NCBI RefSeq assembly: GCF_018967865.2
Contig: NZ_JAHLZY020000003.1
Span: 1 to 64,000 of the forward strand
Direction: 5' to 3'
From: Hymenobacter siberiensis
GTDB taxonomy: Bacteria; Bacteroidota; Bacteroidia; Cytophagales; Hymenobacteraceae
Length of the DNA: 64,000 nucleotides
Part shown: in pieces, positions 1 to 64,000 of the stretch
Layout: every line of letters starts with the position of its first letter
Numbering within the stretch: the first letter of the stretch is position 1
The notes under the pieces: model-generated
The model's database searches: none
Seen by the model: the letters and a program-made list of their open reading frames with translations, nothing else
Told to the model about the DNA's origin: nothing
Made by a program: the position numbers and the translations under genes

Positions 1-2892
1 CTTAGCCCCCTCCTTGATGGCGGGCACCAGGTCCATGCCGTCGCGCAGGTTGTGGCGGAACTTGTTCACCAGAATCACGCCGTCCTGGGTGGCCACGCCG
101 AACAGGGCGATGAAGCCCACGCCGGCCGAGATGCTGAAGTTGACCCCCGTGATGAGCAGCGCCGCAATGCCGCCAATGAGGGCAAAGGGCACGTTGAGCA
201 GCACCAGCGTCGAATCCAGGGCGTTGCCGAACGACACGAAGAGGATGAAGAAAATGGCCAGAATCGAAATCGGCACCACGATGCTGAGCTGGCGCTGGGC
301 CCGCTGCTGGTTTTCAAACTCGCCGTTCCACTGGGTGCGGTAGCCTTCGGGTAGCGGCACGGCCTTGGCCACTTTTTGCTGGGCCTCGGCCACCGTCGAG
401 CCCAGGTCGCGACCCCGGACGGAAAATTTCACGGCGATGAAGCGGGCATTGTCTTCGCGGTAAATAAAGGCCGGGCCGGACACGTTTTTAATGACGGCCA
501 ACTCGCCCAGCTTGATTTTGCCACCGTTCAGGGTGGGCACCAGCAGGTCGCCGATGGCCTCCACCGACGAGCGGAAGGGCTGGTCGTAGCGCAGGCGCAG
601 GTCGAACTTCTTCTCGCCTTCAAACACCGAGCTGACCGCCTTGCCGCCGATGGCCATTTCGATGACGGCGTTGGCATCGGCGGCAGCCACGCCGTACTGG
701 GCCATTTTGTCGGGGTCGAGGGTGATGCGCAGCTCGGGTTGGCCCAGGTTGCGGAACACGCCCAGGTCTTCCACGCCCTTGATTTTGTGCATCACGTTGT
801 ACACCGCCGTGGCCTTTTTGTCGAGCAAGTCAAGGTCAGGACCGGTGATTTTGATGGCCAGCGAGCCCTTCACGCCCGACACGGCTTCCTCCACGTTGTC
901 GCTGATGGGCTGCGAGAAGTTGAAGTCCACCCCGCGGAAGCGGTTCAAGTCGTGCTGCATCTCGGCAATCAGCTCGTCCTTGGAGATTTTGCGCTTCCAG
1001 TCATCGGCCGGGAACAGGTCCACGAAGAATTCCTGGTTGAAGAAGCCCGTGGCGTCGGTGCCGTCGTTGGGGCGGCCGGTCTGCGAAATCACGCCCCGCA
1101 CCTCGGGATATTTCTCAAACACCTGCCGGAACTGCTTGGTGTAGTGGTACGAATCTTCCAGGCTGATGCTTAGCGGCATGGAGGCCCGCACGTAAATCGA
1201 GCCTTCGTTGAGGTGAGGAAGAAACTCGGTACCCACGAAGTGGAAGGCCCCCACGCCCAGCACCAGCGCCACCAGGGCCGTGCCCATGGCCCGGCGCGGG
1301 TAGGCCATCACCTTGTCGAGCAGGGGAGCGTAAGTCCGGTTCAGGAACTCAATGAGCGGGTTGTGGCGCTCGCGCACGTTCTTGTTTAGCAGGATGCTGG
1401 ATAGCACCGGCACCAGCGTGAGGGCCAGCAGCAGGGCCCCGAGCAGCGCGAAGCTGATGGTGTAGGCCAGCGGTGAGAAAAGCTTGCCCTCAACTTTCTG
1501 GAAGGAAAATATTGGGATGAAGGCCGTGATAATGATGAGCTTGGACGTGAAGATGGACTTGCCCATCTCCAGGCCCGTGCTCAGGATGCGGCCCATCTTC
1601 GCCCGCTTGTTGAAGCGTTCCATGCCGTCTTGTGCGGCCCAGAGCGCCAGCATCACAAACAAGCCCTCAACCATCACCACGGCTCCGTCGATAATAATAC
1701 CGAAGTCGATGGCCCCGATGCTCAACAAGTTGGCGCTCATGCCCTTGATGCGCATCAGAATGAAGGCAAACAGCAGGGCCAGCGGAATAACCAGCGCCAC
1801 GGTCACCGTCGTGCGCCAGTCGGCCAGAAACAGCAGCAGCACGATGGTCACTAGCAGAATACCCATGGCCACGTTTTCGCCCACGGTGCGCAGGGTGTGC
1901 TGGTTGAGCTCGGTGCGGTCGTAGAACACCTTGATTTTGGTGTCCTTGGGCAAGATGGTCTCGTTCAGGTCTTTCACCTTGGCTTCGAGCACGGGCAGCA
2001 CGGCCCCGGGGTTTTCGCCCTTGCGCATGAGCACAATGCCTTCCACCACGTCGTCGTTGGCGTCGCGGCCCACCACGCCCAGCGGCGGCAGGTAGCTGGC
2101 CTGTACCGTGCCAATGCTCCGCACGAGCACGGGCACGCCGTTGACGTTTTTAATCATGATTTTCTCGATGTCGGGCACGCTGGTCACAATGCCGATGCCG
2201 CGCACCACGAAGGCCTGCTGGCCCTCGCGCAGCACATCGCCACCCACGTTCACGTTCGATTTTTGCAGCGCCGAGTACACGTCAAGCGCCGTCAGGCCGT
2301 ATTTGCTCAGCAAGCCGGGGTTGGCAGCTACCTCGAAGGTGCGGACCCGGCCGCCGAAGCTCACCACGTCGGCCACGCCGGGCACGGCGCGCAGGTTTTT
2401 CTCAATGGTCCAGTCTTCCAGCGTCTTCAGGTCCGCCACGGAGCGCGTTTTGGAGACGAGCGTGTAGCGATAAATCTCGCCGGTGGGGCCAGTGGGGGGC
2501 TGCACGTTGGCGGCCACGCCGTCGGGCAGGTTCACGTTGGCCAGCTTCTGGGCCGCTTCCATGCGGGCATTGAAGTTGTCGGTGCCGTCCTCGAACACAA
2601 TTTTGATGAACGAAAGCCCGAACAGGTTAATCGAGCGAATCACCGTTTTGTGGGTGATGGAGTTCATTTCCGTCTCAATCGGGACGGAAATGAAGCGCTC
2701 CACTTCCTCGGCCGAGCGGCCCGGCCACTGCGTGATAATGACCACCTCGGTATTGGTCACGTCGGGATAGGCCTCCACGGGCGTGTAGTAGAACGACACA
2801 GACCCGGCCACCACCACCAGCGCGGTGATGAAAAAGATGACGTAGGGATGCCGCAGCGAAAAGCCGATGAGTCCCTTGATAATTTTATTCAT
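1..2892 (-). CDS. CzcA/CusA-type heavy-metal efflux RND pump, partial (C-terminus beyond window)
   Basis: This is the inner-membrane proton/metal antiporter of a tripartite heavy-metal efflux system. The frame is open from the ATG at 2892 to the left edge, giving 964 codons of a protein usually about 1,030-1,050 residues long. The N-terminus (MNKIIKGLIGFSLRHPYVIF) carries the first membrane segment and is followed by the periplasmic porter domain. A DFGIIIDGAV motif lies near residue 395 in TM4. In the family that motif marks Co/Zn/Cd-type (CzcA) pumps, whereas Cu/Ag pumps read DVGAMVDAAI. It is last in an operon after TolC and adaptor genes, 178 bp from the adaptor, with a palindromic repeat in the gap. 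The exact metal is inferred. Confidence 0.93.
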   Translation of the reverse strand, partial: MNKIIKGLIGFSLRHPYVIFFITALVVVAGSVSFYYTPVEAYPDVTNTEVVIITQWPGRSAEEVERFISVPIETEMNSITHKTVIRSINLFGLSFIKIVFEDGTDNFNARMEAAQKLANVNLPDGVAANVQPPTGPTGEIYRYTLVSKTRSVADLKTLEDWTIEKNLRAVPGVADVVSFGGRVRTFEVAANPGLLSKYGLTALDVYSALQKSNVNVGGDVLREGQQAFVVRGIGIVTSVPDIEKIMIKNVNGVPVLVRSIGTVQASYLPPLGVVGRDANDDVVEGIVLMRKGENPGAVLPVLEAKVKDLNETILPKDTKIKVFYDRTELNQHTLRTVGENVAMGILLVTIVLLLFLADWRTTVTVALVIPLALLFAFILMRIKGMSANLLSIGAIDFGIIIDGAVVMVEGLFVMLALWAAQDGMERFNKRAKMGRILSTGLEMGKSIFTSKLIIITAFIPIFSFQKVEGKLFSPLAYTISFALLGALLLALTLVPVLSSILLNKNVRERHNPLIEFLNRTYAPLLDKVMAYPRRAMGTALVALVLGVGAFHFVGTEFLPHLNEGSIYVRASMPLSISLEDSYHYTKQFRQVFEKYPEVRGVISQTGRPNDGTDATGFFNQEFFVDLFPADDWKRKISKDELIAEMQHDLNRFRGVDFNFSQPISDNVEEAVSGVKGSLAIKITGPDLDLLDKKATAVYNVMHKIKGVEDLGVFRNLGQPELRITLDPDKMAQYGVAAADANAVIEMAIGGKAVSSVFEGEKKFDLRLRYDQPFRSSVEAIGDLLVPTLNGGKIKLGELAVIKNVSGPAFIYREDNARFIAVKFSVRGRDLGSTVAEAQQKVAKAVPLPEGYRTQWNGEFENQQRAQRQLSIVVPISILAIFFILFVSFGNALDSTLVLLNVPFALIGGIAALLITGVNFSISAGVGFIALFGVATQDGVILVNKFRHNLRDGMDLVPAIKEGAK

Positions 2893-2938
2893 GGATGTTT
2901 TTGGTCAAGTAAGTGGCCGGATACTTTAGACAGCGGCC

Positions 2939-3046
2939 GGTCATGCTGAGCGCAGCGCAGCGGAGCCGAAGCATCTCGCCCGCTTCGTTACCTCGGCAAT
3001 GGATTACTACTGCGGTAGAGATGCTTCGGCTGCGCTCAGCATGACC
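2939..3046. repeat. REP-like palindrome (GTCATGCTGAGC family), copy 1
   Basis: Left arm 2939-2977 and right arm 3018-3046 are inverted copies sharing GGTCATGCTGAGCGCAGC and GCCGAAGCATCTC. The element lies between the adaptor and pump genes of one operon. Related copies occur at 40712-40802, 60917-60952 and, in reduced form, near 35461 and 61810. Confidence 0.8.
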
Positions 3047-3070
3047 GTTTGACAATCTCGAATCAGTAGA

Positions 3071-4210
3071 TTAATTACCTTTTAAGTCGTTGTATAGCAG
3101 CAGGCTGCCCTGCGTCACCACCAAATCCCCGTCGTGCAGGCCGCCGGTCACGAAGCGGTAGCGCGCACTGGAGCGCAACACCTTCACCGGCACCACTTCG
3201 TAGGCCACGCTGGCATTTTGCTCGGGGCTAGGCGCGGGCGTGCCGGCCTTGCGGCGGATGACGAAGTACTGGTCGTTGGAAAAGATGACGGCCGTGGGGT
3301 TTACGGCCAGGGCCTGCCCGGCCTGGGGCTGGCTCAGGGTGATGGTGCAGAACATGTCGGGCTTGAGCAGGCCGCCAGGGTTATCCAGCTCCACGCGGGC
3401 CTGCAGCACCCGCGTATCGGCGTCGACCACGCTGGAAATGTTCGTGATTTTGCCCTGAAACGTGCGGTCCGGATAGGCCAGCGCGGTGATGACAACCGGC
3501 AGCCCGACTTTCACCACGGCGACATCCGACTCGTACACGTTAATCAGCACCCATACCCGCGTCAGGTTGGAAATGGTGAAGAGCGGAGTCGCGTTGTCGG
3601 CCCGCAGCTGCATGCCGGGGTTGATGTTGCGCTCCACCACGAAGCCGTTCACGGGCGCCTTCACCGTGTACACGGGCTTGCCGCTAGCGGCTCCGCCACC
3701 GGTAGCGCCGTATACTTTAAGCACCTGTTCGGCACCCCGGAAGGCAGAGCGGGCCTTTTCGAGCTGCGCCCGGGCCGCCACCAGGTCGCTCTGCGACGCG
3801 AAGCTGGACTTGTAGAGCTGCTCCGTATTGGAGGCGTTGCGGGCGGCCACGGCGAGGTCGGCTTTGGCCGCGTTGTAAGTATTGAGGTAGCCGCTCACGT
3901 CGGCACTCTGCACGCGGGCCAGGAGCTGCCCCTGGGTTACCTGCGCGCCCAGGGCGGCGTTCACGTCCAGCACGTTTCCACTCACGACCGGAAAAATCCG
4001 GTCCACCCGGCTCTGGTCGTAGCTCACCTTGCCGGTGAACCGCAAATCCTGCTCGGGGGAGCGCAGATGCACCGTATCGGTGCGATAGCCGCTGCTCAGG
4101 TCTTTCGTATTGACGGGCAGCTCTTCCGATTTGGAACCGCAGCCGCTGAGGCTACCGGCTCCTACGGCCGCACAAAGCAGCCCCGAAAGCAAACGGGAGG
4201 ACAAAAACAT
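3071..4210 (-). CDS. Efflux RND periplasmic adaptor lipoprotein (CzcB/CusB family)
   Basis: Membrane-fusion protein of 379 aa linking the inner-membrane pump to the TolC channel. A lipoprotein signal ends at LSGC (Cys24). Next come a barrel-sandwich half (GNVLDVNAALGAQVTQGQLL), an alpha-helical hairpin at about 110-165, the second lipoyl half (YTVKAPVNGFVVERNINPG) and a beta-barrel (RVWVLINVYESDVAVV). The order matches the HlyD/CusB family. No His-rich metal-binding N-terminal extension, as seen in some CzcB proteins, is present. It lies 61 bp downstream of the TolC gene and upstream of the pump on the same strand, so one transcript is likely. It could be named CzcB from the type of its pump partner. 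Confidence 0.93.
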   Translation of the reverse strand: MFLSSRLLSGLLCAAVGAGSLSGCGSKSEELPVNTKDLSSGYRTDTVHLRSPEQDLRFTGKVSYDQSRVDRIFPVVSGNVLDVNAALGAQVTQGQLLARVQSADVSGYLNTYNAAKADLAVAARNASNTEQLYKSSFASQSDLVAARAQLEKARSAFRGAEQVLKVYGATGGGAASGKPVYTVKAPVNGFVVERNINPGMQLRADNATPLFTISNLTRVWVLINVYESDVAVVKVGLPVVITALAYPDRTFQGKITNISSVVDADTRVLQARVELDNPGGLLKPDMFCTITLSQPQAGQALAVNPTAVIFSNDQYFVIRRKAGTPAPSPEQNASVAYEVVPVKVLRSSARYRFVTGGLHDGDLVVTQGSLLLYNDLKGN

Positions 4211-4271
4211 AGTAATTGGAGAAAAAAAAGATGTGCCGAGGCGCCTACTAACCAGCCGCCGCCAACGCGGA

Positions 4272-5843
4272 TTAATTGGTAAAAACCGGGGTATTCGTGA
4301 CGTAGTTGACTTGCTGCTTGGCTAGCTCCAGGCGGTTGCCCACGTCGATGAGGTGCATCTGGGCATCTTTGTAAGCACGGATTTTGTCGATAAAGCTCAC
4401 CAAATCAATCAGGCGCAGCTGGTAGTCGCGGGTGGCGTTGCGGCTCACATCCTGAATGCTGGCCACGAAGCGCGGGGTCACGCGGCGGCGCAAATCCGTG
4501 GCGTGCTGCAGCTGCTCCACGGCGGCGGCCACGTCCTGCTCCACCTGTAGGTTCACCTGGCTCAGCACATTGCCACTCTGCTGAATGCCCACCTGCGCCG
4601 CCTGCACGTTGCCCTGGTTGCGATTGAACACGGGCACATCCATAGCGGCCTGCAGCATGTAAAAATTGGCGTAAGTACTGCCGTACGAAGCGTAGGAGGC
4701 TCCCACCGCTACCTTGGGCACTGCCAGCGCCTTCTGGAGCCGGAGGTTTTGCTGCGCATAAGTGGTCTGGCGGGTGGCGGCGCGCAGGTCGGGACGGGCC
4801 TGGTACGCCAGCGTGGTGAGGTCGGCCCGCGTGGGCAGCGTGGCCGGCGGGTCGGGCAGCAGCGGTTGCCCCTCGGGCGCTACAAACGTGGTGCCCGGCG
4901 TGGCCAGAAAAACCCGTAGCGCCGCCTCATCGCCGCCCAGCTGCACCAGCTGGTCCGAGTGGTCTTTTTCCAGGCTTTCGCGCTCCAGCTCCAGGCGCGT
5001 CACCTCAAAGCCGGCCACGGTGCCCAGTCGCAGCTGCTCCTGAAAGCCGACGAGCAGGCGGTCGAGCTGGTCGCGCTGCTGCTGCAGCAACAGGAGCCGC
5101 CGCCGTTCCGCAATAACGTTGTAAAACGTCTGCAGCAGCTGGTAGCGCCCCGTGCGCATCAAATCCTCAAAAGCGGCCTGCTGCACCTCGGCGTTGGTGC
5201 TGCTCAGCTGCACGAGCTTGGCGCGTGAGTGCGACAGATTTATGAGCTGCTGCACCTGAATGTTCACCGTGTTGCCCGTGGCGTTGCCATTGTTTTCGGG
5301 CACGTCGGCACCGTGTTTGGCACCAAACGGAAACAGGGTTTTGATGGCGGGGTTGTAGGCGTTGGCCCCCACCGAAATATTGGGATTATCCCGCAGCCCG
5401 GATTGAATCACCGCTGCCTGAGCCAGGTTCACGTTGAAGCGTTGGGCAATCAAATTGTAGTTGCGCTGAATAAACAGGGCCAGGGCCTGGTCCAGGTCGA
5501 CGTGCAGCGTATCGGTGGGGCCAGGCGTCGCACTCATGGGCACCTCGGTAGGTAGTACCCCAGGCATTGCCGGATACTGCCCGTAGGGCGATGGCGAAGC
5601 GGAGTTTGCAGCAGTCCCATTGTTGGTTTGACTGGGCTGCTTCGGTTGTGTTGATGGCCGGCCGGCCGGCCCGTAGCCGGGAGTAGGTTGCCCAGGCATT
5701 TGGGCCGGGGTGTTATTGGGCGTACCACCCGGGGGCCGGCTCATGCTGGAGGAGGGCGTGGTAGTAGCCGGGCGCTGGGCCGCGGCAGGGCCGGCCAGTA
5801 CGGCTACGGCGAGCAGCAGTGCGGCGGTTCCGAAGGATTTCAT
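4272..5843 (-). CDS. TolC-family outer-membrane efflux channel (CzcC/CusC-like)
   Basis: Outer-membrane factor of the metal efflux system, 523 aa. A Sec signal peptide covers about residues 1-22 (cleavage after AAAQ). A Pro/Gln/Thr-rich linker of roughly 90 residues follows and is longer than in classic TolC proteins. Two outer-membrane efflux repeats then start at about 115 (LHVDLDQALALFIQRNYNL) and 330 (TRADLTTLAYQARPDLRAA), each with long coiled-coil helices. It is the first structural gene of the efflux operon and starts about 120 bp downstream of the response regulator stop. That gap is AT-rich and holds the near-palindrome CTGATTATCAG (5912-5922), a possible operator or promoter element. 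Confidence 0.92.
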   Translation of the reverse strand: MKSFGTAALLLAVAVLAGPAAAQRPATTTPSSSMSRPPGGTPNNTPAQMPGQPTPGYGPAGRPSTQPKQPSQTNNGTAANSASPSPYGQYPAMPGVLPTEVPMSATPGPTDTLHVDLDQALALFIQRNYNLIAQRFNVNLAQAAVIQSGLRDNPNISVGANAYNPAIKTLFPFGAKHGADVPENNGNATGNTVNIQVQQLINLSHSRAKLVQLSSTNAEVQQAAFEDLMRTGRYQLLQTFYNVIAERRRLLLLQQQRDQLDRLLVGFQEQLRLGTVAGFEVTRLELERESLEKDHSDQLVQLGGDEAALRVFLATPGTTFVAPEGQPLLPDPPATLPTRADLTTLAYQARPDLRAATRQTTYAQQNLRLQKALAVPKVAVGASYASYGSTYANFYMLQAAMDVPVFNRNQGNVQAAQVGIQQSGNVLSQVNLQVEQDVAAAVEQLQHATDLRRRVTPRFVASIQDVSRNATRDYQLRLIDLVSFIDKIRAYKDAQMHLIDVGNRLELAKQQVNYVTNTPVFTN

Positions 5844-5963
5844 GACAGTAAGAAGGCGGTGTTAAGAAGAGCCGGGCTTGCATCCGGGGTGTGCGTTGTA
5901 TATTTTAATTACTGATTATCAGAATCATAAACCAATTTCAGGCCTTGCTATACCACGCAGACC

Positions 5964-6641
5964 TCAGGCGGCCACGCGGTAGCCGATGCTGTGCACGGTT
6001 TCGAGAAAGTCGGGCGAAGCAAAGCTGGCCAGTGCCCTGCGCAGGTTCTTGATGTGCACGTCGATGTAGTTGGAAGCACGTTGGCTGGCCACATCATCGC
6101 CCCAGACGTGGGCACCCAGTTGCTGGCGCGTGAGGGGATAGCCGCGGTGCAGCAACAGGTAGTGCAACAAATCAAACTGTTTGCTGCTGAGCGGCACGGG
6201 GCACGCATTATGGCGCAGGGTGTGGGCGGCCAGGTCCATCACGAACCCGTTGCCAAACCGGATTTTAGGGTCTTGCAACCGAAACCGGCGGCGCACGATG
6301 GCCTGCATCCGGCGTTCCAGCTCGGGCAGCAGCACAGTGTTGGGCAGGCAATCGTCGGCACCCAGGTCGAAGGCTTTGAGGTGAACGCCCCCGGCGGAGG
6401 CGGTGAGGACGATGAACGAAGCCGGCTGCATTGGGTCAAGCACGGCCGCGCGCAACAGTGCCAGGCCGTCGCCATCGGGCAGTTCGGCGGCGAGCAGCAC
6501 AAAATCGTATTCGTGCCGGGCCAGCCGCTCAACGGCGGCGGCGTGAGTGGCGGCACAGTCGACCAGGTAGTGGGCCTGCTGCAAAAAGTGGTACAGCTGC
6601 TGGCAAAAAGCTTCTTCAGAATGAATGACCAGAACGCGCAT
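5964..6641 (-). CDS. OmpR/PhoB-type regulator with degenerate receiver domain
   Basis: Winged-helix transcription factor of 225 aa, probably controlling the metal efflux operon directly downstream. The C-terminal Trans_reg_C domain (about 127-224) is intact, with LSSKQFDLLHYLLLHRGYPL and a NYIDVHIKNLRRAL recognition helix. The receiver (1-115) has lost its chemistry. The acidic pair position reads H7-S8, the phosphoacceptor Asp is Ala51 (FVLLAAELPDGDG), and the conserved Lys is replaced at about Asn101, although Thr80 remains. No histidine kinase gene is adjacent. I infer a phosphorylation-independent regulator. The ATG at 6641 starts directly at the canonical receiver beta-strand 1. Confidence 0.88.
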   Translation of the reverse strand: MRVLVIHSEEAFCQQLYHFLQQAHYLVDCAATHAAAVERLARHEYDFVLLAAELPDGDGLALLRAAVLDPMQPASFIVLTASAGGVHLKAFDLGADDCLPNTVLLPELERRMQAIVRRRFRLQDPKIRFGNGFVMDLAAHTLRHNACPVPLSSKQFDLLHYLLLHRGYPLTRQQLGAHVWGDDVASQRASNYIDVHIKNLRRALASFASPDFLETVHSIGYRVAA

Positions 6642-7632
6642 AAAGGTTGATTGGGAAATGAGTGGAGCAGGTAAGGGTGCCCGTTGGACGGCACCCGGTT
6701 ACTTGCTGGCTACAGCAGTGTGCCTTTGAGGAAAATCAATACCATCGGAATGCAGATGACCCGCCTGGTCACGTCCAGGCGCGCGGCCACGAACGGCGCA
6801 TCGAACGGGCCGGGCGCTTCGTGGCCAGGCTGGCCGGTAGCTCGCGGGCCGCGCCTACCCGGAAGGCACCTGGGCTTTGTGCCCGCGTGCCGGCGGCACT
6901 GCTACCTTCCCGGTTTTGGGCGATGGTGGCGCGCCGCCGCTGGCGGCTACCGACCCCGAAAAGGGGCGTGTATCGCAGGTTCCACTCCGTATCGCCGGTG
7001 GGGGCGTAACCCGGGGTGGCTTCGGCTTCGTTGAAAACGGCTTGGGCGGGGCCGTAGGAATGGGGGATACAGGTGCCCTCGTCCAGACCCCAGTGGGTAT
7101 AGTTGGTGGGCTGGGGCGCGCCTGCAGGTGGACTGGGGCGCCACGAATTAGTCCGCATGAGAGTCTGAGCACGTGCTATTCTCAGGTTCGGAGGCACGAG
7201 GTACAATAAGGAAATTCCGCAAAAAAGCATGCCGGACATCGAAGTATCTACTACTTAAAATACTGCTCCCGGAAGGCCAGTTTCACCCGGAGGCGATGGG
7301 CACCGGCTGGCGATGCCAACCGTATGAGGATACAAGATTAATGCCCATGAAATGAATGTCTTATGAGGGATACAATGATTTATTTATTCATTTGTCCTAC
7401 ACTTTGCACGTCGAAGTTTGCGGTACTGATTTTGCTTTTTAGCCACCTTCATGTCTGCTGCCGCCGAGCAGCCCCCGGGTGCGGGCCAGCGTGGGGTGAA
7501 CGAGGTTTCCCGGTGCCAGCGCATCTCCGGGGTCGCGCGCTACATCCGTCCTTTAGCGTGTTATTTTTCTGTATTCTGAGAGGCCCCTTACTTAAAAGCC
7601 AGTCTTGGCTCCTTGAGTACTTTAGTGAACCA
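6642..7632. other. Stretch without a confident gene
   Basis: No recognisable gene. A 156-codon minus-strand frame (7239 to 6769) begins with a hydrophobic segment and contains plausible protein-like sequence (GDTEWNLRYTPLFG), but its second half becomes Arg/Ser/Ala-rich as a frame-shadow would. It may be the relic of a small secreted protein. No family can be assigned. The adjoining xylA tail and replicon suggest a scrap zone produced by recombination. Confidence 0.4.
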
Positions 7633-7875
7633 TTGCAGGACCTGTTCCACGCCCACGTCGTCGGCATGGACCTGTTTGCCCGCGCCCTCATCGCAGCCGA
7701 CAACGTGCGCCCAAAGTCCGATTACCAGCCGATTCGGCAGCAGCGCTACGATTCCTTCGACAGTAGGGCCGGCCAGGCCTTCGAGCAGGGCCAGCTCACG
7801 CTGGAGCAGCTGCGCGACCACGCCGCCACGAACGGCGAACCCGCCGTTGCCAGCGTAACTGCTAGCAGGAAGCAC
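7633..7875 (+). pseudogene. xylA: Xylose isomerase C-terminal fragment
   Basis: About 80 codons match the end of xylose isomerase. The sequence LFHAHVVGMDLFARAL is followed by AADNV, then RYDSFDSRAGQAFEQGQL, then LEQLRDHAATNGEP. These correspond to the family's HIGGMD-FARGL, RYASFDSGIG and final helix motifs. The full enzyme is about 440 aa. The N-terminal 350 or so residues, including the catalytic His and metal ligands, are absent, and the upstream sequence of the same frame is unrelated. The usual tail after the SGRQE-like position is also missing. It must be a dead fragment left by deletion or recombination beside the plasmid replicon. Confidence 0.82.
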
Positions 7876-8317
7876 TCACACGGATACAGCCGCAAATGAT
7901 GGTGGTCTTTCTCAAGAAGTCATTAAGGGCTATAGGTGTCGAGCTGCTTATTGTCTATAATCAGAAAGTTATATTCACGCTACAGCTTTACGCAGTATGA
8001 AGCCGCCAGCGCGGGTGGGCCGCTAAAGCGGCCGTTATCGGGACATCCCGAACTTGCAAAAATCCGGCGCATTGGTTCCAACTGGCATTTCCGCTTTGCC
8101 CTTGCGCTATATCTTACCCTGCACCACTGCCTGCCTTCAGCAGCAGTTGGCCCCCCCCCCCCGGGTGTGCGAAGCCAAACTCGTCGCTGGCTTGCACTAA
8201 GCAGTTCACCGCAGATTTTAATAAATCAAAAAAACACCTAGCTAGTCTTTATTTACTTATAAGTCTTATAAGTCTTACAGGCTCCACAACTAATTGAATC
8301 ATAATATTTTACACCCT
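7876..8317. other. Non-coding region upstream of the replicon
   Basis: No gene is supported. Visible features are a C10 homopolymer at about 8153-8162 and an AT-rich patch at 8240-8280 with repeated AGTCTT and TTATAAGTCTTATAAGTC units next to the iteron array. Such an AT-rich block could be the DNA-unwinding element of the origin. The same GTCTTTAT word recurs upstream of parA at 32.5 kb. Confidence 0.4.
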
Positions 8318-8319
8318 TC

Positions 8320-8555
8320 ATCTGCTACCAGATTGCCGTTATCTGCTACCAGATTGCCGTTATCTGCTACCAAATTGCCGTTTCCCGACTACCAGATTGC
8401 CGTTTTGGGTAGGTGTCATCTGCTACCAGATTGCCGTTATCTGCTACCAAATTGCCGTTTGCCAACTACCCAACTGCCGTTATCTGCTACCAAATTGCCG
8501 ACTGCTATTGGGGGAGTGCGTAACTTGAAGCCTCATCTGCTACCAAATTGCCGTT
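8320..8555 (+). repeat. Iteron array of a plasmid-type replication origin
   Basis: About nine direct repeats with consensus ATCTGCTACCARATTGCCG. Units start near 8320, 8341, 8362, 8385 (degenerate), 8418, 8439, 8463 (degenerate), 8482 and 8535. The core spacing is 21 bp, or two helical turns. The array sits immediately upstream of a Rep_3-type initiator gene, as in iteron plasmids where the initiator binds repeats to open the origin and to repress itself. The array is in frame with the downstream gene, so it reads as a pseudo-N-terminus, but it is best explained as DNA-level sites. A tenth copy lies inside rep. Confidence 0.9.
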
Positions 8556-8557
8556 TT

Positions 8558-9799
8558 GTGGATAACCAGCTAACCGTCATTGCTCCGCGTCCGGAAGTTC
8601 GCCAGCATAATGCGTTGATTAATAGCTCGTTCGTGTTAAATACGCTCGAATGGCGGGCTTTTACCGCGATTTTGTCCCGTATTCATCCGGACGACGAGGA
8701 ATTCAAGGAATACTTCATCCCTGCTCCCGAGCTGGTAGGCGATGAAACGGGGGGAAGTGCTTACTCGCAGATTAAGAGCTTAGCTAAGCGCTTGCTGAAC
8801 CGCACGTTGTATGTGGAGTTACTGGGCCCGAAGGGTGAGCGCGTCAGCAAACCGGACTACGAATACATCTCCTTTATTACCAAAGCGCGCTACATGCGGC
8901 AGCGTGGGGGGCTCTTTGTCAAAGTCAACCCTGATTTTGTCCCCTACCTGCTGCAACTCACGCAACGTGGAAACTTCACAAAAAGCCTGACTGCCGAGCT
9001 CAAGAGCTTGAATAGCAGTCATTCGTTTAAGATTTACTGGTTGCTTTCTGAATACCGCACGTTTGGTGCGCGCACGTTCACGGTAGAAGACTTGCGTTTT
9101 CGACTGGGAATCCGGTCTGAAGAGTACACGGACCGGTTCAATAACTTTAAAGCGAAGGTTCTGGACAAAGCGCAGGAAGAGTTGGCTGACACGGACTTGC
9201 GGTTCGAAATGGAACTGCTGCGAGTAGGCAAGGCAGTCAAGCAAATTCGCTTTACCTTCAATGCGGGACCGTTGGTATTGGAGCCATCTGCTACCAAATT
9301 GCCGTTTGCAGTCGCCAAGCCTGCCACTGCAATGGAGCTCTGGGCGATGAGCTTGCTGGCAATGGGGGTTGCAGAAGCTGGCTGCGAGGTCATTCGCCGG
9401 CATCTGGTGGAGGGCCAGTACCCGGTTGATTACCTGGATTATGTGATAGAAGTGCTTCAACGCCCACGTAAAGCCAAGATTCGTAAGCCCGCTGATTACG
9501 CTTATAAGTGCATTACGGGCAAACTACTGCTGGAAGAATTCCGTCGTAGTCAGGAGGTGCTACCAGCTCCTGCCGTGAAGCCCGTTCGCAAATCTGTTGT
9601 CAAACCGGTTGCTGTGGCTCCGGCCGAAACAATATATCAGTTGGAGGAAGTACGGGAAATGTATGAAACGCCTGGGCCCTTTGCCAAGCATGCGAACCGA
9701 GCCCCGACTTTTGAACAACACATTGAGCGCATATACCTCAGTCAGGGTTTCGTGCTTGACTTCAGGGAAGGACAGCAGGTGCTGATTTTGCGGCACTAG
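8558..9799 (+). CDS. repB: RepB/Rep_3-family plasmid replication initiator
   Basis: Initiator protein of 413 aa if started at the GTG at 8558, just after the last upstream iteron. The frame stays open upstream to 8294, but that part only translates the iterons. The N-terminal winged helix starts at about residue 15 (HNALINSSFVLNTLEWRAF), with ILSRIHPDDEEFKEY typical of the family. The second winged helix includes LNSSHSFKIYWLLSEYRTFG, then FTVEDLRFRLGI. A linker carries an iteron copy (encoding SATKLPF), and the C-terminal part is basic and Pro/Val-rich. It should bind the iterons and recruit host replication proteins. The parAB pair 22 kb away may belong to the same replicon. Confidence 0.9.
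   Translation: MDNQLTVIAPRPEVRQHNALINSSFVLNTLEWRAFTAILSRIHPDDEEFKEYFIPAPELVGDETGGSAYSQIKSLAKRLLNRTLYVELLGPKGERVSKPDYEYISFITKARYMRQRGGLFVKVNPDFVPYLLQLTQRGNFTKSLTAELKSLNSSHSFKIYWLLSEYRTFGARTFTVEDLRFRLGIRSEEYTDRFNNFKAKVLDKAQEELADTDLRFEMELLRVGKAVKQIRFTFNAGPLVLEPSATKLPFAVAKPATAMELWAMSLLAMGVAEAGCEVIRRHLVEGQYPVDYLDYVIEVLQRPRKAKIRKPADYAYKCITGKLLLEEFRRSQEVLPAPAVKPVRKSVVKPVAVAPAETIYQLEEVREMYETPGPFAKHANRAPTFEQHIERIYLSQGFVLDFREGQQVLILRH
9286..9306 (+). repeat. Intragenic iteron copy within rep
   Basis: A full match to the upstream iterons (ATCTGCTACCAAATTGCCG and flanking T) lies inside the initiator coding sequence, in the same reading frame as the upstream array. It falls in the linker after the second winged-helix domain. 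Confidence 0.85.
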
Positions 9800-10039
9800 C
9801 GCGGTTATGTTTGAATGCAAAACCGGGCGGGTGCTTGGCCGCGTTTTGGTGGTGTGGGCGGTGGTTGTGGCAGGCAACGTGCGCCCGTAATTACTGGTAA
9901 AGACGGTTATCAGCGCGATTAAGGCGCTTTTCTGGTTCTGGTTCAGGCGTGGGCGAAATCGATGGGCATCGTCCAGTCAGACCCACTTTCTGAATCGATT
10001 CCATGCGCCTTGCCAGGCTTTTCGGGTAGAGTGCGGCAT

Positions 10040-10545
10040 ATTGGTAATCGGCAACCTGGGTAGCGGGCGCGACCTGATTCTGCTGGGCGGCGGCCTGTTT
10101 CTGATGTACAAGAGCACCACCGAAATCCACACCAGGCTGCAGGGCTAGGAAGAAGCCAGCGCCAGTACCACGGGCCGGGCCACACTGCTGCGCGTGGTGC
10201 TGCAAATCGGCGTCATCGACCTCGTGTTCAGCTTCGATTTCGTGCTCACGGCCGTGGGCATGGTCGATAACGTGCTGGTGATGATACTGGCCGTGATAGG
10301 GGCCATGGGTCTCATGCTGCCCTTCAGCGGCGTGGTGGTCGACTTCGTGAACAAGAATCCCACCATCAAGATGCTGGCCCTCTCCTTCCTCATCATGATT
10401 GGCCTGCTGCTGGTGATGGAGGCCGCCCACCAGGAAATCGAAAAGGGCTACCTCTACTTCGCTATGGCCTTCTCGCTGCTGGTCGAACTGCTCAATATGC
10501 GCCTGCGCAAAAAGGCCCCGCCCGTGCAGCTGCGCTTCGAGGGCG
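10040..10545 (+). pseudogene. terC: TerC-family membrane protein fragment
   Basis: The C-terminal two-thirds of a TerC/YgaP-type integral membrane protein. Visible motifs are [22 protein letters not shown], a TAG stop at 10146-10148, then VIDLVFSFDFVLTAVGMVD, LPFSGVVVDFVNKNPTIKML and a C-terminal LLNMRLRKKAPPVQLR. The N-terminal membrane segments are missing. The stop codon is in the same frame as both flanking parts, so this is a nonsense mutation in an already truncated gene. A shorter protein could start at the GTG near 10194 but would lack half the fold. It ends head-on against another truncated gene. Confidence 0.85.
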
Positions 10546-10922
10546 TTGTAGCGGTTCAGCCGCGCCTGGAATGCCCGTAGCACCACCTTTTCCTGCCTTA
10601 CCAAATAGGTGGCCTGGTGCTGCTTGATGATGGCGGCCAGCTGCTGATTGTAGCCGGCTAACAGCTGGAGTGTCCGGCGGCGCTCCATCGCCGACGCGGC
10701 CTCATACGCTGTCAACAGCTGCTGCTTGGCGTAGAGCAGGTTATTGAGCTCGAACAAGCCCGTGGCGGGCAGGAGCCGGTCCTGGTACAGCGATGAAAGC
10801 GAGGTGGTGACTTTATTCATCAGCCGCCTTTCTACCATGCTACTGCCCAAAATGACGAGCATTACCAGCAGAAATAGCCCAATGGGCCTGGCCTTATCGT
10901 GAATGCGGGACAGCATATTCAT
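10546..10922 (-). pseudogene. Truncated chemoreceptor-like gene (4-helix-bundle sensor N-terminus)
   Basis: From the ATG at 10922 the protein begins with a TM helix (IGLFLLVMLVILGSSMV) and a helical region (LPATGLFELNNLLYAKQQLL, then AFQARLNRYNALE). This matches the ligand-binding four-helix bundle (4HB_MCP) of methyl-accepting or histidine-kinase receptors. Coding character stops at about 10546, where the sequence turns into the antisense of the terC fragment. The frame stays open by chance to 9891, but that extension is the reverse complement of terC and is not a real domain. The second TM helix and all signalling domains are lost. Confidence 0.75.
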
Positions 10923-11186
10923 GGCGCAGGTACAAAGTGGCTACAACTCCGGGCAGGCTCAACTACCTGCAAATAAGAATAAAAAAAGAGATTCAAGCGC
11001 TGGACTGCTTTTCTCATCGTCAGCTCCGGCACGCTGTTCTAGAGAGGCCCGCTATCAGCCAGCCACTGCCGGGCGGCAGCCAGGTGCGGAGCCGAAAATT
11101 CAATTCCCCAGATACGAATTCCACGCCGCACCCCACCTGCTGCTCGCAGTGCCGCGCAGCCTCAATTTCCCGCAGCACGGCTTGTA

Positions 11187-11437
11187 GATTAGGGTCATTG
11201 TACCAAATGCGTAGTTAGCGTTTTCAGGTTGAGCTTAAAAAAAACATGTGTCGATTGCTGAATCGGAAGGCCCTTTCCAGCGCCAGGATTCAGTGAAATG
11301 TTTTACTGGCTGCTCAAATAGTTACAACAGCCTCCTCACAACTTGCCTTGTTCAAAGTATGTTAGTGGTCAATGCGTTGTGAATATTAGCTCAACTATAG
11401 CAACGCTAACTACGCATTTGGTGCAATGGCCCTAATC
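11187..11437. mobile_element. MITE-like element with 36-bp inverted termini
   Basis: Two 36-bp inverted repeats at 11187-11222 and 11402-11437 differ at two positions; each contains GCGTAGTTAGCGTT at its inner end. The 251-bp unit has no coding capacity. The length and internal position of the conserved TAGTTAGCG block resemble the roughly 38-bp ends of Tn3-family transposons, so this could be a Tn3-derived miniature element. No target-site duplication is obvious, because the inverted repeat seems to extend through the expected flank. Confidence 0.7.
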
Positions 11438-11579
11438 GCCTTACGGCGTGGCTTGCGGCGGCAGGCCGGGCAGCAGGCCGAAGCGCCCGCCGGGAGCATT
11501 CACGAGGATAGTTTGGGTATCGAAGGGTAAATATATAATATATACTATTATACTATTTAGACATTTTATAAAAAACTTT

Positions 11580-11620
11580 ACCCTTATTTGGAATAATTCC
11601 AAATAAGGGTAATACCTTTG
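11580..11620 (+). promoter_or_regulatory. Promoter with 31-bp palindromic operator for the iron-uptake operon
   Basis: Positions 11580-11610 form a perfect palindrome: 15-bp arms ACCCTTATTTGGAAT and its complement around one central base. It overlaps a Bacteroidota-type promoter, with TTTG at 11587-11590 and TACCTTTG (TAnnTTTG) at 11613-11620, 22 bp apart. The first gene starts 39 bp further on, at 11660. The TTATTTgg-N-ccAAATAA shape resembles iron-responsive (Fur-type) operators of Bacteroidota. Repression of the operon by iron is inferred. Confidence 0.75.
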
Positions 11621-11659
11621 AGGCATCGTTTACTGCTCCTTCTGCTAAACCTGTTTCTT

Positions 11660-12811
11660 ATGACGTTTAAGTTCGTTCCCGGCGCGCTGGTTGCCCTGGC
11701 TTTTGGTTTTACTTCCTGCGACAAGAATGACACCGAGTCGGCCCCGGCCCTGCGCGCCAAGCTGGATGCCAGTACGCTGACGGCCAACTCGAAGTACACG
11801 GAATCGTTCAAAGATGCCGGCGGGCAGTCCACGGTGGATTTGACGACCGCGAACCAGCGCCTGGACATGTTCTCGGAGCTGAATGCCTACATGGCCCTGG
11901 TGGCCGCGGCGGCCCCGGCCACACCCGCTACCCTGGATGCGGCCAAGCTGCGCGGCTACTACAACAATACCGGCAGCTACTTCACCGGCACCGGCCTGAA
12001 CGGCTCGGGCCTGTCGCTGCGCGCTACCACTGCGGCCTCGTTCCCGGCCACTAACGCCGAAACGGTGCGCGTCTACCTCGACCAGCAGCTGACCAAGCTG
12101 GCCACCACCAGCCAGTCGGTGAACAACGTGGCTACGCCCGGCAGCGCCGGCCGGCTGGGCCGCTACCTTGTGGACGAGCAAGGTATTGAAGTGAACCAGG
12201 TGATTCAGAAGGCTCTGATTGGGGCCCTGCTGCTCGACCAGATTGACAACGTGCTGCTCACCGACAATGCCCTGAAGGCCGATAACCGCCAGGTGGTAGC
12301 CGGCAAAGCCTACTCCGAGCTGGAGCATAACTGGGATTTGGCCTACGGCTACCTCACGTCCAACGCCATCATGACCACGGACATCAACCTGACGCCCCGC
12401 GAGCGGTTTCTGGCCGGCTACCTGAACGAGAAAAACGGTCTGGCTTCGCCCGGCGTGTACCTGGCCTTCTTGAAGGGCCGCGCGGCCATTGTTAACAACG
12501 ACGCGGCTGGCGTGAAAACTCAGGCTGATGTTATCCGCACGGAGCTGGAAAAGACCATTGCCCTGTCGGCGGTGTCCTACCTGAGCAGCTGGAAATCGGC
12601 CTCCACGCTGGACGTGAAAGCCCACGCGCTGGGCGAAGGGCTGGGCTTTATCTACTCGCTGCGCTTCAGCACCAAGTACGGAGCCGATGCGGCTTTCTCC
12701 GACAACCTGCTCGCGGGCCTCACTTCCGGCACCAATGGCACCTGGAGCCTGACCAATGCCCAGGCCGACGTGGCCATCACCGCCATCAAGTCGAAGTTCA
12801 GCATTCAATAG
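11660..12811 (+). CDS. DUF4856-family lipoprotein of an iron-uptake operon
   Basis: Secreted lipoprotein of 383 aa. It starts with MTFKFVPGALVALAFGFTSC, where FTSC is the lipobox. An upstream TTG at 11618 lies inside the promoter and is rejected. The body matches the DUF4856 family seen beside imelysin-like proteins in Bacteroidota: helix-rich, with GRLGRYLVDEQGIEVNQVIQ, then LEHNWDLAYGYL, then HALGEGLGFIYSLRF. The biochemical role is unknown. Position at the head of an operon with imelysin, an HTTM protein and a TonB receptor, behind a Fur-like operator, points to iron acquisition at the cell surface or in the periplasm. Confidence 0.85.
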   Translation: MTFKFVPGALVALAFGFTSCDKNDTESAPALRAKLDASTLTANSKYTESFKDAGGQSTVDLTTANQRLDMFSELNAYMALVAAAAPATPATLDAAKLRGYYNNTGSYFTGTGLNGSGLSLRATTAASFPATNAETVRVYLDQQLTKLATTSQSVNNVATPGSAGRLGRYLVDEQGIEVNQVIQKALIGALLLDQIDNVLLTDNALKADNRQVVAGKAYSELEHNWDLAYGYLTSNAIMTTDINLTPRERFLAGYLNEKNGLASPGVYLAFLKGRAAIVNNDAAGVKTQADVIRTELEKTIALSAVSYLSSWKSASTLDVKAHALGEGLGFIYSLRFSTKYGADAAFSDNLLAGLTSGTNGTWSLTNAQADVAITAIKSKFSIQ

Positions 12812-12905
12812 CTTTTGGCCCGCGCCAGCCGCAGACCCAGGGCCCACGCATCGGGCCGCTTTGGCGGCGTGGTTCGTGGGTCTTTGCCACCAAAAACTGC
12901 TTCCG

Positions 12906-14018
12906 ATGAAAAAGACTGTTTTATTCGCATTAGCGCTGCTAATCAATACGTTGGGTGTCTTCAGCTGCCAGAAAAGCACCGGTTCCGATACGCCGGCCCC
13001 GGACACGTCCCTGGACCGTAAGGCCCTGCTCACGCAGTGGGCCGACAGCCTGGTGAAGCCCGGCTACCAGCGCTTCAACGACAAGCTGAGCGCCCTCAAA
13101 ACCAAAACCACAGCCTTCACGGCGGCCCCTACTACGGCCAGCTTACTGGATGCACGCCAGGCCTGGCAGGCGGCCTACCTGGAGTGGCAGAAAGTGGAGC
13201 TGTTTGAGTTCGGCCCCGCTGAATCGGTGAGTCTGCGCAACCACTTCAACATCTACCCGACCGATGTGACCGGCATCAATCGCAATATTTCGACTGGCAC
13301 CTACGACTTTGAGGTGGCCACCGCTATTGCCCAGCAGGGTTTTCCCACGCTGGACTACCTGCTGAACGGCGTGGCGACCAGCGACGCGGCCATTGTGCAG
13401 CAGTACGTGGCCTCAGCCAACCACCGCCGCTACCTCACCGATGTGATGGCCAAGATGGACCAGACCTTTGGCACGGTGTACGGCCAGTGGACTGGCTCCT
13501 ACCGCGACACGTTCATCAATAATGCCGGCACCGATGCCAGCTCCTCGCTCTCGCGGGTTATCAATGCCTACTCGCTTTACTTTGAGCGCTACCTGCGCGC
13601 CGGCAAAGTGGGCATTCCGGCCGGCACCATGAGCGGCACGCCCCGGCCCGAGAAAATTGAGGCGTATTACCTGAAGGGAGCCCTGCCGTTGCAGCTGGCC
13701 ACTACGGCCCACGCCACGGTGCAGCAGTTTTTCAATGGCCGCACGGGCCGGCCCTCACTCAAAAGCTACCTCGATGCCCTGGGCGCCAAGGACAGCCGCA
13801 CGGGCCAGGGCCTGGCCAGCATCATCAACACGCAGTTTGGTGTGTCGGCGCAGCAGCTCAGCTCCCTGGGCCCCGACCTGCACACGACTATCACGGCCCG
13901 CAACGTCGATGCCGTGGCTTCCTACAACGAGATGCAAAAGGCCGTGCGCCTGATTAAGGTGGATATGACCTCGGCGCTGGGCATCACGGTGACCTACGTC
14001 GACAACGACGGCGACTAA
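12906..14018 (+). CDS. Imelysin-family (peptidase M75-like) iron-related lipoprotein
   Basis: Lipoprotein of 370 aa with signal MKKTVLFALALLINTLGVFS and the lipobox Cys at residue 21. The ATG at 12906 is preferred over the in-frame codon at 12756, because only it gives a signal peptide. The mature protein is the imelysin/EfeO-like helical fold: an N-terminal ARQAWQAAYLEWQKVELFEFGP segment (cf. the family's helix with a conserved Trp), a central FPTLDYLLNG, and an ERYLRAGKVGIPAG region. Imelysins bind iron or serve iron uptake; peptidase activity is generally not shown. It lies 94 bp after the DUF4856 gene and overlaps the next start codon by one base. Confidence 0.9.
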   Translation: MKKTVLFALALLINTLGVFSCQKSTGSDTPAPDTSLDRKALLTQWADSLVKPGYQRFNDKLSALKTKTTAFTAAPTTASLLDARQAWQAAYLEWQKVELFEFGPAESVSLRNHFNIYPTDVTGINRNISTGTYDFEVATAIAQQGFPTLDYLLNGVATSDAAIVQQYVASANHRRYLTDVMAKMDQTFGTVYGQWTGSYRDTFINNAGTDASSSLSRVINAYSLYFERYLRAGKVGIPAGTMSGTPRPEKIEAYYLKGALPLQLATTAHATVQQFFNGRTGRPSLKSYLDALGAKDSRTGQGLASIINTQFGVSAQQLSSLGPDLHTTITARNVDAVASYNEMQKAVRLIKVDMTSALGITVTYVDNDGD

Positions 14019-15382
14019 TGCGGGCGGGGATGCGGCACTACTTTCAGGGCTACACCTCTGCTGCTCCACTGGCTACGTTCCGCGTGGCCTTTGGCCTTTT
14101 GGTGCTGGCCAGTGTGGGGCGCTTCTGGGCCAGGGGCTGGATTGCGGAGCTTTACCTAAAGCCCCGGCTTTTCTTTTCCTACTACGGGTTTGAGTGGATA
14201 AAGCCCTTGGGGCCGGCTACTTACGGCCTGTTTGGACTGTGTGCGCTGTGCGCGCTGCTGGTGGCGCTGGGCTGGTGGTACCGCACGGCGGCCGTGGGCT
14301 TGTTTCTGAGCTTCACCTACATCGAGCTCATGGACAAGAGCACCTACCTCAACCACTACTACTTCGTTAGTCTGGCGGCTTTTCTGCTCATGCTGCTGCC
14401 GGCCGGCCGATATTTTTCGGTGGATGCGTACCGCGACCCGGCCCGCCACCGCCACCAGGTGCCCCGCTGGACGGTGGATGCCCTGCGTCTGCTCGTGGGC
14501 ATTGTGTACTGCTACGCCGGCCTGGCCAAGCTCAACTCCGATTGGCTGCTGCAGGCCATGCCGCTGCGCATCTGGCTGCCGGCCAAAAACGACTTGTGGC
14601 TCATCGGCCCCCTGTTCAATTACCCCTGGGTGGCCTACGTGTTCAGCTGGTTTGGGGCGTTTTACGATTTGACGGTGGTGTTTTTCCTGCTCTACCGCCC
14701 CACCCGGCCATGGGCTTACGCCACGGTGGTAGTGTTCCACGGGCTCACGGCTGTGCTGTTTCCCATCGGCATGTTTCCCTACGTGATGATAGTGGCCGCC
14801 CTGGTGTATTTCCCGGCCAGCGCCCACGAGCAGGTGCTGGCCCGGCTGCGCAGCTGGTGGGGCCAGAGCCCCGTGGCAGCCCCTGCCGAGCGGCCGCTGG
14901 TGTATGCCCCGCGCACCCGGCAGGGGTTGCTGCTGGTGCTGGGCGTGTTTTTTGCGGTGCAGCTGCTCCTGCCGTTTCGCTACCTGCTTTACCCGCACGA
15001 GCTGTTCTGGACGGAGGAAGGCTACCGCTTTTCGTGGCGGGTGATGCTCATGGAGAAGATGGGCCAGGTGCAGTTCAAGGTAGTGGATGGTCAGACCGGC
15101 CAGACCCGGCTGGTGAATAACGACGAGCACCTGAGCGTGCTGCAGGAAAAGATGATGAGCACCCAGCCCGACATGCTGGTGCAGTTTGCCCACTACCTGC
15201 GCGCCTACTACGCCCGGCGCGGCATGACCAACCCCAAAGTATACGCCGATGCCTACGTGAGCCTGAACGGCCGCCTGGGCAAAAGCTTCATTGACCCCAC
15301 CGTGGACCTGGCGCAGGCGGCTGACGACCTGCGGCCCAAGGCCTGGATTTTACCCTTTGACGATGAGATTTCCGGTTTATAG
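14018..15382 (+). CDS. HTTM-domain (vitamin K carboxylase-like) membrane protein
   Basis: Polytopic inner-membrane protein of 454 aa of the HTTM family, related to the membrane part of vitamin K-dependent gamma-carboxylase. The ATG overlaps the stop of the imelysin gene (TAATG), implying coupled translation. Multiple TM helices cover about residues 20-330, with the family's hallmark STYLNHYYFVSL near residue 110 and IVYCYAGLAKLNSDWL near 165. The soluble C-terminus (about 340-454) carries FSWRVMLMEKMGQVQFKVVD. In Bacteroidota such genes recur next to imelysin and TonB receptors. The substrate is unknown, and carboxylation of a partner protein is speculative. Confidence 0.9.
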   Translation: MRAGMRHYFQGYTSAAPLATFRVAFGLLVLASVGRFWARGWIAELYLKPRLFFSYYGFEWIKPLGPATYGLFGLCALCALLVALGWWYRTAAVGLFLSFTYIELMDKSTYLNHYYFVSLAAFLLMLLPAGRYFSVDAYRDPARHRHQVPRWTVDALRLLVGIVYCYAGLAKLNSDWLLQAMPLRIWLPAKNDLWLIGPLFNYPWVAYVFSWFGAFYDLTVVFFLLYRPTRPWAYATVVVFHGLTAVLFPIGMFPYVMIVAALVYFPASAHEQVLARLRSWWGQSPVAAPAERPLVYAPRTRQGLLLVLGVFFAVQLLLPFRYLLYPHELFWTEEGYRFSWRVMLMEKMGQVQFKVVDGQTGQTRLVNNDEHLSVLQEKMMSTQPDMLVQFAHYLRAYYARRGMTNPKVYADAYVSLNGRLGKSFIDPTVDLAQAADDLRPKAWILPFDDEISGL

Positions 15383-17840
15383 CGTCGCTCTGGTGGCGAG
15401 TGTGCTGTCTTCATTTGCGGCCGTGGCCCAGCAGGCCAGCCTGCAGGGCCGGGTACGCGAAGCCACTACCGGCCAGCCCGTGGTGGGCTGCGAGGTGTAC
15501 GTGCGCGGCTCCCGGCAGATTGCCCGCACCGACTCGGCGGGCCTGTTTACGCTGGCCCGCCTCGCGCCCGGCCGCCAGCAATTGCAGTTTTCCTCCATCG
15601 GCCACGAGCCGCTGAAAACTGAAGTAGCGCTGCCCGCCGTCGGCAGCGTGCTGGATTTTACGCTGACGCGGCGCGACCAGCAGCTGCAGGAAGTGACGGT
15701 GCGGGTGCCGCAGGGCCGCTTCGGACCGCAGCGCCTGCGGGAGGTAGAGGGCACGGCCATCTTCGCGGCCAAAAAGTCCGACGTCATCGTGCCCGACAAC
15801 CTGGTGGCTAACCTGGCCACCAACAACGCCCGGCAGGTGTATGCCCGCGTGGCCGGCCTCAACATCTGGGAGAGCGACCAGGGTGGCCTGCAGCTCAGCA
15901 TCGGCGGCCGGGGGCTGGACCCCAACCGGACCAGCAACTTCAACGTGCGTCAGAACAACTACGACATCTCGGCTGATGCCCTGGGCTACCCCGAAAGCTA
16001 CTACACGCCGCCGGTGGAGGCCATCAAGCGCATTCAGTTGGTGCGCGGGGCGGCTTCGCTGCAGTACGGCACCCAGTTCGGGGGCCTGCTCAACTTTGAG
16101 CTGCGTGCCCCGGAACCGGACAAAACCGTGGCGGTGGTGTCGCGCCAGACGGTGGGCTCCTACGGCTTTTTCAATTCCTTCAATAGCGTGAGCGGCACGG
16201 TGAAGAAGCTCAGCTACTACACCTTCGTGCAGTACAAGCGCGGCGATGGCTGGCGCCCCAACGCCCACTTCGACTCGAAAACCGCTTATGCCGACCTGCG
16301 CTACCAGCTCACGGAAAACGTGAAAGTGGGCCTGCAGGTGACGCACATGGACTACCTGGCCCAGCAGCCGGGCGGCCTCTCCGATGCGCAGTTTGCCCGC
16401 AATGCCCGGCAGTCGAACCGGGAGCGCAACTGGTTTGCCGTGGACTGGAACCTGTTCAATGCCTCGGCCGACTGGAAGCTCACGCCCCGCTCCAACCTCA
16501 ACCTGACCACCTTCGGGCTGGTGGCCTCGCGCAAGTCCCTGGGCTACCGGCCCAACTTCGTGGAGCGCACCGACAACGACGCGCAGCAGCGTGAGCTCAT
16601 CAGCGGGGACTTCCGCAACCTTGGGGCCGAAGCCCGCTACCTGACCCGCTACGAGCTGGGTCCCTCGAAAAGTGGGGTGCTGCTGGTGGGCACGCGCCTC
16701 TACCGGGGCTACAACCATAGCCTGCAGGGCTTCGGCCCCGCGGGCCGCGGGGCCGACTTTCGCTTCGTGGAGCCCGTGGCCGCCCTGAGTACTCAAAATT
16801 CATCTTCTGATTACCGGTTTCCCAACTACAACGCGGCCGCTTTTCTCGAAAATATCTTCTACTTCGGTGAGAAGTTCTCGGTCACGCCGGGCCTGCGCGT
16901 GGAGTACATCCGCACCCGCGCCGAAGGCTCTTATAAAGTCATCGACCGGGATTTGGCCAACAACATTGACACCATCCGGCAGTACAGCCAGGTGCGCACT
17001 AGCCCGCGCGGCTTTGTGATTGGGGGCCTCGGCGTGAGCTACAAGCCGACGGAGCAGCGGGAGCTGTACGCCAACGTGTCGCAGAACTACCGCTCCATCA
17101 CGTTCTCCGACATGCAGATTGTCAACAACTCGCTGGTCATCGACCCCAACCTGCAGGACGAGCGCGGCTATTCGGCCGACCTGGGCCTGCGCGGCGAGCA
17201 GGGGCAGTGGCTGACCTACGATGTGAGCTTGTTTGCCCTGCTCTACAACAACCGCATTGGCGAGGTGCAGACCTACGATGCCAACAATGTACCCTTCCGC
17301 TACCGCAGCAACATTGGCCGGGCCCTGATTCTGGGCCTTGAGTCGTACGCTGAAGTAGATATGCTGCGCCTGCTGGCCCCCGAAGCCGGGCCCAGCCGCT
17401 GGCGCTGGTCCACCTTTGGCAACCTGGCCCTGATTCGTAGCCGCTACACTGCCAGCGACGACCAGGCCATCGTTGGCAACCAGGTGGAATTTGTGCCCGT
17501 AGTGAACCTGAAAACCGGCATGCAGGCGGGCTACGGTCCCTTCAAGGCATCGGTGCAATTTACATATTTAGCCAACCAGTTTTCCGAAGCCACCAACTCC
17601 CCCAATAGCCCGTACGTGGCCAATCCGGAGCGTAACTCGGCCGTGGTGGGCGTGATTCCGGCCTACCATATTCTGGATACTTCTGTATCCTGGGAGCGTC
17701 GCTGGCTCAAGCTCGAAGGCAGCGTCAACAACCTGGCCAACGCCATCTACTTCACCCGCCGCGCCACCGGCTACCCCGGCCCGGGCATCCTGCCCTCGGA
17801 CGGCCGCAGCTTCTTTCTGACGGCCGCCGTGAAGTGGTAA
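15363..17840 (+). CDS. TonB-dependent receptor, FecA-like, with carboxypeptidase-like N-terminal domain
   Basis: Outer-membrane receptor of 825 aa. A signal peptide ends at VAQQ (about residue 23). A carboxypeptidase-regulatory-like beta-sandwich follows (LQGRVREATTGQPVVGCEVY to about 105), then the plug (NIWESDQGGLQLSIGGRGLD; RGAASLQYGTQFGGLLNFEL) and a 22-strand barrel ending FFLTAAVKW. Plug motifs resemble ferric dicitrate receptors. The ATG at 15363 lies 20 bp inside the end of the HTTM gene, and the frame also extends further upstream without a signal peptide. It is the last gene of the operon. It should import a ferric chelate using TonB-ExbBD energy supplied from elsewhere. Confidence 0.92.
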   Translation: MRFPVYSVALVASVLSSFAAVAQQASLQGRVREATTGQPVVGCEVYVRGSRQIARTDSAGLFTLARLAPGRQQLQFSSIGHEPLKTEVALPAVGSVLDFTLTRRDQQLQEVTVRVPQGRFGPQRLREVEGTAIFAAKKSDVIVPDNLVANLATNNARQVYARVAGLNIWESDQGGLQLSIGGRGLDPNRTSNFNVRQNNYDISADALGYPESYYTPPVEAIKRIQLVRGAASLQYGTQFGGLLNFELRAPEPDKTVAVVSRQTVGSYGFFNSFNSVSGTVKKLSYYTFVQYKRGDGWRPNAHFDSKTAYADLRYQLTENVKVGLQVTHMDYLAQQPGGLSDAQFARNARQSNRERNWFAVDWNLFNASADWKLTPRSNLNLTTFGLVASRKSLGYRPNFVERTDNDAQQRELISGDFRNLGAEARYLTRYELGPSKSGVLLVGTRLYRGYNHSLQGFGPAGRGADFRFVEPVAALSTQNSSSDYRFPNYNAAAFLENIFYFGEKFSVTPGLRVEYIRTRAEGSYKVIDRDLANNIDTIRQYSQVRTSPRGFVIGGLGVSYKPTEQRELYANVSQNYRSITFSDMQIVNNSLVIDPNLQDERGYSADLGLRGEQGQWLTYDVSLFALLYNNRIGEVQTYDANNVPFRYRSNIGRALILGLESYAEVDMLRLLAPEAGPSRWRWSTFGNLALIRSRYTASDDQAIVGNQVEFVPVVNLKTGMQAGYGPFKASVQFTYLANQFSEATNSPNSPYVANPERNSAVVGVIPAYHILDTSVSWERRWLKLEGSVNNLANAIYFTRRATGYPGPGILPSDGRSFFLTAAVKW

Positions 17841-18772
17841 CCGGTGTCTTCGCGGGGGTAATCAGCCCTAACGCCCATGATACCAGCAACTATGTCGATG
17901 GACCGGATGCTGCGGGCATGGTCCCAGCTGCGTGGCTACTTCCGCAGCCGGCCCCAGTTTCCGGAAGCGGAGCTACTCGCCTTTGTCCAGGCGGTAGTAC
18001 CCGAAGTAACGGCCGCCTCCTGGCCGGCAGTCCGGCTGGGCCGCGTTGCTGCACCTGAATACGAATCCAGAGTAAGGCTTTGTCTAGCGTATTGTGGTGC
18101 GATGTAGCGGCCCGCCGCAACGCCTGCACGGTTCTCAACCCGTGGGTGCCACAACGCCCCCATTGGCCGAAACCACGGCAGTTAGCGTGGTGGCCAACCT
18201 GCCGTCTGACAGAGCCACGCTGAAGCGGCACTTCTGCAATGGGAAAGCCGATTTCCTGGTGCATTTGGTCAATATGAAACGGATTCTCAAATCTTGCCAA
18301 CTCAAGCAGCTGCTAAACAAAGTGCTTCCACGATTCCGCTCTCAGGTACGTATTGGCTCACGAGGACATTGATTCAAGAATTGAGTAGCGGCCTAACCTT
18401 AGGCGGTCGGACCGAAGCATACGCTTCCTTGTGCACTAGTATTTAAACACGCTTCGCGAGCTGGGCCGACAGTTTCCCACCGCTGTCCCGGCTCGTGCGA
18501 ACCGGCATGCTGTGGGCCGACCTGCTGCCCCCCCGCGCTACAGCTGCTGGGCCATTCGTTTGGTGAGTACACGCTCATAAAATATCGCTACGCCTGCGAG
18601 TGGGCCACGCACCACCGCAAAGTGCCGGCCCGTTTCCATATCTTATCCCGGTAAGGCCCGATACAGTAACCGATATTACCCAGCCGGTGGAGGCGGGCTG
18701 TGTAACGCGCAGTTAATTGGTTGAATTCATTGTAACATTACGGGATTAAATTTTACAGTTAACCCCGCAACC
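17841..18772. other. 930-bp stretch without an intact gene
   Basis: No gene can be supported. Around 18470-18655 one plus-strand frame reads plausibly (LLGHSFGEYTLIKYRYACEW to a TAA at 18653) and may be the tail of a lost gene, but I do not recognise it. The last 100 bp (18670-18772) are AT-rich and should hold the promoter of the metalloprotease gene. Confidence 0.4.
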
Positions 18773-21283
18773 ATGAAGATTTCACACCTGTTGCTGGCGG
18801 CCCTGCTGGCGGCTCCGGCGCTAAGCCAAGCCCAGGCCGGTAAACAGCCCGCGGCAGCCCCGTCCACTTCGATGGCTGCCATCACCAAAGGCCTGCAAAA
18901 ATTTGACGGTTACTTCCCCTTTTATTACGACGCGAAAACCGGCAAAATCCTGCTGGAAATTGGCCGGCTGGAGGAAGAGTTTCTTTATTTCGGCTCGCTG
19001 GCCAATGGTGTGGGCAATGGCATCGAGCGCGGCCAAAGCACCTCGGCCATCGCCAAGTTTGTGCGGGTGGGAGGTAAGGTGCTGCTGCTGGAACCCAACT
19101 ACGACTACCGCGCCACCACTGGCAGTGCCGACGAGCGGCGCGCCGTCGACAATGCCTTTGCGAAGTCGGTTATCTGGGGATTCGTGCCGCTGGCCAGCGA
19201 GGGCAACAAGGTCCTCATTGACCTGACGCCGTTTCTGGTGCGCGACAGCCAGAAAATTGGCGAGCGGCTAAGCAGCGGGGTGTTCTCGGGGCCCGGCGCT
19301 AGCCTGCTGACTCCCGGAGCCGGGGCGCGCCCGCCGGCTACCTACAAGCTCGATGAGTCGCGCTCAGCGGTATACCTGGAAAATACGCGCAACTTTCCCA
19401 AAAACACCGAATTTGAGGCGATGGCGACCTTCACCACAACAGGCAGCACCGGAGGGGGCGAGGATGGCGGCGCAAACCTGGCCCCCGACCCGGGCGCGGT
19501 GACAGTGCATTTTCATCAGGCGTTCGTGGAGCTGCCCGACAACGGGTTCCGGCGGCGGCCGTTTGACCCGCGCTCCGGCTTCTATCCATTCAGCTACCTC
19601 GATTTTTCGGTGCCCATGAGCCAGCCGCTGGCCCAACGTTTCATTAAACGCCACCGACTGCAAAAAAAGGACCCTACCGCCGCCCTGAGCGAGCCGGTGA
19701 AACCCATTGTGTATTATGTGGACCGCGGCGCGCCGGCCGACATCAAAAAAGCCCTCATTGAAGGCGGCTCTTGGTGGAACCAGGCGTTTGAGGCCGCTGG
19801 CTACACCAATGCCTTCCAGGTGCGGGAGCTGCCCGAGGGCGCCGACCCAATGGATATTCGCTACAACGTGGTGAACTGGATAAACCGCTCGGGCTCCCCA
19901 CGCGCGTTTTCATACGGCATCGCGTACACCGACCCGCGTACGGGTGAAATCATCAAGGGCGTGGTGTCGCTCGGAGCCGACCGGCACCGGCAGGACTACC
20001 TCATCGCCGAAGGCATGCTGCAGCCCTACACCGACGGCCAACCCGTGCCCGAGCAGATGCAGCAGCTGGCGCTGGCGCGCATCCGCCAGCTGTCGGCGCA
20101 CGAAATTGGCCATACGCTGGGCCTCGAGCACAACTTCACGGCCAGCATCATGGAGCGGGCCTCGGTGATGGATTACCCGTTTCCGCGTTTTCGCCTGCTG
20201 CCCGATGGCCGCATGGACGTGGCCGATGCCTACGCCACCGGTATTGGGGCCTGGGACAAGCGCGCCATCATGTGGGGCTACTCCGATTTTGCCCCCGGCA
20301 CCGACGAAACCTCGGCGCTGAGTGCCATTATGCAGGAAACCTTGCGCCAGGGCCACCGCTTCATTCCCGACATTGGCGGCTACGCCCACCCCAACGCCAA
20401 CCAGTGGGACGACGGCCCCGACCCCATCGCCCAGCTAACCAACCTGATGGCCCTGCGGCGGCACGTGCTGGATGGTTTTTCGGAGAAGGCCATTCGGGCC
20501 GGTGCACCGCTGGCCACGCTTGAGGAGGTGCTGGTACCCGTGTACCTGCTGCACCGCTACCAGGTAGAAGCCGTGGCCAAATCGCTGGGCGGCATGTATT
20601 TCACCCCCGCCCTGAAAGGCGACGGCCAGGTGCCTACCCGGCTCGTGGACCCGGCCGTGCAGCAGCGGGCGCTGGACGCCCTGCTGGCCACCATCAGCCC
20701 GGCTGCACTGCAGTTGCCCGAGGCGCTGATTGCTATGATTCCGCCCCGGCCCACGGGCTACCCCGGCTCCGTTGAAACCTTTGCGGGCTATACCGGCCCC
20801 ACGTTCGACCCACTGGCCGCCGCCGAAGCTGCCGCCGGCCCGCCCATTGCCGCGCTGCTGAACGCCGAGCGCGCCGCCCGGCTGATGGAGTACCGGGCCC
20901 GCGATGGCCGGCAGCCCGGCTTCGGACCGGTGGTGAAGCAGCTGCTGGCCCGAACCTGGCAGGCCGCCCCGGCCCCCGGCTACGCCGGCGCCCTGCAAAC
21001 CGTGGTGAACAACCTGACGCTGAAATACCTGCTGCAGCTGGCCGCCAGCCCCCGCGCCGCCGCCAGCGTACGCGGCGAAGCCCTGCTGCAAATCGACGAC
21101 CTGCAGCGCTGGATGCGCAGCCAGACCAAAAACGCCTCCCCCACACAAAAAGCCAACCTGCTGTTCGGCCTCGCCCAGATTGACCAGTTCTGGTCCGAGC
21201 CGGGCAAGTTCATCGCCCCGCCCACGGCCACCATGCCGCCCGGCGGCCCCATCGGCATGCCCGGGCTCAATTTCCTGGACTAA
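18773..21283 (+). CDS. Secreted zinc-dependent metzincin-type protease (DUF5117/DUF4953)
   Basis: Large exported protease of 836 aa. It has a signal peptide MKISHLLLAALLAAPALSQA, an N-terminal DUF5117-like beta-rich region (FDGYFPFYYDAKTGKILLEI), and a catalytic domain with the extended zinc motif HEIGHTLGLEHNF at about 443-455. That motif is HExxHxxGxxH as in metzincins, followed downstream by ASVMDYPFPR, a Met-turn candidate. A DUF4953-type C-terminal region reaches the end (MPPGGPIGMPGLNFLD). These proteins are common in Bacteroidota and their substrates are unknown. It appears monocistronic. The best candidate start is the ATG at 18773, which gives the signal peptide. Confidence 0.92.
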   Translation: MKISHLLLAALLAAPALSQAQAGKQPAAAPSTSMAAITKGLQKFDGYFPFYYDAKTGKILLEIGRLEEEFLYFGSLANGVGNGIERGQSTSAIAKFVRVGGKVLLLEPNYDYRATTGSADERRAVDNAFAKSVIWGFVPLASEGNKVLIDLTPFLVRDSQKIGERLSSGVFSGPGASLLTPGAGARPPATYKLDESRSAVYLENTRNFPKNTEFEAMATFTTTGSTGGGEDGGANLAPDPGAVTVHFHQAFVELPDNGFRRRPFDPRSGFYPFSYLDFSVPMSQPLAQRFIKRHRLQKKDPTAALSEPVKPIVYYVDRGAPADIKKALIEGGSWWNQAFEAAGYTNAFQVRELPEGADPMDIRYNVVNWINRSGSPRAFSYGIAYTDPRTGEIIKGVVSLGADRHRQDYLIAEGMLQPYTDGQPVPEQMQQLALARIRQLSAHEIGHTLGLEHNFTASIMERASVMDYPFPRFRLLPDGRMDVADAYATGIGAWDKRAIMWGYSDFAPGTDETSALSAIMQETLRQGHRFIPDIGGYAHPNANQWDDGPDPIAQLTNLMALRRHVLDGFSEKAIRAGAPLATLEEVLVPVYLLHRYQVEAVAKSLGGMYFTPALKGDGQVPTRLVDPAVQQRALDALLATISPAALQLPEALIAMIPPRPTGYPGSVETFAGYTGPTFDPLAAAEAAAGPPIAALLNAERAARLMEYRARDGRQPGFGPVVKQLLARTWQAAPAPGYAGALQTVVNNLTLKYLLQLAASPRAAASVRGEALLQIDDLQRWMRSQTKNASPTQKANLLFGLAQIDQFWSEPGKFIAPPTATMPPGGPIGMPGLNFLD

Positions 21284-21419
21284 GCCCGGGGTGGTCGATT
21301 TTCTTGCAGTTGATTCTGCTCGCTGCGCCTCTCGTTCAGGAGGGGGGGAGCTGCTTATAGATTTGTGTGGTTCTGTTACCCTCTGATGTTAGGCAGCAAG
21401 CCTTTCTCCCTTTCCACAG

Positions 21420-23033
21420 ATGGCCTTTCTGCCCTACCATCGTCTGTTAATCCTCTTCTTTTTCTTGCTGCGCCTTGTGGTTGCTACCGCGCAACCGCTG
21501 CAAACGGCCAGTGGTCTCACCTATCACCCCATCAGGACCATTAACCCGGCCGACCCGGACCTGGCCGATTTAGCATTTTTGAAACAGGCGATTGGCCCGG
21601 CGCGGGTGGTGTTTCTGGACCGGCCCTGGAGAAAGCCACCTCCTACCTGCTCGGCTACGAGCCAAATACCGGCAACTGGACCCAGGTGCTCGACGGCGTG
21701 CTGTTCCTAAAAACCGTGCACCCTCCCGTATTTATTGACCAGGCGCTGCCCCTCACCATGCGCGACTCCGTGCGGCTGGCCAAAACCAGCCGCGGCACCC
21801 TGGCGGCCGATGAGCGTAGTCGGGTAACGGTACGCACCGCCGGACCCAGCCCGGCCGCCGGCCAGCTGCGCGGCGTAGTGCTCGACCAGAAAACCCGGGC
21901 GGCGGTGCCCTTCGCCAGCGTGTACCTTAAGCAGCTAGGCGTGGGGCCTTACCACCAACATCAAGGGCGAGTTTGCACTGCCCCGCCCGGCCGTGCCCGC
22001 TGGTGGCTACCTGCCTGGGGTTTGGCCGGCAGGCCCTGGCCGTGGGTGCCCAGCCCTACCTGACGGTGCTACTGCCGCCGCAAGCTTACGCGCTGGCCGA
22101 AGTGACGGTAAAAGCCGAAAGTCTGGACCCGCGCAAAATCATGGCGCGCGTCATCCAGCGGCTGCCCCGGAACTACAAGCAGCAGGACTACGATGCCGAC
22201 GTGTACGCTTGCGGCTCGTCCACCAATTTCGACTCGCTGCTCTACGATGTGGAGTGTTTTAGCACGTTTTACGATGCCCAGGGCTACCGCTCGGCAGGCG
22301 GCGGAGCCTCGCGGCTGGAGGAAGTGAAATGGAACAAGGCCACGGGCCCGAGTAAGTTCTGGGGAGATTATCACTTCGCATACACTGGTTCCTTCACCAA
22401 CTTCTTCGATTTGGTGGATGAAAACCCGATGTTTCAGGCGCGTACCCTGAAAAAATATACGTACTCGCTGGCTTCTGTCATCCAGGACCAGGGCCGCGAA
22501 ACGCTGGTGATTGATTTTGTGGCTAAAAAGAATAACCACCGCACCACGGGCGACTACTTTGACCAGGGCTACACCGGCAAGCTGTACATCAACCGCGCCG
22601 ACTACGCCGTGACCCGCTGCGACGTGGAGTGACAACGCGACACGCTGCTGCTGAACAGTTTTGCCCGTAAGTACTTTGCCCGTGGCGGCACCGTGGCTCG
22701 GGGCTGGCACCAGCTGCACAGCGACTATCGCATCCGGCAAACCGTGACGTACCAGCAGCAGCAGCCCGGTGGTCCGTATTTTCTCGACCGCAGCGTGCAG
22801 ACCTGGATTGAAAAACACTGAGACCTGGCTACCGGTCAGCGCATGGAAAAGCTCTCGGTGCAGAGCCTGCAGTTTGCCAACATCCGCCCAGTGGCGTAGA
22901 AGTGCTGCCGGAGCGGCCGCCCATTGCCACCATGCTGCTCAAAGGCCAACCCTTCCACGAGGAGTTCTGGCGTACCCACCAGCGGCCCGACGGCGTAGTG
23001 GGTGCCCCGCAGGTGAAGGCCCCGGAATATTGA
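21420..23033 (+). pseudogene. Decayed chimera: erythromycin-esterase-like ends plus carboxypeptidase-regulatory-like protein
   Basis: A secreted gene in pieces. From the ATG at 21420 a signal peptide and PIRTINPADPDLADLAFLKQ match the start of erythromycin-esterase-like proteins. At about 21620 the frame jumps to their C-terminal end (LLGYEPNTGNWTQVLDGVLF), so the catalytic middle is deleted. A carboxypeptidase-regulatory-like domain follows (VLDQKTRAAVPFASVYLKQ), frameshifted near 21945-22010. Next is a Bacteroidota surface-protein body (RVIQRLPRNYKQQDYDADVY) with stops at 22630-22632 and 22819-22821, and a terminal remnant ELWRTHQRPDG-like near 22960-23030. At least four lesions make function very unlikely. 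It lies just upstream of an IS5 insertion. Confidence 0.8.
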
Positions 23034-23297
23034 GTAATTTGTTGATATTCAAGCTATTGTAAGAAGGTTTATTGATCCAATTATGCAGGAACACCAATGC
23101 TGCGGCTTCGAAGGCGAAATCAACGGTAGCACCGAAAAACCGAGCATCGCCGTTCAGGGCAAGGTAACGGCGGTGGGGGGCAGCTGGATGCGGCTAATAG
23201 CCCCAACGGTGGCGGGTTCCGCTTGTTTAGCCGTGTTCAATGGCTTGTCTGGTGAAATGGGGTCAGGCCTAAAATTCAAAATTTAAAACGAGGAAAG

Positions 23298-24149
23298 CTA
23301 GAGCGTGAGGACAATTGCTTTTGGTTATCTGCTTATTGCCTAGAACAAATTAAGGATTTAAGTATATGCGTCGTCATGAAATCACGGACCCCCAATGGGT
23401 GGCTATTGCCCCTCTGCTCTCGGGCAAAGTCACCGATTGCGGCGTAACCGCCAAGGATAATCGCCTTTTCTTCAACGCTATCGTGTGGATAATGCGCACC
23501 GGCTGCCCGTGGGCGGACCTGCCCGAACGTTTCGGCAAGCACAATTCTGTCTGCAAGCGCCTCTGCCGCCTGGCCCAAAAAGGCGTGTGGGAACGGGCGT
23601 TCGAGGCCCTGCAAGCCCCCGGGTTGGACGGGGTGATGCTCGATTCGACCGTTGTGCGGGCGCACCAGCATTCGGCCGGCCAAAAAAAGCACCGCCGACG
23701 CCGAGCGCTTGGGCCGCAGCCGTGGCGGTATCGGCACCAAAATCCACGCCTGCGTCGAGTCGCTGGGCAATGCCGTGCGCCTGATTGCCACCGGCGGGCA
23801 AGCCGGCGACAGCCCGCAGGCCCTGCCGCTGCTGGCGGACCTGGAGCCGGGCAAGGTGCTGGCCGACACGGCCTACGACAGCGATGAAACCCGCGCCTAT
23901 TGCGCCGAAAAGGGCATCGAAGCCGTCATTCCCAGCCACCCCGGCCGGACTCAACCCCTTCCGATGGACGAGGAAACCTACCGCGACCGCAACAAAGTCG
24001 AGCGCTTTTTTGGCCGCCTCAAGCAGTACCGCCGCCTGGCCACCCGCTACGAGAAAACCGTCGTCTCCTTCCTGGCCTTCTGGTATATTGGAGCAATGAT
24101 ATATTGACTTAGATAAATATATTATTACTAAATTGTCCTCACGCTCTAG
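23298..24149 (+). mobile_element. IS5-family insertion sequence (IS427-like), 852 bp with flanking target
   Basis: Inverted ends AGCGTGAGGACAATT occur at about 23302-23316 and, reversed, at 24131-24145. Both are bounded by CTAG, consistent with a short target duplication (CTAG, or TA within it). The interior encodes one transposase split over two overlapping frames. The element sits between the decayed chimera gene and the MFS transporter gene. Confidence 0.88.
23366..24107 (+). CDS. IS5-family transposase, two overlapping frames
   Basis: DDE transposase that acts on the element's ends. The upstream frame (23366-23887) begins with ITDPQWVAIAPLLSG, the N-terminal DUF4096-like domain, and reaches the first catalytic Asp in GVMLDSTVVRAHQHSAG. 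At the A7 run near 23689-23695 the correct frame switches by +1 (equivalent to -2). It continues as TADAERLGRSRGGIGTKIHA, then VLADTAYDSDETR (second Asp) and RNKVERFFGRLKQYRRLATRYEK (catalytic Glu). It ends at 24107. A split at an A-run is common in this family and may be programmed frameshifting, but a +1 shift is less usual than -1, so an indel is possible. Confidence 0.85.
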
Positions 24150-24342
24150 ACGGCCAGGGGAGTTGTTACCGTTGCTACGTTGTGCCTGCTGTAGCTGAGA
24201 TTTTATTGCTGGCTGAAGGCTGGTGAGATGGTATCTAGTGAGTACGGGGTATTTGGACGCGAAATGTCGCGTCTCTATATTCTTGGGTCAGTAACGAGAT
24301 TAGATTCTTGGTAAAAGATATAACTAGCTTTATATCAGGCTA

Positions 24343-25521
24343 TCAGGAGCCATGCTTGGCCGGCAGGCGGCTCAGGTAAAAGGCTACGACTAATGCTACA
24401 CCGGCCGCCAGCCCGAAGGCCCAGCCCGGCCCGGCCAACTGCCACACCGCACCGGTTCCTAAGCTGGCCACCAGCGCGGCCAGGCTGCCCAGGCCGCCGA
24501 AGGTGCCCAGGGCCGCGCCGGTATCGGCCGGTTCGCAGAGGTTGCTGACCCAGGCTTTGGCCACCCCTTCGGTACTGGCCGCATACACGCCGTAGAGGCC
24601 AAAAATGGCGGCAAATGTCCACCACTCGCGGGCCTGGGCCGCGCCGCTGTACACGGCGGCAAACAGCACCAGGCCGGCTACCAGCAGCCGGCGCGGGCCC
24701 AAGCGGTCGGCCAGGTAGCCCAGGGGCCAGGCCGCGGCTACGTACACGGCATTGTAGAGGATATAGAGGCCAATAACGCCCGCTTCGGATAGGCCCCGCT
24801 GGCGGGCCAGCAGCAGCAGGAAAGCGTCGGAGCTGTTGAAAAGGGCAAAGGCCACCAATGCGCCTACGACCCGTCGGTAGGCTGGCGGGGCCACCCGCCA
24901 GTAACTGAACACGGCCCAGAACGGCTGCACCGGGCGGCTAGACGGCACCGCGCGCCGCTCCCGCAGGAAAAACGTGAAGCCAATGGCCACCACCCCCGGT
25001 ATAAAGGCCAGCAGGAACAGCAGCCGGAACTGGCCGGGGCGGGCCGCCAGCCAGAGCAAGGCCGCCGTGGGGCCCAACACGGCCCCGAGCGTATCCATTG
25101 ACCGGTGGAACCCAAACACCTTGCCCTTGTTGGCCGGCGTGGTTTCGTTGGAGAGCAGCGCATCGCGGGGCCCGGTGCGCAGGCCTTTGCCCAGGCGGTC
25201 GAGGGTGCGGGCCAGAAATACCCACCACGGCGCGGCCAGCACCGCCAGCATGGGCTTGGTGAGCGCGCTGAGCCCGTAGCCCCACTGCACAAACGGTACC
25301 CGCCGGCCCATCCGGTCAGACCACTGGCCAAAGTAGCCTTTGCTCAGACCGGCCGTAGCTTCGGCCAGCCCTTCGAGCAGACCAATGAATAGCACCGAAA
25401 ACCCAATGCTTTGCAAGTACAGCGGCATCACCGGGTAAAGCATCTCGCTCGCCAAATCGGTGAACAGGCTAATGAGCGACAGCAGCCATACCGCGCGGGT
25501 CAGGTAAGCGAAACGAGGCAT
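24343..25521 (-). CDS. MFS transporter
   Basis: Major-facilitator permease of 392 aa with about 12 TM helices. It starts at the ATG at 25521 (MPRFAYLTRAVWLLSLISLF); a longer in-frame start exists but adds a polar tail. The signature between TM2 and TM3 reads GYFGQWSDRMGRRVPFVQWG. A second segment LARTLDRLGKGLRTGPRDAL and the cytoplasmic loop (TTPANKGKVFGFHRSMDTLG) resemble a group of MFS proteins annotated only as permeases, sometimes drug-efflux-like. The substrate is not predictable. It is flanked by IS5 and IS630 and stands alone, so recent acquisition is possible. Confidence 0.87.
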   Translation of the reverse strand: MPRFAYLTRAVWLLSLISLFTDLASEMLYPVMPLYLQSIGFSVLFIGLLEGLAEATAGLSKGYFGQWSDRMGRRVPFVQWGYGLSALTKPMLAVLAAPWWVFLARTLDRLGKGLRTGPRDALLSNETTPANKGKVFGFHRSMDTLGAVLGPTAALLWLAARPGQFRLLFLLAFIPGVVAIGFTFFLRERRAVPSSRPVQPFWAVFSYWRVAPPAYRRVVGALVAFALFNSSDAFLLLLARQRGLSEAGVIGLYILYNAVYVAAAWPLGYLADRLGPRRLLVAGLVLFAAVYSGAAQAREWWTFAAIFGLYGVYAASTEGVAKAWVSNLCEPADTGAALGTFGGLGSLAALVASLGTGAVWQLAGPGWAFGLAAGVALVVAFYLSRLPAKHGS

Positions 25522-25648
25522 AGGGTAGCGGTTAGGAATCCGTGATTCATGCTTGAGCAGCAGCAAAGCAGCCAGCTACACTTCCTCTACGGCGTTTCTG
25601 CGCTTGCCGGGCAGGAAATACGCGCCTTCGGCGACGAAGCGCTGAAGC

Positions 25649-26661
25649 TAGAGCGGTTTCCAATTTAGTGTACAGAATCTGATGCACCTTGCGTTATGAA
25701 AGCATATTCGATTGATTTGCGGGAACGGGTAGCGGCGGCATGTGCCGCACCGCAGGCCCGGATTTATCAGGTGGCGGCGCAATTTAGCGTCTCCATCTCC
25801 TTCGTGGACAAGCTTTTGCGCCGGCAGCGCACGAGCGGTTCGCTGGCGGCCCTGCCCGCGAACGGCGGCCCACTGCCGCGCCTGGACCCGGCTGGCCAGG
25901 ACCTATTGCGGGCCTGTCTGGTGGCGCAGCCCGACGCGACCCTGGCCGAACTGGCCACGGCCCTGCTCGCCGCCGACGGTCCGGCCCTGAGCCGCACGAG
26001 TACGTGGCGGGCGGTGGAGCGCCTGGGATGGGGGCGCAAAAAAAAAGCGTCCACGCCGCCGAGCGTGACACCGAACGCGTCGTAGCCATGCGCCGCTTAT
26101 TTTTGGAAGCCATTCAGGAAGAAGATGTGCGCCGTTTCGTGTTCGTGGACGAGACGAGCACCAACCTCACCTACTGCCGCCGTTACGGCCGGGCCCCGGC
26201 CGGCCAGCGCCTGGACCAGGCCGTGCCGTTGCACGGCGGCCCGAACGTGACGCTCATCGCCGCCCTGACCCCGGACGGGCTCGGAGCCTTGTTGAGCGTT
26301 AACGGGGCCGTTAATGGCGACGTGTTTGCCGCCTACCTCGACCAGGTGCTCGGCCCCAACCTGCGGCCGGGCGACGTAGTAGTGCTCGATAATCTGTCGG
26401 TACACAAGGTGGAAGGCTTGGACGAAATCGTGAAAAAGTACGGGGCTCGGCTGCGCTACCTGCCGCCCTATTCGCCGGATTTCAATCCCATTGAACTCGC
26501 TTTTAGCAAACTCAAGACCTGGTTGCGCACCGCGAAAGCCCGCACCCGCGACTTGCTGGAGGAAGCCATCCGGACCGCCGCCGACTGGATAACCGAACAG
26601 GATGCCAAGAACTGGTTTGACCATTGCGGATATCATGTACAGTGATTTGGAAACCGCTGTA
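25649..26661 (+). mobile_element. IS630-family insertion sequence, copy A
   Basis: Terminal inverted repeats GAGCGGTTTCCAA (25651 onward) and its near-complement ending at 26659 are each flanked by TA (25649-25650 and 26660-26661), the IS630/Tc1-mariner target duplication. The two ends agree over about 24 bp with a few mismatches. The interior encodes a two-frame transposase. It differs from the second IS630 element at 32.8-34.0 kb in ends and protein. Confidence 0.9.
25696..26645 (+). CDS. IS630-family transposase, expressed by -1 frameshift
   Basis: The first frame (25696-26085) holds the helix-turn-helix half (MKAYSIDLRERVAAACA; FSVSISFVDKLLRRQR). The second (26004-26645) holds the DDE catalytic half: FVFVDETSTNLTYCRRYGRA with the first Asp, VVVLDNLSVHK with the second, and YLPPYSPDFNPIELAFSKLK with the Glu. 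The frames overlap across an A9 run (about 26038-26046), where a -1 slip joins GWGRKKK to SVHAAERDTERVV. This is the standard programmed frameshift arrangement in IS630 elements. All catalytic residues are present, so the element may be active. Confidence 0.9.
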
Positions 26662-27043
26662 GGCTGACCCGACGGCGGGCTAATGGATTTGCGGGGCACC
26701 TGTCTTCGCTCACGCCCTTGTCATGCTCAACGGGCAGTCAACGGTGGTAAGCGCTTTCGCGGGCGAATCAGCTGCGACAAAGAATAAAGCTTGCATTGGT
26801 ATCTGCACCACTATTGATGAGTAGGTTATCACGGATGGCTTTGGCAGCTGCCCGCACCAAGCGGCGTTAGCAAAAAATAGGGCTGGCATATGCTTCTGCG
26901 GGCAAGCGCAGGCATTTTTGGCAGGTACTGAACTTGTGCGGGGTGACTAGGTTATGCTGCCGGTTTTCGGTAGCGCCAGCTCCCACGGGGCCAGTTTACT
27001 GGAAACAAACGGCAATTCATCTCACTCAAAACACAACAAAACA
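26662..27043. other. 380-bp gap without a gene
   Basis: I see no coding sequence here. The final 60 bp (A/C-rich, ending ACACAACAAAACA) precede the metallo-hydrolase start and probably form its leader. Confidence 0.4.
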
Positions 27044-27823
27044 ATGAAATCCACCCTAATCCTTGCTGCTGCCCTGGCTTCATTTGCGGTTCAGGCGCAG
27101 GCCCAAGCCGTCAGCACGCCGCGCGTGGCCGCCGACCAGATTGCCACTAAAAAAGGTCCCCTCACGGTGCAGCCCATCACGCACGGCAGCGTGGTGTTTA
27201 CGTGGGGCGGCAAGACCATTTACGTAGACCCCTACGGCGGGGCCGCGGCCTATGCTGGCCTGGCCGCACCCGATGTTATCCTCATCACCGACATTCACGG
27301 CGACCACTTGGACCCGAAAACCCTGGCGGGGCTCTCCATAGGCAAGGCCCTGATGGTGGTGCCCCAGGCGGTGGCCGATATGCTGCCGGCGCAGTACAAG
27401 GCACAGGTACGCATTCTGAGCAACGGTCAGCAACTCGATACGCTGGGCCTGAAGGTTGCGGCCGTTCCGATGTACAACCTGCCCGAAGCGGCCGACGCCA
27501 TGCACCCCAAAGGCCGGGGCAATGGCTACGTGCTGACCCTGGGCGGCAAAAACGTCTACCTCTCCGGCGACACCGAAGATATTGCCGAAATGCGCGCCCT
27601 CAAGGGCATCGACGTGGCCTTCGTGTGCATGAACCTGCCTTATACCATGGACGTGAACCAGGCCGCGCAGGGGGTATTGGCCTTTAAACCGGGTATTGTT
27701 TACCCGTACCACTACCGTGGGCAAAGCGGCCTGAGCGATGTGGCCAGCTTTAAGAAAACCGTGAACACGTCCAATAAGAAGATTGACGTCCGGCTGCGCA
27801 ACTGGTATCCGGCGGCCCAATAA
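27044..27823 (+). CDS. Exported UlaG-like metallo-beta-lactamase-fold hydrolase
   Basis: Protein of 259 aa with a signal peptide (MKSTLILAAALASFAVQAQA). The fold is that of the MBL superfamily: LTVQPITHGSVVFTWGGKTI with the YVDPYGG strand, the metal motif TDIHGDHLDPKT (HxxDH type), then VYLSGDTEDIAEM with the bridging Asp, and a final VYPYHYRG histidine. This pattern matches UlaG-like hydrolases (MBL_fold, PF13483). The substrate is unknown. The ATG at 27044 is chosen because it opens the signal peptide; a longer frame from 26954 does not. It is followed by a strong hairpin and appears to be a single-gene unit. Confidence 0.88.
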   Translation: MKSTLILAAALASFAVQAQAQAVSTPRVAADQIATKKGPLTVQPITHGSVVFTWGGKTIYVDPYGGAAAYAGLAAPDVILITDIHGDHLDPKTLAGLSIGKALMVVPQAVADMLPAQYKAQVRILSNGQQLDTLGLKVAAVPMYNLPEAADAMHPKGRGNGYVLTLGGKNVYLSGDTEDIAEMRALKGIDVAFVCMNLPYTMDVNQAAQGVLAFKPGIVYPYHYRGQSGLSDVASFKKTVNTSNKKIDVRLRNWYPAAQ

Positions 27824-27829
27824 AGTAAC

Positions 27830-27888
27830 GAAACCACGAGGCACGTCCTGTCGAGCCGCTGGCTTGGTAGGACGTGCCTCGTGGTTTC
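27830..27888. terminator. Long hairpin, probable terminator or palindromic repeat
   Basis: A perfect 20-bp stem (27830-27849 with 27869-27888; GAAACCACGAGGCACGTCCT and complement) around a 19-nt loop lies 7 bp after the metallo-hydrolase stop. It lacks a T-run, so it may be a mobile palindrome that also stops transcription. Confidence 0.6.
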
Positions 27889-28096
27889 AGCGCCCAATAC
27901 GGCTTTGCTCGCTCAAACCGAATTAAAGTATAACTAACTGAATAATAGTTAGTAGAAGTGAGTTTGTTTAGTTAGATTTGATAGGGTGCGTACTTCAGCC
28001 CGCAGCGCTGAAAGGCAGCTAACGAGTCTGCCAGATGATTTGTCCCCGGAAGTCGTTGTGCGGGTTGGGGCGAGGCAGCGGCTTATCTTGCTGCTG

Positions 28097-29809
28097 ATGA
28101 AGCTACCACTACATTTTTGGGTGCCGGCCGCGCGGCTGGTGGCAGCAGCTGGGCTTTTCGGGGCCGCACTGTCTGCGCGGGCACAGAATTTTGGGGCCAT
28201 GATTCCGTATAGCGTCGGCAGCAACGTCGCGCCTCTCGGGGTGACTCTGGCTGATTTCAACGGCGACGGCCGCCTCGACCTCCTCACGGCCAACGACCCC
28301 AGCCAATCGCTGAGCCTGCTCTACGGGCAGAGCAATGGCACCCTAGGCCAGCTTCAGCTGCTGCCAGCAGCCGGTGCCGGTGCGGTGGCCCTGAAAGTGG
28401 GCGACCTCAACCGCGACGGGCGCCCCGATGTGGTGGTAGCCGGTGCCGGCTCGGGCGGCGTGCTGATTGGTACCGCTGCCGGGGTACTCATCCCGCCCGG
28501 GTATCAGTTTTCGCTGCGCATGACCAGCAACCCGGGTGCGCTAGCACTGGGCGACGTGAACGGCGACGGCCAGCCCGATGCGGTGGCCGTGGCAGGGGCC
28601 AGCACGGGCAACAGCCACGACGAGCAGGCCGCCGTGCTGCTGGGCCGCGTAAACGGCTCGTTTGCGCCTGCCCTCACCTATTCTCTCGCCGCCGGCAGCC
28701 AGCCCGAAGCCGTAGCGCTGGGCGACGTGAACGGCGATGGCCGACCCGACCTGGCCGTGGCCAGCCTTGGCACCGATGCCGTACAGGTACTCCTGAACCT
28801 GGGCAATGGCCTGTTTGGGAGCGCCACGAGCTATAGTATGGGCGTCGGGACCGGGCCGCTGGGAATAGCCGTGGCCGACGTGAATGGCGATGGCCAGCCC
28901 GACCTGCTCACGGCCAACCACGCCGGAAGCGTGGGGGTGCGCCTGAATTCCGGGGGGCAGTTCGGGCCGGTCACGATTTACCCCGTCGGTGCGGCGCCGG
29001 TGGGTATGGCCGTGGGCGATGTGAACAACGACGGCCTTCCCGACGTGGTGACCGCCGGGTTCGGCAGCGACCAGCTGTCGGTGCTGCTGGGGACTGGGGC
29101 GGGCTTGTTTGGGCCGGTCACCAACTACGCCATCGGCCCCGGTAGCAGCCCCATCAGCGTAGCCATCGGCGACATAAACGGTGATGGTGCCCCCGATTTG
29201 GTGTCGTCAAATTTCAACGCTGGCACCGCCGGTGTATTCCTCAGCCAGGCTCCCGTGCTAAACCTGACCGGCCCCGCGAGCGGCGGCGCGGGCACGCCCA
29301 TTACCCTCACCGGTACCCGACTGGTTGGTGCCACGGCGGTTACGTTCAGCAGTAATACCCAGGTTGTGACCACCGTGCCCGCTACCAGCTTCACCAGTAC
29401 CAATTACACGGCCACGCCCAACACCATCGGGCTGGTGGTGCCGGCTGGCCTGGTCGTGGGCCCCTATCTACTGGCAGTCGTGACGCCGCATGGCACCAGC
29501 CCGGCCACCGGTTTCGGGGTCAGCGCGCTCCTGGCAACGGTGCCCGGGCTGCTGGCTGAACAGGTGGATGTGTTTCCGAGCCCAGCTCATGCGCGGGCCA
29601 CAGTGCGGGTACCGCCCGGCCCGGGCATGGGTACCATGCGCCTGCGCCTGTGCGACGCCTTGGGTCGGCTGGTATCCACGGTGGAGGCGATGGTGCCCGC
29701 TACAGGCCTGCACCAGGAACTGGACCTGCGGCACCTCGTTCCGGGCCTGTACGTGCTGCAAGTGCAGGCCGGGGCCACAACGGTTACGCGCCGTCTGCTG
29801 GTGGATTAA
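28097..29809 (+). CDS. Secreted FG-GAP/VCBS repeat protein with type IX sorting domain
   Basis: Protein of 570 aa with a signal peptide (MKLPLHFWVPAARLVAAAGLFGA, ending SARAQ). Seven FG-GAP/VCBS repeats form a probable beta-propeller (about 35-390). Their calcium-binding loops read DFNGDGRLD, DLNRDGRPD, DVNGDGQPD, DVNGDGRPD, DVNGDGQPD, DVNNDGLPD and DINGDGAPD. An IPT/TIG-like domain follows (PASGGAGTPITLTGTRLVGA), then a C-terminal type A sorting domain (DVFPSPAHARATVRV to LVPGLYVLQVQAGATTVTRR) that directs export by the type IX system. The ATG at 28097 is chosen for the signal peptide. The ligand is unknown; surface adhesion is a guess. Confidence 0.9.
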   Translation: MKLPLHFWVPAARLVAAAGLFGAALSARAQNFGAMIPYSVGSNVAPLGVTLADFNGDGRLDLLTANDPSQSLSLLYGQSNGTLGQLQLLPAAGAGAVALKVGDLNRDGRPDVVVAGAGSGGVLIGTAAGVLIPPGYQFSLRMTSNPGALALGDVNGDGQPDAVAVAGASTGNSHDEQAAVLLGRVNGSFAPALTYSLAAGSQPEAVALGDVNGDGRPDLAVASLGTDAVQVLLNLGNGLFGSATSYSMGVGTGPLGIAVADVNGDGQPDLLTANHAGSVGVRLNSGGQFGPVTIYPVGAAPVGMAVGDVNNDGLPDVVTAGFGSDQLSVLLGTGAGLFGPVTNYAIGPGSSPISVAIGDINGDGAPDLVSSNFNAGTAGVFLSQAPVLNLTGPASGGAGTPITLTGTRLVGATAVTFSSNTQVVTTVPATSFTSTNYTATPNTIGLVVPAGLVVGPYLLAVVTPHGTSPATGFGVSALLATVPGLLAEQVDVFPSPAHARATVRVPPGPGMGTMRLRLCDALGRLVSTVEAMVPATGLHQELDLRHLVPGLYVLQVQAGATTVTRRLLVD

Positions 29810-30060
29810 GGGGTTTGAGTAATGTGAGGGGGATTCCTCTCATTTACGGAGACAGAATCGGTTTGCTTGGCTTGCCACCAGGCGGTTAATGTGCCTCATG
29901 GTATCATCAACCCGGCGTGGTGTAGGGTTCAGGATTTAATAGGAGGGCTGCCAGACCCTTTGGTCTGCCTAAAAAAAAGCGATGGATACAAAAGGGCTGC
30001 TACTCGCTGTCCGGTTGAGCAGGGCTTCTGCTGCGAGCACCGCTTTACAAGTGGCTCCAG

Positions 30061-30591
30061 TTAGCGGTTTAGCCAGGCTTTCTTCTCCAGCCGATACACA
30101 AAATTCAACTTCGGAGCTTCGCCAAAATAGGCTATTTCTTCCTCCGCAATTTTTTCCGCCCCTAGGCGGCCAATGGCTATTTGCGACCGCATATTATCCG
30201 CACCAATATGAAAGTAGACTCTGGATACGAATTGGAACACGTAATCCAGCATCAGCGCTTTCACCCCTAAATTGAAGCCTTTGCCCCAATACCGGGTGGC
30301 ATAGAACGTGTAGCCAATCAGGATGCTGTCATCCTGCGCGTCATAGTCGTAGAAACGAGTGCTGCCCAGAATGCTGTTCGTGGCCTTATCCACAATCTTG
30401 AGGGCCTTTTGCGCCATGGCCCCTTCAAAATAGGTCCCAAATGCCTCAGGCTTCCATCGGTCTTTATTGGGGTGCTGCTCCCAGACTTTTGGGTCGGAGG
30501 CGGCGGCATACAAGTCGGCAAAGTCAGTTGCTTCCAACGGCAGCAGCCAGACTTGTTGGTTTTCCAACGTGGGTTGTGTGTTGAATGGCAT
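30061..30591 (-). CDS. GNAT-family N-acetyltransferase (RimJ/RimL type)
   Basis: Acetyltransferase of 176 aa with the Acetyltransf_3 fold: LLPLEATDFADLYAAASDPK at the start, LGSTRFYDYDAQDDSILIGY in the core, and the acetyl-CoA pyrophosphate loop represented by ATRYWGKGFNLGVKALML (canonical pattern Q/RxxGxG/A). The C-terminus FHIGADNMRSQIAIGRLGAE is typical of RimJ/RimL-like enzymes that acetylate protein N-termini or small amines. The substrate cannot be told. It stands alone, and the 250 bp before the FG-GAP gene's end hold no other gene. Confidence 0.9.
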   Translation of the reverse strand: MPFNTQPTLENQQVWLLPLEATDFADLYAAASDPKVWEQHPNKDRWKPEAFGTYFEGAMAQKALKIVDKATNSILGSTRFYDYDAQDDSILIGYTFYATRYWGKGFNLGVKALMLDYVFQFVSRVYFHIGADNMRSQIAIGRLGAEKIAEEEIAYFGEAPKLNFVYRLEKKAWLNR

Positions 30592-30734
30592 AAGGGCAGG
30601 AATTTCGGTGTTGGATAGTTTTCCAACGCATAAGTAAGAAAATGGCCGGTTATTTATCAGAGGACAGCTCGTTTACTGGGCGGTGGGCTAAATTCAGATA
30701 AAATCCGTCAGAGGCTTTGTAGGTTATACGGAAC

Positions 30735-31170
30735 ACTTTTGCGCTAAATGTGGCAGCGACTAAATTCGGCGCAATGGGCATAGTCAAGGCCATGCTCGTT
30801 ATCAATGCAAAGTCTGCCGTTACCAGGCACGATTCGAACCGGCAGCGGTTGCCAAGGCCATACAATACGGACAAGTGGACTAGGTTGCTGGGCGAGCGCA
30901 ACTCCCCGCGCAGCATTGTGCGCCCAACTGGTGTCGCGCGGATGACGATTGCTAAACGCCTCATTGCGGCAGCTCTGGCAGGCCTTGCCCCGCCGTTATC
31001 ACCGCCACTGCCGGTACTTCACCAACCAGAGGAAGGCCTACGCCAAGGTACTGCCCCGCTGGCGGCCCTGCCCCAACGGCGAAGGCCAGACGAGCATCGC
31101 GGAAGCCAGCAACTGCTTCTTGCGCCAGCGCTACAATCGCGTCGACTTGTTCAATCGCTCAATTGCTGTC
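30735..31170 (+). pseudogene. IS1-family transposase relic
   Basis: Scattered frames match an IS1-type transposase. They comprise a zinc-finger/HTH N-terminus (cysteines of KCGSD, then RYQCKVCRYQARFEP in one frame and LLGERNSPRSIVRPTGVARM in another) and a C-terminal part (LWQALPRRYHRHCRYFTNQR; then AEASNCFLRQRYNR). The catalytic middle is gone, and the family YTD reads FTN here. Several frameshifts and stops exclude activity. No terminal repeats are visible. It abuts the parB-like gene tail to tail. Confidence 0.7.
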
Positions 31171-31195
31171 CTGCTCCCCTACCCTTTCAATGCGG

Positions 31196-31624
31196 TTACA
31201 GAAACGGGTATTTCTTTTGCAATACAGTCAATACTTTGGGCGGCAAAGGCCGGTAGGCTTCCTCTTTCCCCACAAAATAAGCCGTTAGCGCCGCTTCAAG
31301 AATCTCCTGAATATTCTCGCCGCCGTACGTCGCCAGTTGCTGCAGCTTTAGGTAAGTGGCAGCTTCCAGCTTGTTTGAAAAGATTATCTTTTCTGGCTTT
31401 ACGTCTTTATTGTCAAGACTATCTTTACCATAAATATTTCCTTTTATGCTGGCTGCTGGCGTTACCGAGCCCTGTATGAATTCGGCAGTACCCGCCTGGT
31501 GAGTTGGGCGAATAGTGCCGGCATTGGGCCACAGGGCCTGGTCGGGATTGATGGCTTGGGGAGGAACACCGGTAATATCGGCCACGGCGGTGGCGGCGAA
31601 ATTAGGACGAGGCTGCTTGCTCAT
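31196..31624 (-). CDS. ParB-like partition partner (ribbon-helix-helix C-terminus)
   Basis: Small protein of 142 aa encoded directly after parA; its ATG overlaps the parA stop (ATGA), implying translational coupling. The N-terminal half is polar and probably disordered. The C-terminal part (KIIFSNKLEAATYLKLQQLA to LEAALTAYFVG) has the strand-helix-helix look of a ribbon-helix-helix or similar DNA-binding domain. I see no ParB nuclease-type motifs. By position it should be the centromere-binding adaptor of a type I partition system, but the family is not recognised from sequence alone. Confidence 0.7.
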   Translation of the reverse strand: MSKQPRPNFAATAVADITGVPPQAINPDQALWPNAGTIRPTHQAGTAEFIQGSVTPAASIKGNIYGKDSLDNKDVKPEKIIFSNKLEAATYLKLQQLATYGGENIQEILEAALTAYFVGKEEAYRPLPPKVLTVLQKKYPFL

Positions 31625-32385
31625 TGCGCAATGCGGGTTAAAAGTTCTTGGGTAAGGGCCAGGTAGTCGTGCGCGCTGTTGGATTCCGGCGCATGGGCGT
31701 GAATGCTTTTTTTCAAGGCCACGGCTTCCACCAGTTTGGCGTTGATGCGGATGGACGTTTCCGTCAACAGGCCCCGTACGCGTGCTTGCTGGGCCAGCTC
31801 CGCCGCAAAATCGTGGTACACCTGCCCGCGGTAGCTGGGGTGGTATTGCGTCAGAAAGACGCCCTTCAATTCAAGGGCCGGGTTAAAATTGTCCCGCACC
31901 GCTTCCAGCATGTCAAGCAGCTTGTAAAAGCCGGCAAAAGCAAACGGGTCGGGGCGCATGGGGGCCAGCACGTAATGGGCCGCGGTCAGGCTCATCACCG
32001 TCATGGGGCCCATGGAAGGCGGCGTATCGATAACGACGTAATCGTACTGCTTCTCCAAGCCTGCCAGCTGCCGGCGGAGGAGATTGGGATGCGTGGCATC
32101 GGCCCCAATCATGCGTTCGAGGGGGCTTAGTTCGGGCCGGGAAGCAATCAGGCTCAGGTTGTCCCCCATGGGCTGCACCACCTCGGCTAGCGTTGCCTCC
32201 CCCCGCAGGACCATGCACAGGTTGGGGGCTTGCACATTAGCAAAGGTTGAGGTAAGGTTACTCTGAGGGTCACAATCGATGAGCAGCACCCGGTGACCGA
32301 GCAGCACCAGGGAATGACCTATGCCGAGCGCCGAAGTCGTTTTCCCCACCCCTCCCTTGTGCTGGGCAATTGCAATAACTTTCAT
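31621..32385 (-). CDS. parA: ParA-family partition ATPase
   Basis: Type Ib-like ParA of 254 aa. The deviant Walker A is KGGVGKTT at residues 10-17, followed by VLLIDCDPQSNLT (Walker A') and YDYVVIDTPPSMG (Walker B). No N-terminal DNA-binding extension is present, unlike type Ia. It drives plasmid segregation by ATP-dependent DNA binding, stimulated by its ParB partner. It is first in the parA-parB pair, and the AT-rich repeat block directly upstream (32386-32620) is a candidate centromere and autoregulatory site. Chromosomal MinD/Soj homologues are an alternative, but the short size and partner favour a plasmid role. Confidence 0.92.
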   Translation of the reverse strand: MKVIAIAQHKGGVGKTTSALGIGHSLVLLGHRVLLIDCDPQSNLTSTFANVQAPNLCMVLRGEATLAEVVQPMGDNLSLIASRPELSPLERMIGADATHPNLLRRQLAGLEKQYDYVVIDTPPSMGPMTVMSLTAAHYVLAPMRPDPFAFAGFYKLLDMLEAVRDNFNPALELKGVFLTQYHPSYRGQVYHDFAAELAQQARVRGLLTETSIRINAKLVEAVALKKSIHAHAPESNSAHDYLALTQELLTRIAQ

Positions 32386-32620
32386 CTTAACTGGAATTGA
32401 TATACAGATTATCTTGACACAAAGATGGTAAAGACAATCTGTATTAAAAAGAGATATTTATCATCTTTCCGTCTGTCTGGTCTTTATAAAATACAGCATA
32501 CTTTGTTAAAAATAAGCTATTTGCTATAGAATTAGCCCGTAAAGTAGTCTTTATTGACTGTTTATAAAGATGTCTTTATAACTTTATTTAACTTATATCT
32601 TTATTAATTCCCGATGATGA
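32386..32620. promoter_or_regulatory. AT-rich repeat block upstream of parA: candidate parS centromere/operator
   Basis: Repeated GTCTTTAT words start at 32480, 32547 and 32572, with an ATCTTTATT at about 32598. A perfect palindrome of 9-bp arms (TTATAAAGA, two bases, complement) spans about 32562-32581, and a second inverted pair ATACAGATT/AATCTGTAT lies at 32402-32410 and 32436-32444. The block is far more AT-rich than its surroundings. Binding by the ParB-like protein is inferred from position. Confidence 0.55.
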
Positions 32621-32837
32621 GCAGAGAAGATGAATGCGCCGGATTGTGATGTTTATACCGCGCCCGCATAGTAAGTTCCTTCCATTAACTGGTACCACCG
32701 GCGAGGTGAGGTGGTCGGCTAAAGGTGGACAGCATATAGGTCCTTCTCTTTCCTGCATCGAAGCTGTTTAGAAAGTCGGTTTTTGGTTGATTTTTCGCAA
32801 AAGGATGACAACGAAGGCGAGCCAGTGCCAGGCCGGC

Positions 32838-34025
32838 TAGTGGTCAAAAAACATTAAATAGTCGGGTATAATCGGTTTAATTTAATGCGGGCATCAGCGG
32901 TTTTGAATTGCCAGTTGCGCGGTTTTAGGTTGGCATTTTGCTTGTTTTTCCACCGTTCGACGACCGCCTGCACGGCTTCTTTGCTCGAAAAGGAGCGGTC
33001 AAGCACTTGGCGCGTGAGGACGGAGAATTCAATTTCGGCCATATTCAGCCACGACCCGTGGACGGGGGTGTAAATGATTTCCATCCGCTGCACATAGGCC
33101 CGGGCGACTTCCGGTGGGAAGTGGGCGTAGAAGTTGCTGATTCGGTGCGTACTCAGGTTGTCCATCACCCAGCGCACTTTTTTCGCTTCCCGGGAGGTCG
33201 TGTCCATTAGCCGGGCCACAAACTGCACCCACGTGGCGGCTTTGTGGTGTCGTTCTCCACGGTCAACTCGCGCCAACCGCGCAACGGTTCGGTGGCGACG
33301 AACAACTCCACCACGCCCCGGCGCACGTATTCCGAATCGCGGTGTGGCTGCCCGTTGGAAGCAGTAAATTCTTGGTAATCGAGTAGTTGTTTAGGCGATT
33401 CGTCCAGGCACACAACGGGAAAATCCGCGTCGTAGGGCTGCTCGTACACGTCGAGCACCTGCTCCATCTGGCACACAAAGGCTGCGTTCTCTTCGGCCGG
33501 AATCACCCATTGCATGGGGCCCTGAAAAGGCTTAAGTTCGTTTTTTTTAGCAGCCGCGCCACCATTGTGGTCGAAATATGCTCGACCACCTGCAACTCCA
33601 CCAGCCGGTTGGCCAGCATCCCCAACTGCCAGCGCGGGTGGTCGTCGGGGGGGGGTTGGCAGAGCAAGACCGTCAGATGGGCTTCTACCCGACCGTCTAT
33701 CTTCTTGTCAGAGCGCATTTTACGTACTTTCGGCTCGAACATCTTCAGGCCTTCCTCGCAGAACTGACGGCGTACCCGTTCCACCGTGCGCGTGCAGATG
33801 CCCAGCACGGCAGCCAGTTCCAGGGCCGGGCGGCGCCCGGTCTGCTCGTCGCTGTTCAACAAAATTTGAATGTCCCGAAGTTTAGCCGAATGGGCTTTAT
33901 ACTTCTTCTGCCACCCCTCTAGGGTCTGGCGTTCGTCGGCGGTCAGGTAAAGGCGATAAAGGGTCATAACGAAGGACTTAGTCATCCTTAATCCGATACG
34001 ACCAATTAAAGTTTTTGAACCACTA
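32838..34025 (-). mobile_element. IS630-family insertion sequence, copy B, degenerate
   Basis: Imperfect inverted ends (GTGGTCAAAAAAC from 32840 and its near-complement ending at 34023) are each flanked by TA (32838-32839; 34024-34025). The element is 1,188 bp including both TA copies. Its transposase is broken. The right end lies within a metallophosphatase gene and creates its stop codon. Confidence 0.82.
32854..33985 (-). pseudogene. IS630-family transposase, frameshifted twice
   Basis: Transposase in three frames. The N-terminal winged-helix/HTH part spans 33985-33503 (LTADERQTLEGWQKKYKAHS; LAAVLGICTRTVERVRRQF). The first shift is at the A8 run near 33541-33548 and could be programmed. 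The middle part (33515-33207) contains PVVCLDESPKQLLDY with the first catalytic Asp. A second break near 33255 lies outside an obvious slip site. The last part (33276-32854) reads VRWVMDNLSTHRISNFY with the second Asp and YTPVHGSWLNMAEIEFS with the Glu. The second break suggests a dead copy, although all three catalytic residues survive. Confidence 0.8.
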
Positions 34026-34085
34026 GTGCAGGTTCAGGTAGCCGTGCACGTCATTGAGCTGAAACAGGGTGAGCGTGGTCGTCAT
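34023..34085 (-). pseudogene. 5'-nucleotidase/SoxB-like metallophosphatase, N-terminal stub cut by IS630
   Basis: The ATG at 34085 starts LTLFQLNDVHGYL, the first metal-binding motif (NDxH) of bifunctional metallophosphatase/5'-nucleotidases, a family that includes the sulfur enzyme SoxB. After 20 codons the frame ends in a TAG made partly by the IS630 target TA. The remainder is not found on the far side of the element, so a deletion accompanied or followed insertion. It is 34 bp downstream of the MFS gene on the same strand and was probably the last gene of the sulfur operon. Confidence 0.75.
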
Positions 34086-34119
34086 AGCATACAAGGAAAG
34101 TGGTGATGAGGGTGCCGCG

Positions 34120-35421
34120 TTAGCCGGCGCCCGGCCACAGCGACCGGGCAATGGCCGGCCGCTGTGGCCGGGCGGACTGGCCGCAGCTAATGGCCGGCGC
34201 GGCGTTGCCGTCCGCCACGGGCGGGCAGTACATGCGCCGCTGAATAACAAGCGCTGAAAGCACCGTAAGCCCGCCAATGGCCGCCAGGGCCGATGGCAGC
34301 CCGAAAGCATCGGCCAGCAGGCCGGTGAGCAGCGCCCCGATGGCGTAGCCCGCGTCGCGCCAGAGGCGGAAGATGCCCACGCTGCGCGCCCGCTGCGAAG
34401 CCGGCGCATACTCGGCCACCGCCGCCAGAAACGTGGGGTAGACCAGCGCCGTGCCCGCGCCGAGCAGGGCCGCCAGCAGCAGAAATACCGGGTAGGAGGA
34501 GGCAAACAGCAGGGCCAGCAACACGGCGCCCTGCAGCAGCATGCCCCAGAACAGCAGGTCCTTCTTGCAGAGTCGGTCAGCCAGCGGGCCAGTCAGAAGC
34601 TGGCCTAGGCCCCACACGGCCGGGTACACGGCGGCCACGGTGCCAATCTGCATCAGAGTGAAGCCTTTGGTGGCCAGGAGCAGCGGCAGCAGGCCCCACA
34701 CCATGCCATCGTTCAGGTTATTTACCAGCCCGGCCTGGGTCACGGAGCCCAGGTTGGGGTGGCGCCAGGTGACATCCCAGAACGAGAGGTGGGGCTCCGC
34801 CGGCCCGGCCGGGGCCTGCGCCGCTTCCAGGGCTACGTGGGCGCGGGTGTCGCGCACCAGCAGGCTGCCCAGTAGGCCCAGCACTGCCAGCGCGATGCCC
34901 AGGTAGAAGGGGTAGGGGCGCAGGCCGTATTCGGTGGCCAGCCAGCCCGAGGCGAAGGCCGTGGCCGCCACGGCCAGGTAGCCGGCCGACTCGTTCAGGC
35001 CCATGGCCAGCCCGCGCTGCTTGGGGCCCACCAGGTCCATTTTCATCACCACCGTGCTCGACCAGGCCAGGCCCTGGTTCAGGCCCAGCAGCACGTTGGC
35101 AAAAATCACCCAGCCCCAGCTCGGCGCCCAAAGTAGCAGCAGCGGCACGGGCAGCCCGAAAAGCCAGCCGATGAGCAGCAGGTTTTTACGCCCCACCTTA
35201 TTGGCCCAGGCCCCCGCGTAGTAGTTGGCCCCGGCCTTGGTGAGGCCGAATACCACAATGAACGCCAGAATGGCCGTGCGCGCCACCAGGTGAAACTCCT
35301 GCTCGGCCAGCCGGGGCAGAATCGTGCGCTCCAGCCCCACCATGCCGCCCACAAAGGCATTGATAATAACCAGCAGGGTGAACTGCCGGGCATTTTCGCG
35401 TAGGCCAAGCTGGATGGGCAT
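34120..35421 (-). CDS. MFS transporter of the sulfur island
   Basis: Major-facilitator permease of 433 aa with about 12 TM helices. Visible motifs are GAWANKVGRKNLLLIGWLFG (TM2-TM3 loop) and LLTGPLADRLCKKDLLFWGM in the second half, with a central loop LEAAQAPAGPAEPHLSFWDV. A polar tail (about 400-433) is rich in Arg/Pro/Ala and may be a read-through extension. It sits between the DsrE gene and the metallophosphatase stub on the same strand. Its substrate is unknown; context suggests a sulfur compound or its product. Confidence 0.87.
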   Translation of the reverse strand: MPIQLGLRENARQFTLLVIINAFVGGMVGLERTILPRLAEQEFHLVARTAILAFIVVFGLTKAGANYYAGAWANKVGRKNLLLIGWLFGLPVPLLLLWAPSWGWVIFANVLLGLNQGLAWSSTVVMKMDLVGPKQRGLAMGLNESAGYLAVAATAFASGWLATEYGLRPYPFYLGIALAVLGLLGSLLVRDTRAHVALEAAQAPAGPAEPHLSFWDVTWRHPNLGSVTQAGLVNNLNDGMVWGLLPLLLATKGFTLMQIGTVAAVYPAVWGLGQLLTGPLADRLCKKDLLFWGMLLQGAVLLALLFASSYPVFLLLAALLGAGTALVYPTFLAAVAEYAPASQRARSVGIFRLWRDAGYAIGALLTGLLADAFGLPSALAAIGGLTVLSALVIQRRMYCPPVADGNAAPAISCGQSARPQRPAIARSLWPGAG

Positions 35422-35525
35422 TAGGGTGGTTGAGGAGGATTGAAATAGGGGAAGAAAACCTTATGCTGAGTTCTCTGATCCATGCTCGGCATGACGGGCT
35501 TTTTTTGCTTGATATCGGAAGCCGG

Positions 35526-36074
35526 CTACGGATGCACCAGCACCCAGCCCTCAGTCTGGCGGATAATCAGCTCGCCGTTGCCGGTGGGCACCACGGAAAT
35601 GTAGGGCAGCATGTCATCCTTGGTCAGCTTATAGGCTTTCATCGAGTTCGCGCACTGGGACAGGATAACGCCGGCCTGTTGCAGGGCCAGCACGTCGGCC
35701 TCGTAGGGCTGGTCTTTTTTGAACACCACCGTGCCACCGCTGAACACCACTAGCTCCAACTCTAGCTTATCCTTTAGGCGCGGGTCTTTCAGGGCATTTT
35801 GCATGTTGTGCAGCGTCTGGTTGATGAGCTTGGGTTCGTTGCTATCGAGCTGATAAACGGCGCGATAATGCTTTTTGGTAGCTGGCGCGCCCTCAAATGC
35901 CGCCGCCTTGGCCGCTACGGCCGCATTGGGTGGCGTCAGGACCGGAGCCTGGGTTGGGGCGGTAGCGCCCGCAACTGGCGTAACAGCGGGTGCCGGAGGC
36001 GTAGTCTGGGCCTGCGCGGTGCCCATGGTGGCCAAGAGGGCGGCGGTGGCGAGCAGGCGGGAAAAGGAGTTCAT
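35526..36074 (-). CDS. Exported DsrE-family protein
   Basis: Protein of 182 aa with a signal peptide (MNSFSRLLATAALLATMGTA, cleavage after AQAQ). A Pro/Ala/Thr-rich linker (about 24-60) is followed by a DsrE/DsrF-like domain (RAVYQLDSNEPKLINQTLHN to ELVVFSGGTVVFKKD). One Cys, in VILSQCANSMKAYKL, corresponds to the sulfur-relay cysteine position of DsrE-like proteins. DsrE proteins handle sulfane sulfur; most are cytoplasmic, so export to the periplasm is notable. The ATG at 36074 is preferred over an upstream in-frame codon because it begins the signal peptide. It lies 19 bp after the porin gene. Confidence 0.85.
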   Translation of the reverse strand: MNSFSRLLATAALLATMGTAQAQTTPPAPAVTPVAGATAPTQAPVLTPPNAAVAAKAAAFEGAPATKKHYRAVYQLDSNEPKLINQTLHNMQNALKDPRLKDKLELELVVFSGGTVVFKKDQPYEADVLALQQAGVILSQCANSMKAYKLTKDDMLPYISVVPTGNGELIIRQTEGWVLVHP

Positions 36075-36093
36075 CGGCAGGCGGTTATTGGGG

Positions 36094-37557
36094 TTAGAAA
36101 TCATAGTTCAGTATCAGACTCAGCTGGTGCATGTCCACTTTATTTACCACGTAGCGGGTTTCGCCGTAAGTGTCGCCCAGGGAGGCCTTGTAAAGGTAGA
36201 GCAGCTGGCCCCGCAGGCCCTTGGCCCAGCCGCGAAGCGGGTAGCTGAGGGAGGCATTGAGCTGGCTATATGAAGGCACACCATACTTGTTGAGGCGAAA
36301 ATCCTTCATGTCGGGCAGGTAGTAGTGGCCATAGCCGGCCTCCGCCTTCAGTCCCGGCACGGCCGGCACCGCGTAGCTGGCCAGCAGCGCGGCCGCGTCG
36401 AGGCCGCCGAAACCCTCTTCCCGCTCGCGGGGCAGAAAGGTGTAGAACGGCTCGCGGCCCCACTCGCGCGGAAACAGAAAGCGCCCCGTGCGGGTGATGC
36501 GCGTGTAGTTGGCGCTCAGGCTCCAGGGGCCGTGCTGCGCGCCCAGGCGGGCGCTCAGGGCGTGGGCCTGGCGGCCAGGGGCGCTGTAGGCCAGGCGCGG
36601 GTCGGCGTTGCCGCCGGTGCCTACCGTGCGCTGGTAGTGGTACTGCGCGCCCAGCGTGAGCTGGCCCGCACCCACGGCCCGGCTGGTTGTCAGCTCCGTG
36701 AATAAGCTGTTGAAGAGGTTGTCGGCGTAGTAGTTCCAGGCCTGCATGCGGGTGCGGGTACCCAGCTGCCGGCTGAGGCCCAGCACGCCCAGGCCGCGGC
36801 TGCTCAGGTTGCCGGTATAGAGGGCGCGCTTGCCGGTTTCATCTACACCGGTCGGGTAGAGGCCGATGGAGCCCGCCACCGAGGCCCATTCCGAGGTGGA
36901 GCGCACGGCCATGTGCGTGAGCCAGCCTGCCGTGATGCGGGTGCGGGCCAGCTCGTTCACTTCCAGCCACAGACCCTGCTCGTAGTTGGGGCTCAGGCGG
37001 CCATCCTGTGGGTTGAGCAGGGGCGTGACCAGCAGCTGTCGGCCAAAGGTGGCCACCGACTTCCGCCAGCGGTAGCGCACAAACAGCTCCTCGGGCCGGC
37101 CCGTGAGCTGGCGACGGGTGGGGTCGCTCACATCAAACAGGCCTACTTCATAGCGGCTCACCGCCCCGGTAGCCGCGTCGGGCGTGGCCAGGTCATTGGC
37201 GGCCAGGTTCACCCAGAAAAAGCCGCTGGCTCCCACCGAAAACCCGTGCAGCGGGGCCGTTTCGAATCGTGCCCCGGCACCCAGGCCGTTGGCGTAGTAG
37301 TCGGGCAGGCCGCCTTGGTTGCGCGTGGCCATGAAGTAGTTGCGCACCCGGCCGTGCCACTGCCCCCGCCCGAAGGCTTCGGCCAGCGTGCGGGCCGGCA
37401 GAGTGTCGGCCTTAGCGGTTTTGGCAGGGTTGGCGTAGGGCGCCAGTACCGGCCGGCCGGTGGTGGGCAGGGTAGGGGCGGGCTCGGCCTGCTGCGCCCG
37501 CGCGGCGAGGGGAGCCAGCAACAGAGCGGCCACGCGGAGACGTAAGAGAAAATTCAT
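36094..37557 (-). CDS. OprD-family outer-membrane porin
   Basis: Predicted outer-membrane beta-barrel of 487 aa. The signal peptide MNFLLRLRVAALLLAPLAARA is followed by QGQ-like start GRVRNYFMATRNQGGLPDYY, alternating barrel strands throughout, and a terminal aromatic strand (MHQLSLILNYDF). The pattern (FATNGLG-like GLGAGARFETAPLHGFSVGA near residue 95; FGRQLLVTPLLNPQD near 170) matches the OprD family of substrate-specific channels. It lies 9 bp after the diheme cytochrome gene and 19 bp before the DsrE gene. It would let thiosulfate, tetrathionate or an organic sulfur compound into the periplasm; that substrate assignment is inference. Confidence 0.8.
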   Translation of the reverse strand: MNFLLRLRVAALLLAPLAARAQQAEPAPTLPTTGRPVLAPYANPAKTAKADTLPARTLAEAFGRGQWHGRVRNYFMATRNQGGLPDYYANGLGAGARFETAPLHGFSVGASGFFWVNLAANDLATPDAATGAVSRYEVGLFDVSDPTRRQLTGRPEELFVRYRWRKSVATFGRQLLVTPLLNPQDGRLSPNYEQGLWLEVNELARTRITAGWLTHMAVRSTSEWASVAGSIGLYPTGVDETGKRALYTGNLSSRGLGVLGLSRQLGTRTRMQAWNYYADNLFNSLFTELTTSRAVGAGQLTLGAQYHYQRTVGTGGNADPRLAYSAPGRQAHALSARLGAQHGPWSLSANYTRITRTGRFLFPREWGREPFYTFLPREREEGFGGLDAAALLASYAVPAVPGLKAEAGYGHYYLPDMKDFRLNKYGVPSYSQLNASLSYPLRGWAKGLRGQLLYLYKASLGDTYGETRYVVNKVDMHQLSLILNYDF

Positions 37558-37566
37558 TAGCGGGAA

Positions 37567-38616
37567 TTAGTTGCTTTTGCCGGGGTGGGCGGCCTCAATG
37601 GGCTGCCACGGTCCGAATTTGTGCTGCTGTACCGAAAACGCATCGGCGTAGGGCCCGAAGGGATGGTCCACCGGCTTCTTGCTGATGTCGGGCCAGTCGT
37701 GCATGGTTTTCAGGTGCGGGCGGGGCTGCGAGTTCACGAAAGCCGCCACGTCCCAGGCCTGCTTGTTGGTGAGCTGCGGGTGGTCGAAGGTGGCGCCGTA
37801 GGGCATGACCGCTTTCACATACTTGGCTAGGTTGGTGACCCGGAACAGGCCCGCGCCGTCGTTGTAGCTGTGCGGCCCCCACAGCGGCGGGTACTGGTAG
37901 CCGCAGCCGTCGGCCAGCGGCTGGCCCTGGCCAGTGGTTCCGTGGCAGCTCTGGCACTTGCTGGCGAACACGGCTTTGCCAATCACCGGGTCGGTAGCTC
38001 GGTCGAGGTAGGCCAGCTTGAGGAAGCCCGTGCCGTACACCTTTTTTCCTTTAGGAATGTCCTGACCCAGCCACTTAACGTAGGCCACAATGGCGCGCAT
38101 CTCGCGGCTGCTGTCGGCCAGCGCCCGCCCGTTGAGGCTGCGCTCCAGGCAGTCGTTCACGCGCTTATCGATGCTCTCCACTTGGCCCGAGCGGGCGCGG
38201 AGCTTGGGGTAGGTGGCCGCCACGGCCAGGTAGTTGTTAGCGAAGCCCTGGGTACCCGCCTGCAGGTGGCAGTTCTGGCAGTTCATGCCGTTGGTGAGAT
38301 GAACTACTGTGCCCTGCGGCCCCAGGTACTGCGCCGTATTAGCAATCAGCTCGCGGCCGTAGCGAATCTGGCGGCCGGCGGCCGTGCGCGGAATCAGGGC
38401 CGTATCGGGGGCCGCGGTAGCGGGGCGGTGGTAGCTGCCGGCCGGCGGCGGGCCCTGCGTGGCCTCGTCCTCTACCACCACGGGCGTGGACGCGGCCGGC
38501 GGCCCATAGAGCTTGGTGAGCACCACCACTAGAACCAGCACCACGGCCGCCGTCAGCAGCATCAGCAGGCGCACCAGGTGGGGCAGCTGTTGCACCCGTT
38601 CTTCCGAGGGTTTCAT
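37567..38616 (-). CDS. tsdA: TsdA-like diheme c-type cytochrome (thiosulfate dehydrogenase family)
   Basis: Membrane-anchored periplasmic cytochrome of 349 aa. An N-terminal TM helix (about 17-36) precedes two heme sites: CQNCH (113-117) and CQSCH (221-225). Between them RVNDCLERSLNGRAL places Cys156 about 40 residues after heme 1, as the unusual Cys axial ligand does in TsdA. The first half (LTNGMNCQNCHLQAGTQGFA; AATYPKLRARSGQVESID) follows the SoxA/TsdA pattern. TsdA couples two thiosulfates to tetrathionate, or runs the reverse reaction. Neighbours (DsrE, YeeE, persulfide dioxygenase) support a sulfur role. The direction and electron acceptor cannot be read from sequence. Confidence 0.82.
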   Translation of the reverse strand: MKPSEERVQQLPHLVRLLMLLTAAVVLVLVVVLTKLYGPPAASTPVVVEDEATQGPPPAGSYHRPATAAPDTALIPRTAAGRQIRYGRELIANTAQYLGPQGTVVHLTNGMNCQNCHLQAGTQGFANNYLAVAATYPKLRARSGQVESIDKRVNDCLERSLNGRALADSSREMRAIVAYVKWLGQDIPKGKKVYGTGFLKLAYLDRATDPVIGKAVFASKCQSCHGTTGQGQPLADGCGYQYPPLWGPHSYNDGAGLFRVTNLAKYVKAVMPYGATFDHPQLTNKQAWDVAAFVNSQPRPHLKTMHDWPDISKKPVDHPFGPYADAFSVQQHKFGPWQPIEAAHPGKSN

Positions 38617-38640
38617 GGTCAGTTTAGTGAGGAGGATACG

Positions 38641-39051
38641 TTAGTAAGGCAGCTTTTCGCGCAGGGCGCTATAGGTCCAGGTGCCGGCCAGGGCCGCCAC
38701 AATCATCACGGCCGCCGCGCCCACGCCGCTGCCCAGCTGGGCAAACAGGGGGCCGGGGCAGGCGCCGGTAATGGCCCAGCCCAAGCCGAAGATGAAGCCG
38801 CCAATCCAGATGCCGTGGTTGAATTTCTTGTCGGCGAGCACAATGGGCTCGCCGTCGATGCTTTTCAGTCGGTTGCGCTTGATGAGCTGAATCGAAATCA
38901 TGCCCACCACGACGGCCGAGCCGATGACGCCGTACATATGGAAGGCCTGAAAGCGGAACATCTCCTGAATCCGGAACCAGCTGATGACTTCGCTTTTGGT
39001 GAGGATGATGCCGAACAAGGTGCCCAGCACCAGGTATTTAAAGTATTTCAT
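38641..39051 (-). CDS. YeeE/YedE-family membrane protein, short half (DUF6691)
   Basis: Small polytopic protein of 136 aa with about four TM helices. The conserved motif FGLGWAITGACPGPLFAQLG (near residue 92-111) carries the Cys of the YeeE/YedE sulfur-transport superfamily. Bacterial YeeE imports thiosulfate by passing it over cysteines in the membrane. Its start codon overlaps the methyltransferase stop (ATGA). Split YeeE halves encoded by neighbouring genes are typical of Bacteroidota; its partner is the longer half at 39.7-40.3 kb. Confidence 0.87.
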   Translation of the reverse strand: MKYFKYLVLGTLFGIILTKSEVISWFRIQEMFRFQAFHMYGVIGSAVVVGMISIQLIKRNRLKSIDGEPIVLADKKFNHGIWIGGFIFGLGWAITGACPGPLFAQLGSGVGAAAVMIVAALAGTWTYSALREKLPY

Positions 39052-39695
39052 ATCGAGTAAGTGAGTTCAGTGGATGAGGTAGCAAGGGTGGGGCGCTGGG
39101 CCAGCAGGCGCACCACCTGGGCCGGGCCGGCGTGGAAGCTGCCTTCGCGCAGCACCACCGTGGCTTCGTAGTTTTCCAGCAGCGTCAGGCCGGCGAAATC
39201 GGCGGCCAGCTGGGCCGGCTCGTAGAGCAGCTCGGCCTCGCGCGGGCCGCCCGACGAGAGGCCGAGCTGCCGGGGATTGAAGGCCTCCAGCAGTAGGTGC
39301 CCGCCGGGGGCCAGGCTGGCCACGGCGGCGGTGTGCACTGCTTGCCGCCCAGTGGGCGGAAAATGGGCGTAAATCAGCCCGATGGCATCGTAGCCGGCTG
39401 GCTGCTGCCAGGCCAGGTCCATCAGGTCCTCCACGCGGTAGTCGAGGCGCACGCCATGGCTGGCGGCCAGGCGCTGGGCCTTGGCGCGGGCCTCGTCGCT
39501 AAAGTCCACGGCCGTGACCTGCCAGCCCTTGCGGGCGGCGTACACGGCGTTGCGGCCTTCGCCCTCGGCCAGTAGTAGCAGGCGGCCGGGTGGCAGCGTG
39601 TCGAGCTGTCGGCGGAAGTAGGCGTTGGGTTCGGTGCCGTAGGCATAGGCCTCGGCCTCGTAGCGGGCATCCCAGAAATCGGCGGCGTGCGTCAT
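39048..39695 (-). CDS. Class I SAM-dependent methyltransferase of the sulfur island
   Basis: Methyltransferase of 215 aa. The ATG at 39695 begins MTHAADFWDARYEAEAYAYG; a TTG three codons upstream is less likely. The SAM-binding motif I reads LLLLAEGEGRNAVYAARKGW, and acidic motif VTAVDFSDEARAKAQ follows. AFNPRQLGLSSGGPREAELL near residue 150 is typical of TehB/thiopurine-methyltransferase-like enzymes. It is wedged between the two YeeE halves with ATGA overlap at its 3' end, which implies joint translation. Methylation of a sulfide or thiol as detoxification is inferred from this context; the true substrate is unknown. Confidence 0.85.
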   Translation of the reverse strand: MTHAADFWDARYEAEAYAYGTEPNAYFRRQLDTLPPGRLLLLAEGEGRNAVYAARKGWQVTAVDFSDEARAKAQRLAASHGVRLDYRVEDLMDLAWQQPAGYDAIGLIYAHFPPTGRQAVHTAAVASLAPGGHLLLEAFNPRQLGLSSGGPREAELLYEPAQLAADFAGLTLLENYEATVVLREGSFHAGPAQVVRLLAQRPTLATSSTELTYSI

Positions 39696-39704
39696 GGTCG
39701 GCAA

Positions 39705-40265
39705 TTAAAACAGCTTCGGGTAAACCACCCAGGTCATCAGCAAGCCGCCGGCGAAAAAGCCGATAACGGCCACCAGCGACACCCACTGCAAATTCGAGAG
39801 GCCCGAAATGGCATGGCCCGAGGTGCAGCCCCCGGCGTAGCGCGTGCCGAAGCCCACCAGAAAGCCCCCGAATACCAGAAAGAACCAGCCTTTCCAGTTG
39901 GCTAGGTTATCAAGCGAAAACAGCTCGCGGGGGAGCAGGCCCGAAAAATCGGTGAGGTGCAGCTGGGTCTTGAGGTCGTGCACGGTTTCGGGCGAGATGC
40001 CCACCACGTCGGGGTGCCCCATCACCCGGTAGCCGATAAAGCCGCCCAGGGCCACGCCCAACACGAACACCAGGTTCCAGATTTCGGCCCGCCAGTTGTA
40101 GGTGAGAAAGGGAATGCCGGCCGGCACGCAGGCTGCGCACACATGGCGCAGCGAGGAGCTGATGCCCAGGGCCTTGTTGCCGATGAGCAGCAGGGCCGGC
40201 ACAGTCAGGCCAATCAGGGGCCCGGCCACGTACCAGGGCCAGGGCTTTTGCAAAAGTTCAAGCAT
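39705..40265 (-). CDS. YeeE/YedE-family membrane protein, long half
   Basis: Polytopic membrane protein of 186 aa and about five or six TM helices. The ATG at 40265 ([20 protein letters not shown]) is preferred over a longer polar start. Conserved cysteines occur in [15 protein letters not shown] (near residue 43-46) and in [20 protein letters not shown] (near 150), the GCTSGH pattern of YeeE/YedE thiosulfate carriers. It lies 70 bp after the rhodanese gene and 9 bp before the methyltransferase start. Together with the short half it should import thiosulfate or a related sulfur anion. Confidence 0.9.
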
Positions 40266-40335
40266 AAAATTCGAATTGAAATAGCGCGTCCGGCCCGGTT
40301 TGGAGCCGGACGCTGAGAAAAACAAAGGGGAGCGA

Positions 40336-40677
40336 CTATTTAGTCGTCAGCGGCTCGGTCCAGTCGAGCACGCCGCCGAGCAGGTTGCTCACATTGGCAA
40401 AACCGGCCTGGGTGAGCTGCCCGGCCGCGCTGGCGGAGCGGGCACCGCTGCGGCAATACACGTAGGTGGGCGCTTCTTTGTCGAGGCTGGCCACGCGCTG
40501 GGCAAAGTCGGGCGCGGTGACTTCGATGTTCACCGCCCCGGGCAAATGGCCCTGGGCAAACTCTTCGGGGCGGCGCACATCCACGAGCACCGCGTCGGGC
40601 TGGCGCAGGCCCTCGGCAAACTTTGCGGGGGTGAGGTTTTGGAAAGCGGAGTCCGCAGATTTATTGAAACCAAACAT
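40336..40677 (-). CDS. Single-domain rhodanese (sulfurtransferase)
   Basis: Cytoplasmic rhodanese of 113 aa. The domain covers LTPAKFAEGLRQPDAVLVDV to the end. The active-site loop is YCRSGARSA with Cys75; the basic residues around the Cys fit a sulfurtransferase rather than a phosphatase. It moves sulfane sulfur between thiosulfate, glutathione-like persulfide and protein thiols. It lies between the persulfide dioxygenase-rhodanese gene and the YeeE gene, in the same direction, although a REP-like palindrome separates it from the former. Confidence 0.92.
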   Translation of the reverse strand: MFGFNKSADSAFQNLTPAKFAEGLRQPDAVLVDVRRPEEFAQGHLPGAVNIEVTAPDFAQRVASLDKEAPTYVYCRSGARSASAAGQLTQAGFANVSNLLGGVLDWTEPLTTK

Positions 40678-40711
40678 AGCAGGCGAGGGGTGAGTGAAAT
40701 GAAAGAAAATT

Positions 40712-40802
40712 GACCGTCATGCTGAGCGAAGCGGAGCGCAGTCGAAGCATCTCTACCGCGGCGCACCCTGGCTTGATGCGCCACATGCTCAGCATGACGG
40801 TC
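40712..40802. repeat. REP-like palindrome (GTCATGCTGAGC family), copy 2
   Basis: GACCGTCATGCTGAGC at 40712 onward, followed by CGAAGCGGAGCGCAGTCG and GAAGCATCTC, is matched by the inverted GCTCAGCATGACGGTC ending at 40802. It lies between the dioxygenase-rhodanese and rhodanese genes of the sulfur island. Confidence 0.8.
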
Positions 40803-40812
40803 TACCGACTCG

Positions 40813-42168
40813 TTAGTGGGCGGCACCAGCCGTCTGGAAGGACTCCACGGCCTCGCCTAGGTCGAGCACCGTGGTGCCGGGCAGGGCCGGGGCCACAATG
40901 CTGCTGCCGGCTGCCGAGCGGTAGCCGCCGGCGCAATGCACCACCACGGGCTTGCCGGCCGGAATCTCGCCCACCCGCTCGCGCAGCTCGGGCAGGGGCA
41001 GGTTGAGGGCCCCGGCAAACAGCGGCTCCGCTTTCACCTCCGAGGCATTGCGGATGTCCACAATGGTGTAGTTCTCGGGGTGCTGGCGGAAGGCCTCTAC
41101 GTCGATTTCGGGCATGGTCTCCTGGGTAGAAGACGTGCCCACCAGCGCGCCTTTAATCAGCGGCTCGTAGCCGATTTTGGCCGTTTTCTGAATCAGGTCC
41201 GTCAGCGTGGCCTCGTCGGCTGCTAGCAGGTAGAACGACTCCTGCGGCCCCACAATGGAGCCCAGCCAGGTTTCGAACTTGCCGCCCTGCTGAATGTTGA
41301 TGGCCCCGGCCGCGTGGCCTTTTTTGAACTCGGCTTCGGGCCGGGTATCCACTACCACTACCCCGGCTGCCAGCGGCGCATCGGCATCCAGGCGGGGTAC
41401 CTTGGCGATGCTCGGGGCGAAGTCGGGCGCGCCGGCCTTGTTCAGGTCCACGTCGTAGCCGAAGTATTTGGGAATGAAGGGCTGGTCGGCCAGCAGCTCC
41501 TTCACGAAGTCCTCCTCCGACTGAGGACGCAGGGCGTAGTTGCCGGTCTTTTCGGCCCCGATGGTGCTGCTGTTGGCCGAGTTGGTGGCCTTGCTGCAGA
41601 GCGAGCCCGCGCCGTGGGCGGGGTACACCAGCACGTCGTCGGCCAGTGTCATTAGCTTCTCGCGGGTGCTGTGGTACATCTGCTTGGCCAGCTCCTCGCG
41701 CTTGGCGGTCATGTTGCCGGCCTTTTCGCGCAGGTCGGGCCGCCCCACGTCGCCGATGAGCAGCGTGTCGCCCGTGAACACGGCCACGTCTTTGCCCTCG
41801 CGGCTGAGCACGGTGCTCACCGAATCGGGTGAGTGGCCGGGCGTATTCAGGGCTCGGAAGGTGAGCTTGCCCACCATGAACGAGTCGCCCTCGTCAAACG
41901 CCTCGTGGGCGTATTCGGCTCCCAGTAGCTTGCTGACGCGAATAACGGCGCCGGTTTGCTGCGCGATTTCCAAGTGCGATGACACGAAGTCGGCGTGGGG
42001 GTGGGTTTCGAGCACGCACACGATTTTGGCGTCGTGCTGCTTCGCGAAATCGTAGTATTGCTGCGGGTCGCGGGCGGGGTCCACCAACACGATTTCGCGG
42101 GCGCAATCACTGAGGATGGCGTAGGAATAATGGGCGAGGCCCTTGTCTTCAAATTGCTCGATTTTCAT
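40813..42168 (-). CDS. Persulfide dioxygenase (ETHE1-like) fused to two rhodanese domains
   Basis: Fusion enzyme of 451 aa. The N-terminal MBL domain (1-245) has ETHPHADFVSSH (His56, His58, Asp60, His65), NTPGHSPDSVS, AVFTGDTLLIGDVGRPDL and VYPAHGAGSLC, the pattern of ETHE1-type persulfide dioxygenases that oxidise GSH-persulfide-like substrates to sulfite. A first rhodanese-like domain (about 260-350) lacks the active Cys (FYLLAADEA). A second (about 365-451) has it in VVHCAGGYRSA (Cys412). Sulfite made here would be exported by TauE/SafE next door. It lies 45 bp after the exporter gene. Confidence 0.92.
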   Translation of the reverse strand: MKIEQFEDKGLAHYSYAILSDCAREIVLVDPARDPQQYYDFAKQHDAKIVCVLETHPHADFVSSHLEIAQQTGAVIRVSKLLGAEYAHEAFDEGDSFMVGKLTFRALNTPGHSPDSVSTVLSREGKDVAVFTGDTLLIGDVGRPDLREKAGNMTAKREELAKQMYHSTREKLMTLADDVLVYPAHGAGSLCSKATNSANSSTIGAEKTGNYALRPQSEEDFVKELLADQPFIPKYFGYDVDLNKAGAPDFAPSIAKVPRLDADAPLAAGVVVVDTRPEAEFKKGHAAGAINIQQGGKFETWLGSIVGPQESFYLLAADEATLTDLIQKTAKIGYEPLIKGALVGTSSTQETMPEIDVEAFRQHPENYTIVDIRNASEVKAEPLFAGALNLPLPELRERVGEIPAGKPVVVHCAGGYRSAAGSSIVAPALPGTTVLDLGEAVESFQTAGAAH

Positions 42169-42213
42169 GGTATTCGATGAGAAACGGGTGAGAGAATGTT
42201 GAAAAACAGTTTG

Positions 42214-43032
42214 TTAAGCGTGATGAAACAGTAGCTCCTTGGTGAGAATAAACGTGCCCATGGCCAGCGTGAACCAGCCGAAAGCGGGCTTGAGCTTGGC
42301 CCCTGGAATGAAGCGGGCCAGGTAGGTGCCCAGCACGATGCCGCCGAGGGCAAAGGCCAGAAAACCAAGGATAAAGGGCCACGCAATGGGCGTGCCCGCG
42401 CTCAAATCGCCGCTGAAGCCGATGAGCGAGTTGAGGGCAATAATGGCCAGGGAGGTGCCCACGGCCAGCTTCATGGGCAGGCGTGCGCCCAGCACCAGGG
42501 CCGGAATGATGAGGAAGCCGCCCCCCGCGCCCACAAAACCCGTGAGCAGACCCACCACCAGGCCAATGCCCAGAATGAGCAGGTAGTTGAACGCGTGCTT
42601 CTGGTGCAGCTCCTCGCCCAGCACCACTTCGGCCTGCTTGCTGCGAATCATGGAAACGGCCGCGCCGACCATGAGTACCGCAAAGGCCACCAGTACTAGC
42701 AAATCCTTGGTAAAGAGGATGTTGCCCACCGTGAACAGCTCGTGCGGGATGGCCGGCATCAGCACCTTGCGCACCAAGAACACCGAGGCCAGCGAGGGAA
42801 TCAGAAACACCACGGCCGTTTTCAGCGACACCAGCCCCTTGCGGAAATAGCCCCAGGCGCCCACCACCGAGGTGCTGCCTACTACAAACAGCGAATACGC
42901 CGTACTCAGCACCGGGCTCACGCCCATCAGGTACACCAGCACGGGCACCGTGAGAATGGAGCCCCCGCCGCCCATGATGCCGAGCGAGAGGCCGATAAAG
43001 ATGGCGGCGAAATAACCGAGGTAGTGAAGCAT
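42214..43032 (-). CDS. TauE/SafE-family sulfite exporter
   Basis: Integral membrane protein of 272 aa with about eight TM helices. The N-terminal half contains [20 protein letters not shown], the second the homologous [20 protein letters not shown]; these paired Gly-rich motifs define the TauE/SafE family. It removes sulfite, or a similar sulfur anion, produced by the adjacent persulfide dioxygenase. The gene follows the ArsR regulator (65-bp gap containing an ATGAA/TTCAT inverted motif) and precedes the dioxygenase. Confidence 0.9.
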
Positions 43033-43097
43033 GCGTGTTTTACGTATGAATTTATGAAAGGTTGTTCATGTGTTGCGGCAAAAAAAGCGCCGGTTCC

Positions 43098-43421
43098 TTA
43101 CAAAAAGGTGCAGCCGGCCAGGCACTGAATCACGTCAATCACCTCCCGCATTTTCAGCGAGTAGTAAATGTTCTTGCCCTCGCGGGTGCTGCTCAGAATG
43201 CCCTTGAGCTTCATGCCCGAGAGGTGGTGCGAGAGCAGGCTCTGCTCCACGCTCAGCTTGTCGCTGATTTCTGTGACCGACAGGCTTTCCTGCGCGGCCA
43301 GCAGCTGCACGATGGCGATGCGCGTAGGGTGGGCCGTGGTTTTGAGAATGAAGGCCACTTTCTCCATCTTCTCGATGGAGAGGCCCATATCAATGGCAGC
43401 AGGGGAAGCGAGAAGTGTCAT
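43098..43421 (-). CDS. ArsR-family regulator with C-terminal CxxxC pair
   Basis: Winged-helix repressor of 107 aa. Core: FILKTTAHPTRIAIVQLLAA, then SVTEISDKLSVEQSLLSHHL (recognition helix) and GILSSTREGKNIYYSLKMRE (wing). The only cysteines are Cys100 and Cys104 (VIQCLAGCTFL) at the C-terminus. Persulfide sensors such as BigR and SqrR also use a Cys pair, but at different positions, and metal sensors use an ELCVCD-type helix. I infer a sulfur- or redox-responsive repressor of the downstream sulfur genes. It is first in the operon and divergent from tlpA. Confidence 0.85.
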   Translation of the reverse strand: MTLLASPAAIDMGLSIEKMEKVAFILKTTAHPTRIAIVQLLAAQESLSVTEISDKLSVEQSLLSHHLSGMKLKGILSSTREGKNIYYSLKMREVIDVIQCLAGCTFL

Positions 43422-43553
43422 TTGGATTGCAAATATATGAACAACTTATCATGCGTACAATCGTAAGCCCCCAATAAGTTCACCATGTTCAATAATTTCC
43501 TTCCCGGAACCTACGCCCTCGAGGAGCTTTCGAACTATTTCAATTTTCCAACC
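43422..43553. promoter_or_regulatory. Divergent promoter region between arsR-type gene and tlpA
   Basis: 132 bp, AT-rich. On the minus strand the sequence reads AGTTGTTCATATATTTG upstream of the regulator. The word TTGTTCAT also occurs at 43062-43069 upstream of the exporter gene, close to ATGAATTTATGAAAG. These shared half-sites may be operator parts for the ArsR protein; this is weak and based on two occurrences. Confidence 0.4.
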
Positions 43554-44159
43554 ATGAATCGAAAAACCCTCACCTCCTGGCTCCCGTTGGCCCTGTTTGC
43601 CCTCGTCATGCTTTCGCCCCTGCGGCCCATCGTGCTTGGTGGCCTGCAGCGCGGCCTGCTGGCTACCGGCCTTATGAAAGCCGACGTGCCCGTCGCGCCC
43701 GCCAACGAAATGCCGGTGGTGCTCACCGGCGGCAGCGCCTACCCCCACAACCTGCCCATGACCACCCTCGACGGCAAAGCCTTGAATCTGAGCGACCTGA
43801 AAGGCAAAGTGGTGTTCGTGAACCTCTGGGCCAGCTGGTGCCCGCCTTGCCGTGCCGAAATGCCCGGCATCGAGGCCCTCTATAAGAAGGTGGACCACTC
43901 CAAAGTGGCCTTCGTGATGCTCTCGCTCGATGATGACGTGGCCAAGGCCCAGAAGTTCGTGAAGGCCCAGGGCTACACCTTTCCCGTGTACATGCGCACC
44001 GGCGACCTGCCCGCGCCGTTCGATTCCAACTCCATCCCCTCCACCGTCATCCTTGGCCCCGATGGGCAGGTAGCGGCTCGCCACGACGGCATGGCCGAGT
44101 ACGACACGCCCGAGTTCCTGGCCGCGCTGGATAAGCTGGCGAAAGGAGCAACTCGCTGA
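43554..44159 (+). CDS. TlpA-like thioredoxin-fold protein, membrane-anchored
   Basis: Protein of 201 aa. It begins with the ATG at 43554, giving an N-terminal TM anchor (LPLALFALVMLSPLRPIVL). A thioredoxin/AhpC-type domain follows, with NLWASWCPPCRAEMPGIEAL (Cys96 and Cys99, CPPC) and SIPSTVILGPDGQVAAR containing the cis-Pro loop. It faces the periplasm and may reduce disulfides, for example heme-binding cysteines of the island's c-type cytochrome, or sulfur-carrier cysteines. It is transcribed away from the arsR gene across a shared promoter region, so co-regulation is plausible. An upstream in-frame ATG exists but would give no clean anchor. Confidence 0.88.
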   Translation: MNRKTLTSWLPLALFALVMLSPLRPIVLGGLQRGLLATGLMKADVPVAPANEMPVVLTGGSAYPHNLPMTTLDGKALNLSDLKGKVVFVNLWASWCPPCRAEMPGIEALYKKVDHSKVAFVMLSLDDDVAKAQKFVKAQGYTFPVYMRTGDLPAPFDSNSIPSTVILGPDGQVAARHDGMAEYDTPEFLAALDKLAKGATR

Positions 44160-44219
44160 ATATAAACTGACTCTGAAAGCAAAAGCGGGGCCCCCAGTTG
44201 GTGAGCCGCGCAAAAAAAA

Positions 44220-44247
44220 ACATCATGCAGCGCATTCTGCATGACGT
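44220..44247. terminator. Bidirectional terminator hairpin
   Basis: ACATCATGCAG (44220-44230) pairs with CTGCATGACGT (44237-44247), one mismatch, loop of 6. A-run before and T-run after let it serve both tlpA (plus) and the dehydrogenase gene (minus), which converge here. Confidence 0.7.
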
Positions 44248-44296
44248 TTTGCTGTTCAGGCACAAGGATAATTACAGGGGCTTTCCCTGCTTGTTA

Positions 44297-45313
44297 TCAG
44301 GCCGGTATTGCCATTGGTGGGGGCGGGACCAGCTCGTTGGGTGTGGGCTGCCCGGCTAGCCAGCAGTCCAGGCTTTCGATGGAGGTGGTGGCGATGTTAG
44401 TCAGCGCGTCGTGGGTCAGGAAGCCCTGGTGGCCGGTTATCAGCACGTTGGGGTGGGCCAGCAGCCGCACCAGCAGCGCATCCTGGAGGGGCTGCCGGGA
44501 ATGGTCGTTGAAAAACAGGCCTTTTTCGTGCTCGTACACATCGAGCCCCAGGTAGCCCAGCTGGCCCGATTCCAGCACCTTAAGGGCGGCCTCCGTGTCC
44601 AGCAGCGCGCCCCGACCCGTGTTGATGAGCATAACGCCGCGCTTGGTGCGGGCCAGCTGCGCCGCGTTCATTAGGTGCCGGGTGACGGGCGTGAGCGGGG
44701 CGTGTAGGGTGATGACATCGGCCTGCGCGCACAGCTCGTTCAGCGACACGTATTCCAGGCCGTAGCGCCGGGTCAGCTCCGCATCGGGCTGGATGTCGTA
44801 GCCCAGCAATCGGCAGCCGAAGCCGTGCAGCAGGCCCGCCAACGTGCCGCCGATGGTGCCGCAGCCGATGATACCCACCGTTTTGCCGTGCAAATCGAAG
44901 CCCACGAGGTTGTCGAGCCGGAAGTCGGCGCGGCGCACCTGGGCATCGGCCTGGCGCAGGTGGCGGTTCAGGGCCAGCATGAGGGCCAGGGTGTGCTCGG
45001 CAATGGCGAAAGGGGAGTAGTGCGGCACGTTGGCCACGCGCAGGCCCAGCCGGTGGGCGGCGGGCAGGTCCACGTTGTCGTGGCCGGCGGCGCGCACCAG
45101 CAGGTAGCGCACGCCCAGCGCCCGGAGTTTTTCGAGCACTGGCGCGGAGGCATCGTCGTTTACGAATATGGCCACGGCGGTGCTGCCGGCGGCCTGGGCA
45201 GCGGTTTCCAGGGTCAGGGCCGCGTCCAGGAAATGGAAGGTGTGATGGCCCTGCGCGGCGGTGGTGAGGTAGGGGCGCTCGAAGGGGTAGGCGCTGAAAA
45301 CGGTGATGGTCAT
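44297..45313 (-). CDS. D-2-hydroxyacid dehydrogenase (D-lactate dehydrogenase type)
   Basis: NAD-dependent dehydrogenase of 338 aa. It starts with MTITVFSAYPFERPYL at the ATG at 45313; the frame continues upstream without homology. The substrate domain ends near LVRAAGHDNVDLPAAHRLGL, and the Rossmann motif is TVGIIGCGTIGGTLAGLL. Catalytic residues are visible in LINTGRGALLDTEAAL (Arg), LDVYEHEKGLFF (Glu) and ITGHQGFLTHDAL (His). This HQGF/ YEHEKGLFF pattern is that of D-lactate dehydrogenases (LdhA-like), which reduce pyruvate to D-lactate. The gene is single and divergent from the universal stress gene. Confidence 0.9.
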   Translation of the reverse strand: MTITVFSAYPFERPYLTTAAQGHHTFHFLDAALTLETAAQAAGSTAVAIFVNDDASAPVLEKLRALGVRYLLVRAAGHDNVDLPAAHRLGLRVANVPHYSPFAIAEHTLALMLALNRHLRQADAQVRRADFRLDNLVGFDLHGKTVGIIGCGTIGGTLAGLLHGFGCRLLGYDIQPDAELTRRYGLEYVSLNELCAQADVITLHAPLTPVTRHLMNAAQLARTKRGVMLINTGRGALLDTEAALKVLESGQLGYLGLDVYEHEKGLFFNDHSRQPLQDALLVRLLAHPNVLITGHQGFLTHDALTNIATTSIESLDCWLAGQPTPNELVPPPPMAIPA

Positions 45314-45543
45314 GGGATTGTGTTGAAGAAAAGGATGTTGGGTACAAATTGTCGGGTGAGGAGTGGCGCGCCGGCAGCCGTGCTCAGGGAATTTCGCAAA
45401 GCGGTGGAAATACAAGAATACGCCGCGCGCGCAGCCGGCTCCTTGATAAAAGTCATTCCCGGGGCCTGACCTTGCGCATGCCGTTTGCCGCCCGCTGCCC
45501 GGTTCTTTGCCAGTGCTGTTACCTCCGCCCCAAGCACCGCCCC

Positions 45544-46368
45544 ATGACGCCTTCCCTGTTGATTCTCACCGACTTTTTTCGGGCCGCCAACAAGGCGTTC
45601 GACTACGCCACCAACCTGGCCCGGCCGCTTGGGGCCCGGCTGGTGCTGCTGCACGTGCGCCGCGACTCCATTCTCGACCCGGAGATGTTCACCGGCGAGC
45701 TGTCCGACCTGAGCAAGCAGGCTACGGCAATGGCCCTGAGCCGGGTAACCGATGACCTGGCCGTGCCGGTAGTGACCGAAATTGGGCACGGCCGCGTGGC
45801 CTTTGCCGTAGCCGATGCCGTGAGCCGGCACCATCCGCTGCTGGTGGTGCTGGGCCGGCCCGACTATTCGGCCACGCCCGACGAGCTGGTGCAAACCACC
45901 GCGCTCGACCTGCTGCGCACGGCACTGTACCCCATGCTCATTGTGCCGCACACACTGGCCAGCAGCACCTTGCCCCGGCGTGTGCTGCTGGCCGTCGATG
46001 GGGAGGACTTCACCATCGGCCCGCACGCCGGGGTTATGCGCTACCTGTCGCGCACCTTGGGCGTGGAGCTGACGGTGCTGCACGTAGCACCTGATGCCGC
46101 CGCCGATATTTCGGAGGACGAGGTAATGGCGTCGGTGCGGCGCACCGGGCTGGGCGTTGATTTGCCGGTGCCGATGCGCTTCCGGCGCGTGGCGGCGGCC
46201 CGCCCGGCCGACGGCATTCTGCACGCTGCCCAGGCCGGCGACACAGACCTGGTGGTGCTGCTGGCGCGGCCCCGCAGCTTCTGGGGGCAGCTGTTTCACC
46301 AAAGCGTGACGGCTGAAGTACTGCTGCACAGCCCGGTGCCGGTGCTGGTGCTCCCCACCATTGCCTGA
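45544..46368 (+). CDS. Universal stress protein, two tandem domains
   Basis: UspA-family protein of 274 aa. The first domain (LLILTDFFRAANKAFDYATN to about 140) and the second (RRVLLAVDGEDFTIGPHAGV to the end) are tandem copies. The second domain lacks the classic GxxGxnnnnGS ATP loop, and the first reads VVLGRPDYSATPDEL in its place, so ATP binding may be poor. The ATG at 45544 starts the first beta-strand; the frame also extends upstream without homology. It precedes a cation ATPase and NhaA on the same strand, consistent with ion or pH stress, but a long hairpin lies in between. Confidence 0.85.
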   Translation: MTPSLLILTDFFRAANKAFDYATNLARPLGARLVLLHVRRDSILDPEMFTGELSDLSKQATAMALSRVTDDLAVPVVTEIGHGRVAFAVADAVSRHHPLLVVLGRPDYSATPDELVQTTALDLLRTALYPMLIVPHTLASSTLPRRVLLAVDGEDFTIGPHAGVMRYLSRTLGVELTVLHVAPDAAADISEDEVMASVRRTGLGVDLPVPMRFRRVAAARPADGILHAAQAGDTDLVVLLARPRSFWGQLFHQSVTAEVLLHSPVPVLVLPTIA

Positions 46369-46461
46369 CGCTGCACGTAGAAGAACTAACCCGCCAGGCC
46401 GCCAGGGCCCGGCAACGAAGCCTGGGTGATAATGAGGCACAGTCTTGTTAATTAAATTCTT

Positions 46462-46532
46462 GTGCCCGGCACCCGTATGCTCCGGTCCGACCGCCTGGGG
46501 CAGTCGGACCGGAGCATACGGGTGCCGGGCAC
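46462..46532. repeat. 30-bp perfect inverted repeat
   Basis: Left arm 46462-46491 (starting GTGCCCGGCACCCGTATGCT) and right arm 46503-46532 are exact complements around an 11-nt loop. It lies 93 bp after the stress-protein stop and 77 bp before the P-type ATPase start. There is no T-run, so it may be a palindromic repeat unit, an RNA hairpin in the leader, or a terminator. Confidence 0.75.
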
Positions 46533-46609
46533 GGCTTCCTTTTTGCCTCGCGCGGCTTCCGCTTCGCGCCCCGGCGGGCATTCGGGCAAATTCAACTTAA
46601 CATCTTCCT

Positions 46610-49240
46610 ATGGACTACTGCCTGACCCCCGTGACCGACGTGGCTGCCGCGCTGACTACCTCGCCGGCCGGCCTCGACGCGACCACGGCCGGGCAGCGCC
46701 TGGCCGAGTACGGTCCCAACCGGCTGGCCGACACCAAGCAGAAAACGCTTTGGCAGCTGGTGCTGCACCAGCTGGCCGACGTGATGATTCTGGTGCTGCT
46801 GGCCGCCGCCGGGGTGTCGGTGCTCATCGGCGAAGCCAAGTCGGCCTACGTCATTCTGGCCATTGTGGTGCTGAACGCCGTCATCGGGTTTGTGCAGGAA
46901 TACCGGGCCGATAAGGCCATGGAGGCCCTGCAAAAGATGGCCGCCAGCCACGCCCAGGTGCTGCGCGACGGCCAGCCGCAGCAAGTGCTCACCGCCGACC
47001 TGGTGCCCGGCGATGTGGTGCTGCTCGAAGCCGGCAACGTGATTCCGGCCGATGTGCGCTTCCTGGAAACCCACGCCCTGAAAGTGGACGAGTCGTCGCT
47101 GACCGGCGAATCCGGTGACGTGGAGAAAACGCCCGATGCGCTGCCGCCCGGCGACTACCCCCTCGGCGACCGGTTGAACCTGGGCTACAAGGGCACGGCT
47201 GTGACCAACGGCCGGGCCACGGCCTACGTGGTGGGCACCGGCATGGGCACCGAGCTGGGCAAGATTGCCGCCCTCATTCAGACCGCCGAAGTGGTGACGC
47301 CGCTGCAAAAGCGGCTGGGCACGCTGGGCAAGCGCCTGTCGGTGGCGGCGCTGGTGGTGGGCGGGCTGTTTTTTGGCGTGGGCTGGCTGCGGGGCGAGCC
47401 TTGGGAAAACCTGCTGCTGGTGTCCATCTCGCTGGCCATCGCGGCCCTGCCCGAGGCGTTGCCGGCGCTGGTTACCGTGTCGCTGGCGCTGGGCGCGGGC
47501 CGGCTCATGCAGAGCCACGCCCTCATCCGCAAGCTGCCGGCCGTGGAAACGCTGGGCTCGGTCACCTACATCTGCACCGATAAAACCGGCACCCTCACCC
47601 TGAACCAGATGACGGTGCAGCACCTCTACGAAGTGCCCGCCGTGACCCTGCCCGGCCTGGCCGACCGCAACGCCCTGCTCACGGCCCTGGCCCTGAACAC
47701 CGATGCTACCTGCGACCCCGAAAACCAATGGCTGGGTGACTCGACCGAAGTCGCCCTGGCCCGGTATGCCGCCGCCCATGACTATACCCGCCCGGCGCTG
47801 GAGCAGCAGTTTCCGCGCCTGGCCGAGCTGCCCTTCGACTCGGAGCGCCGGTGCATGACCACGCTGCACCAAACCCCGGCGGGCGTGCTGGTGCTTACCA
47901 AAGGCGCGGCGGGGGCGCTGTACAAGCAGCTAGCCGGCAGCCAGCAGGCCAGTATTATCGACCTCACCCGGCGCGTGGACGAAATGGCCGCCCAGGGCTA
48001 CCGGGTGCTGGCCTACGGGGCCAAAGTACTACCCGTAATGCCCGTCGACCTCGCCCCGGCCGCCGTGGAAACCGGCCTCACCTTCCTCGGCTTCGCCAGC
48101 CTGATGGACCCGCCCCGCGAGGAAGCCCGCCAGGCCGTGGCCGAGTGCAAAACGGCCGGCATTATTGCCGTCATGATTACCGGCGACCACAAGCTCACGG
48201 CCAAGGCCATTGCCGAGCAGCTGGGCATCATTTCTTCCGATGAAGAGCTGGTGCTCACCGGCCCCGAGCTGGCGGCGCTGGATGAGCCCGCCTTTGCCGC
48301 CCTGGTGGAAAAAGTGCGGGTGTACGCCCGTGTCGACCCGGCGCAGAAGCTCCGCATCATCGGTGCGCTGCAGGCCCGGCACCAGTTCGTGGCCATGACC
48401 GGCGACGGCGTGAACGACGCCCCGGCCCTCAAAAACGCCGATATCGGCATTGCCATGGGCCTGCACGGCACGGAGGTGGCCAAGGAGGCGGCAGCCATGA
48501 TTCTGCTCGACGACGACTTTGCGACCATCGTGGAGGCGGTGCGGCACGGGCGGCGCATCTACGCCAACATCCTCAAGTTCATCCGCTACATTCTGGCCGG
48601 CAGCGCGGGGGAAATCATTGCCCTGTTCTGCGCGCCGTTTTTCGGCTTGCCCGTGCCGTTGCTGGCCATTCACATTCTGTGGATTAACCTGATAACCGAC
48701 GGCCTGCCCGGCCTGGCCCTGGCCTACGAGCCGTCGGAAAAGAACAGCATGCAGCGCCCGCCCATCGACCCGCGCCAGACTATTTTCTCCGATGGCCTGG
48801 GCTGGTTTATTCTGGGTATCGGGCTGCTGGTGGGCGGCCTCACCATCGGCATGCAGGCCTGGTCCATTCACCGGGGCCTGCCGCACTGGCAAACGATGGC
48901 CTTCACCGTGCTCTGCTTCAGCCAGCTGGGCATGGCGCTGGTCATTCGCTCGCGGCGCGAGTCCATTTTCACCCTCGGTCTGTTTTCCAACAAGGCCATG
49001 CTGGGGTCGGTGGTGCTCACCGTGGGCCTGCACCTCACTATCTTGTACGTACCCTTCTGCAACGAGCTGTTCAGCACCCAGCCGCTCACCGTGGCCGAGC
49101 TGGGCATCACGGTGGCCGTGGCCAGCGTGGTGTTCTGGGTGGTGGAAATCCAGAAGCTCATCATTCGGCGGCGTGGGAGTGATGTGATGCTGCAACTTAA
49201 GGATAAAAGTGTCGCGTTATTATCTCGTCGTGCTACCTGA
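46610..49240 (+). CDS. P-type Ca2+-transporting ATPase (P2A-like)
   Basis: Cation pump of 876 aa with a complete P-type layout. These are an N-terminal cation-ATPase domain (LTTSPAGLDATTAGQRLAEY), an actuator (VDESSLTGESGDVEK), TM4 motif AALPEALPALVTVSLALGAG near residue 280, the phosphorylation site CTDKTGTLT (Asp324), hinge MTGDGVNDAPALKNADIGIA, and C-terminal TM helices (LWINLITDGLPGLALAYEPS). PEALP instead of PEGLP departs slightly from SERCA pumps. The NLITDGLP motif supports Ca2+; Mn2+ is possible. The next gene, NhaA, follows within 63 bp, so the two are probably co-transcribed. Confidence 0.92.
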   Translation: MDYCLTPVTDVAAALTTSPAGLDATTAGQRLAEYGPNRLADTKQKTLWQLVLHQLADVMILVLLAAAGVSVLIGEAKSAYVILAIVVLNAVIGFVQEYRADKAMEALQKMAASHAQVLRDGQPQQVLTADLVPGDVVLLEAGNVIPADVRFLETHALKVDESSLTGESGDVEKTPDALPPGDYPLGDRLNLGYKGTAVTNGRATAYVVGTGMGTELGKIAALIQTAEVVTPLQKRLGTLGKRLSVAALVVGGLFFGVGWLRGEPWENLLLVSISLAIAALPEALPALVTVSLALGAGRLMQSHALIRKLPAVETLGSVTYICTDKTGTLTLNQMTVQHLYEVPAVTLPGLADRNALLTALALNTDATCDPENQWLGDSTEVALARYAAAHDYTRPALEQQFPRLAELPFDSERRCMTTLHQTPAGVLVLTKGAAGALYKQLAGSQQASIIDLTRRVDEMAAQGYRVLAYGAKVLPVMPVDLAPAAVETGLTFLGFASLMDPPREEARQAVAECKTAGIIAVMITGDHKLTAKAIAEQLGIISSDEELVLTGPELAALDEPAFAALVEKVRVYARVDPAQKLRIIGALQARHQFVAMTGDGVNDAPALKNADIGIAMGLHGTEVAKEAAAMILLDDDFATIVEAVRHGRRIYANILKFIRYILAGSAGEIIALFCAPFFGLPVPLLAIHILWINLITDGLPGLALAYEPSEKNSMQRPPIDPRQTIFSDGLGWFILGIGLLVGGLTIGMQAWSIHRGLPHWQTMAFTVLCFSQLGMALVIRSRRESIFTLGLFSNKAMLGSVVLTVGLHLTILYVPFCNELFSTQPLTVAELGITVAVASVVFWVVEIQKLIIRRRGSDVMLQLKDKSVALLSRRAT

Positions 49241-49303
49241 GCACGGCCTGTTTCGCCTGCCCGGCCAACAGGCCGACGGCTCGTACTCCTTCACCCTACC
49301 GCC

Positions 49304-50617
49304 ATGGCCATTGTCCGATTCATGCGCCCCCTGGTGCGGCCTTTCGCCCAGTTCTTCCATCTCAAGGCGGCCAGCTGCCTGTTGCTGCTGGCCAGCGCGG
49401 TGCTGGCCCTGGTGCTGGCCAACATCAGCTGGGGGCTGGGCCAGCACTTCCCGGCGGTGTGGCACCAGCACCTGCGCATTACGGTGCACCATCTTGTGCT
49501 CGACCACTCGCTGCTGGACTGGATAAACGATGGGCTGATGACCCTGTTTTTTCTGATGGTCGGCCTGGAAATCAAGCGTGAAGTGCTGGGGGGCGGGCTC
49601 GCCACGCTGCACCAGGCGGCCCTGCCGCTGGCCGGGGCGCTGGGGGGCATGGTGGTGCCGGCGCTGCTCTTCACACTCTTCAACCACGGCACGCCTACGG
49701 CCAGCGGCTGGGGCATTCCCATGGCCACCGACATTGCCTTTGCGCTGGCCGTGCTGCAGCTATTGGGGCCGCGCGTACCGCTGGGCCTCAAGGTGTTTCT
49801 CACAGCCCTGGCTGTGGTCGATGATATGGGGGCCATGGCCATTATTGCCGGTTTCTACACCAAAACCCTGTACCTGAACTACCTGTACCTTGCCATCGGT
49901 ACCTGGGCTTTGCTGCTGGCTTTCAACTACCTGCGCGTAAGTAGTTTGTGGGCCTACCTGCCGCTGGGGCTGCTGCTCACGTACTTCATGCTCGAATCGG
50001 GCATTCATACCACGCTGGCCGGGGTGCTGCTGGCGGTGGCCATTCCCTTCCGCGACGCCTGCCCGCGCCCCGAAATGCTGGAGCGGCTGCACCGGCAGCT
50101 AGGCCGGCTGCAGGACCGAACGCAACACAAAAGCGCCGACCCGCACGGCATCGGGGCGGAGCTGGAGGCGCTGGGCCGCAGCAGCAGCTCGCCGGCCCAA
50201 CGCCTGGAGGACCAGCTCTACGTTGTGGTCGCCTTCGTGGTCATCCCCCTGTTTGCCTTCGCCAATAGCAGCCTGGTAATTGCACCGGCGGCCGTGCGCG
50301 GGCTGCTCTCGCCGCTGGGCCTGGGCATTGTGGTGGGGCTGCTGGTGGGCAAGCCCCTGGGCGTTGGGGCCGTGTGCTGGCTCACGGTGCGTTTGGGGTG
50401 GGCCAAGCTGCCGGCCGGCGTGGGCTGGTCGCAGATATGGGCCGTGGGCGTGCTGGCCGGCATTGGCTTCACCATGTCCATTTTCATCACCTTGCTGGCC
50501 CTGGACCCCCGCTCGCCCGATATCGACACGGCCAAGCTGGCGGTGCTGGTGGCCTCCGTCTGCGCCAGTGGGCTGGGCTACGCGCTGCTGCGGCGTACGC
50601 TAACCGCGCCAGCGTAA
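49304..50617 (+). CDS. nhaA: Na+/H+ antiporter NhaA
   Basis: Antiporter of 437 aa with 12 predicted TM helices. Key residues are present: ALAVVDDMGAMAI holds the ion-binding Asp pair at 173-174 (Asp163/164 in E. coli), and MATDIAFALAVL holds Asp143 (Asp133). LFFLMVGLEIKREVLGG is the TM2-loop signature. A hydrophilic loop (about 245-300, LERLHRQLGRLQDRTQHKS) is longer than in E. coli. It exports Na+ (or Li+) for two protons and adapts cells to alkaline or saline stress. The start ATG at 49304 lies 63 bp after the ATPase stop. Confidence 0.94.
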   Translation: MAIVRFMRPLVRPFAQFFHLKAASCLLLLASAVLALVLANISWGLGQHFPAVWHQHLRITVHHLVLDHSLLDWINDGLMTLFFLMVGLEIKREVLGGGLATLHQAALPLAGALGGMVVPALLFTLFNHGTPTASGWGIPMATDIAFALAVLQLLGPRVPLGLKVFLTALAVVDDMGAMAIIAGFYTKTLYLNYLYLAIGTWALLLAFNYLRVSSLWAYLPLGLLLTYFMLESGIHTTLAGVLLAVAIPFRDACPRPEMLERLHRQLGRLQDRTQHKSADPHGIGAELEALGRSSSSPAQRLEDQLYVVVAFVVIPLFAFANSSLVIAPAAVRGLLSPLGLGIVVGLLVGKPLGVGAVCWLTVRLGWAKLPAGVGWSQIWAVGVLAGIGFTMSIFITLLALDPRSPDIDTAKLAVLVASVCASGLGYALLRRTLTAPA

Positions 50618-50672
50618 TCCGGAGTTGCTCTTTACCTGTTGCTGCGCAACTGCTGTTGAGGCGGCTTTTTTG

Positions 50673-50725
50673 TTGCCGGCTGCTATTTTTTAGCTGATTA
50701 TCAGCGCATAAATAGCAGCCGGCAA
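50673..50725 (+). terminator. Hairpin downstream of nhaA
   Basis: 16-bp perfect stem, TTGCCGGCTGCTATTT (50673-50688) with its complement at 50710-50725, around a 21-nt loop. It is 56 bp after the nhaA stop and probably ends the ATPase-nhaA transcript. Confidence 0.65.
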
Positions 50726-50752
50726 TGAGCGCCCAGCAACTGGTTAGTTCCC

Positions 50753-50879
50753 AAAGCTCATCCCCGGGGCATGGGCTTTGTCGATGGCCGCCCGCGCTAC
50801 GCGGCGGCAGCGCCCCGGCGCGAACGGCATTGGTTGACAAAGCTTATCCCCGGGGCATGAGCTTTGTCAACCAATGCCG
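50753..50879. repeat. Palindromic repeat cluster (AAAGCTCATCCCC family)
   Basis: Unit 1, AAAGCTCATCCCCGGGGCAT (50753 onward), is near-palindromic. Unit 2 contains a perfect 20-bp inverted repeat, CGGCATTGGTTGACAAAGCT (50825-50844) with its complement at 50860-50879. The same motif followed by TTTGTCAACNAA and CCGCCCG recurs at 53552-53578, 2.7 kb away, so this is a dispersed family. Confidence 0.75.
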
Positions 50880-50990
50880 GAACCACCGCCCGTAAGTTTG
50901 AATAATTGAGCCAGGCAAGGCAGTTGTTTGATATTCATTCGGTTTTAGCGATTTCCAGGCTGCCCGACGTCACTTTTAGACTTATTAGCC

Positions 50991-51141
50991 ATGACTAATA
51001 TCCTTTTTGAACGCCTCGGAGGCACAGCTGGTATCAAGTCGATTGTTGACGGCGTTGTGTAAGCACAAGATTGATGACCAGTCCAGAAATGATGTTCTAG
51101 CCATTGGCTGGTCGTTAAAAGACATGATTATTGCCAGATAA
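50991..51141 (+). pseudogene. Truncated-hemoglobin (group I-like) relic
   Basis: From the ATG at 50991 the peptide TNILFERLGGTAGIKSIVDG matches the N-terminus of truncated hemoglobins, then a TAA at 51060-51062 ends it. In a different frame the next bases encode DVLAIGWSLKDMIIAR to a TAA at 51139-51141, which matches the last helix of the same family. About 70-80 middle residues, including the heme-binding His, are missing. The relic lies between nhaA and the CheB-like gene. Confidence 0.8.
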
Positions 51142-51204
51142 AACGGGCCCGGCGGCAGTGCGCGTAGCCCTTGTACTGAATCTGCCGGGCACCCTCACCA
51201 CACA

Positions 51205-52284
51205 ATGAAGCCCATGGACACTGCTATTCGCCGCAAACCCCGGCCACATTTCCGGGATATCGTGGTCATTGGTGCCTCAGCTGGCGGCGTCACGGCCTTG
51301 CTGGCGCTGGCCAAAATCCTGCCGGCCGACTTTCCGGCCCCCATTTTCATCGTGCAGCACGTAGCCCCGGATTCGCCGAGTATTCTGCCCCAGCTGCTCA
51401 GCTCCGTGTCGGCCCTGGAGGCCCGGCACCCCCGGAATGGCGAAACCGTGGAGCTTGGCGTCATCTACGTGGCTCCGCCCGACCACCACCTGCTGCTCGA
51501 AGACGACAAGGTGCTGGTGACGCGGGGACCGAAGGAAAACCGCTTCCGGCCGTCCATCGACGCGTTGTTTCGCTCGGCGGCCTACACGTTTGGGCCCCGC
51601 GTGCTGGGCGTGGTGCTCACGGGCTACCTCGACGACGGCACCTCCGGCCTGTGGAGCGTGCAGCGCATGGGCGGGGTAGCCATTGTGCAGGACCCGAACG
51701 ACGCCGAGCAGCCGGCCATGCCGACCAATGCGCTCCAGTTCGTCGAAGCCGATTACGTGACTCCCCTGGCCGAACTCGGGGCCTTGCTGGTGCGGCTGAC
51801 GCGGGAACCCGCCCCGCCCCGGCCGCACCTGCCCGCCGAGCAGCTCGACCTGCTCAAAATCGAGCTCACCATTGCCAAGCAGGGCGGGGGCTTCGAGCTG
51901 GGCATCATTGAGAAGGGCCTGCTCACGCCCTTCACCTGCCCGGACTGCCACGGCGCCCTCACCCAACTAATTGAGGGAAATCTGATTCGCTACCGCTGCC
52001 ACACGGGCCACGCCTACACGGTCAGCTCTCTGCTCAGCGAAGTCACCGCCTCGGTCGAAAGCCTGCTCTACCAGGCCATGCGCGGGCTCGAAGAAACCAA
52101 GATGCTGCTCCACAACCTGGGCATGCACTTCACCGAAAATCAGCAAACGGAAGTAGCCGAGCTATTTTTTCGCAAAGCCGATGAAACCGGCCTGCAGGCC
52201 CGCATTGTGCACCAATCCATCCTCACACAGGAAGCCCTGAGCGGGGACCTGCAGTTCCGGCAAAACAAGCGGCCCATTTCCTGA
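51205..52284 (+). CDS. Stand-alone CheB-like methylesterase with C-terminal zinc-ribbon-like region
   Basis: Protein of 359 aa. The N-terminal domain (18-200) is a CheB methylesterase with catalytic Ser25 (IGASAGG), His52 (IVQHVAPDSPS) and Asp144 (LTGYLDDGTSGL). No receiver domain precedes it, so it is not phospho-activated. The C-terminal part (about 235-359) has CPDCHG and YRCHTGHAYT, a likely metal-binding site, then helices. Orphan CheB-like proteins of this build occur in Bacteroidota without chemotaxis operons. Target and role are unknown; no chemoreceptor, CheR or CheA is near, although a decayed receptor-like gene exists at 10.5 kb. Confidence 0.87.
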   Translation: MKPMDTAIRRKPRPHFRDIVVIGASAGGVTALLALAKILPADFPAPIFIVQHVAPDSPSILPQLLSSVSALEARHPRNGETVELGVIYVAPPDHHLLLEDDKVLVTRGPKENRFRPSIDALFRSAAYTFGPRVLGVVLTGYLDDGTSGLWSVQRMGGVAIVQDPNDAEQPAMPTNALQFVEADYVTPLAELGALLVRLTREPAPPRPHLPAEQLDLLKIELTIAKQGGGFELGIIEKGLLTPFTCPDCHGALTQLIEGNLIRYRCHTGHAYTVSSLLSEVTASVESLLYQAMRGLEETKMLLHNLGMHFTENQQTEVAELFFRKADETGLQARIVHQSILTQEALSGDLQFRQNKRPIS

Positions 52285-52727
52285 CCAGACCGGCATCACG
52301 CCCGCACCCAGAGGGTCGGGAATACCGGTAAATGCACGTTGGCTGTGCCAGGCCGGGGGCCATGGCAGCCGGCCCGCCCCCGCGTTTTGGCCGGGGCCCA
52401 CCGCGTCTTGCATTGCCTGGCTGCCCGCCAGGTGCGGCCCGTGGGTTTCCGCAGTCCTGCTTCGCACCTTACCAACCTTTTCGTTGGTTAAGTAGGTAGT
52501 TAGTAATAAGTAGTCAGATTTCAGCTATTTAAATATCAGTCAATTGACTTCTGTCTGACTACCGATTACTTATGACCGACTACTTACTGCCTGATTACGT
52601 GCTGCTTCCCTAATCCTCCCTTTCGAACCCTGTCCGGCCTAATGAACCAACCCAGCTACGACAATACGCAAAAAAAGGCTCCCCGGCGGTTGCTGAGAAG
52701 CCTTTTGCTACGCTGCGGGGCGGCCGG
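52285..52727. other. 443-bp gap with an imperfect inverted repeat
   Basis: No gene seen. An imperfect inverted repeat links AGTAGGTAGTTAGTAATAAG (about 52491 onward) to a related complement at about 52552-52592. It could form a hairpin but has several mismatches. Confidence 0.4.
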
Positions 52728-53126
52728 TTATATTGGGTTGTCGGCATCGCCGATTTTGCCGCCGTCGTTGGCGGAGCTGGGGGAAGCATTGCCCCCGGTG
52801 TTATCGGTGTTGTAGGCCGTGGTGTTCTTGGGTTGATTCTTCCGCTCCTGGTCGGAGCCGCCGCCGCTGTTGCGCTGCTCGGCGCTGAGCTGTGTGCCTT
52901 TGTTGCTGCTGCCTTTGGCGGTGTAGGCCGGCTGGCCATCGTCGTTCACGTCGTTGCCGTGGTTGCCGCCGTGGTGGCCTTCGCTGCTTGCGGCTTTGGT
53001 TAGCTTTTGCGCGCCTTGCTGCTGCACGCCCGCGCCGTGCACGTTGGCATCGGTGGGGGCATCGCTGCCGTCGTTGGCCACCTGGGCCTGCGTCTGGTGG
53101 TGTTCGTTCTTCGCTTTAGTAGCCAT
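52728..53126 (-). CDS. Small hydrophilic, probably disordered protein
   Basis: Hypothetical protein of 132 aa starting MATKAKNEHHQTQAQVANDG. It is rich in Asn, Gly, Gln, Asp and Ser, has no Cys, signal peptide or TM segment, and is predicted disordered by eye. Composition resembles hydrophilin- or stress-type proteins, but no family motif is visible. It is preceded on the same strand by another small polar protein, and the two may form a unit (gap 55 bp). A coding role is supported by the clean ATG and by length, but chance cannot be excluded in GC-rich DNA. Confidence 0.6.
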   Translation of the reverse strand: MATKAKNEHHQTQAQVANDGSDAPTDANVHGAGVQQQGAQKLTKAASSEGHHGGNHGNDVNDDGQPAYTAKGSSNKGTQLSAEQRNSGGGSDQERKNQPKNTTAYNTDNTGGNASPSSANDGGKIGDADNPI

Positions 53127-53181
53127 GATTAAAAAAGGAAAAGGTGAGAATGGGAATTGCGGGACCCCGCCCGAAACGGGC

Positions 53182-53445
53182 CTAGGCGTAGGGCTGGTGG
53201 TCGTTGTCGGGCTTGTCGAGGTTGCGGTTGGGGTGGGTTAGGGGGGCGTTGGCGCCGGGCTCGTCGGGGCCGTCGGTGTACTCCTGGCTCAGGTCCAGCG
53301 TATCGGCCAGCGCCTCCAGGTCGGGAATGGTTTTCACGCTGGCTTTCGAGAGGCCCTCGCCGGCCGGAATGCCTTTGGCGCTGCGCGTTGACTGGCGGGG
53401 CAGCACGGGTTGTTTGCTATCGGGATTGATGGGGGGCTTTGACAT
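53182..53445 (-). CDS. Small hypothetical protein
   Basis: Hypothetical protein of 87 aa (MSKPPINPDSKQPVLPRQST at the ATG at 53445). A GTG 14 codons upstream would add a C-run-derived extension and is not favoured. The sequence is polar, with TIPDLEALADTLDLSQEYTD in the middle and a tail DNDHQPYA. No domain is recognised. It lies between the disordered protein gene and a palindromic repeat. Confidence 0.55.
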   Translation of the reverse strand: MSKPPINPDSKQPVLPRQSTRSAKGIPAGEGLSKASVKTIPDLEALADTLDLSQEYTDGPDEPGANAPLTHPNRNLDKPDNDHQPYA

Positions 53446-53551
53446 GGTGGAGGGGGGGGGGTAAAACGAATAAAATTCAGTTGACACCGCCCGGACTGCT
53501 CCGGGGCTGGCTGTATCAAAAGTACCGGCCCCACCAGGCCCCGGAAATGCA

Positions 53552-53578
53552 AAAGCTCATCCCCAAAGGATGAGCTTT
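53552..53578. repeat. Palindromic repeat (AAAGCTCATCC family), copy 2
   Basis: AAAGCTCATCC (53552-53562) and its complement (53568-53578) around CCAAA. It is followed by TGTCAACG and later CCGCCCG, as in the cluster at 50.75-50.88 kb. It lies 47 bp from the stop of the receiver-CRP gene. Confidence 0.65.
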
Positions 53579-53624
53579 GTCAACGAAAGTGGGAACTGCC
53601 GCCCGCGCCGCGCGGTGCCGTGGC

Positions 53625-54683
53625 CTACCAATGGGCCCGGCGCAGCTTTTCGGGTTCCAGCACCCGGATGGTGTTCGGGCTCAACGCAATCAGGCCGGCT
53701 TGCTTGAACTCGTTCAGCGTGCGGCTCAGCGACTCGGGGGCGGTGCCCACCATGGCGGCCATGTCGTCGCGGGTGAGCTGAATGCCCGCGTCGGCGGCTT
53801 CGGTGCCGGCCTGCTGCTCGTGCAGCTGCACCAGCGTATCGGCCACCCGCCGGCGGATGGAGCTGTAGGCCAGGGCCAGCAGCTGCTCGGCCTGCCCGCT
53901 CACCTGGCCGGCCAGCAGGCGCACAAACTGCTGGCCCACGTCGGGGTTGCGCAGCAGCAGCGCCATGAAATCATCCTTCGGAATGTAGAGCAGCTCGGCC
54001 TCGTCCACGGCAATAGCCGAGTCGCAGTGGGGTGTGTGCTGCAACAGCGGCAGGTAGCCGAAAAATTCGCCGGGGCCGTAGAGGCCCACAATCAGCTCCT
54101 TGCCGGCATCGGTAGTTTTCACGGTTTTCACCCGGCCGCTCTGCACGTAGTAGAGCCGGGTCGATTCGTCGCCTTCGAGGTAAATATCCTGTTTTTTGCG
54201 AATCAGGTGGGGCTTGCGGTCCAGCGAGAGGCTGGCCAGGTCGCCGGTCTGCTGTGCTTCGTCCAGAAACTGGTGCAGGCGCTCGTCGTTGGGGTTCGGT
54301 TCCGGCTTCAGGTGCTGAAAGCGGCTGAGCCGCCCGCTCACGGCGCTGAGCAAATCTGCTTTTTCGAAGGGTTTGCTCAGGTAGTCGTCGGCCCCCAGGG
54401 CCATGCCGCGCCGGCGGTCGGCCCGGTCGGTTTTGGCGGTGAGGAAGATGAACGGGATGCCGGTGAGCTGTGGGTGCTGGTTGAAAATCTGGAGTACCCC
54501 GTAGCCGTCGAGCACAGGCATCATGATGTCGCAGATAACCAGGTCGGGCCGGTCGCGCAGGGCCAGCTGCACGCCCACCTCACCGTTTTCGGCCGTTTGC
54601 ATGGTGTAGCCGGCCAGCTCCAGTAGCTGCGCCGTGTTTTCCCGGATGATTTGATGGTCTTCAATGAGTAGAATGGTGAGCAT
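53625..54683 (-). CDS. Response regulator-CRP/FNR fusion transcription factor
   Basis: Protein of 352 aa started at the ATG at 54683 (MLTILLIEDHQIIRENTAQL). The receiver (1-120) is complete: acidic residues Glu8-Asp9, phosphoacceptor Asp52 (VICDIMMPVLDG) and Lys in DDYLSKPFE. A cyclic-nucleotide-binding fold follows (about 150-265, YLEGDESTRLYYVQSGRVKT; GEFFGYLPLLQ) and a CRP-type HTH (about 280-345, QLTRDDMAAMVGTAPESLSR). It therefore acts as a DNA-binding regulator driven by phosphorylation and probably by a ligand or dimer change. The histidine kinase gene lies directly upstream (57 bp), so the pair is a two-component system. Confidence 0.92.
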   Translation of the reverse strand: MLTILLIEDHQIIRENTAQLLELAGYTMQTAENGEVGVQLALRDRPDLVICDIMMPVLDGYGVLQIFNQHPQLTGIPFIFLTAKTDRADRRRGMALGADDYLSKPFEKADLLSAVSGRLSRFQHLKPEPNPNDERLHQFLDEAQQTGDLASLSLDRKPHLIRKKQDIYLEGDESTRLYYVQSGRVKTVKTTDAGKELIVGLYGPGEFFGYLPLLQHTPHCDSAIAVDEAELLYIPKDDFMALLLRNPDVGQQFVRLLAGQVSGQAEQLLALAYSSIRRRVADTLVQLHEQQAGTEAADAGIQLTRDDMAAMVGTAPESLSRTLNEFKQAGLIALSPNTIRVLEPEKLRRAHW

Positions 54684-54739
54684 GAAAGGGGAGGTGAAGG
54701 GTGGAAGGGACGGTTTTGGGGCTTGTTCAACGGGTGGCC

Positions 54740-56359
54740 TCACCGCCCATAATCGGGCGTGGAGAGGGGCAGCCTGATGGTGACCAACGTGCCCTCGCCG
54801 AGGATGCTGTGCAGGTCGATGGTGCCACCCATCAGCTCCACGTATTTGGCGATGATGTAGAGGCCCAGGCCGGTGCCGGGCTCGCTGACGACGCTGGGAG
54901 CCCGAAAAAACTGCTCGAACAGGTGCGCCTGGTCTTCCTGCGAAATGCCCACGCCCTGGTCCTGCACGGTTATCGTGAGCTGCTTGGGCTGGCAGCCGGC
55001 CCGCACCGTAATAACCGAGTTTTGGCCCGAGTACTTGAGGGAATTGGAGAGCAGATTCATCAGGATTTTGCGCAACAGCGACGCATCCAGCCACACCGGG
55101 ACGGGGCACACGACCTGCCAGTCGATGACCTGGCCGGCTTTGAGCAGGCTTTGCACGTCGGCCACCGTGTCGTGCACCAGGCTGGTCAGGTTCAGGTTGC
55201 CGGGGTGGGCCTCAATTTTGCCTTCCTCGATGCGGCCCACCGACAGGAATTCCTCCAGAATGGTGTTCAGGTGCTGCACCGAGGTGCGGATGTGGGCCAC
55301 GTACTTTAGGCGCTGGGCCTGCTGGTGGCCGCCGGGAAACTCGGCAATCAAATCGGCGGAGGTGAGCACGGCGGTGAGGGGCGTGCGGAACTCGTGCGAG
55401 GCCATGCTCACGAAGCGCGATTTCAGCTCGCCTAGCTCCTGCTCGGCCTGCAGGGCCAGGGCCAGCTCGTCGCCGCGCTTCTCTAGCTGCTCCAGCGTGA
55501 GCATCAGGGCGTTGGTGCGGTTGATGACCTTTTGCTCCAGCTCGGCGTTGAGGCGGGCCACGCGCTGGTGCTGGGTGTGCAGCTCCTGCTCGGTGGCCTG
55601 CTTGGCGGTGAGGTCCAGGATGTAGGCGACCACGTAAAGCTCCTCGTCGAGGTAAAAGTAGCTCAGGCTAGCCTCGACGGGAAAAGTGGAGCCGTCGCGG
55701 CGCTGGCCGGCCAGCGGGCGGTTGTGGCCCATGTTACGCACCTGCGGGTCGGCGTTGTAGGAGGCGCGCAGCTGCGCGTGGTGCTGGCCGGCGGCATCGG
55801 GCACCAGCACTTCAATTTGCTGGCCCAGCAGCTCGGTCGGGCAGTAGCCGAACAGCTGCCCGGCCCGCGCATTCACCGACACCATGCGACCCGGCTGGTC
55901 GCAGACGATGATGCCCAGCGTGGCGTTGGTAAACACGGCCTCGAAGCGGCGCACGCTGTGGGCCAGGGCGCGCTCGGCCTGTTGCAGCCGGCTGTGCTCG
56001 GTGAGGTTGACCAGAAACAGGGCCCGGCCGTTGAGCTCAAAATACGTCAGCTTGACATAGGCCCGAAATGGCTCGCCGATATGGCGGCGAATGTCGGCTT
56101 CGAGCTCGTGGTGGCCCTCGCGGCGGGTAATTTCGCACAGGCGCAGCCACTGCTCTGGCGTCCAGGGCGGCGTGCGCAGCGAGTGGTTGGGGTCGGCGAG
56201 CAGGGCTTCCTCCGAAGGATAGCCGAGCAGGTGTACGCCGGCCGGGTTTACGTGCGTGAACCAGCGCAGGTCCAGGTCGTAAATGCCGGCCATCTCCTCA
56301 GAATGGGTATATAGTAACTCGGCCACCACGTCCGTGTAGGCACCTGGAAGCATGGGCAT
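54740..56359 (-). CDS. PAS-domain sensor histidine kinase
   Basis: Cytoplasmic kinase of 539 aa without clear TM segments. Two PAS domains (about 12-125 and 138-260), the second with FTNATLGIIVCDQPGRMVSV, precede a coiled coil (QELHTQHQRVARLNAELEQK). The HisKA domain has SMASHEFRTPLTA (His322). The ATPase domain has MNLLSNSLKYSG (N box), TVQDQGVGISQED (G1) and PGTGLGLYIIAKY (G2). It should phosphorylate the receiver-CRP fusion encoded downstream. PAS suggests sensing of redox, oxygen or a small ligand; no heme or flavin motif can be seen. Confidence 0.93.
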   Translation of the reverse strand: MPMLPGAYTDVVAELLYTHSEEMAGIYDLDLRWFTHVNPAGVHLLGYPSEEALLADPNHSLRTPPWTPEQWLRLCEITRREGHHELEADIRRHIGEPFRAYVKLTYFELNGRALFLVNLTEHSRLQQAERALAHSVRRFEAVFTNATLGIIVCDQPGRMVSVNARAGQLFGYCPTELLGQQIEVLVPDAAGQHHAQLRASYNADPQVRNMGHNRPLAGQRRDGSTFPVEASLSYFYLDEELYVVAYILDLTAKQATEQELHTQHQRVARLNAELEQKVINRTNALMLTLEQLEKRGDELALALQAEQELGELKSRFVSMASHEFRTPLTAVLTSADLIAEFPGGHQQAQRLKYVAHIRTSVQHLNTILEEFLSVGRIEEGKIEAHPGNLNLTSLVHDTVADVQSLLKAGQVIDWQVVCPVPVWLDASLLRKILMNLLSNSLKYSGQNSVITVRAGCQPKQLTITVQDQGVGISQEDQAHLFEQFFRAPSVVSEPGTGLGLYIIAKYVELMGGTIDLHSILGEGTLVTIRLPLSTPDYGR

Positions 56360-56536
56360 AATTACAAAATGAGCCGCGCGGAGGCCCGGGGGCGGCAGGT
56401 ACGCGCGGGCTTATGCTACCGGGCTTGACAAACGTCACCCCAGCTCCCTGATATCCATCATACGGCCCAGCGGAATCCTCGGGTAATTTTGCGGCTACTT
56501 ACCCTCTGATTTTATGCAGCAAGCTTCGCTCCTCAC

Positions 56537-56687
56537 GTTCGCATCACCCCCTAGCCCCCTCTCCGAAAAGGAGAGGGGGAACTATTTCTGATTTATAAAT
56601 CTAAAAATCAGTGATTTATATCAGATTATAGGACTAGTAGTAGTCCCCCTCTCTTTTTCGGAGAGGGGGCTAGGGGGTGAGGCGAAC
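56537..56687. repeat. 44-bp inverted repeat with internal hairpins
   Basis: Arms 56537-56580 and 56644-56687 are complementary with two mismatches. Each carries CCCCCTCTCC and its own complement, so three hairpins are possible. The 63-bp centre is AT-rich. It lies between the divergent kinase and thioredoxin-like genes. Confidence 0.75.
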
Positions 56688-56758
56688 AGTAGAACGACCC
56701 GGCTGCGTAACATCAGTTATCCTGTAGCACTAAGGTGCAGCTTACTTTTCCTCGGCCC

Positions 56759-57100
56759 ATGTTTTCTTCTGCTATTGTTCCGTTGTTGCCCGCCCACGCG
56801 GCCATGTTGCTCGTGCTGCTGCCCACCGTGGGCCCCGGCAACCGGCAGGAAAGTCCCCTCGCCCGCACCACCACCAATCAGCTGCTGAAAGGCTTGCAAC
56901 TCCAGCTCGGTACCGCTATTCACGTGCTGAAAGTGGATGAGGGCAGCCATCCCGCCGTGGTACACGCCTTCGATGGCCGGGGCGTGCCCGCCTTCGTACT
57001 GCTGCGCGACGGCGCGGAGCTGTGGCGGCAGCAGGGTCTGCCCGAAGGTGCCCCCATGGCCGCCTTGCTGCTAAGTAAGCTGGCCGAGGCCGGGGGGTAG
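56759..57100 (+). CDS. Thioredoxin-fold protein lacking CxxC
   Basis: Small protein of 113 aa from the ATG at 56759 (MFSSAIVPLLPAHAAMLLVL); a GTG eight codons upstream is possible. An N-terminal hydrophobic stretch is followed by LQLQLGTAIHVLKVDEGSHP and VVHAFDGRGVPAFVLLRDGA. The DxxxxPxxxxxFxxxxVPxxxL pattern with the VPA/cis-Pro-like loop is thioredoxin-like. The active-site Cys pair is absent, so redox activity is not expected. The role is unknown; it is divergent from the kinase pair and upstream of a beta-CASP nuclease. Confidence 0.6.
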   Translation: MFSSAIVPLLPAHAAMLLVLLPTVGPGNRQESPLARTTTNQLLKGLQLQLGTAIHVLKVDEGSHPAVVHAFDGRGVPAFVLLRDGAELWRQQGLPEGAPMAALLLSKLAEAGG

Positions 57101-57389
57101 CTGATGTCGCGCAGTGACTGGTGCGGCTGGGGCTTTGGTTACGGTTTCTCGTTGCTGGCTTCTGGTTTAACGCCTGTGAGCTGCTTTTATAAAACGAGAA
57201 CCAACCCGTACCGAGAAACCAGCAGCTACACCCCGCTCGGTTAGTCCGGTTCGCGGAGTACAAGGCTAGGCGGCCGCCACTTTCCTGTCCAAGGTCAGGC
57301 CCTCGGGGTGACTTTCGTCAAGGCGGCGGGGCGGGGATTTCGGTACTCTTGTGTCGGGCTTTATTCGGGCCGGCTCTTCTGTTAATTTT

Positions 57390-58793
57390 ATGGATGTTAC
57401 CCTACAATTTCTGGGGGCCGCGCACTGCGTCACCGGCTCCAAATACCTGGTCACGCTCGACGACCGCGCCACCCGGCCGCACCAGCTGATGGTGGACTGC
57501 GGCCTGTTTCAGGGGCTTAAAGAGCTGCGCCTGCGCAACCGCGAGCCCCTGCCACTGACGCCGGCCGACGTGGAGCTGGTCATCCTCACGCACGCCCACA
57601 TCGACCACAGCGGCTACCTGCCCAAGCTGGTGCGCGACGGCTTTCGGGGCCGTATTCTGTGCACCGAGGCCACCGCCGACCTGCTCAGCATCATGCTTCT
57701 CGATTCGGCCAAGCTCCAGGAAGAAGAAGCCGCGTACGCCAATAAAAAAGGCTATTCCAAGCACCACCCCGCCGAGCCGCTCTATACCCAGACCGACGTG
57801 GAGCACATGCTGCCGCTGGTGGAAACCGTGGCCTACGATGCCCCAGTGGCCCTGCTCGGCGGCCTGCTCACGCTCACCTTCCGCGATGCCGGCCACATCC
57901 TCGGCTCGGCCATTGTGGAGCTGGAAGTGCAGGGCGCGCAGCAGCGTAAGAAGCTGGTGTTTTCCGGCGACCTGGGCCGCTACGACAACCCGGTGCTCTT
58001 CGACCCCACGTCCATTGCCAGCGCCGATGTGCTGCTGGTGGAATCTACCTACGGCGACCGCGACGCCCGCATCGAAGACCCCGAGGCCGAGCTGGTGCAG
58101 GTGGTGACTGAGGCCTTGGCCCGGGGCGGCGTACTGCTCATTGCCGCCTTCGCCGTGGGCCGCACCCAAACGCTGCTCTACTACCTCAAAAAGCTTATTG
58201 CCGAAGGCCGCCTGCCCCAAGTGCCCGTGTACGTGGACAGCCCGATGGGCATCCGGGTGTCGGACCTGTACCCGCGCCACCCGGCCGCCCATCGCCTCGG
58301 GCACGGCAACGTGTTCGACTTTCCGGGCGTGCGCTTTGTTACCGAAGCCCGCGAGTCGAAGGGGCTGAACGCGAAAACCGGGCCGGCTATCATCGTTTCC
58401 TCCAGCGGCATGCTTACTGGCGGGCGCATTATTCACCACCTGTTCAACCGCCTGCCCCGGCCCCAGGATACGCTGCTGCTCGTGGGCTACCAGGCCGAGG
58501 GCACCCGGGGCCGCCGCCTGCAAAACGGCGAAACGGAAATCAAAATGTTCGGTGAAATGGTGCCCGTGCGCTGCCAGGTGAAGCAGCTCCAGGGCTTCTC
58601 GGCCCACGCCGACCGCTCGGAGCTGCTGCGCTGGCTCGGCCAGTTCCAGGCCCCGCCCAAGCGCACGTTCATCGTGCACGGCGAGCCTGTGCCCGCCGAG
58701 GCCCTGGCCCAAACCCTGCGCGAAGCCCACGGCTGGCCCAACGTGGAAGTGCCCGACTACCTGGACCGGAAAGTGCTGTTCGAAGGTATTTAA
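57390..58793 (+). CDS. MBL-fold beta-CASP nuclease with RNA specificity domain
   Basis: Protein of 467 aa from the ATG at 57390 (MDVTLQFLGAAHCVTGSKYL). The metallo-beta-lactamase core has VILTHAHIDHSGYLPKLV (HxHxDH), a RDAGHILGSAIVEL His, and VFSGDLGRYDNP with the bridging Asp. The beta-CASP insert covers VLLIAAFAVGRTQTLLYYLK onward, and RMMBL-like motif VSSSGMLTGGRIIHHLFNRL and QGFSAHADRSELLRWLGQF follow. This is the CPSF73/RNase J-related group (RNA-metabolising), probably an exonuclease or 3' processing enzyme. Whether it acts on RNA in this host is not shown by sequence alone. Confidence 0.9.
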   Translation: MDVTLQFLGAAHCVTGSKYLVTLDDRATRPHQLMVDCGLFQGLKELRLRNREPLPLTPADVELVILTHAHIDHSGYLPKLVRDGFRGRILCTEATADLLSIMLLDSAKLQEEEAAYANKKGYSKHHPAEPLYTQTDVEHMLPLVETVAYDAPVALLGGLLTLTFRDAGHILGSAIVELEVQGAQQRKKLVFSGDLGRYDNPVLFDPTSIASADVLLVESTYGDRDARIEDPEAELVQVVTEALARGGVLLIAAFAVGRTQTLLYYLKKLIAEGRLPQVPVYVDSPMGIRVSDLYPRHPAAHRLGHGNVFDFPGVRFVTEARESKGLNAKTGPAIIVSSSGMLTGGRIIHHLFNRLPRPQDTLLLVGYQAEGTRGRRLQNGETEIKMFGEMVPVRCQVKQLQGFSAHADRSELLRWLGQFQAPPKRTFIVHGEPVPAEALAQTLREAHGWPNVEVPDYLDRKVLFEGI

Positions 58794-58919
58794 TCAGACT
58801 GTTCAGCAATTCGCCAGCCGTTCAGCATGAGCGTTTTATCAACTCAAATAGCTTCTCGGGAAAACGCCTTATTCGCCCAGCCACCACCAGCGCCGGGGCC
58901 GCCGCCGGGCCGCCAGCTG

Positions 58920-59654
58920 CTACTTAACCACGGCGTACTGCTCGATGTGGGCCAGGGCTTCCTCCACCGAATCGGTGTAGGTGAGCAGCCGCAAATCGGC
59001 CGGTGCTACTATGCCCTGCGCCTCCAGGTAGGTGAGCAGCTCGCGCAACGACTGCCAATAGTCGCGGCCGACCACTACCATCGGGAAATTGTGGATTTTT
59101 CGGGTCTGGATGAGCGTGAGGGCCTCAAACAGCTCGTCGAGCGTGCCAATGCCGCCGGGCATAATCACGAAGGCATAGGAGTATTTGACCAGCAGCACCT
59201 TGCGCACGCAAAAATGCCGGCAGGCCAGCCAGTGGTCCAGGTACGGGTTGGGATGCTGCTCCTTCGGCAGCACGATGTTGCAGCCCACCGAAAGCCCGCC
59301 CACGTCGTGGGCCCCGCGGTTGGCGGCCTCCATAATTCCCGGCCCGCCGCCGGTGAGCACCGTGAAGCCCTGCCGGCTCAGGCCCGCGCCCAGCTGCCGG
59401 GCCAGGGCATAAAACGGCGAGTCTTCGGTGAGCCGAGCCGAATACCGGCACGCACGGCCCCACAAAGTGCAGCATCCGAAACCCGCGCAGAAACTCGCGC
59501 AGCACCGTCCACAAAAAGCGCAGCTCCCCCCCGGCGGGTGCCCGGCCCGGCCATAAAGCGCCGCTCGGCCCGCTGGCTTGGGGTGGGGGGGCGCCGTGGG
59601 CCGGGGGAAGGGTTGAAAAGCCCGCGTTGCCTCCGAAGCCGGCAGGGTTGTCAT
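58920..59654 (-). pseudogene. LOG-family (cytokinin riboside phosphoribohydrolase-like) gene, frameshifted
   Basis: The C-terminal half is normal: RLTEDSPFYALARQLGAGLS, GGGPGIMEAANRGAHDVGG (the PGGxGTxxE partner motif is MPGGIGTLDELFEAL) and VVVGRDYWQSLRELLTYLEA. Upstream, FLWTVLREFLRGFRMLHFVG and CVPVFGSA are in another frame, and AERRFMAGPGTRRG in a third. The breaks lie at G7 runs near 59526 and 59584 and near 59440. The likely start is the ATG at 59654. LOG proteins cleave nucleoside monophosphates at the N-glycosidic bond. Either the gene has decayed or the assembly carries homopolymer errors. Confidence 0.72.
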
Positions 59655-59700
59655 GGTGTCCGGGCACAGGAATGTTCTGTTAGAGAGGTTTCGGAGTCTA

Positions 59701-59840
59701 TGTACACGATGTAGAGACGCAATATTTTGCGTCTCGTCGTTGAACGACCGGAACTGCGCCGCCCGGAATACCTGACTGCGCAACACTAATAACATCAGCA
59801 ACGACGAGACGTAAAATATTGCGTCTCTACATCGTGTACA
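59701..59840. repeat. 42-bp inverted repeat (GTAGAGACGCAATATT family)
   Basis: Arms 59701-59742 and 59799-59840 are complementary with one mismatch, and each contains the palindromic core GACGCAATATTTTGCGTC. A 56-nt centre separates them. It lies between the LOG gene's start and the mlaD stop. A related GACGCGAAATGTCGCGTC occurs near 24256. Confidence 0.75.
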
Positions 59841-59857
59841 CGGACCTTGAATTTGCT

Positions 59858-60859
59858 CTAATGAGCAAGGCGGGCGCTGTCGCGGGCCAGGCGTTCCCGG
59901 CGGGCCTTTTCGCAGGCCGCTTTGCGGCGGAAGTAGCCGCGGAGCAGGAAGTTGTGCTGCAGGGCCGTCATGCTCTGGTTGAGCTTAACGGTGCTTTGGG
60001 CCGCGTTGCCCATGGTCTGGCGCAGGTGCCGGGCGGCGGCGGTGTCGGTGAGCAGCACCTGCAGCAGGCCGCCACCGTGCTGTACCTGGCGCTGCAGGCC
60101 GCTGAGGGTGGCGGCCAGCGTATCGGAAGTGCCGGCCAGTTGCCGGGCGGCGTGCCCAATCTGGCCAGCAAACGCCTTGTCGGTGAGCAGGTAGCCCAGG
60201 GGCCCCTGGCCCTGGCGCACCCCGCTGGTAAGTTGGTGCACATCGGTGGCGGCGGCGTTGAGTTGGGCCGAAGCGGCGGCCGCGTTACGCACGCTCTGGC
60301 TCACATCAGCCGGCAGCTGCTCGTTGCTCAGCAGCTCCCACAGCGCCTTACTGTCGTTGAGCTTATTCGTGACCTGGCGCAGGCCGGTGGTGATGCCGAC
60401 CAGGTTTTGGTTAGACACGTCGAGCGTGGCCAGCATGGCGTCGATGCTGGTTTTTTCCTGCGTAGGCAGCCGGTCGTCGGCCTGCACGGCCGGGGCCGGG
60501 CCGGGAGCGGCCGTGAGGTTGATAATGGTGTTGCCCACCAGTCCGTCGGTGCCGATGCTGGCCACCGTGTTGCGCCGCACGAAGGGCTGCACGTCCTTGT
60601 TCAGGCTCATGTTCACGCGCACCGTGGTGTCGTTTATAATATTGATATCCTCCACGGTACCCACCGTGATGCCGCCCAGCCGCACGTTGTTGCCGGGCAG
60701 CAGGCCGGCCACGTTGCGAAAATCGGCCTGCACCGGCAGGCTGCTCTGAAACAGGTTTTGCTGGCGGCCCAGCAGGTAGAGCACGGCAAGCAGGCACCCC
60801 ACCCCCACCACGACGAACAGGCCGAGGCGCACTTGCTTGCTGGTGGAAGAGTCGGGCAT
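59858..60859 (-). CDS. mlaD: MlaD/MCE-family lipid-transport protein
   Basis: Protein of 333 aa with an N-terminal TM anchor (VRLGLFVVVGVGCLLAVLYL). One MCE domain follows (about 35-130; FRNVAGLLPGNNVRLGGITV, then VASIGTDGLVGNTIINL). The C-terminal half is a long helical region (VSNQNLVGITTGLRQVTNKL to LKQSMTALQHNFLLRGYF). MCE proteins form hexameric rings that carry phospholipids between membranes. It is the last gene of the mlaE-mlaF-mlaD group on the minus strand. Confidence 0.9.
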   Translation of the reverse strand: MPDSSTSKQVRLGLFVVVGVGCLLAVLYLLGRQQNLFQSSLPVQADFRNVAGLLPGNNVRLGGITVGTVEDINIINDTTVRVNMSLNKDVQPFVRRNTVASIGTDGLVGNTIINLTAAPGPAPAVQADDRLPTQEKTSIDAMLATLDVSNQNLVGITTGLRQVTNKLNDSKALWELLSNEQLPADVSQSVRNAAAASAQLNAAATDVHQLTSGVRQGQGPLGYLLTDKAFAGQIGHAARQLAGTSDTLAATLSGLQRQVQHGGGLLQVLLTDTAAARHLRQTMGNAAQSTVKLNQSMTALQHNFLLRGYFRRKAACEKARRERLARDSARLAH

Positions 60860-60916
60860 GATGATGGGATTAAAGTGGTTAAGTGGAAGAATGCGTTGGA
60901 TTGGGAGGGGAAAGCC

Positions 60917-60952
60917 GTCATGCTGAGCGTTGCTTCGACAAGCTCAGCATGA
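60917..60952. repeat. REP-like palindrome (GTCATGCTGAGC family), copy 3
   Basis: GTCATGCTGAGC (60917-60928) and its complement (60941-60952), loop of 12. It lies in the gap between mlaF and mlaD. Confidence 0.8.
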
Positions 60953-60983
60953 CCGTTCTTATCTGGTCGAAGTCAGCTCGCCA

Positions 60984-61760
60984 TCAGATAAAAAACTCGT
61001 TAACCCGCGGGTCTTCGTGCTTGGCCAGCTCCTGGTAGGTGCCCTGGGCGTAGCAGCGGCCGTCGGCCAGCATGGCCACCCGGTCGGCCACGAGGCGCAC
61101 GCTGTCCATATCATGGGAGATGATGAAGGCCGCCGTCTGGTATTTCTGCTGCACCTGCCGGATGAGGGCACTGATTTCGCGCGCCGTGATGGGGTCGAGG
61201 CCGGTGGTGGGCTCGTCATAGAGAATGATTTCGGGCTGCAGAATAAGGGTGCGGGCCAGCGCGATGCGCTTGCGCTGCCCACCCGACAGCTCGGCCGGCA
61301 TCTTCTCGGCGGTGTCGGCGAGGCCTACGTCTTCCAGGGCCTGCCGCACCAATTCCTTTTCCTCGCCCCGGCGGTCGTCCAGCCACTGCCGGCGCAACGG
61401 AAACAGCAGGTTCTCGCGCACCGTCATCGAGTCGTAGAGGGCGTTGCTCTGGAAAAGGAAGCCCAGCTTGGCCCGCAGCTGGTCCATGGCCTCGTGGTCG
61501 AGGGTGCTGATGTCCTGCCCCAGCACCGTGATGCGGCCGGCATCGGGTAGCATCAGCCCGATGATGCACTTGACGAGCACCGACTTGCCCGAGCCCGACT
61601 TGCCCAGCACCACCACGTTTTCGCCCCGGTGCAGGTCCAGCGAAAAGTCCTGCAATACATGGTTGTCGCCAAACGATTTGGTGATGTGCTCCAGCGTGAG
61701 CACCACCTCGGCGGGGCCGGCCGGGGCAGGGGTCAATGCCGATTCGGTGAGGGATTTCAT
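60984..61760 (-). CDS. mlaF: MlaF-like ABC transporter ATPase
   Basis: ATP-binding protein of 258 aa from the ATG at 61760; a TTG start 11 codons upstream is less likely. Visible motifs are Walker A VVLGKSGSGKSVLVKCIIGL, ABC signature LSGGQRKRIALARTLILQPE, Walker B IILYDEPTTGLDP and switch His SHDMDS. These place it in the Mla/Ttg2A group of lipid-transport ATPases. It powers the MlaE permease in lipid movement between inner and outer membrane. The gap to mlaE holds a reduced palindrome at 61810-61843. Confidence 0.92.
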   Translation of the reverse strand: MKSLTESALTPAPAGPAEVVLTLEHITKSFGDNHVLQDFSLDLHRGENVVVLGKSGSGKSVLVKCIIGLMLPDAGRITVLGQDISTLDHEAMDQLRAKLGFLFQSNALYDSMTVRENLLFPLRRQWLDDRRGEEKELVRQALEDVGLADTAEKMPAELSGGQRKRIALARTLILQPEIILYDEPTTGLDPITAREISALIRQVQQKYQTAAFIISHDMDSVRLVADRVAMLADGRCYAQGTYQELAKHEDPRVNEFFI

Positions 61761-61809
61761 GGGGTTGGTTGGCGCGGATGGTAAGTAGTTCAAGAGCAGA
61801 ATAAAAGAA

Positions 61810-61843
61810 CCGTCATGCTTCGACTTCGCTCCGCATGATGTTT
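61810..61843. repeat. Reduced REP-like palindrome
   Basis: ACCGTCATGCTTCGACTTCG followed by CTCCGCATGATGTT; an inverted ATGC core. It lies between mlaE and mlaF and resembles the larger copies at 2939 and 40712. Confidence 0.5.
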
Positions 61844-61844
61844 T

Positions 61845-62603
61845 CTAATTAAAGCTCAGCAGCTCAGTAATCTGCACGGCCAGCAGGTCGATGATGAAGA
61901 TGAGCAGCGAGGATATCACTACGGCCGAGTTGGCGGCCACGCCCACCCCGGCCGTGCCTTTGGCGGCGTAGTAGCCCTTGTAGCAGCCCACCAGGCCCAC
62001 GGCAAAGCCGAAGAAGAAGGTTTTGAAGAAGGCCGGCAGCACGTCGGCGAAGGTCAGGCCGGCGAGCACGGTATTGATGAAGAGTGCCAGCGTCGTCATG
62101 CCTCTGGTGTTGATGCCCACGTAGGAGGCGTAGAGGCCAATGGCATCGGCCAGCACCGTGAGCAGGGGCAGCATGAGCGTGGTAGCCAGCACCCGCGTCA
62201 CCACCAGGTACTTAAACGGATTGGTGCCCGATACTTCCATGGCGTCAATCTGCTCCGTCACGCGCATTGAGCCCAGCTCGGCCCCGATGCTGGAGCCGAT
62301 TTTACCCGCAAAAATCAGCGCCGTGATAATCGGCCCCATCTCCCGGATAATGGTCAGCCCGACCATGGTCGGAATCCAGGACTCGGCCCCGAACTTGGCC
62401 ATAGTGGGCCGGCTTTGCAGCGTGAGCACGAGGCCCATGATGAAGCCCGTAATGCTCACCATCGGTAGCGACTGGTAGCCCACCACGAAGCACTGGTACA
62501 GAAACTCCCGCACTTCGTAGCGCGGTCGGAATCCCTCGCGGAAAAACCGCCCGGTAAACTGCGCGATGGCACCGGTTTCGGCAAGGAAAGGGCTTTTGAA
62601 CAC
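61845..62603 (-). CDS. mlaE: MlaE-like ABC transporter permease
   Basis: Permease of 252 aa with five or six TM helices, read from a GTG at 62603 (FKSPFLAETGAIAQFTGRFF). The MlaE signature appears in ESWIPTMVGLTIIREMGPII and IGAELGSMRVTEQIDAMEVS, and the C-terminus has YYAAKGTAGVGVAANSAVV. It forms the membrane core of the lipid-transport complex with MlaF and MlaD. The first gene of the group, it starts 72 bp after the ppsA stop on the same strand. Confidence 0.92.
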   Translation of the reverse strand: MFKSPFLAETGAIAQFTGRFFREGFRPRYEVREFLYQCFVVGYQSLPMVSITGFIMGLVLTLQSRPTMAKFGAESWIPTMVGLTIIREMGPIITALIFAGKIGSSIGAELGSMRVTEQIDAMEVSGTNPFKYLVVTRVLATTLMLPLLTVLADAIGLYASYVGINTRGMTTLALFINTVLAGLTFADVLPAFFKTFFFGFAVGLVGCYKGYYAAKGTAGVGVAANSAVVISSLLIFIIDLLAVQITELLSFN

Positions 62604-62675
62604 GGGGCAGGAGTTTCAAAAGGTGGGTTAAGGAGCGATGCGAATCAGGCTTATTAATGGGCTGGTAAGCAGCCG

Positions 62676-64000
62676 CTAGCCGACTGCTGCCTGCGCAGTT
62701 GGCGCAGCGGGCCCGGCCGCTTCGGCCGCCACCATGTTGGCTAGGCCTTGCAGCAGCGCGTCGGGGGCGAAGGAGATGCTGTTGATGCCCTGCTCGACCA
62801 GGAAGCGAGCAAACTCGGGGTAGTCGCTCGGGGCCTGGCCGCAGAGGCCAATAGGCCGGCCGCTGGCCCGGGCCGCGCCGATGACCTGCGCCATGAGCTG
62901 CGTCACGGCCTCGTTGCGCTCATCAAACAAATGGCTGATAATGGCCGAGTCCCGGTCGATGCCGAGCGCCAGCTGGGTCAGGTCGTTGGAGCCGATGGAA
63001 AAGCCGTCGAATACTTCAGCGAATTCTTTGGCCAGGATGACGTTGCTCGGGATTTCGGCCATTACGTATATTTCCAGCCCTTCCTCGCCCTGCTTCAGGC
63101 CAAACGCTTCCATCAGGGCCACCACCTGCCGGCCCTCGGCCACGGTGCGGCAGAAGGGCACCATGGCTTTCACGTTGGTCAGGCCCATGTCGTGGCGCAC
63201 CCGGCGCAGGGCCGCGCATTCCAGCCGGAACCCCTCGCGGTACTGTGGGCTGTAGTAGCGCGAGGCCCCGCGAAAGCCCAGCATGGGGTTTTCCTCGTGG
63301 GGCTCAAACTGCCGGCCGCCCAGCAGGTCGGCGTATTCGTTGGTTTTGAAGTCGCTCATCCGCACAATGACTTCGCGCGGAAAAAACGTGGCCGCCACGA
63401 AGCCAATGGCCTGGGCGAGCTTCTCCACGAAGTACTCGGGCTTGCTGGGATAATGGGCGGTGAGCTGCTCAATCTCGGCGCGGGCCGCCTCGTCGGTCAG
63501 CTTATCGAACTCAACCAGCGCCATGGGGTGCACGCGAATGGTATTGTTGATGACGAATTCCATGCGCATCAAACCCACGCCCTGGCTGGGGTAGCGGGCC
63601 AGCTGCAGGGCGCGGTCGGGGTCGGCGAGGATGAGCAGGGCCTTGGTGGCGGGCCGGACCACCTGGGCCAGGTCGAGGTCGGTTTCGGTCCAGGCCAGCT
63701 GGCCGTCGAACACCTGGCCTTCGTCGCCCTCGGCGCAGGAAACGGTTATCACCTGCCCGTCTTTAATCTTAGTCGTAGCATTCAACGTACCCACCACGGC
63801 CGACAGCCCCAGCTCGCGGGCCACAATGGCCGCGTGGCTGGTGCGCCCGCCCCGGTTAGTCACGATGACGGCCGCGTTCTGGAGCACGGCGTTCCAGTCG
63901 GGGCTGGTGATGTCGGTGACCAGGATTTCGCCCGGCTGCAGGCGGTGGCCATCGGCCGGCGAGTCGATGATGCGGGCCACGCCCGACACAATCTGGCTGC
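62676..64000 (-). CDS. ppsA: Phosphoenolpyruvate synthase, partial (N-terminus beyond window)
   Basis: The C-terminal 441 or so codons of a roughly 800-aa enzyme; the frame stays open to the right edge. It contains the mobile phosphohistidine domain (VIVTNRGGRTSHAAIVAREL, catalytic His) and the PEP-utilising TIM-barrel domain with RMSDFKTNEYADLLGG, ENPMLGFRGASRYYSP, SIGSNDLTQLALGIDRDS and catalytic Cys in GLCGQAPSDYPEFARFL. It converts pyruvate and ATP to PEP, AMP and phosphate, feeding gluconeogenesis. It sits upstream of the mla genes with a 72-bp gap. This housekeeping enzyme is unusual on a plasmid. Confidence 0.93.
   Translation of the reverse strand, partial: SQIVSGVARIIDSPADGHRLQPGEILVTDITSPDWNAVLQNAAVIVTNRGGRTSHAAIVARELGLSAVVGTLNATTKIKDGQVITVSCAEGDEGQVFDGQLAWTETDLDLAQVVRPATKALLILADPDRALQLARYPSQGVGLMRMEFVINNTIRVHPMALVEFDKLTDEAARAEIEQLTAHYPSKPEYFVEKLAQAIGFVAATFFPREVIVRMSDFKTNEYADLLGGRQFEPHEENPMLGFRGASRYYSPQYREGFRLECAALRRVRHDMGLTNVKAMVPFCRTVAEGRQVVALMEAFGLKQGEEGLEIYVMAEIPSNVILAKEFAEVFDGFSIGSNDLTQLALGIDRDSAIISHLFDERNEAVTQLMAQVIGAARASGRPIGLCGQAPSDYPEFARFLVEQGINSISFAPDALLQGLANMVAAEAAGPAAPTAQAAVG

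Follow-up and report, generated by a model that had tools for sequence, protein, structure and literature searches.

In Erythrobacter flavus 21-3, TsdA, SoxB and the sulfur dioxygenases SdoA/B act in sequence, SoxB acting on tetrathionate and not on SoxYZ-bound sulfur, and the authors mention that tsdA and soxB also occur in Bacteroidetes (PMC7608252). The occurrence of tsdA in Bacteroidetes has already been reported from metagenomes (PMC7887784, PMC6704655), and in the soda-lake study a cytochrome c4 gene is described beside tsdA in gammaproteobacterial genomes only, not in Cecembia (PMC6704655). On the cytoplasmic side, the described relatives are the cst genes of Staphylococcus aureus (CstR, TauE, CstA, CstB, SQR; PMC5480029) and the bigR operon of Xylella and Agrobacterium, with a repressor, TauE and a sulfurtransferase-dioxygenase enzyme (PMC5823870). 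PmpA and PmpB form a proposed YeeE heterodimer, which showed no link to sulfur oxidation in H. denitrificans (PMC11582611), and this counts against a role of the PmpAB-like halves in such oxidation.

The Hymenobacter siberiensis locus described here shares TsdA, a SoxB-like gene and a sulfur dioxygenase with E. flavus 21-3, but it is one tight run that also has a porin, an exported DsrE protein, PmpAB-like halves and TauE, and the SoxB-like proteins are distant from curated SoxB; in Hymenobacter they carry no signal peptide, and this strain has lost its copy. The species in the legend of Fig. 7 of the E. flavus paper are, we assume, not Bacteroidota. A repressor gene, TauE and a CstB-like dioxygenase are shared with cst, whereas the repressor is ArsR-type and not CsoR-like, SQR and CstA are absent from the run, and a putative periplasmic part (TsdA, DsrE, porin) is added. 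We propose, with a probability of about one half, that the run is one sulfur module, in which a periplasmic thiosulfate/tetrathionate cytochrome is coupled to cytoplasmic persulfide oxidation.

Gene content and conservation of the run

The window (the whole stretch of 64,000 nucleotides analysed) belongs to a 149.5-kb contig, which is probably a plasmid, and the sulfur run occupies positions 34023-43421 (Table 1). It consists of 11 intact genes and a 20-codon stub, all on the minus strand, in the order ArsR, TauE, CstB-like, rhodanese, YeeE half, methyltransferase, YeeE half, followed by TsdA-type cytochrome, OprD-family porin, exported DsrE, MFS and SoxB-like stub. The preliminary description, made from the sequence alone, had listed twelve same-strand genes with most gaps below 110 bp, and this is confirmed: all twelve reading frames have the strand and order claimed, and 10 of the 11 gaps are this short, some genes overlapping; the sole exception (135 bp) separates the CstB-like fusion enzyme from the rhodanese. 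The domain calls were also recovered (ArsR HTH, TauE, metallo-beta-lactamase with two rhodanese stretches, rhodanese, two Sulf_transp halves, SAM methyltransferase, SoxA/TsdA cytochrome, OprD, DsrE and MFS).

Table 1. Features of the sulfur run and of the adjoining insertion sequence (window coordinates)
Feature	Position	Strand	Evidence
ArsR/SmtB-family repressor, 107 aa	43098..43421	-	Pfam HTH_5; NCBIfam ArsR/SmtB subfamily above cut-off
TauE/SafE exporter (putative)	42214..43032	-	Pfam TauE 127.9 bits
CstB-like persulfide dioxygenase - pseudo-rhodanese - rhodanese fusion, 451 aa	40813..42168	-	
Single-domain rhodanese, 113 aa, CRSGAR loop	40336..40677	-	Pfam Rhodanese 82.4 bits
YeeE half similar to C-terminal half of TsuA (PmpA-like), GGCTSGH	39705..40265	-	Sulf_transp 67.4 bits
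Class I SAM methyltransferase between the YeeE halves	39048..39704	-	Methyltransf_25 8e-12
YeeE half similar to N-terminal half of TsuA (PmpB-like, DUF6691), GACPGP	38641..39051	-	
TsdA-type di-haem cytochrome c	37567..38616	-	SoxA-TsdA_cyt-c and Cytochrom_C; TsdA structures 1e-47
OprD-family outer-membrane porin, N-terminus read as signal peptide	36094..37557	-	Pfam OprD
Exported DsrE-family protein	35526..36074	-	Pfam DsrE 30.0 bits, cut-off 22.7
MFS transporter	34120..35421	-	MFS_1 166.8 bits
20-codon remnant of SoxB-like metallohydrolase gene	34023..34085	-	N-terminus match to H. artigasi gene
IS630-like insertion sequence ending the SoxB-like gene	32836..34024	-	3 further full copies in genome

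A conserved neighbourhood in related genomes had been named in advance as a test of the grouping, and it is found: the gene order recurs in 10/10 Hymenobacter loci compared, with single genes absent in some, and this conservation excludes a chance grouping. In a set of 30 Hymenobacter loci, which leaves out the window genome and overlaps with these 10, TauE is present in 30, DsrE in 28, ArsR and both YeeE halves in 26, the CstB-like gene and the rhodanese in 25 each, OprD and the methyltransferase in 19 each, MFS in 14 and the SoxB-like gene in 7.

TsdA of this type was found in 61 of 295 Bacteroidia genomes, about a fifth (the window genome is included, and three genomes are of Hymenobacter). 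Its association with three companions is strong in Fisher tests, which ignore shared ancestry: the exported SoxB-like hydrolase occurs in 37/295 genomes (35 with TsdA, 28 at ≤5 kb; 2e-26), the exported DsrE in 34/295 (31 with TsdA, 25 at ≤5 kb; 1e-21) and the OprD-like porin in 45/295 (32 with TsdA, 31 at ≤5 kb; 5e-16). This class-wide tie, mostly within 5 kb and with only three Hymenobacter genomes sampled, argues against the run being a loose set of genes for sulfur stress that plasmid traffic and co-regulation have brought together without making one pathway. Such a set would be in agreement with the modular, variable gene content, with a regulator that differs among 80 loci (ArsR cluster in 13, Crp-like cluster in 17), and with the six Hymenobacter plasmid records in which 29-70% of the region is present at 80-83% identity, the run being on a plasmid in several other Hymenobacter too; we consider it the least probable of the explanations weighed here. 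The conserved order, together with the statistical link of TsdA to porin, exported DsrE and SoxB-like hydrolase, gives good support to a co-inherited sulfur module, in line with the grouping suggested at the outset.

The TsdA-type cytochrome, the porin and the exported DsrE protein

The window cytochrome and 80/80 of its nearest relatives have two CxxCH motifs, C156 and M271, as expected for members of the TsdA family; thiosulfate/tetrathionate interconversion is putative. Both haem motifs, the Cys ligand of haem 1 and the haem-2 Met are shared with the TsdA proteins of A. vinosum and C. jejuni, and unlike these the window protein has a hydrophobic stretch at the N-terminus (interpreted as a membrane anchor), a conserved C-terminal extension of about 40 residues and an exported DsrE as its usual neighbour. 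Sulfite treatment of TsdA generates a cysteinyl sulfonate, and cysteinyl thiosulfate is a proposed intermediate (PMC9562282).

The residue preceding the haem-2 Met is Val in the window protein and Asn (70/80) or Ala (10/80) in the relatives, whereas it is Lys in A. vinosum; C. jejuni TsdA also has no Lys there. This could point to TsdA working in reverse, as a tetrathionate reductase, in a module for tetrathionate scavenging or low-oxygen respiration, as Asn254 is found in the C. jejuni enzyme, which reduces tetrathionate, and exchange of this Asn for Gly leaves reduction unaltered and lowers oxidation (PMC5146829). However, a Lys introduced into the C. jejuni enzyme did not generate a thiosulfate oxidiser (PMC5146829), so this residue alone does not set the direction. 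The neighbouring genes encode oxygen-using persulfide oxidation enzymes, none of the genes in the run was recognised as coding for a dedicated electron donor, and we regard reversal as very doubtful.

The porin scores 49.9 bits with the OprD model (cut-off 25), and its family profile matches 14 distinct PDB sequences (E 8e-6 to 0.004), of which 13 are named porin and one 'membrane protein'; the barrel and the anion selectivity are putative.

Judging from the alignments, translation of the DsrE protein probably starts at 36074, although the open reading frame begins at 36104, and the signal peptide is read as ending AQ. Its C151 (counted from the opening at 36104) is Cys in 54/54 cluster members and falls at the position of the MTH1491 and ST0148 cysteines in the alignment, which places the protein in the MTH1491 type of the DsrE family. 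The gene is on the same strand as, and downstream of, TsdA in 34/34 Hymenobacter loci having both (36 loci fetched). The preliminary description had recognised the grouping of these genes and missed this special closeness. Being so closely paired, the exported DsrE with its one cysteine is a concrete candidate for a TsdA partner in cases that lack an adjacent gene for a partner cytochrome. Among the 61 TsdA genomes, SoxB-like hydrolase and DsrE are distributed independently (19/16/12/14, p = 0.61; the last figure counts genomes with neither at the limits used), so DsrE is not tied to the SoxB step, and an obligate DsrE-SoxB partnership is unsupported.

A SoxB-like gene cut by an insertion sequence

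The 'metallophosphatase stub' of the preliminary description is indeed a stub, and it can be refined to the N-terminus of a SoxB-like gene, a likeness that had been missed: 19/20 residues agree with those of the gene in H. artigasi (L002:14514-15947), which is intact and also follows MFS. The best PDB match of the intact relative is SoxB 2wdc (3.6e-39). The element that ends the gene, which we take to be of the IS630 family, has ends read as inverted CTAGTGGT.. repeats; its other copies in the window genome are 98-99% identical, and the same cut is present in a second genome of the species (L092). A search for a moved SoxB-like copy gave one other match in the genome, a frame of 320 residues with GNHDF of the nucleotidase type, and a moved copy was rejected. 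Also rejected as SoxB was a lipoprotein-like gene with GNHDF or GNHDY, which lies upstream of ArsR in 9/30 Hymenobacter loci.

Ten SoxB-like relatives score 213-300 bits against the curated SoxB model (TIGR04486, cut-off 550 bits), and the metallophosphatase of the relatives is not considered a canonical SoxB. All ten score best with the SoxB model, including the L003 protein (262.8), which is of the GNHDF nucleotidase type, so the model does not separate these groups. In class A relatives AHW(D/E)F lies opposite SHWEW of 2wdc in the alignment, and the exported class B relatives have the intermediate GNWEV; the 20 codons of the window end before this motif. We take HW replacing the nucleotidase NH motif to be the mark of SoxB. 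The hydrolase has no signal peptide in Hymenobacter and is exported in many other Bacteroidota. The Hymenobacter gene is rare and decaying, being near full length (>700 bits) in 16/120 genomes, one of them with a stop. SoxY (PF13501) was found in 0/120 Hymenobacter genomes, and the same model finds it in 30/247 genomes of the phylum.

It is conceivable, though doubtful, that these genes form a SoxYZ-free Sox-like pathway, in which the SoxA/TsdA-family cytochrome loads thiosulfate as Cys-S-SSO3 on the DsrE cysteine, the SoxB-like hydrolase frees sulfate, YeeE imports the persulfide and the CstB-like enzyme burns it. Exported DsrE would then replace SoxYZ as periplasmic sulfur carrier, and the signal-less Hymenobacter form would hydrolyse in the cytoplasm; we know of no SoxB that does so.

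Putative persulfide oxidation, transport and regulation

The fusion enzyme has full-length matches to 3tp9 (2e-68) and 3r2u (1.3e-47; presumably S. aureus CstB). It aligns with ETHE1 (4e-18) over the HxHxD, GHxP and GD..GRPD stretches, which we take to hold the metal-binding residues, and has a Cys in the second rhodanese domain (VHCAGG) and none in the first. With this metal motif and the order MBL, pseudo-rhodanese, rhodanese, it is of the CstB type, in contrast to Blh, in which an N-terminal sulfurtransferase precedes the SDO. The repressor has C100 and C104 close to its C-terminus, conserved in 9/9 other Hymenobacter rows of the alignment, versus Cys42 and Cys108 in BigR, which we assume to be an ArsR-family protein. 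The island is not a bigR operon, as BigR gives 57 of the 155 bits required and Blh 48.7 of 625.

From the alignments, the PmpA-like YeeE half probably starts at 40265, although its frame opens at 40325. Both halves match Sulf_transp above cut-off, each with the key Cys; their matches to the TsuA halves are positioned but weak (E 0.026 and 2.8e-4), and the full-length TsuA model (cut-off 400) does not recognise them. As with PmpA/PmpB compared with TsuA, there are two half-size proteins with Cys at aligned sites (PMC11582611), but a methyltransferase gene lies between them, for which TehB and TPMT matches are weaker than Methyltransf_25, and the C-half protein has about 186 residues versus about 130 in the PmpA/PmpB system.

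These genes could also operate from the inside out: the CstB-like enzyme would oxidise cell-made sulfide and persulfides to thiosulfate or sulfite, TauE would expel these, and periplasmic TsdA would generate the less reactive tetrathionate, leaving via the porin. This detoxification is unlikely, although it is the alternative we weigh most heavily. The domain order is that of CstB, and cst is described as oxidising sulfide to thiosulfate, TauE being its putative exporter of sulfonate or thiosulfate (PMC5480029). In two minimal Hymenobacter islands (L120, L121) TauE-TsdA-DsrE remain alone, the YeeE halves being gone; CstB, the supposed thiosulfate source, is however also missing there. A Pyr_redox_2 oxidoreductase, a candidate sulfide:quinone reductase, is near TsdA in 7/80 loci but absent from the window's run, and the YeeE halves, proposed importers, occur in 26/30 loci.

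Proposed working of the module

Returning to the periplasmic cytochrome coupled to persulfide oxidation, the module would work as follows, with substrates, direction, regulation, DsrE-TsdA contact and cell locations as we infer them. The ArsR-type repressor at its head would control it. Small sulfur oxyanions may cross the outer membrane through the OprD-family channel, and the haem-1 cysteine of TsdA would bind thiosulfate and either oxidise it to tetrathionate or pass the Cys-S-SSO3 group on. Exported DsrE, with its single invariant cysteine, may serve TsdA as a dedicated partner by accepting or keeping sulfane sulfur, and the PmpAB-like pair may import either sulfane sulfur or thiosulfate. 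The rhodanese would transfer sulfane sulfur to a thiol, after which the CstB-like dioxygenase would oxidise the persulfide, TauE (perhaps also the MFS protein) expelling sulfite or thiosulfate. In relatives, the SoxB-like hydrolase would release sulfate from an S-thiosulfonate; in the species of the window, where the IS has left only a stub of this gene, the expected end point would be tetrathionate or sulfane sulfur.

The initial suggestion of a full route from outside the cell to sulfite is not borne out in that form: it is one possible direction only, given the minimal TauE-TsdA-DsrE islands, the CstB-like fusion enzyme and a TsdA haem 2 without the A. vinosum lysine, and with the hydrolase cut off the route is incomplete in this strain.

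Implications

The companions of Bacteroidetes tsdA seen here are undescribed in the cited sections of that literature, and the exported DsrE partner, the porin link and the signal-less SoxB-like form appear to be new. A search found no literature on Hymenobacter and thiosulfate dehydrogenase and, judged by titles, no paper joining DsrE, thiosulfate dehydrogenase, periplasm and Bacteroidetes. The same companions often accompany TsdA in its carriers among the sampled Bacteroidia. Within the genus, H. siberiensis is a natural SoxB-like knock-out beside H. artigasi, which has the intact gene and a TsdA 93% identical, and the two can readily be compared for the fate of their sulfur.

Gene content of the island and its replicon

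The twelve minus-strand reading frames that the preliminary description had placed in one run, from an ArsR gene to a terminal stub, were recovered, and domain searches upheld the family assignment of each gene. The dioxygenase-rhodanese fusion has the domain order of CstB, and the stretches which we take to be the ETHE1 metal sites are aligned. Of the two YeeE genes, one matches the C-terminal and the other the N-terminal half of TsuA, both weakly and around its cysteines, as proposed for the split transporters PmpA and PmpB (PMC11582611); that study found no connection between PmpAB and sulfur oxidation in H. denitrificans. Weak matches to TehB and TPMT suggest that the methyltransferase encoded between the YeeE halves could methylate a sulfur compound; its relatives also lie upstream of TsdA in Spirosoma (L021, L027 and L055; L-numbers denote loci of other genomes). 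A search for SoxY found none in 120 Hymenobacter genomes, and 30 of 247 genomes of the phylum were positive as a control.

The contig (NZ_JAHLZY020000003.1) is 149.5 kb long, in a 4.83-Mb genome of three contigs. The island region matches nine plasmid records, eight from Hymenobacter and one from Spirosoma; the top two are 80-83% identical over ~70% of the query, four cover 29-35% of it and three 1-6%, and eight of the nine are predicted to be non-mobilizable. Because of these records and the ParA-like gene just downstream of the island, the contig is probably a plasmid, in which no sign of self-transfer was seen. Related islands of other species are found on multi-megabase contigs (e.g. L099 and L108).

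Coordinates of the island and of features discussed in the text
Feature	Sequence	Coordinates	Remarks
ParA-like gene	window	31621-32385	from reading of the sequence
IS630-like element	window	32836-34024	
Sulfur gene island	window	34023-43421	minus strand; ArsR gene at 43421, stub at 34023
TsdA C-terminal extension	window	37570-37704	~40 residues
Methyltransferase gene	window	39048-39704	
TlpA-like thioredoxin gene	window	43485-44159	divergent, opposite ArsR
D-2-hydroxyacid dehydrogenase gene	window	44297-45415	adjoins the island
Universal stress protein, P-type cation ATPase, Na+/H+ antiporter, beta-CASP metallohydrolase	window	45349-50617 and 57351-58793	outside the island
SoxB-like gene	H. 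artigasi (L002)	14514-15947	478 residues
GNHDF lipoprotein-like gene	L003	3153-4856	second metallohydrolase near the island

TsdA and the exported DsrE protein

In a scan of named genomes, all of the best 80 of at least 587 TsdA loci conserve both CxxCH sites of TsdA together with C156, the cysteine of haem 1, and M271, the methionine of haem 2. The residue preceding this methionine is Asn in 70 and Ala in 10 of these best 80 loci and Val in the window, at the position of a ligating lysine in A. vinosum TsdA and of an asparagine in the C. jejuni enzyme (PMC5146829). Relative to the part matching solved enzymes, the family is extended by a hydrophobic segment at the N-terminus and by a conserved stretch at the C-terminus; the pattern of the latter is DWPD..KP.DHPFGPY..., and six checked positions are kept in 77-80 of the same best 80 loci.

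By reading, the island DsrE would be an exported protein. The cysteine that it shares with MTH1491 and ST0148 in the alignment is present in all 54 cluster members, three of which (from Spirosoma) apparently miss the signal peptide. All signal calls, those for the metallohydrolases included, come from simple patterns and reading of the sequence rather than from a trained predictor.

Conservation of the neighbourhood

A conserved neighbourhood among relatives is present. At a limit of E <= 1e-40, TsdA was found in 42 of 120 Hymenobacter genomes; of the 53 matches, 31 belong to the window type, at 68-100% identity, and 21 to a second type, at 43-48%; the remaining one is a fragment. Examined were 30 window-type loci (the window's own left out) and six of the 21 second-type loci, and a gene was counted as present in the former at >=50% identity over at least half of the query. 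The 30 window-type loci hold TauE (30), DsrE (28), ArsR (26), both YeeE halves (26), the CstB-like fusion (25), the rhodanese (25), the porin (19), the methyltransferase (19), MFS (14), the nucleotidase-type lipoprotein (9) and the SoxB-like gene (7), and the smallest versions (L120 and L121) are TauE-TsdA-DsrE. In the six second-type loci (L122-L127), TsdA is accompanied by an exported DsrE and by no other queried gene, which suggests that the two form an independent unit. In all 34 loci holding both, among the 36 examined, DsrE lies on the same strand downstream of TsdA.

The best 80 of at least 587 loci, ten of which are Hymenobacter loci overlapping the 30, were kept, and this set therefore favours close relatives of the window; it includes clusters of the YeeE halves (53 and 50), SoxB/nucleotidase-like hydrolases (51), DsrE (50), OprD (46) and TauE (38). 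A less biased sample of 295 Bacteroidia genomes, the window's included, was screened by four profiles, those of TsdA and SoxB-like (both at a limit of 1e-60), the porin (1e-40) and DsrE (1e-8), and TsdA was found in 61. Exported SoxB-like proteins occur in 37 genomes (35 with TsdA, 28 within 5 kb of it; Fisher p 2e-26), exported DsrE in 34 (31 and 25; 1e-21) and the porin in 45 (32 and 31; 5e-16), p-values which assume independent genomes, although the sampled ones are not independent. Among the 61 TsdA genomes, SoxB-like and DsrE are independent of each other (p = 0.61), the porin is associated with each of them (p about 0.005), and 14 genomes have neither SoxB-like nor DsrE at the limits used. 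The literature searched holds no description of the TsdA-exported DsrE pairing or of a porin link to TsdA.

Among the best 80 of at least 587 loci, 17 have a Crp-type regulator cluster near TsdA, including L014, L015, L021, L036 and L058; since none of these five has a member of the ArsR cluster, the regulator of the module may have been exchanged. Apparently the same dehydrogenase family as that adjoining the island occurs near TsdA in eight of these best 80 loci, including an Algoriphagus, and the TlpA-like gene is seen in 12 of the 30 Hymenobacter loci.

The stub is a SoxB-like gene cut by an insertion sequence

The final frame of the island has 20 codons. In H. artigasi the same start after the MFS gene opens a full protein, in which no signal peptide was seen by reading; its top PDB match is SoxB (3.6e-39; top nucleotidase 6.9e-21), and its AHWDF motif aligns with SHWEW of SoxB. 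In the window the gene stops at the start of the IS630-like element, of which the genome has three further full copies; the DNA past the element, as read, is not the remainder of the gene, and a genome search found no second copy. The cut is identical in the other genome of the species (L092), whose stub joins the remnants in L117 and L118. Near-full-length genes (>700 bits) occur in 16 of 120 Hymenobacter genomes, one with a stop, and 13 of these 16 have TsdA versus 42/120 overall (p = 7e-5).

The metallohydrolases of relatives fall into three motif groups: signal-less proteins with AHW(D/E)F, proteins with GNWEV whose N-termini are Tat-like or lipoprotein-like, and a nucleotidase type with GNHDF. 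The GNHDF lipoprotein-like gene is found in 9 of the 30 Hymenobacter loci, divergent from ArsR in several species. Neither the signal-less SoxB-like form nor the stub as an IS-cut gene of this family was recognised in the literature searched.

Proposed working of the module

Sulfite turns the haem-1 cysteine of TsdA into cysteinyl sulfonate, and the intermediate proposed for the enzyme is cysteinyl thiosulfate (PMC9562282). A second thiosulfate would convert this intermediate to tetrathionate; alternatively, a thiol partner could take the group from the cysteine. Exported DsrE is taken as the putative partner, because 34 of 36 Hymenobacter loci have it beside TsdA and only 3 of the 34 genomes of the class that hold it lack TsdA. 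In the cytoplasm, persulfide from import or from internal sources would be oxidised by the rhodanese and the CstB-like enzyme, with TauE as the putative exporter of the product.

An inside-out detoxification, opposite in flux direction to the import reading, keeps real weight: internal sulfide or persulfide would be oxidised, the product expelled, and tetrathionate made by TsdA in the periplasm. The preliminary description had read the genes as suggesting a route from outside the cell to sulfite; its grouping stands and its interpretation is supported in part, this direction of flux being one of the possible ones. In E. flavus, TsdA acts first, then SoxB on tetrathionate, then dioxygenases (PMC7608252); the exported SoxB-like proteins of Bacteroidota would fit the SoxB slot after TsdA in this pathway.
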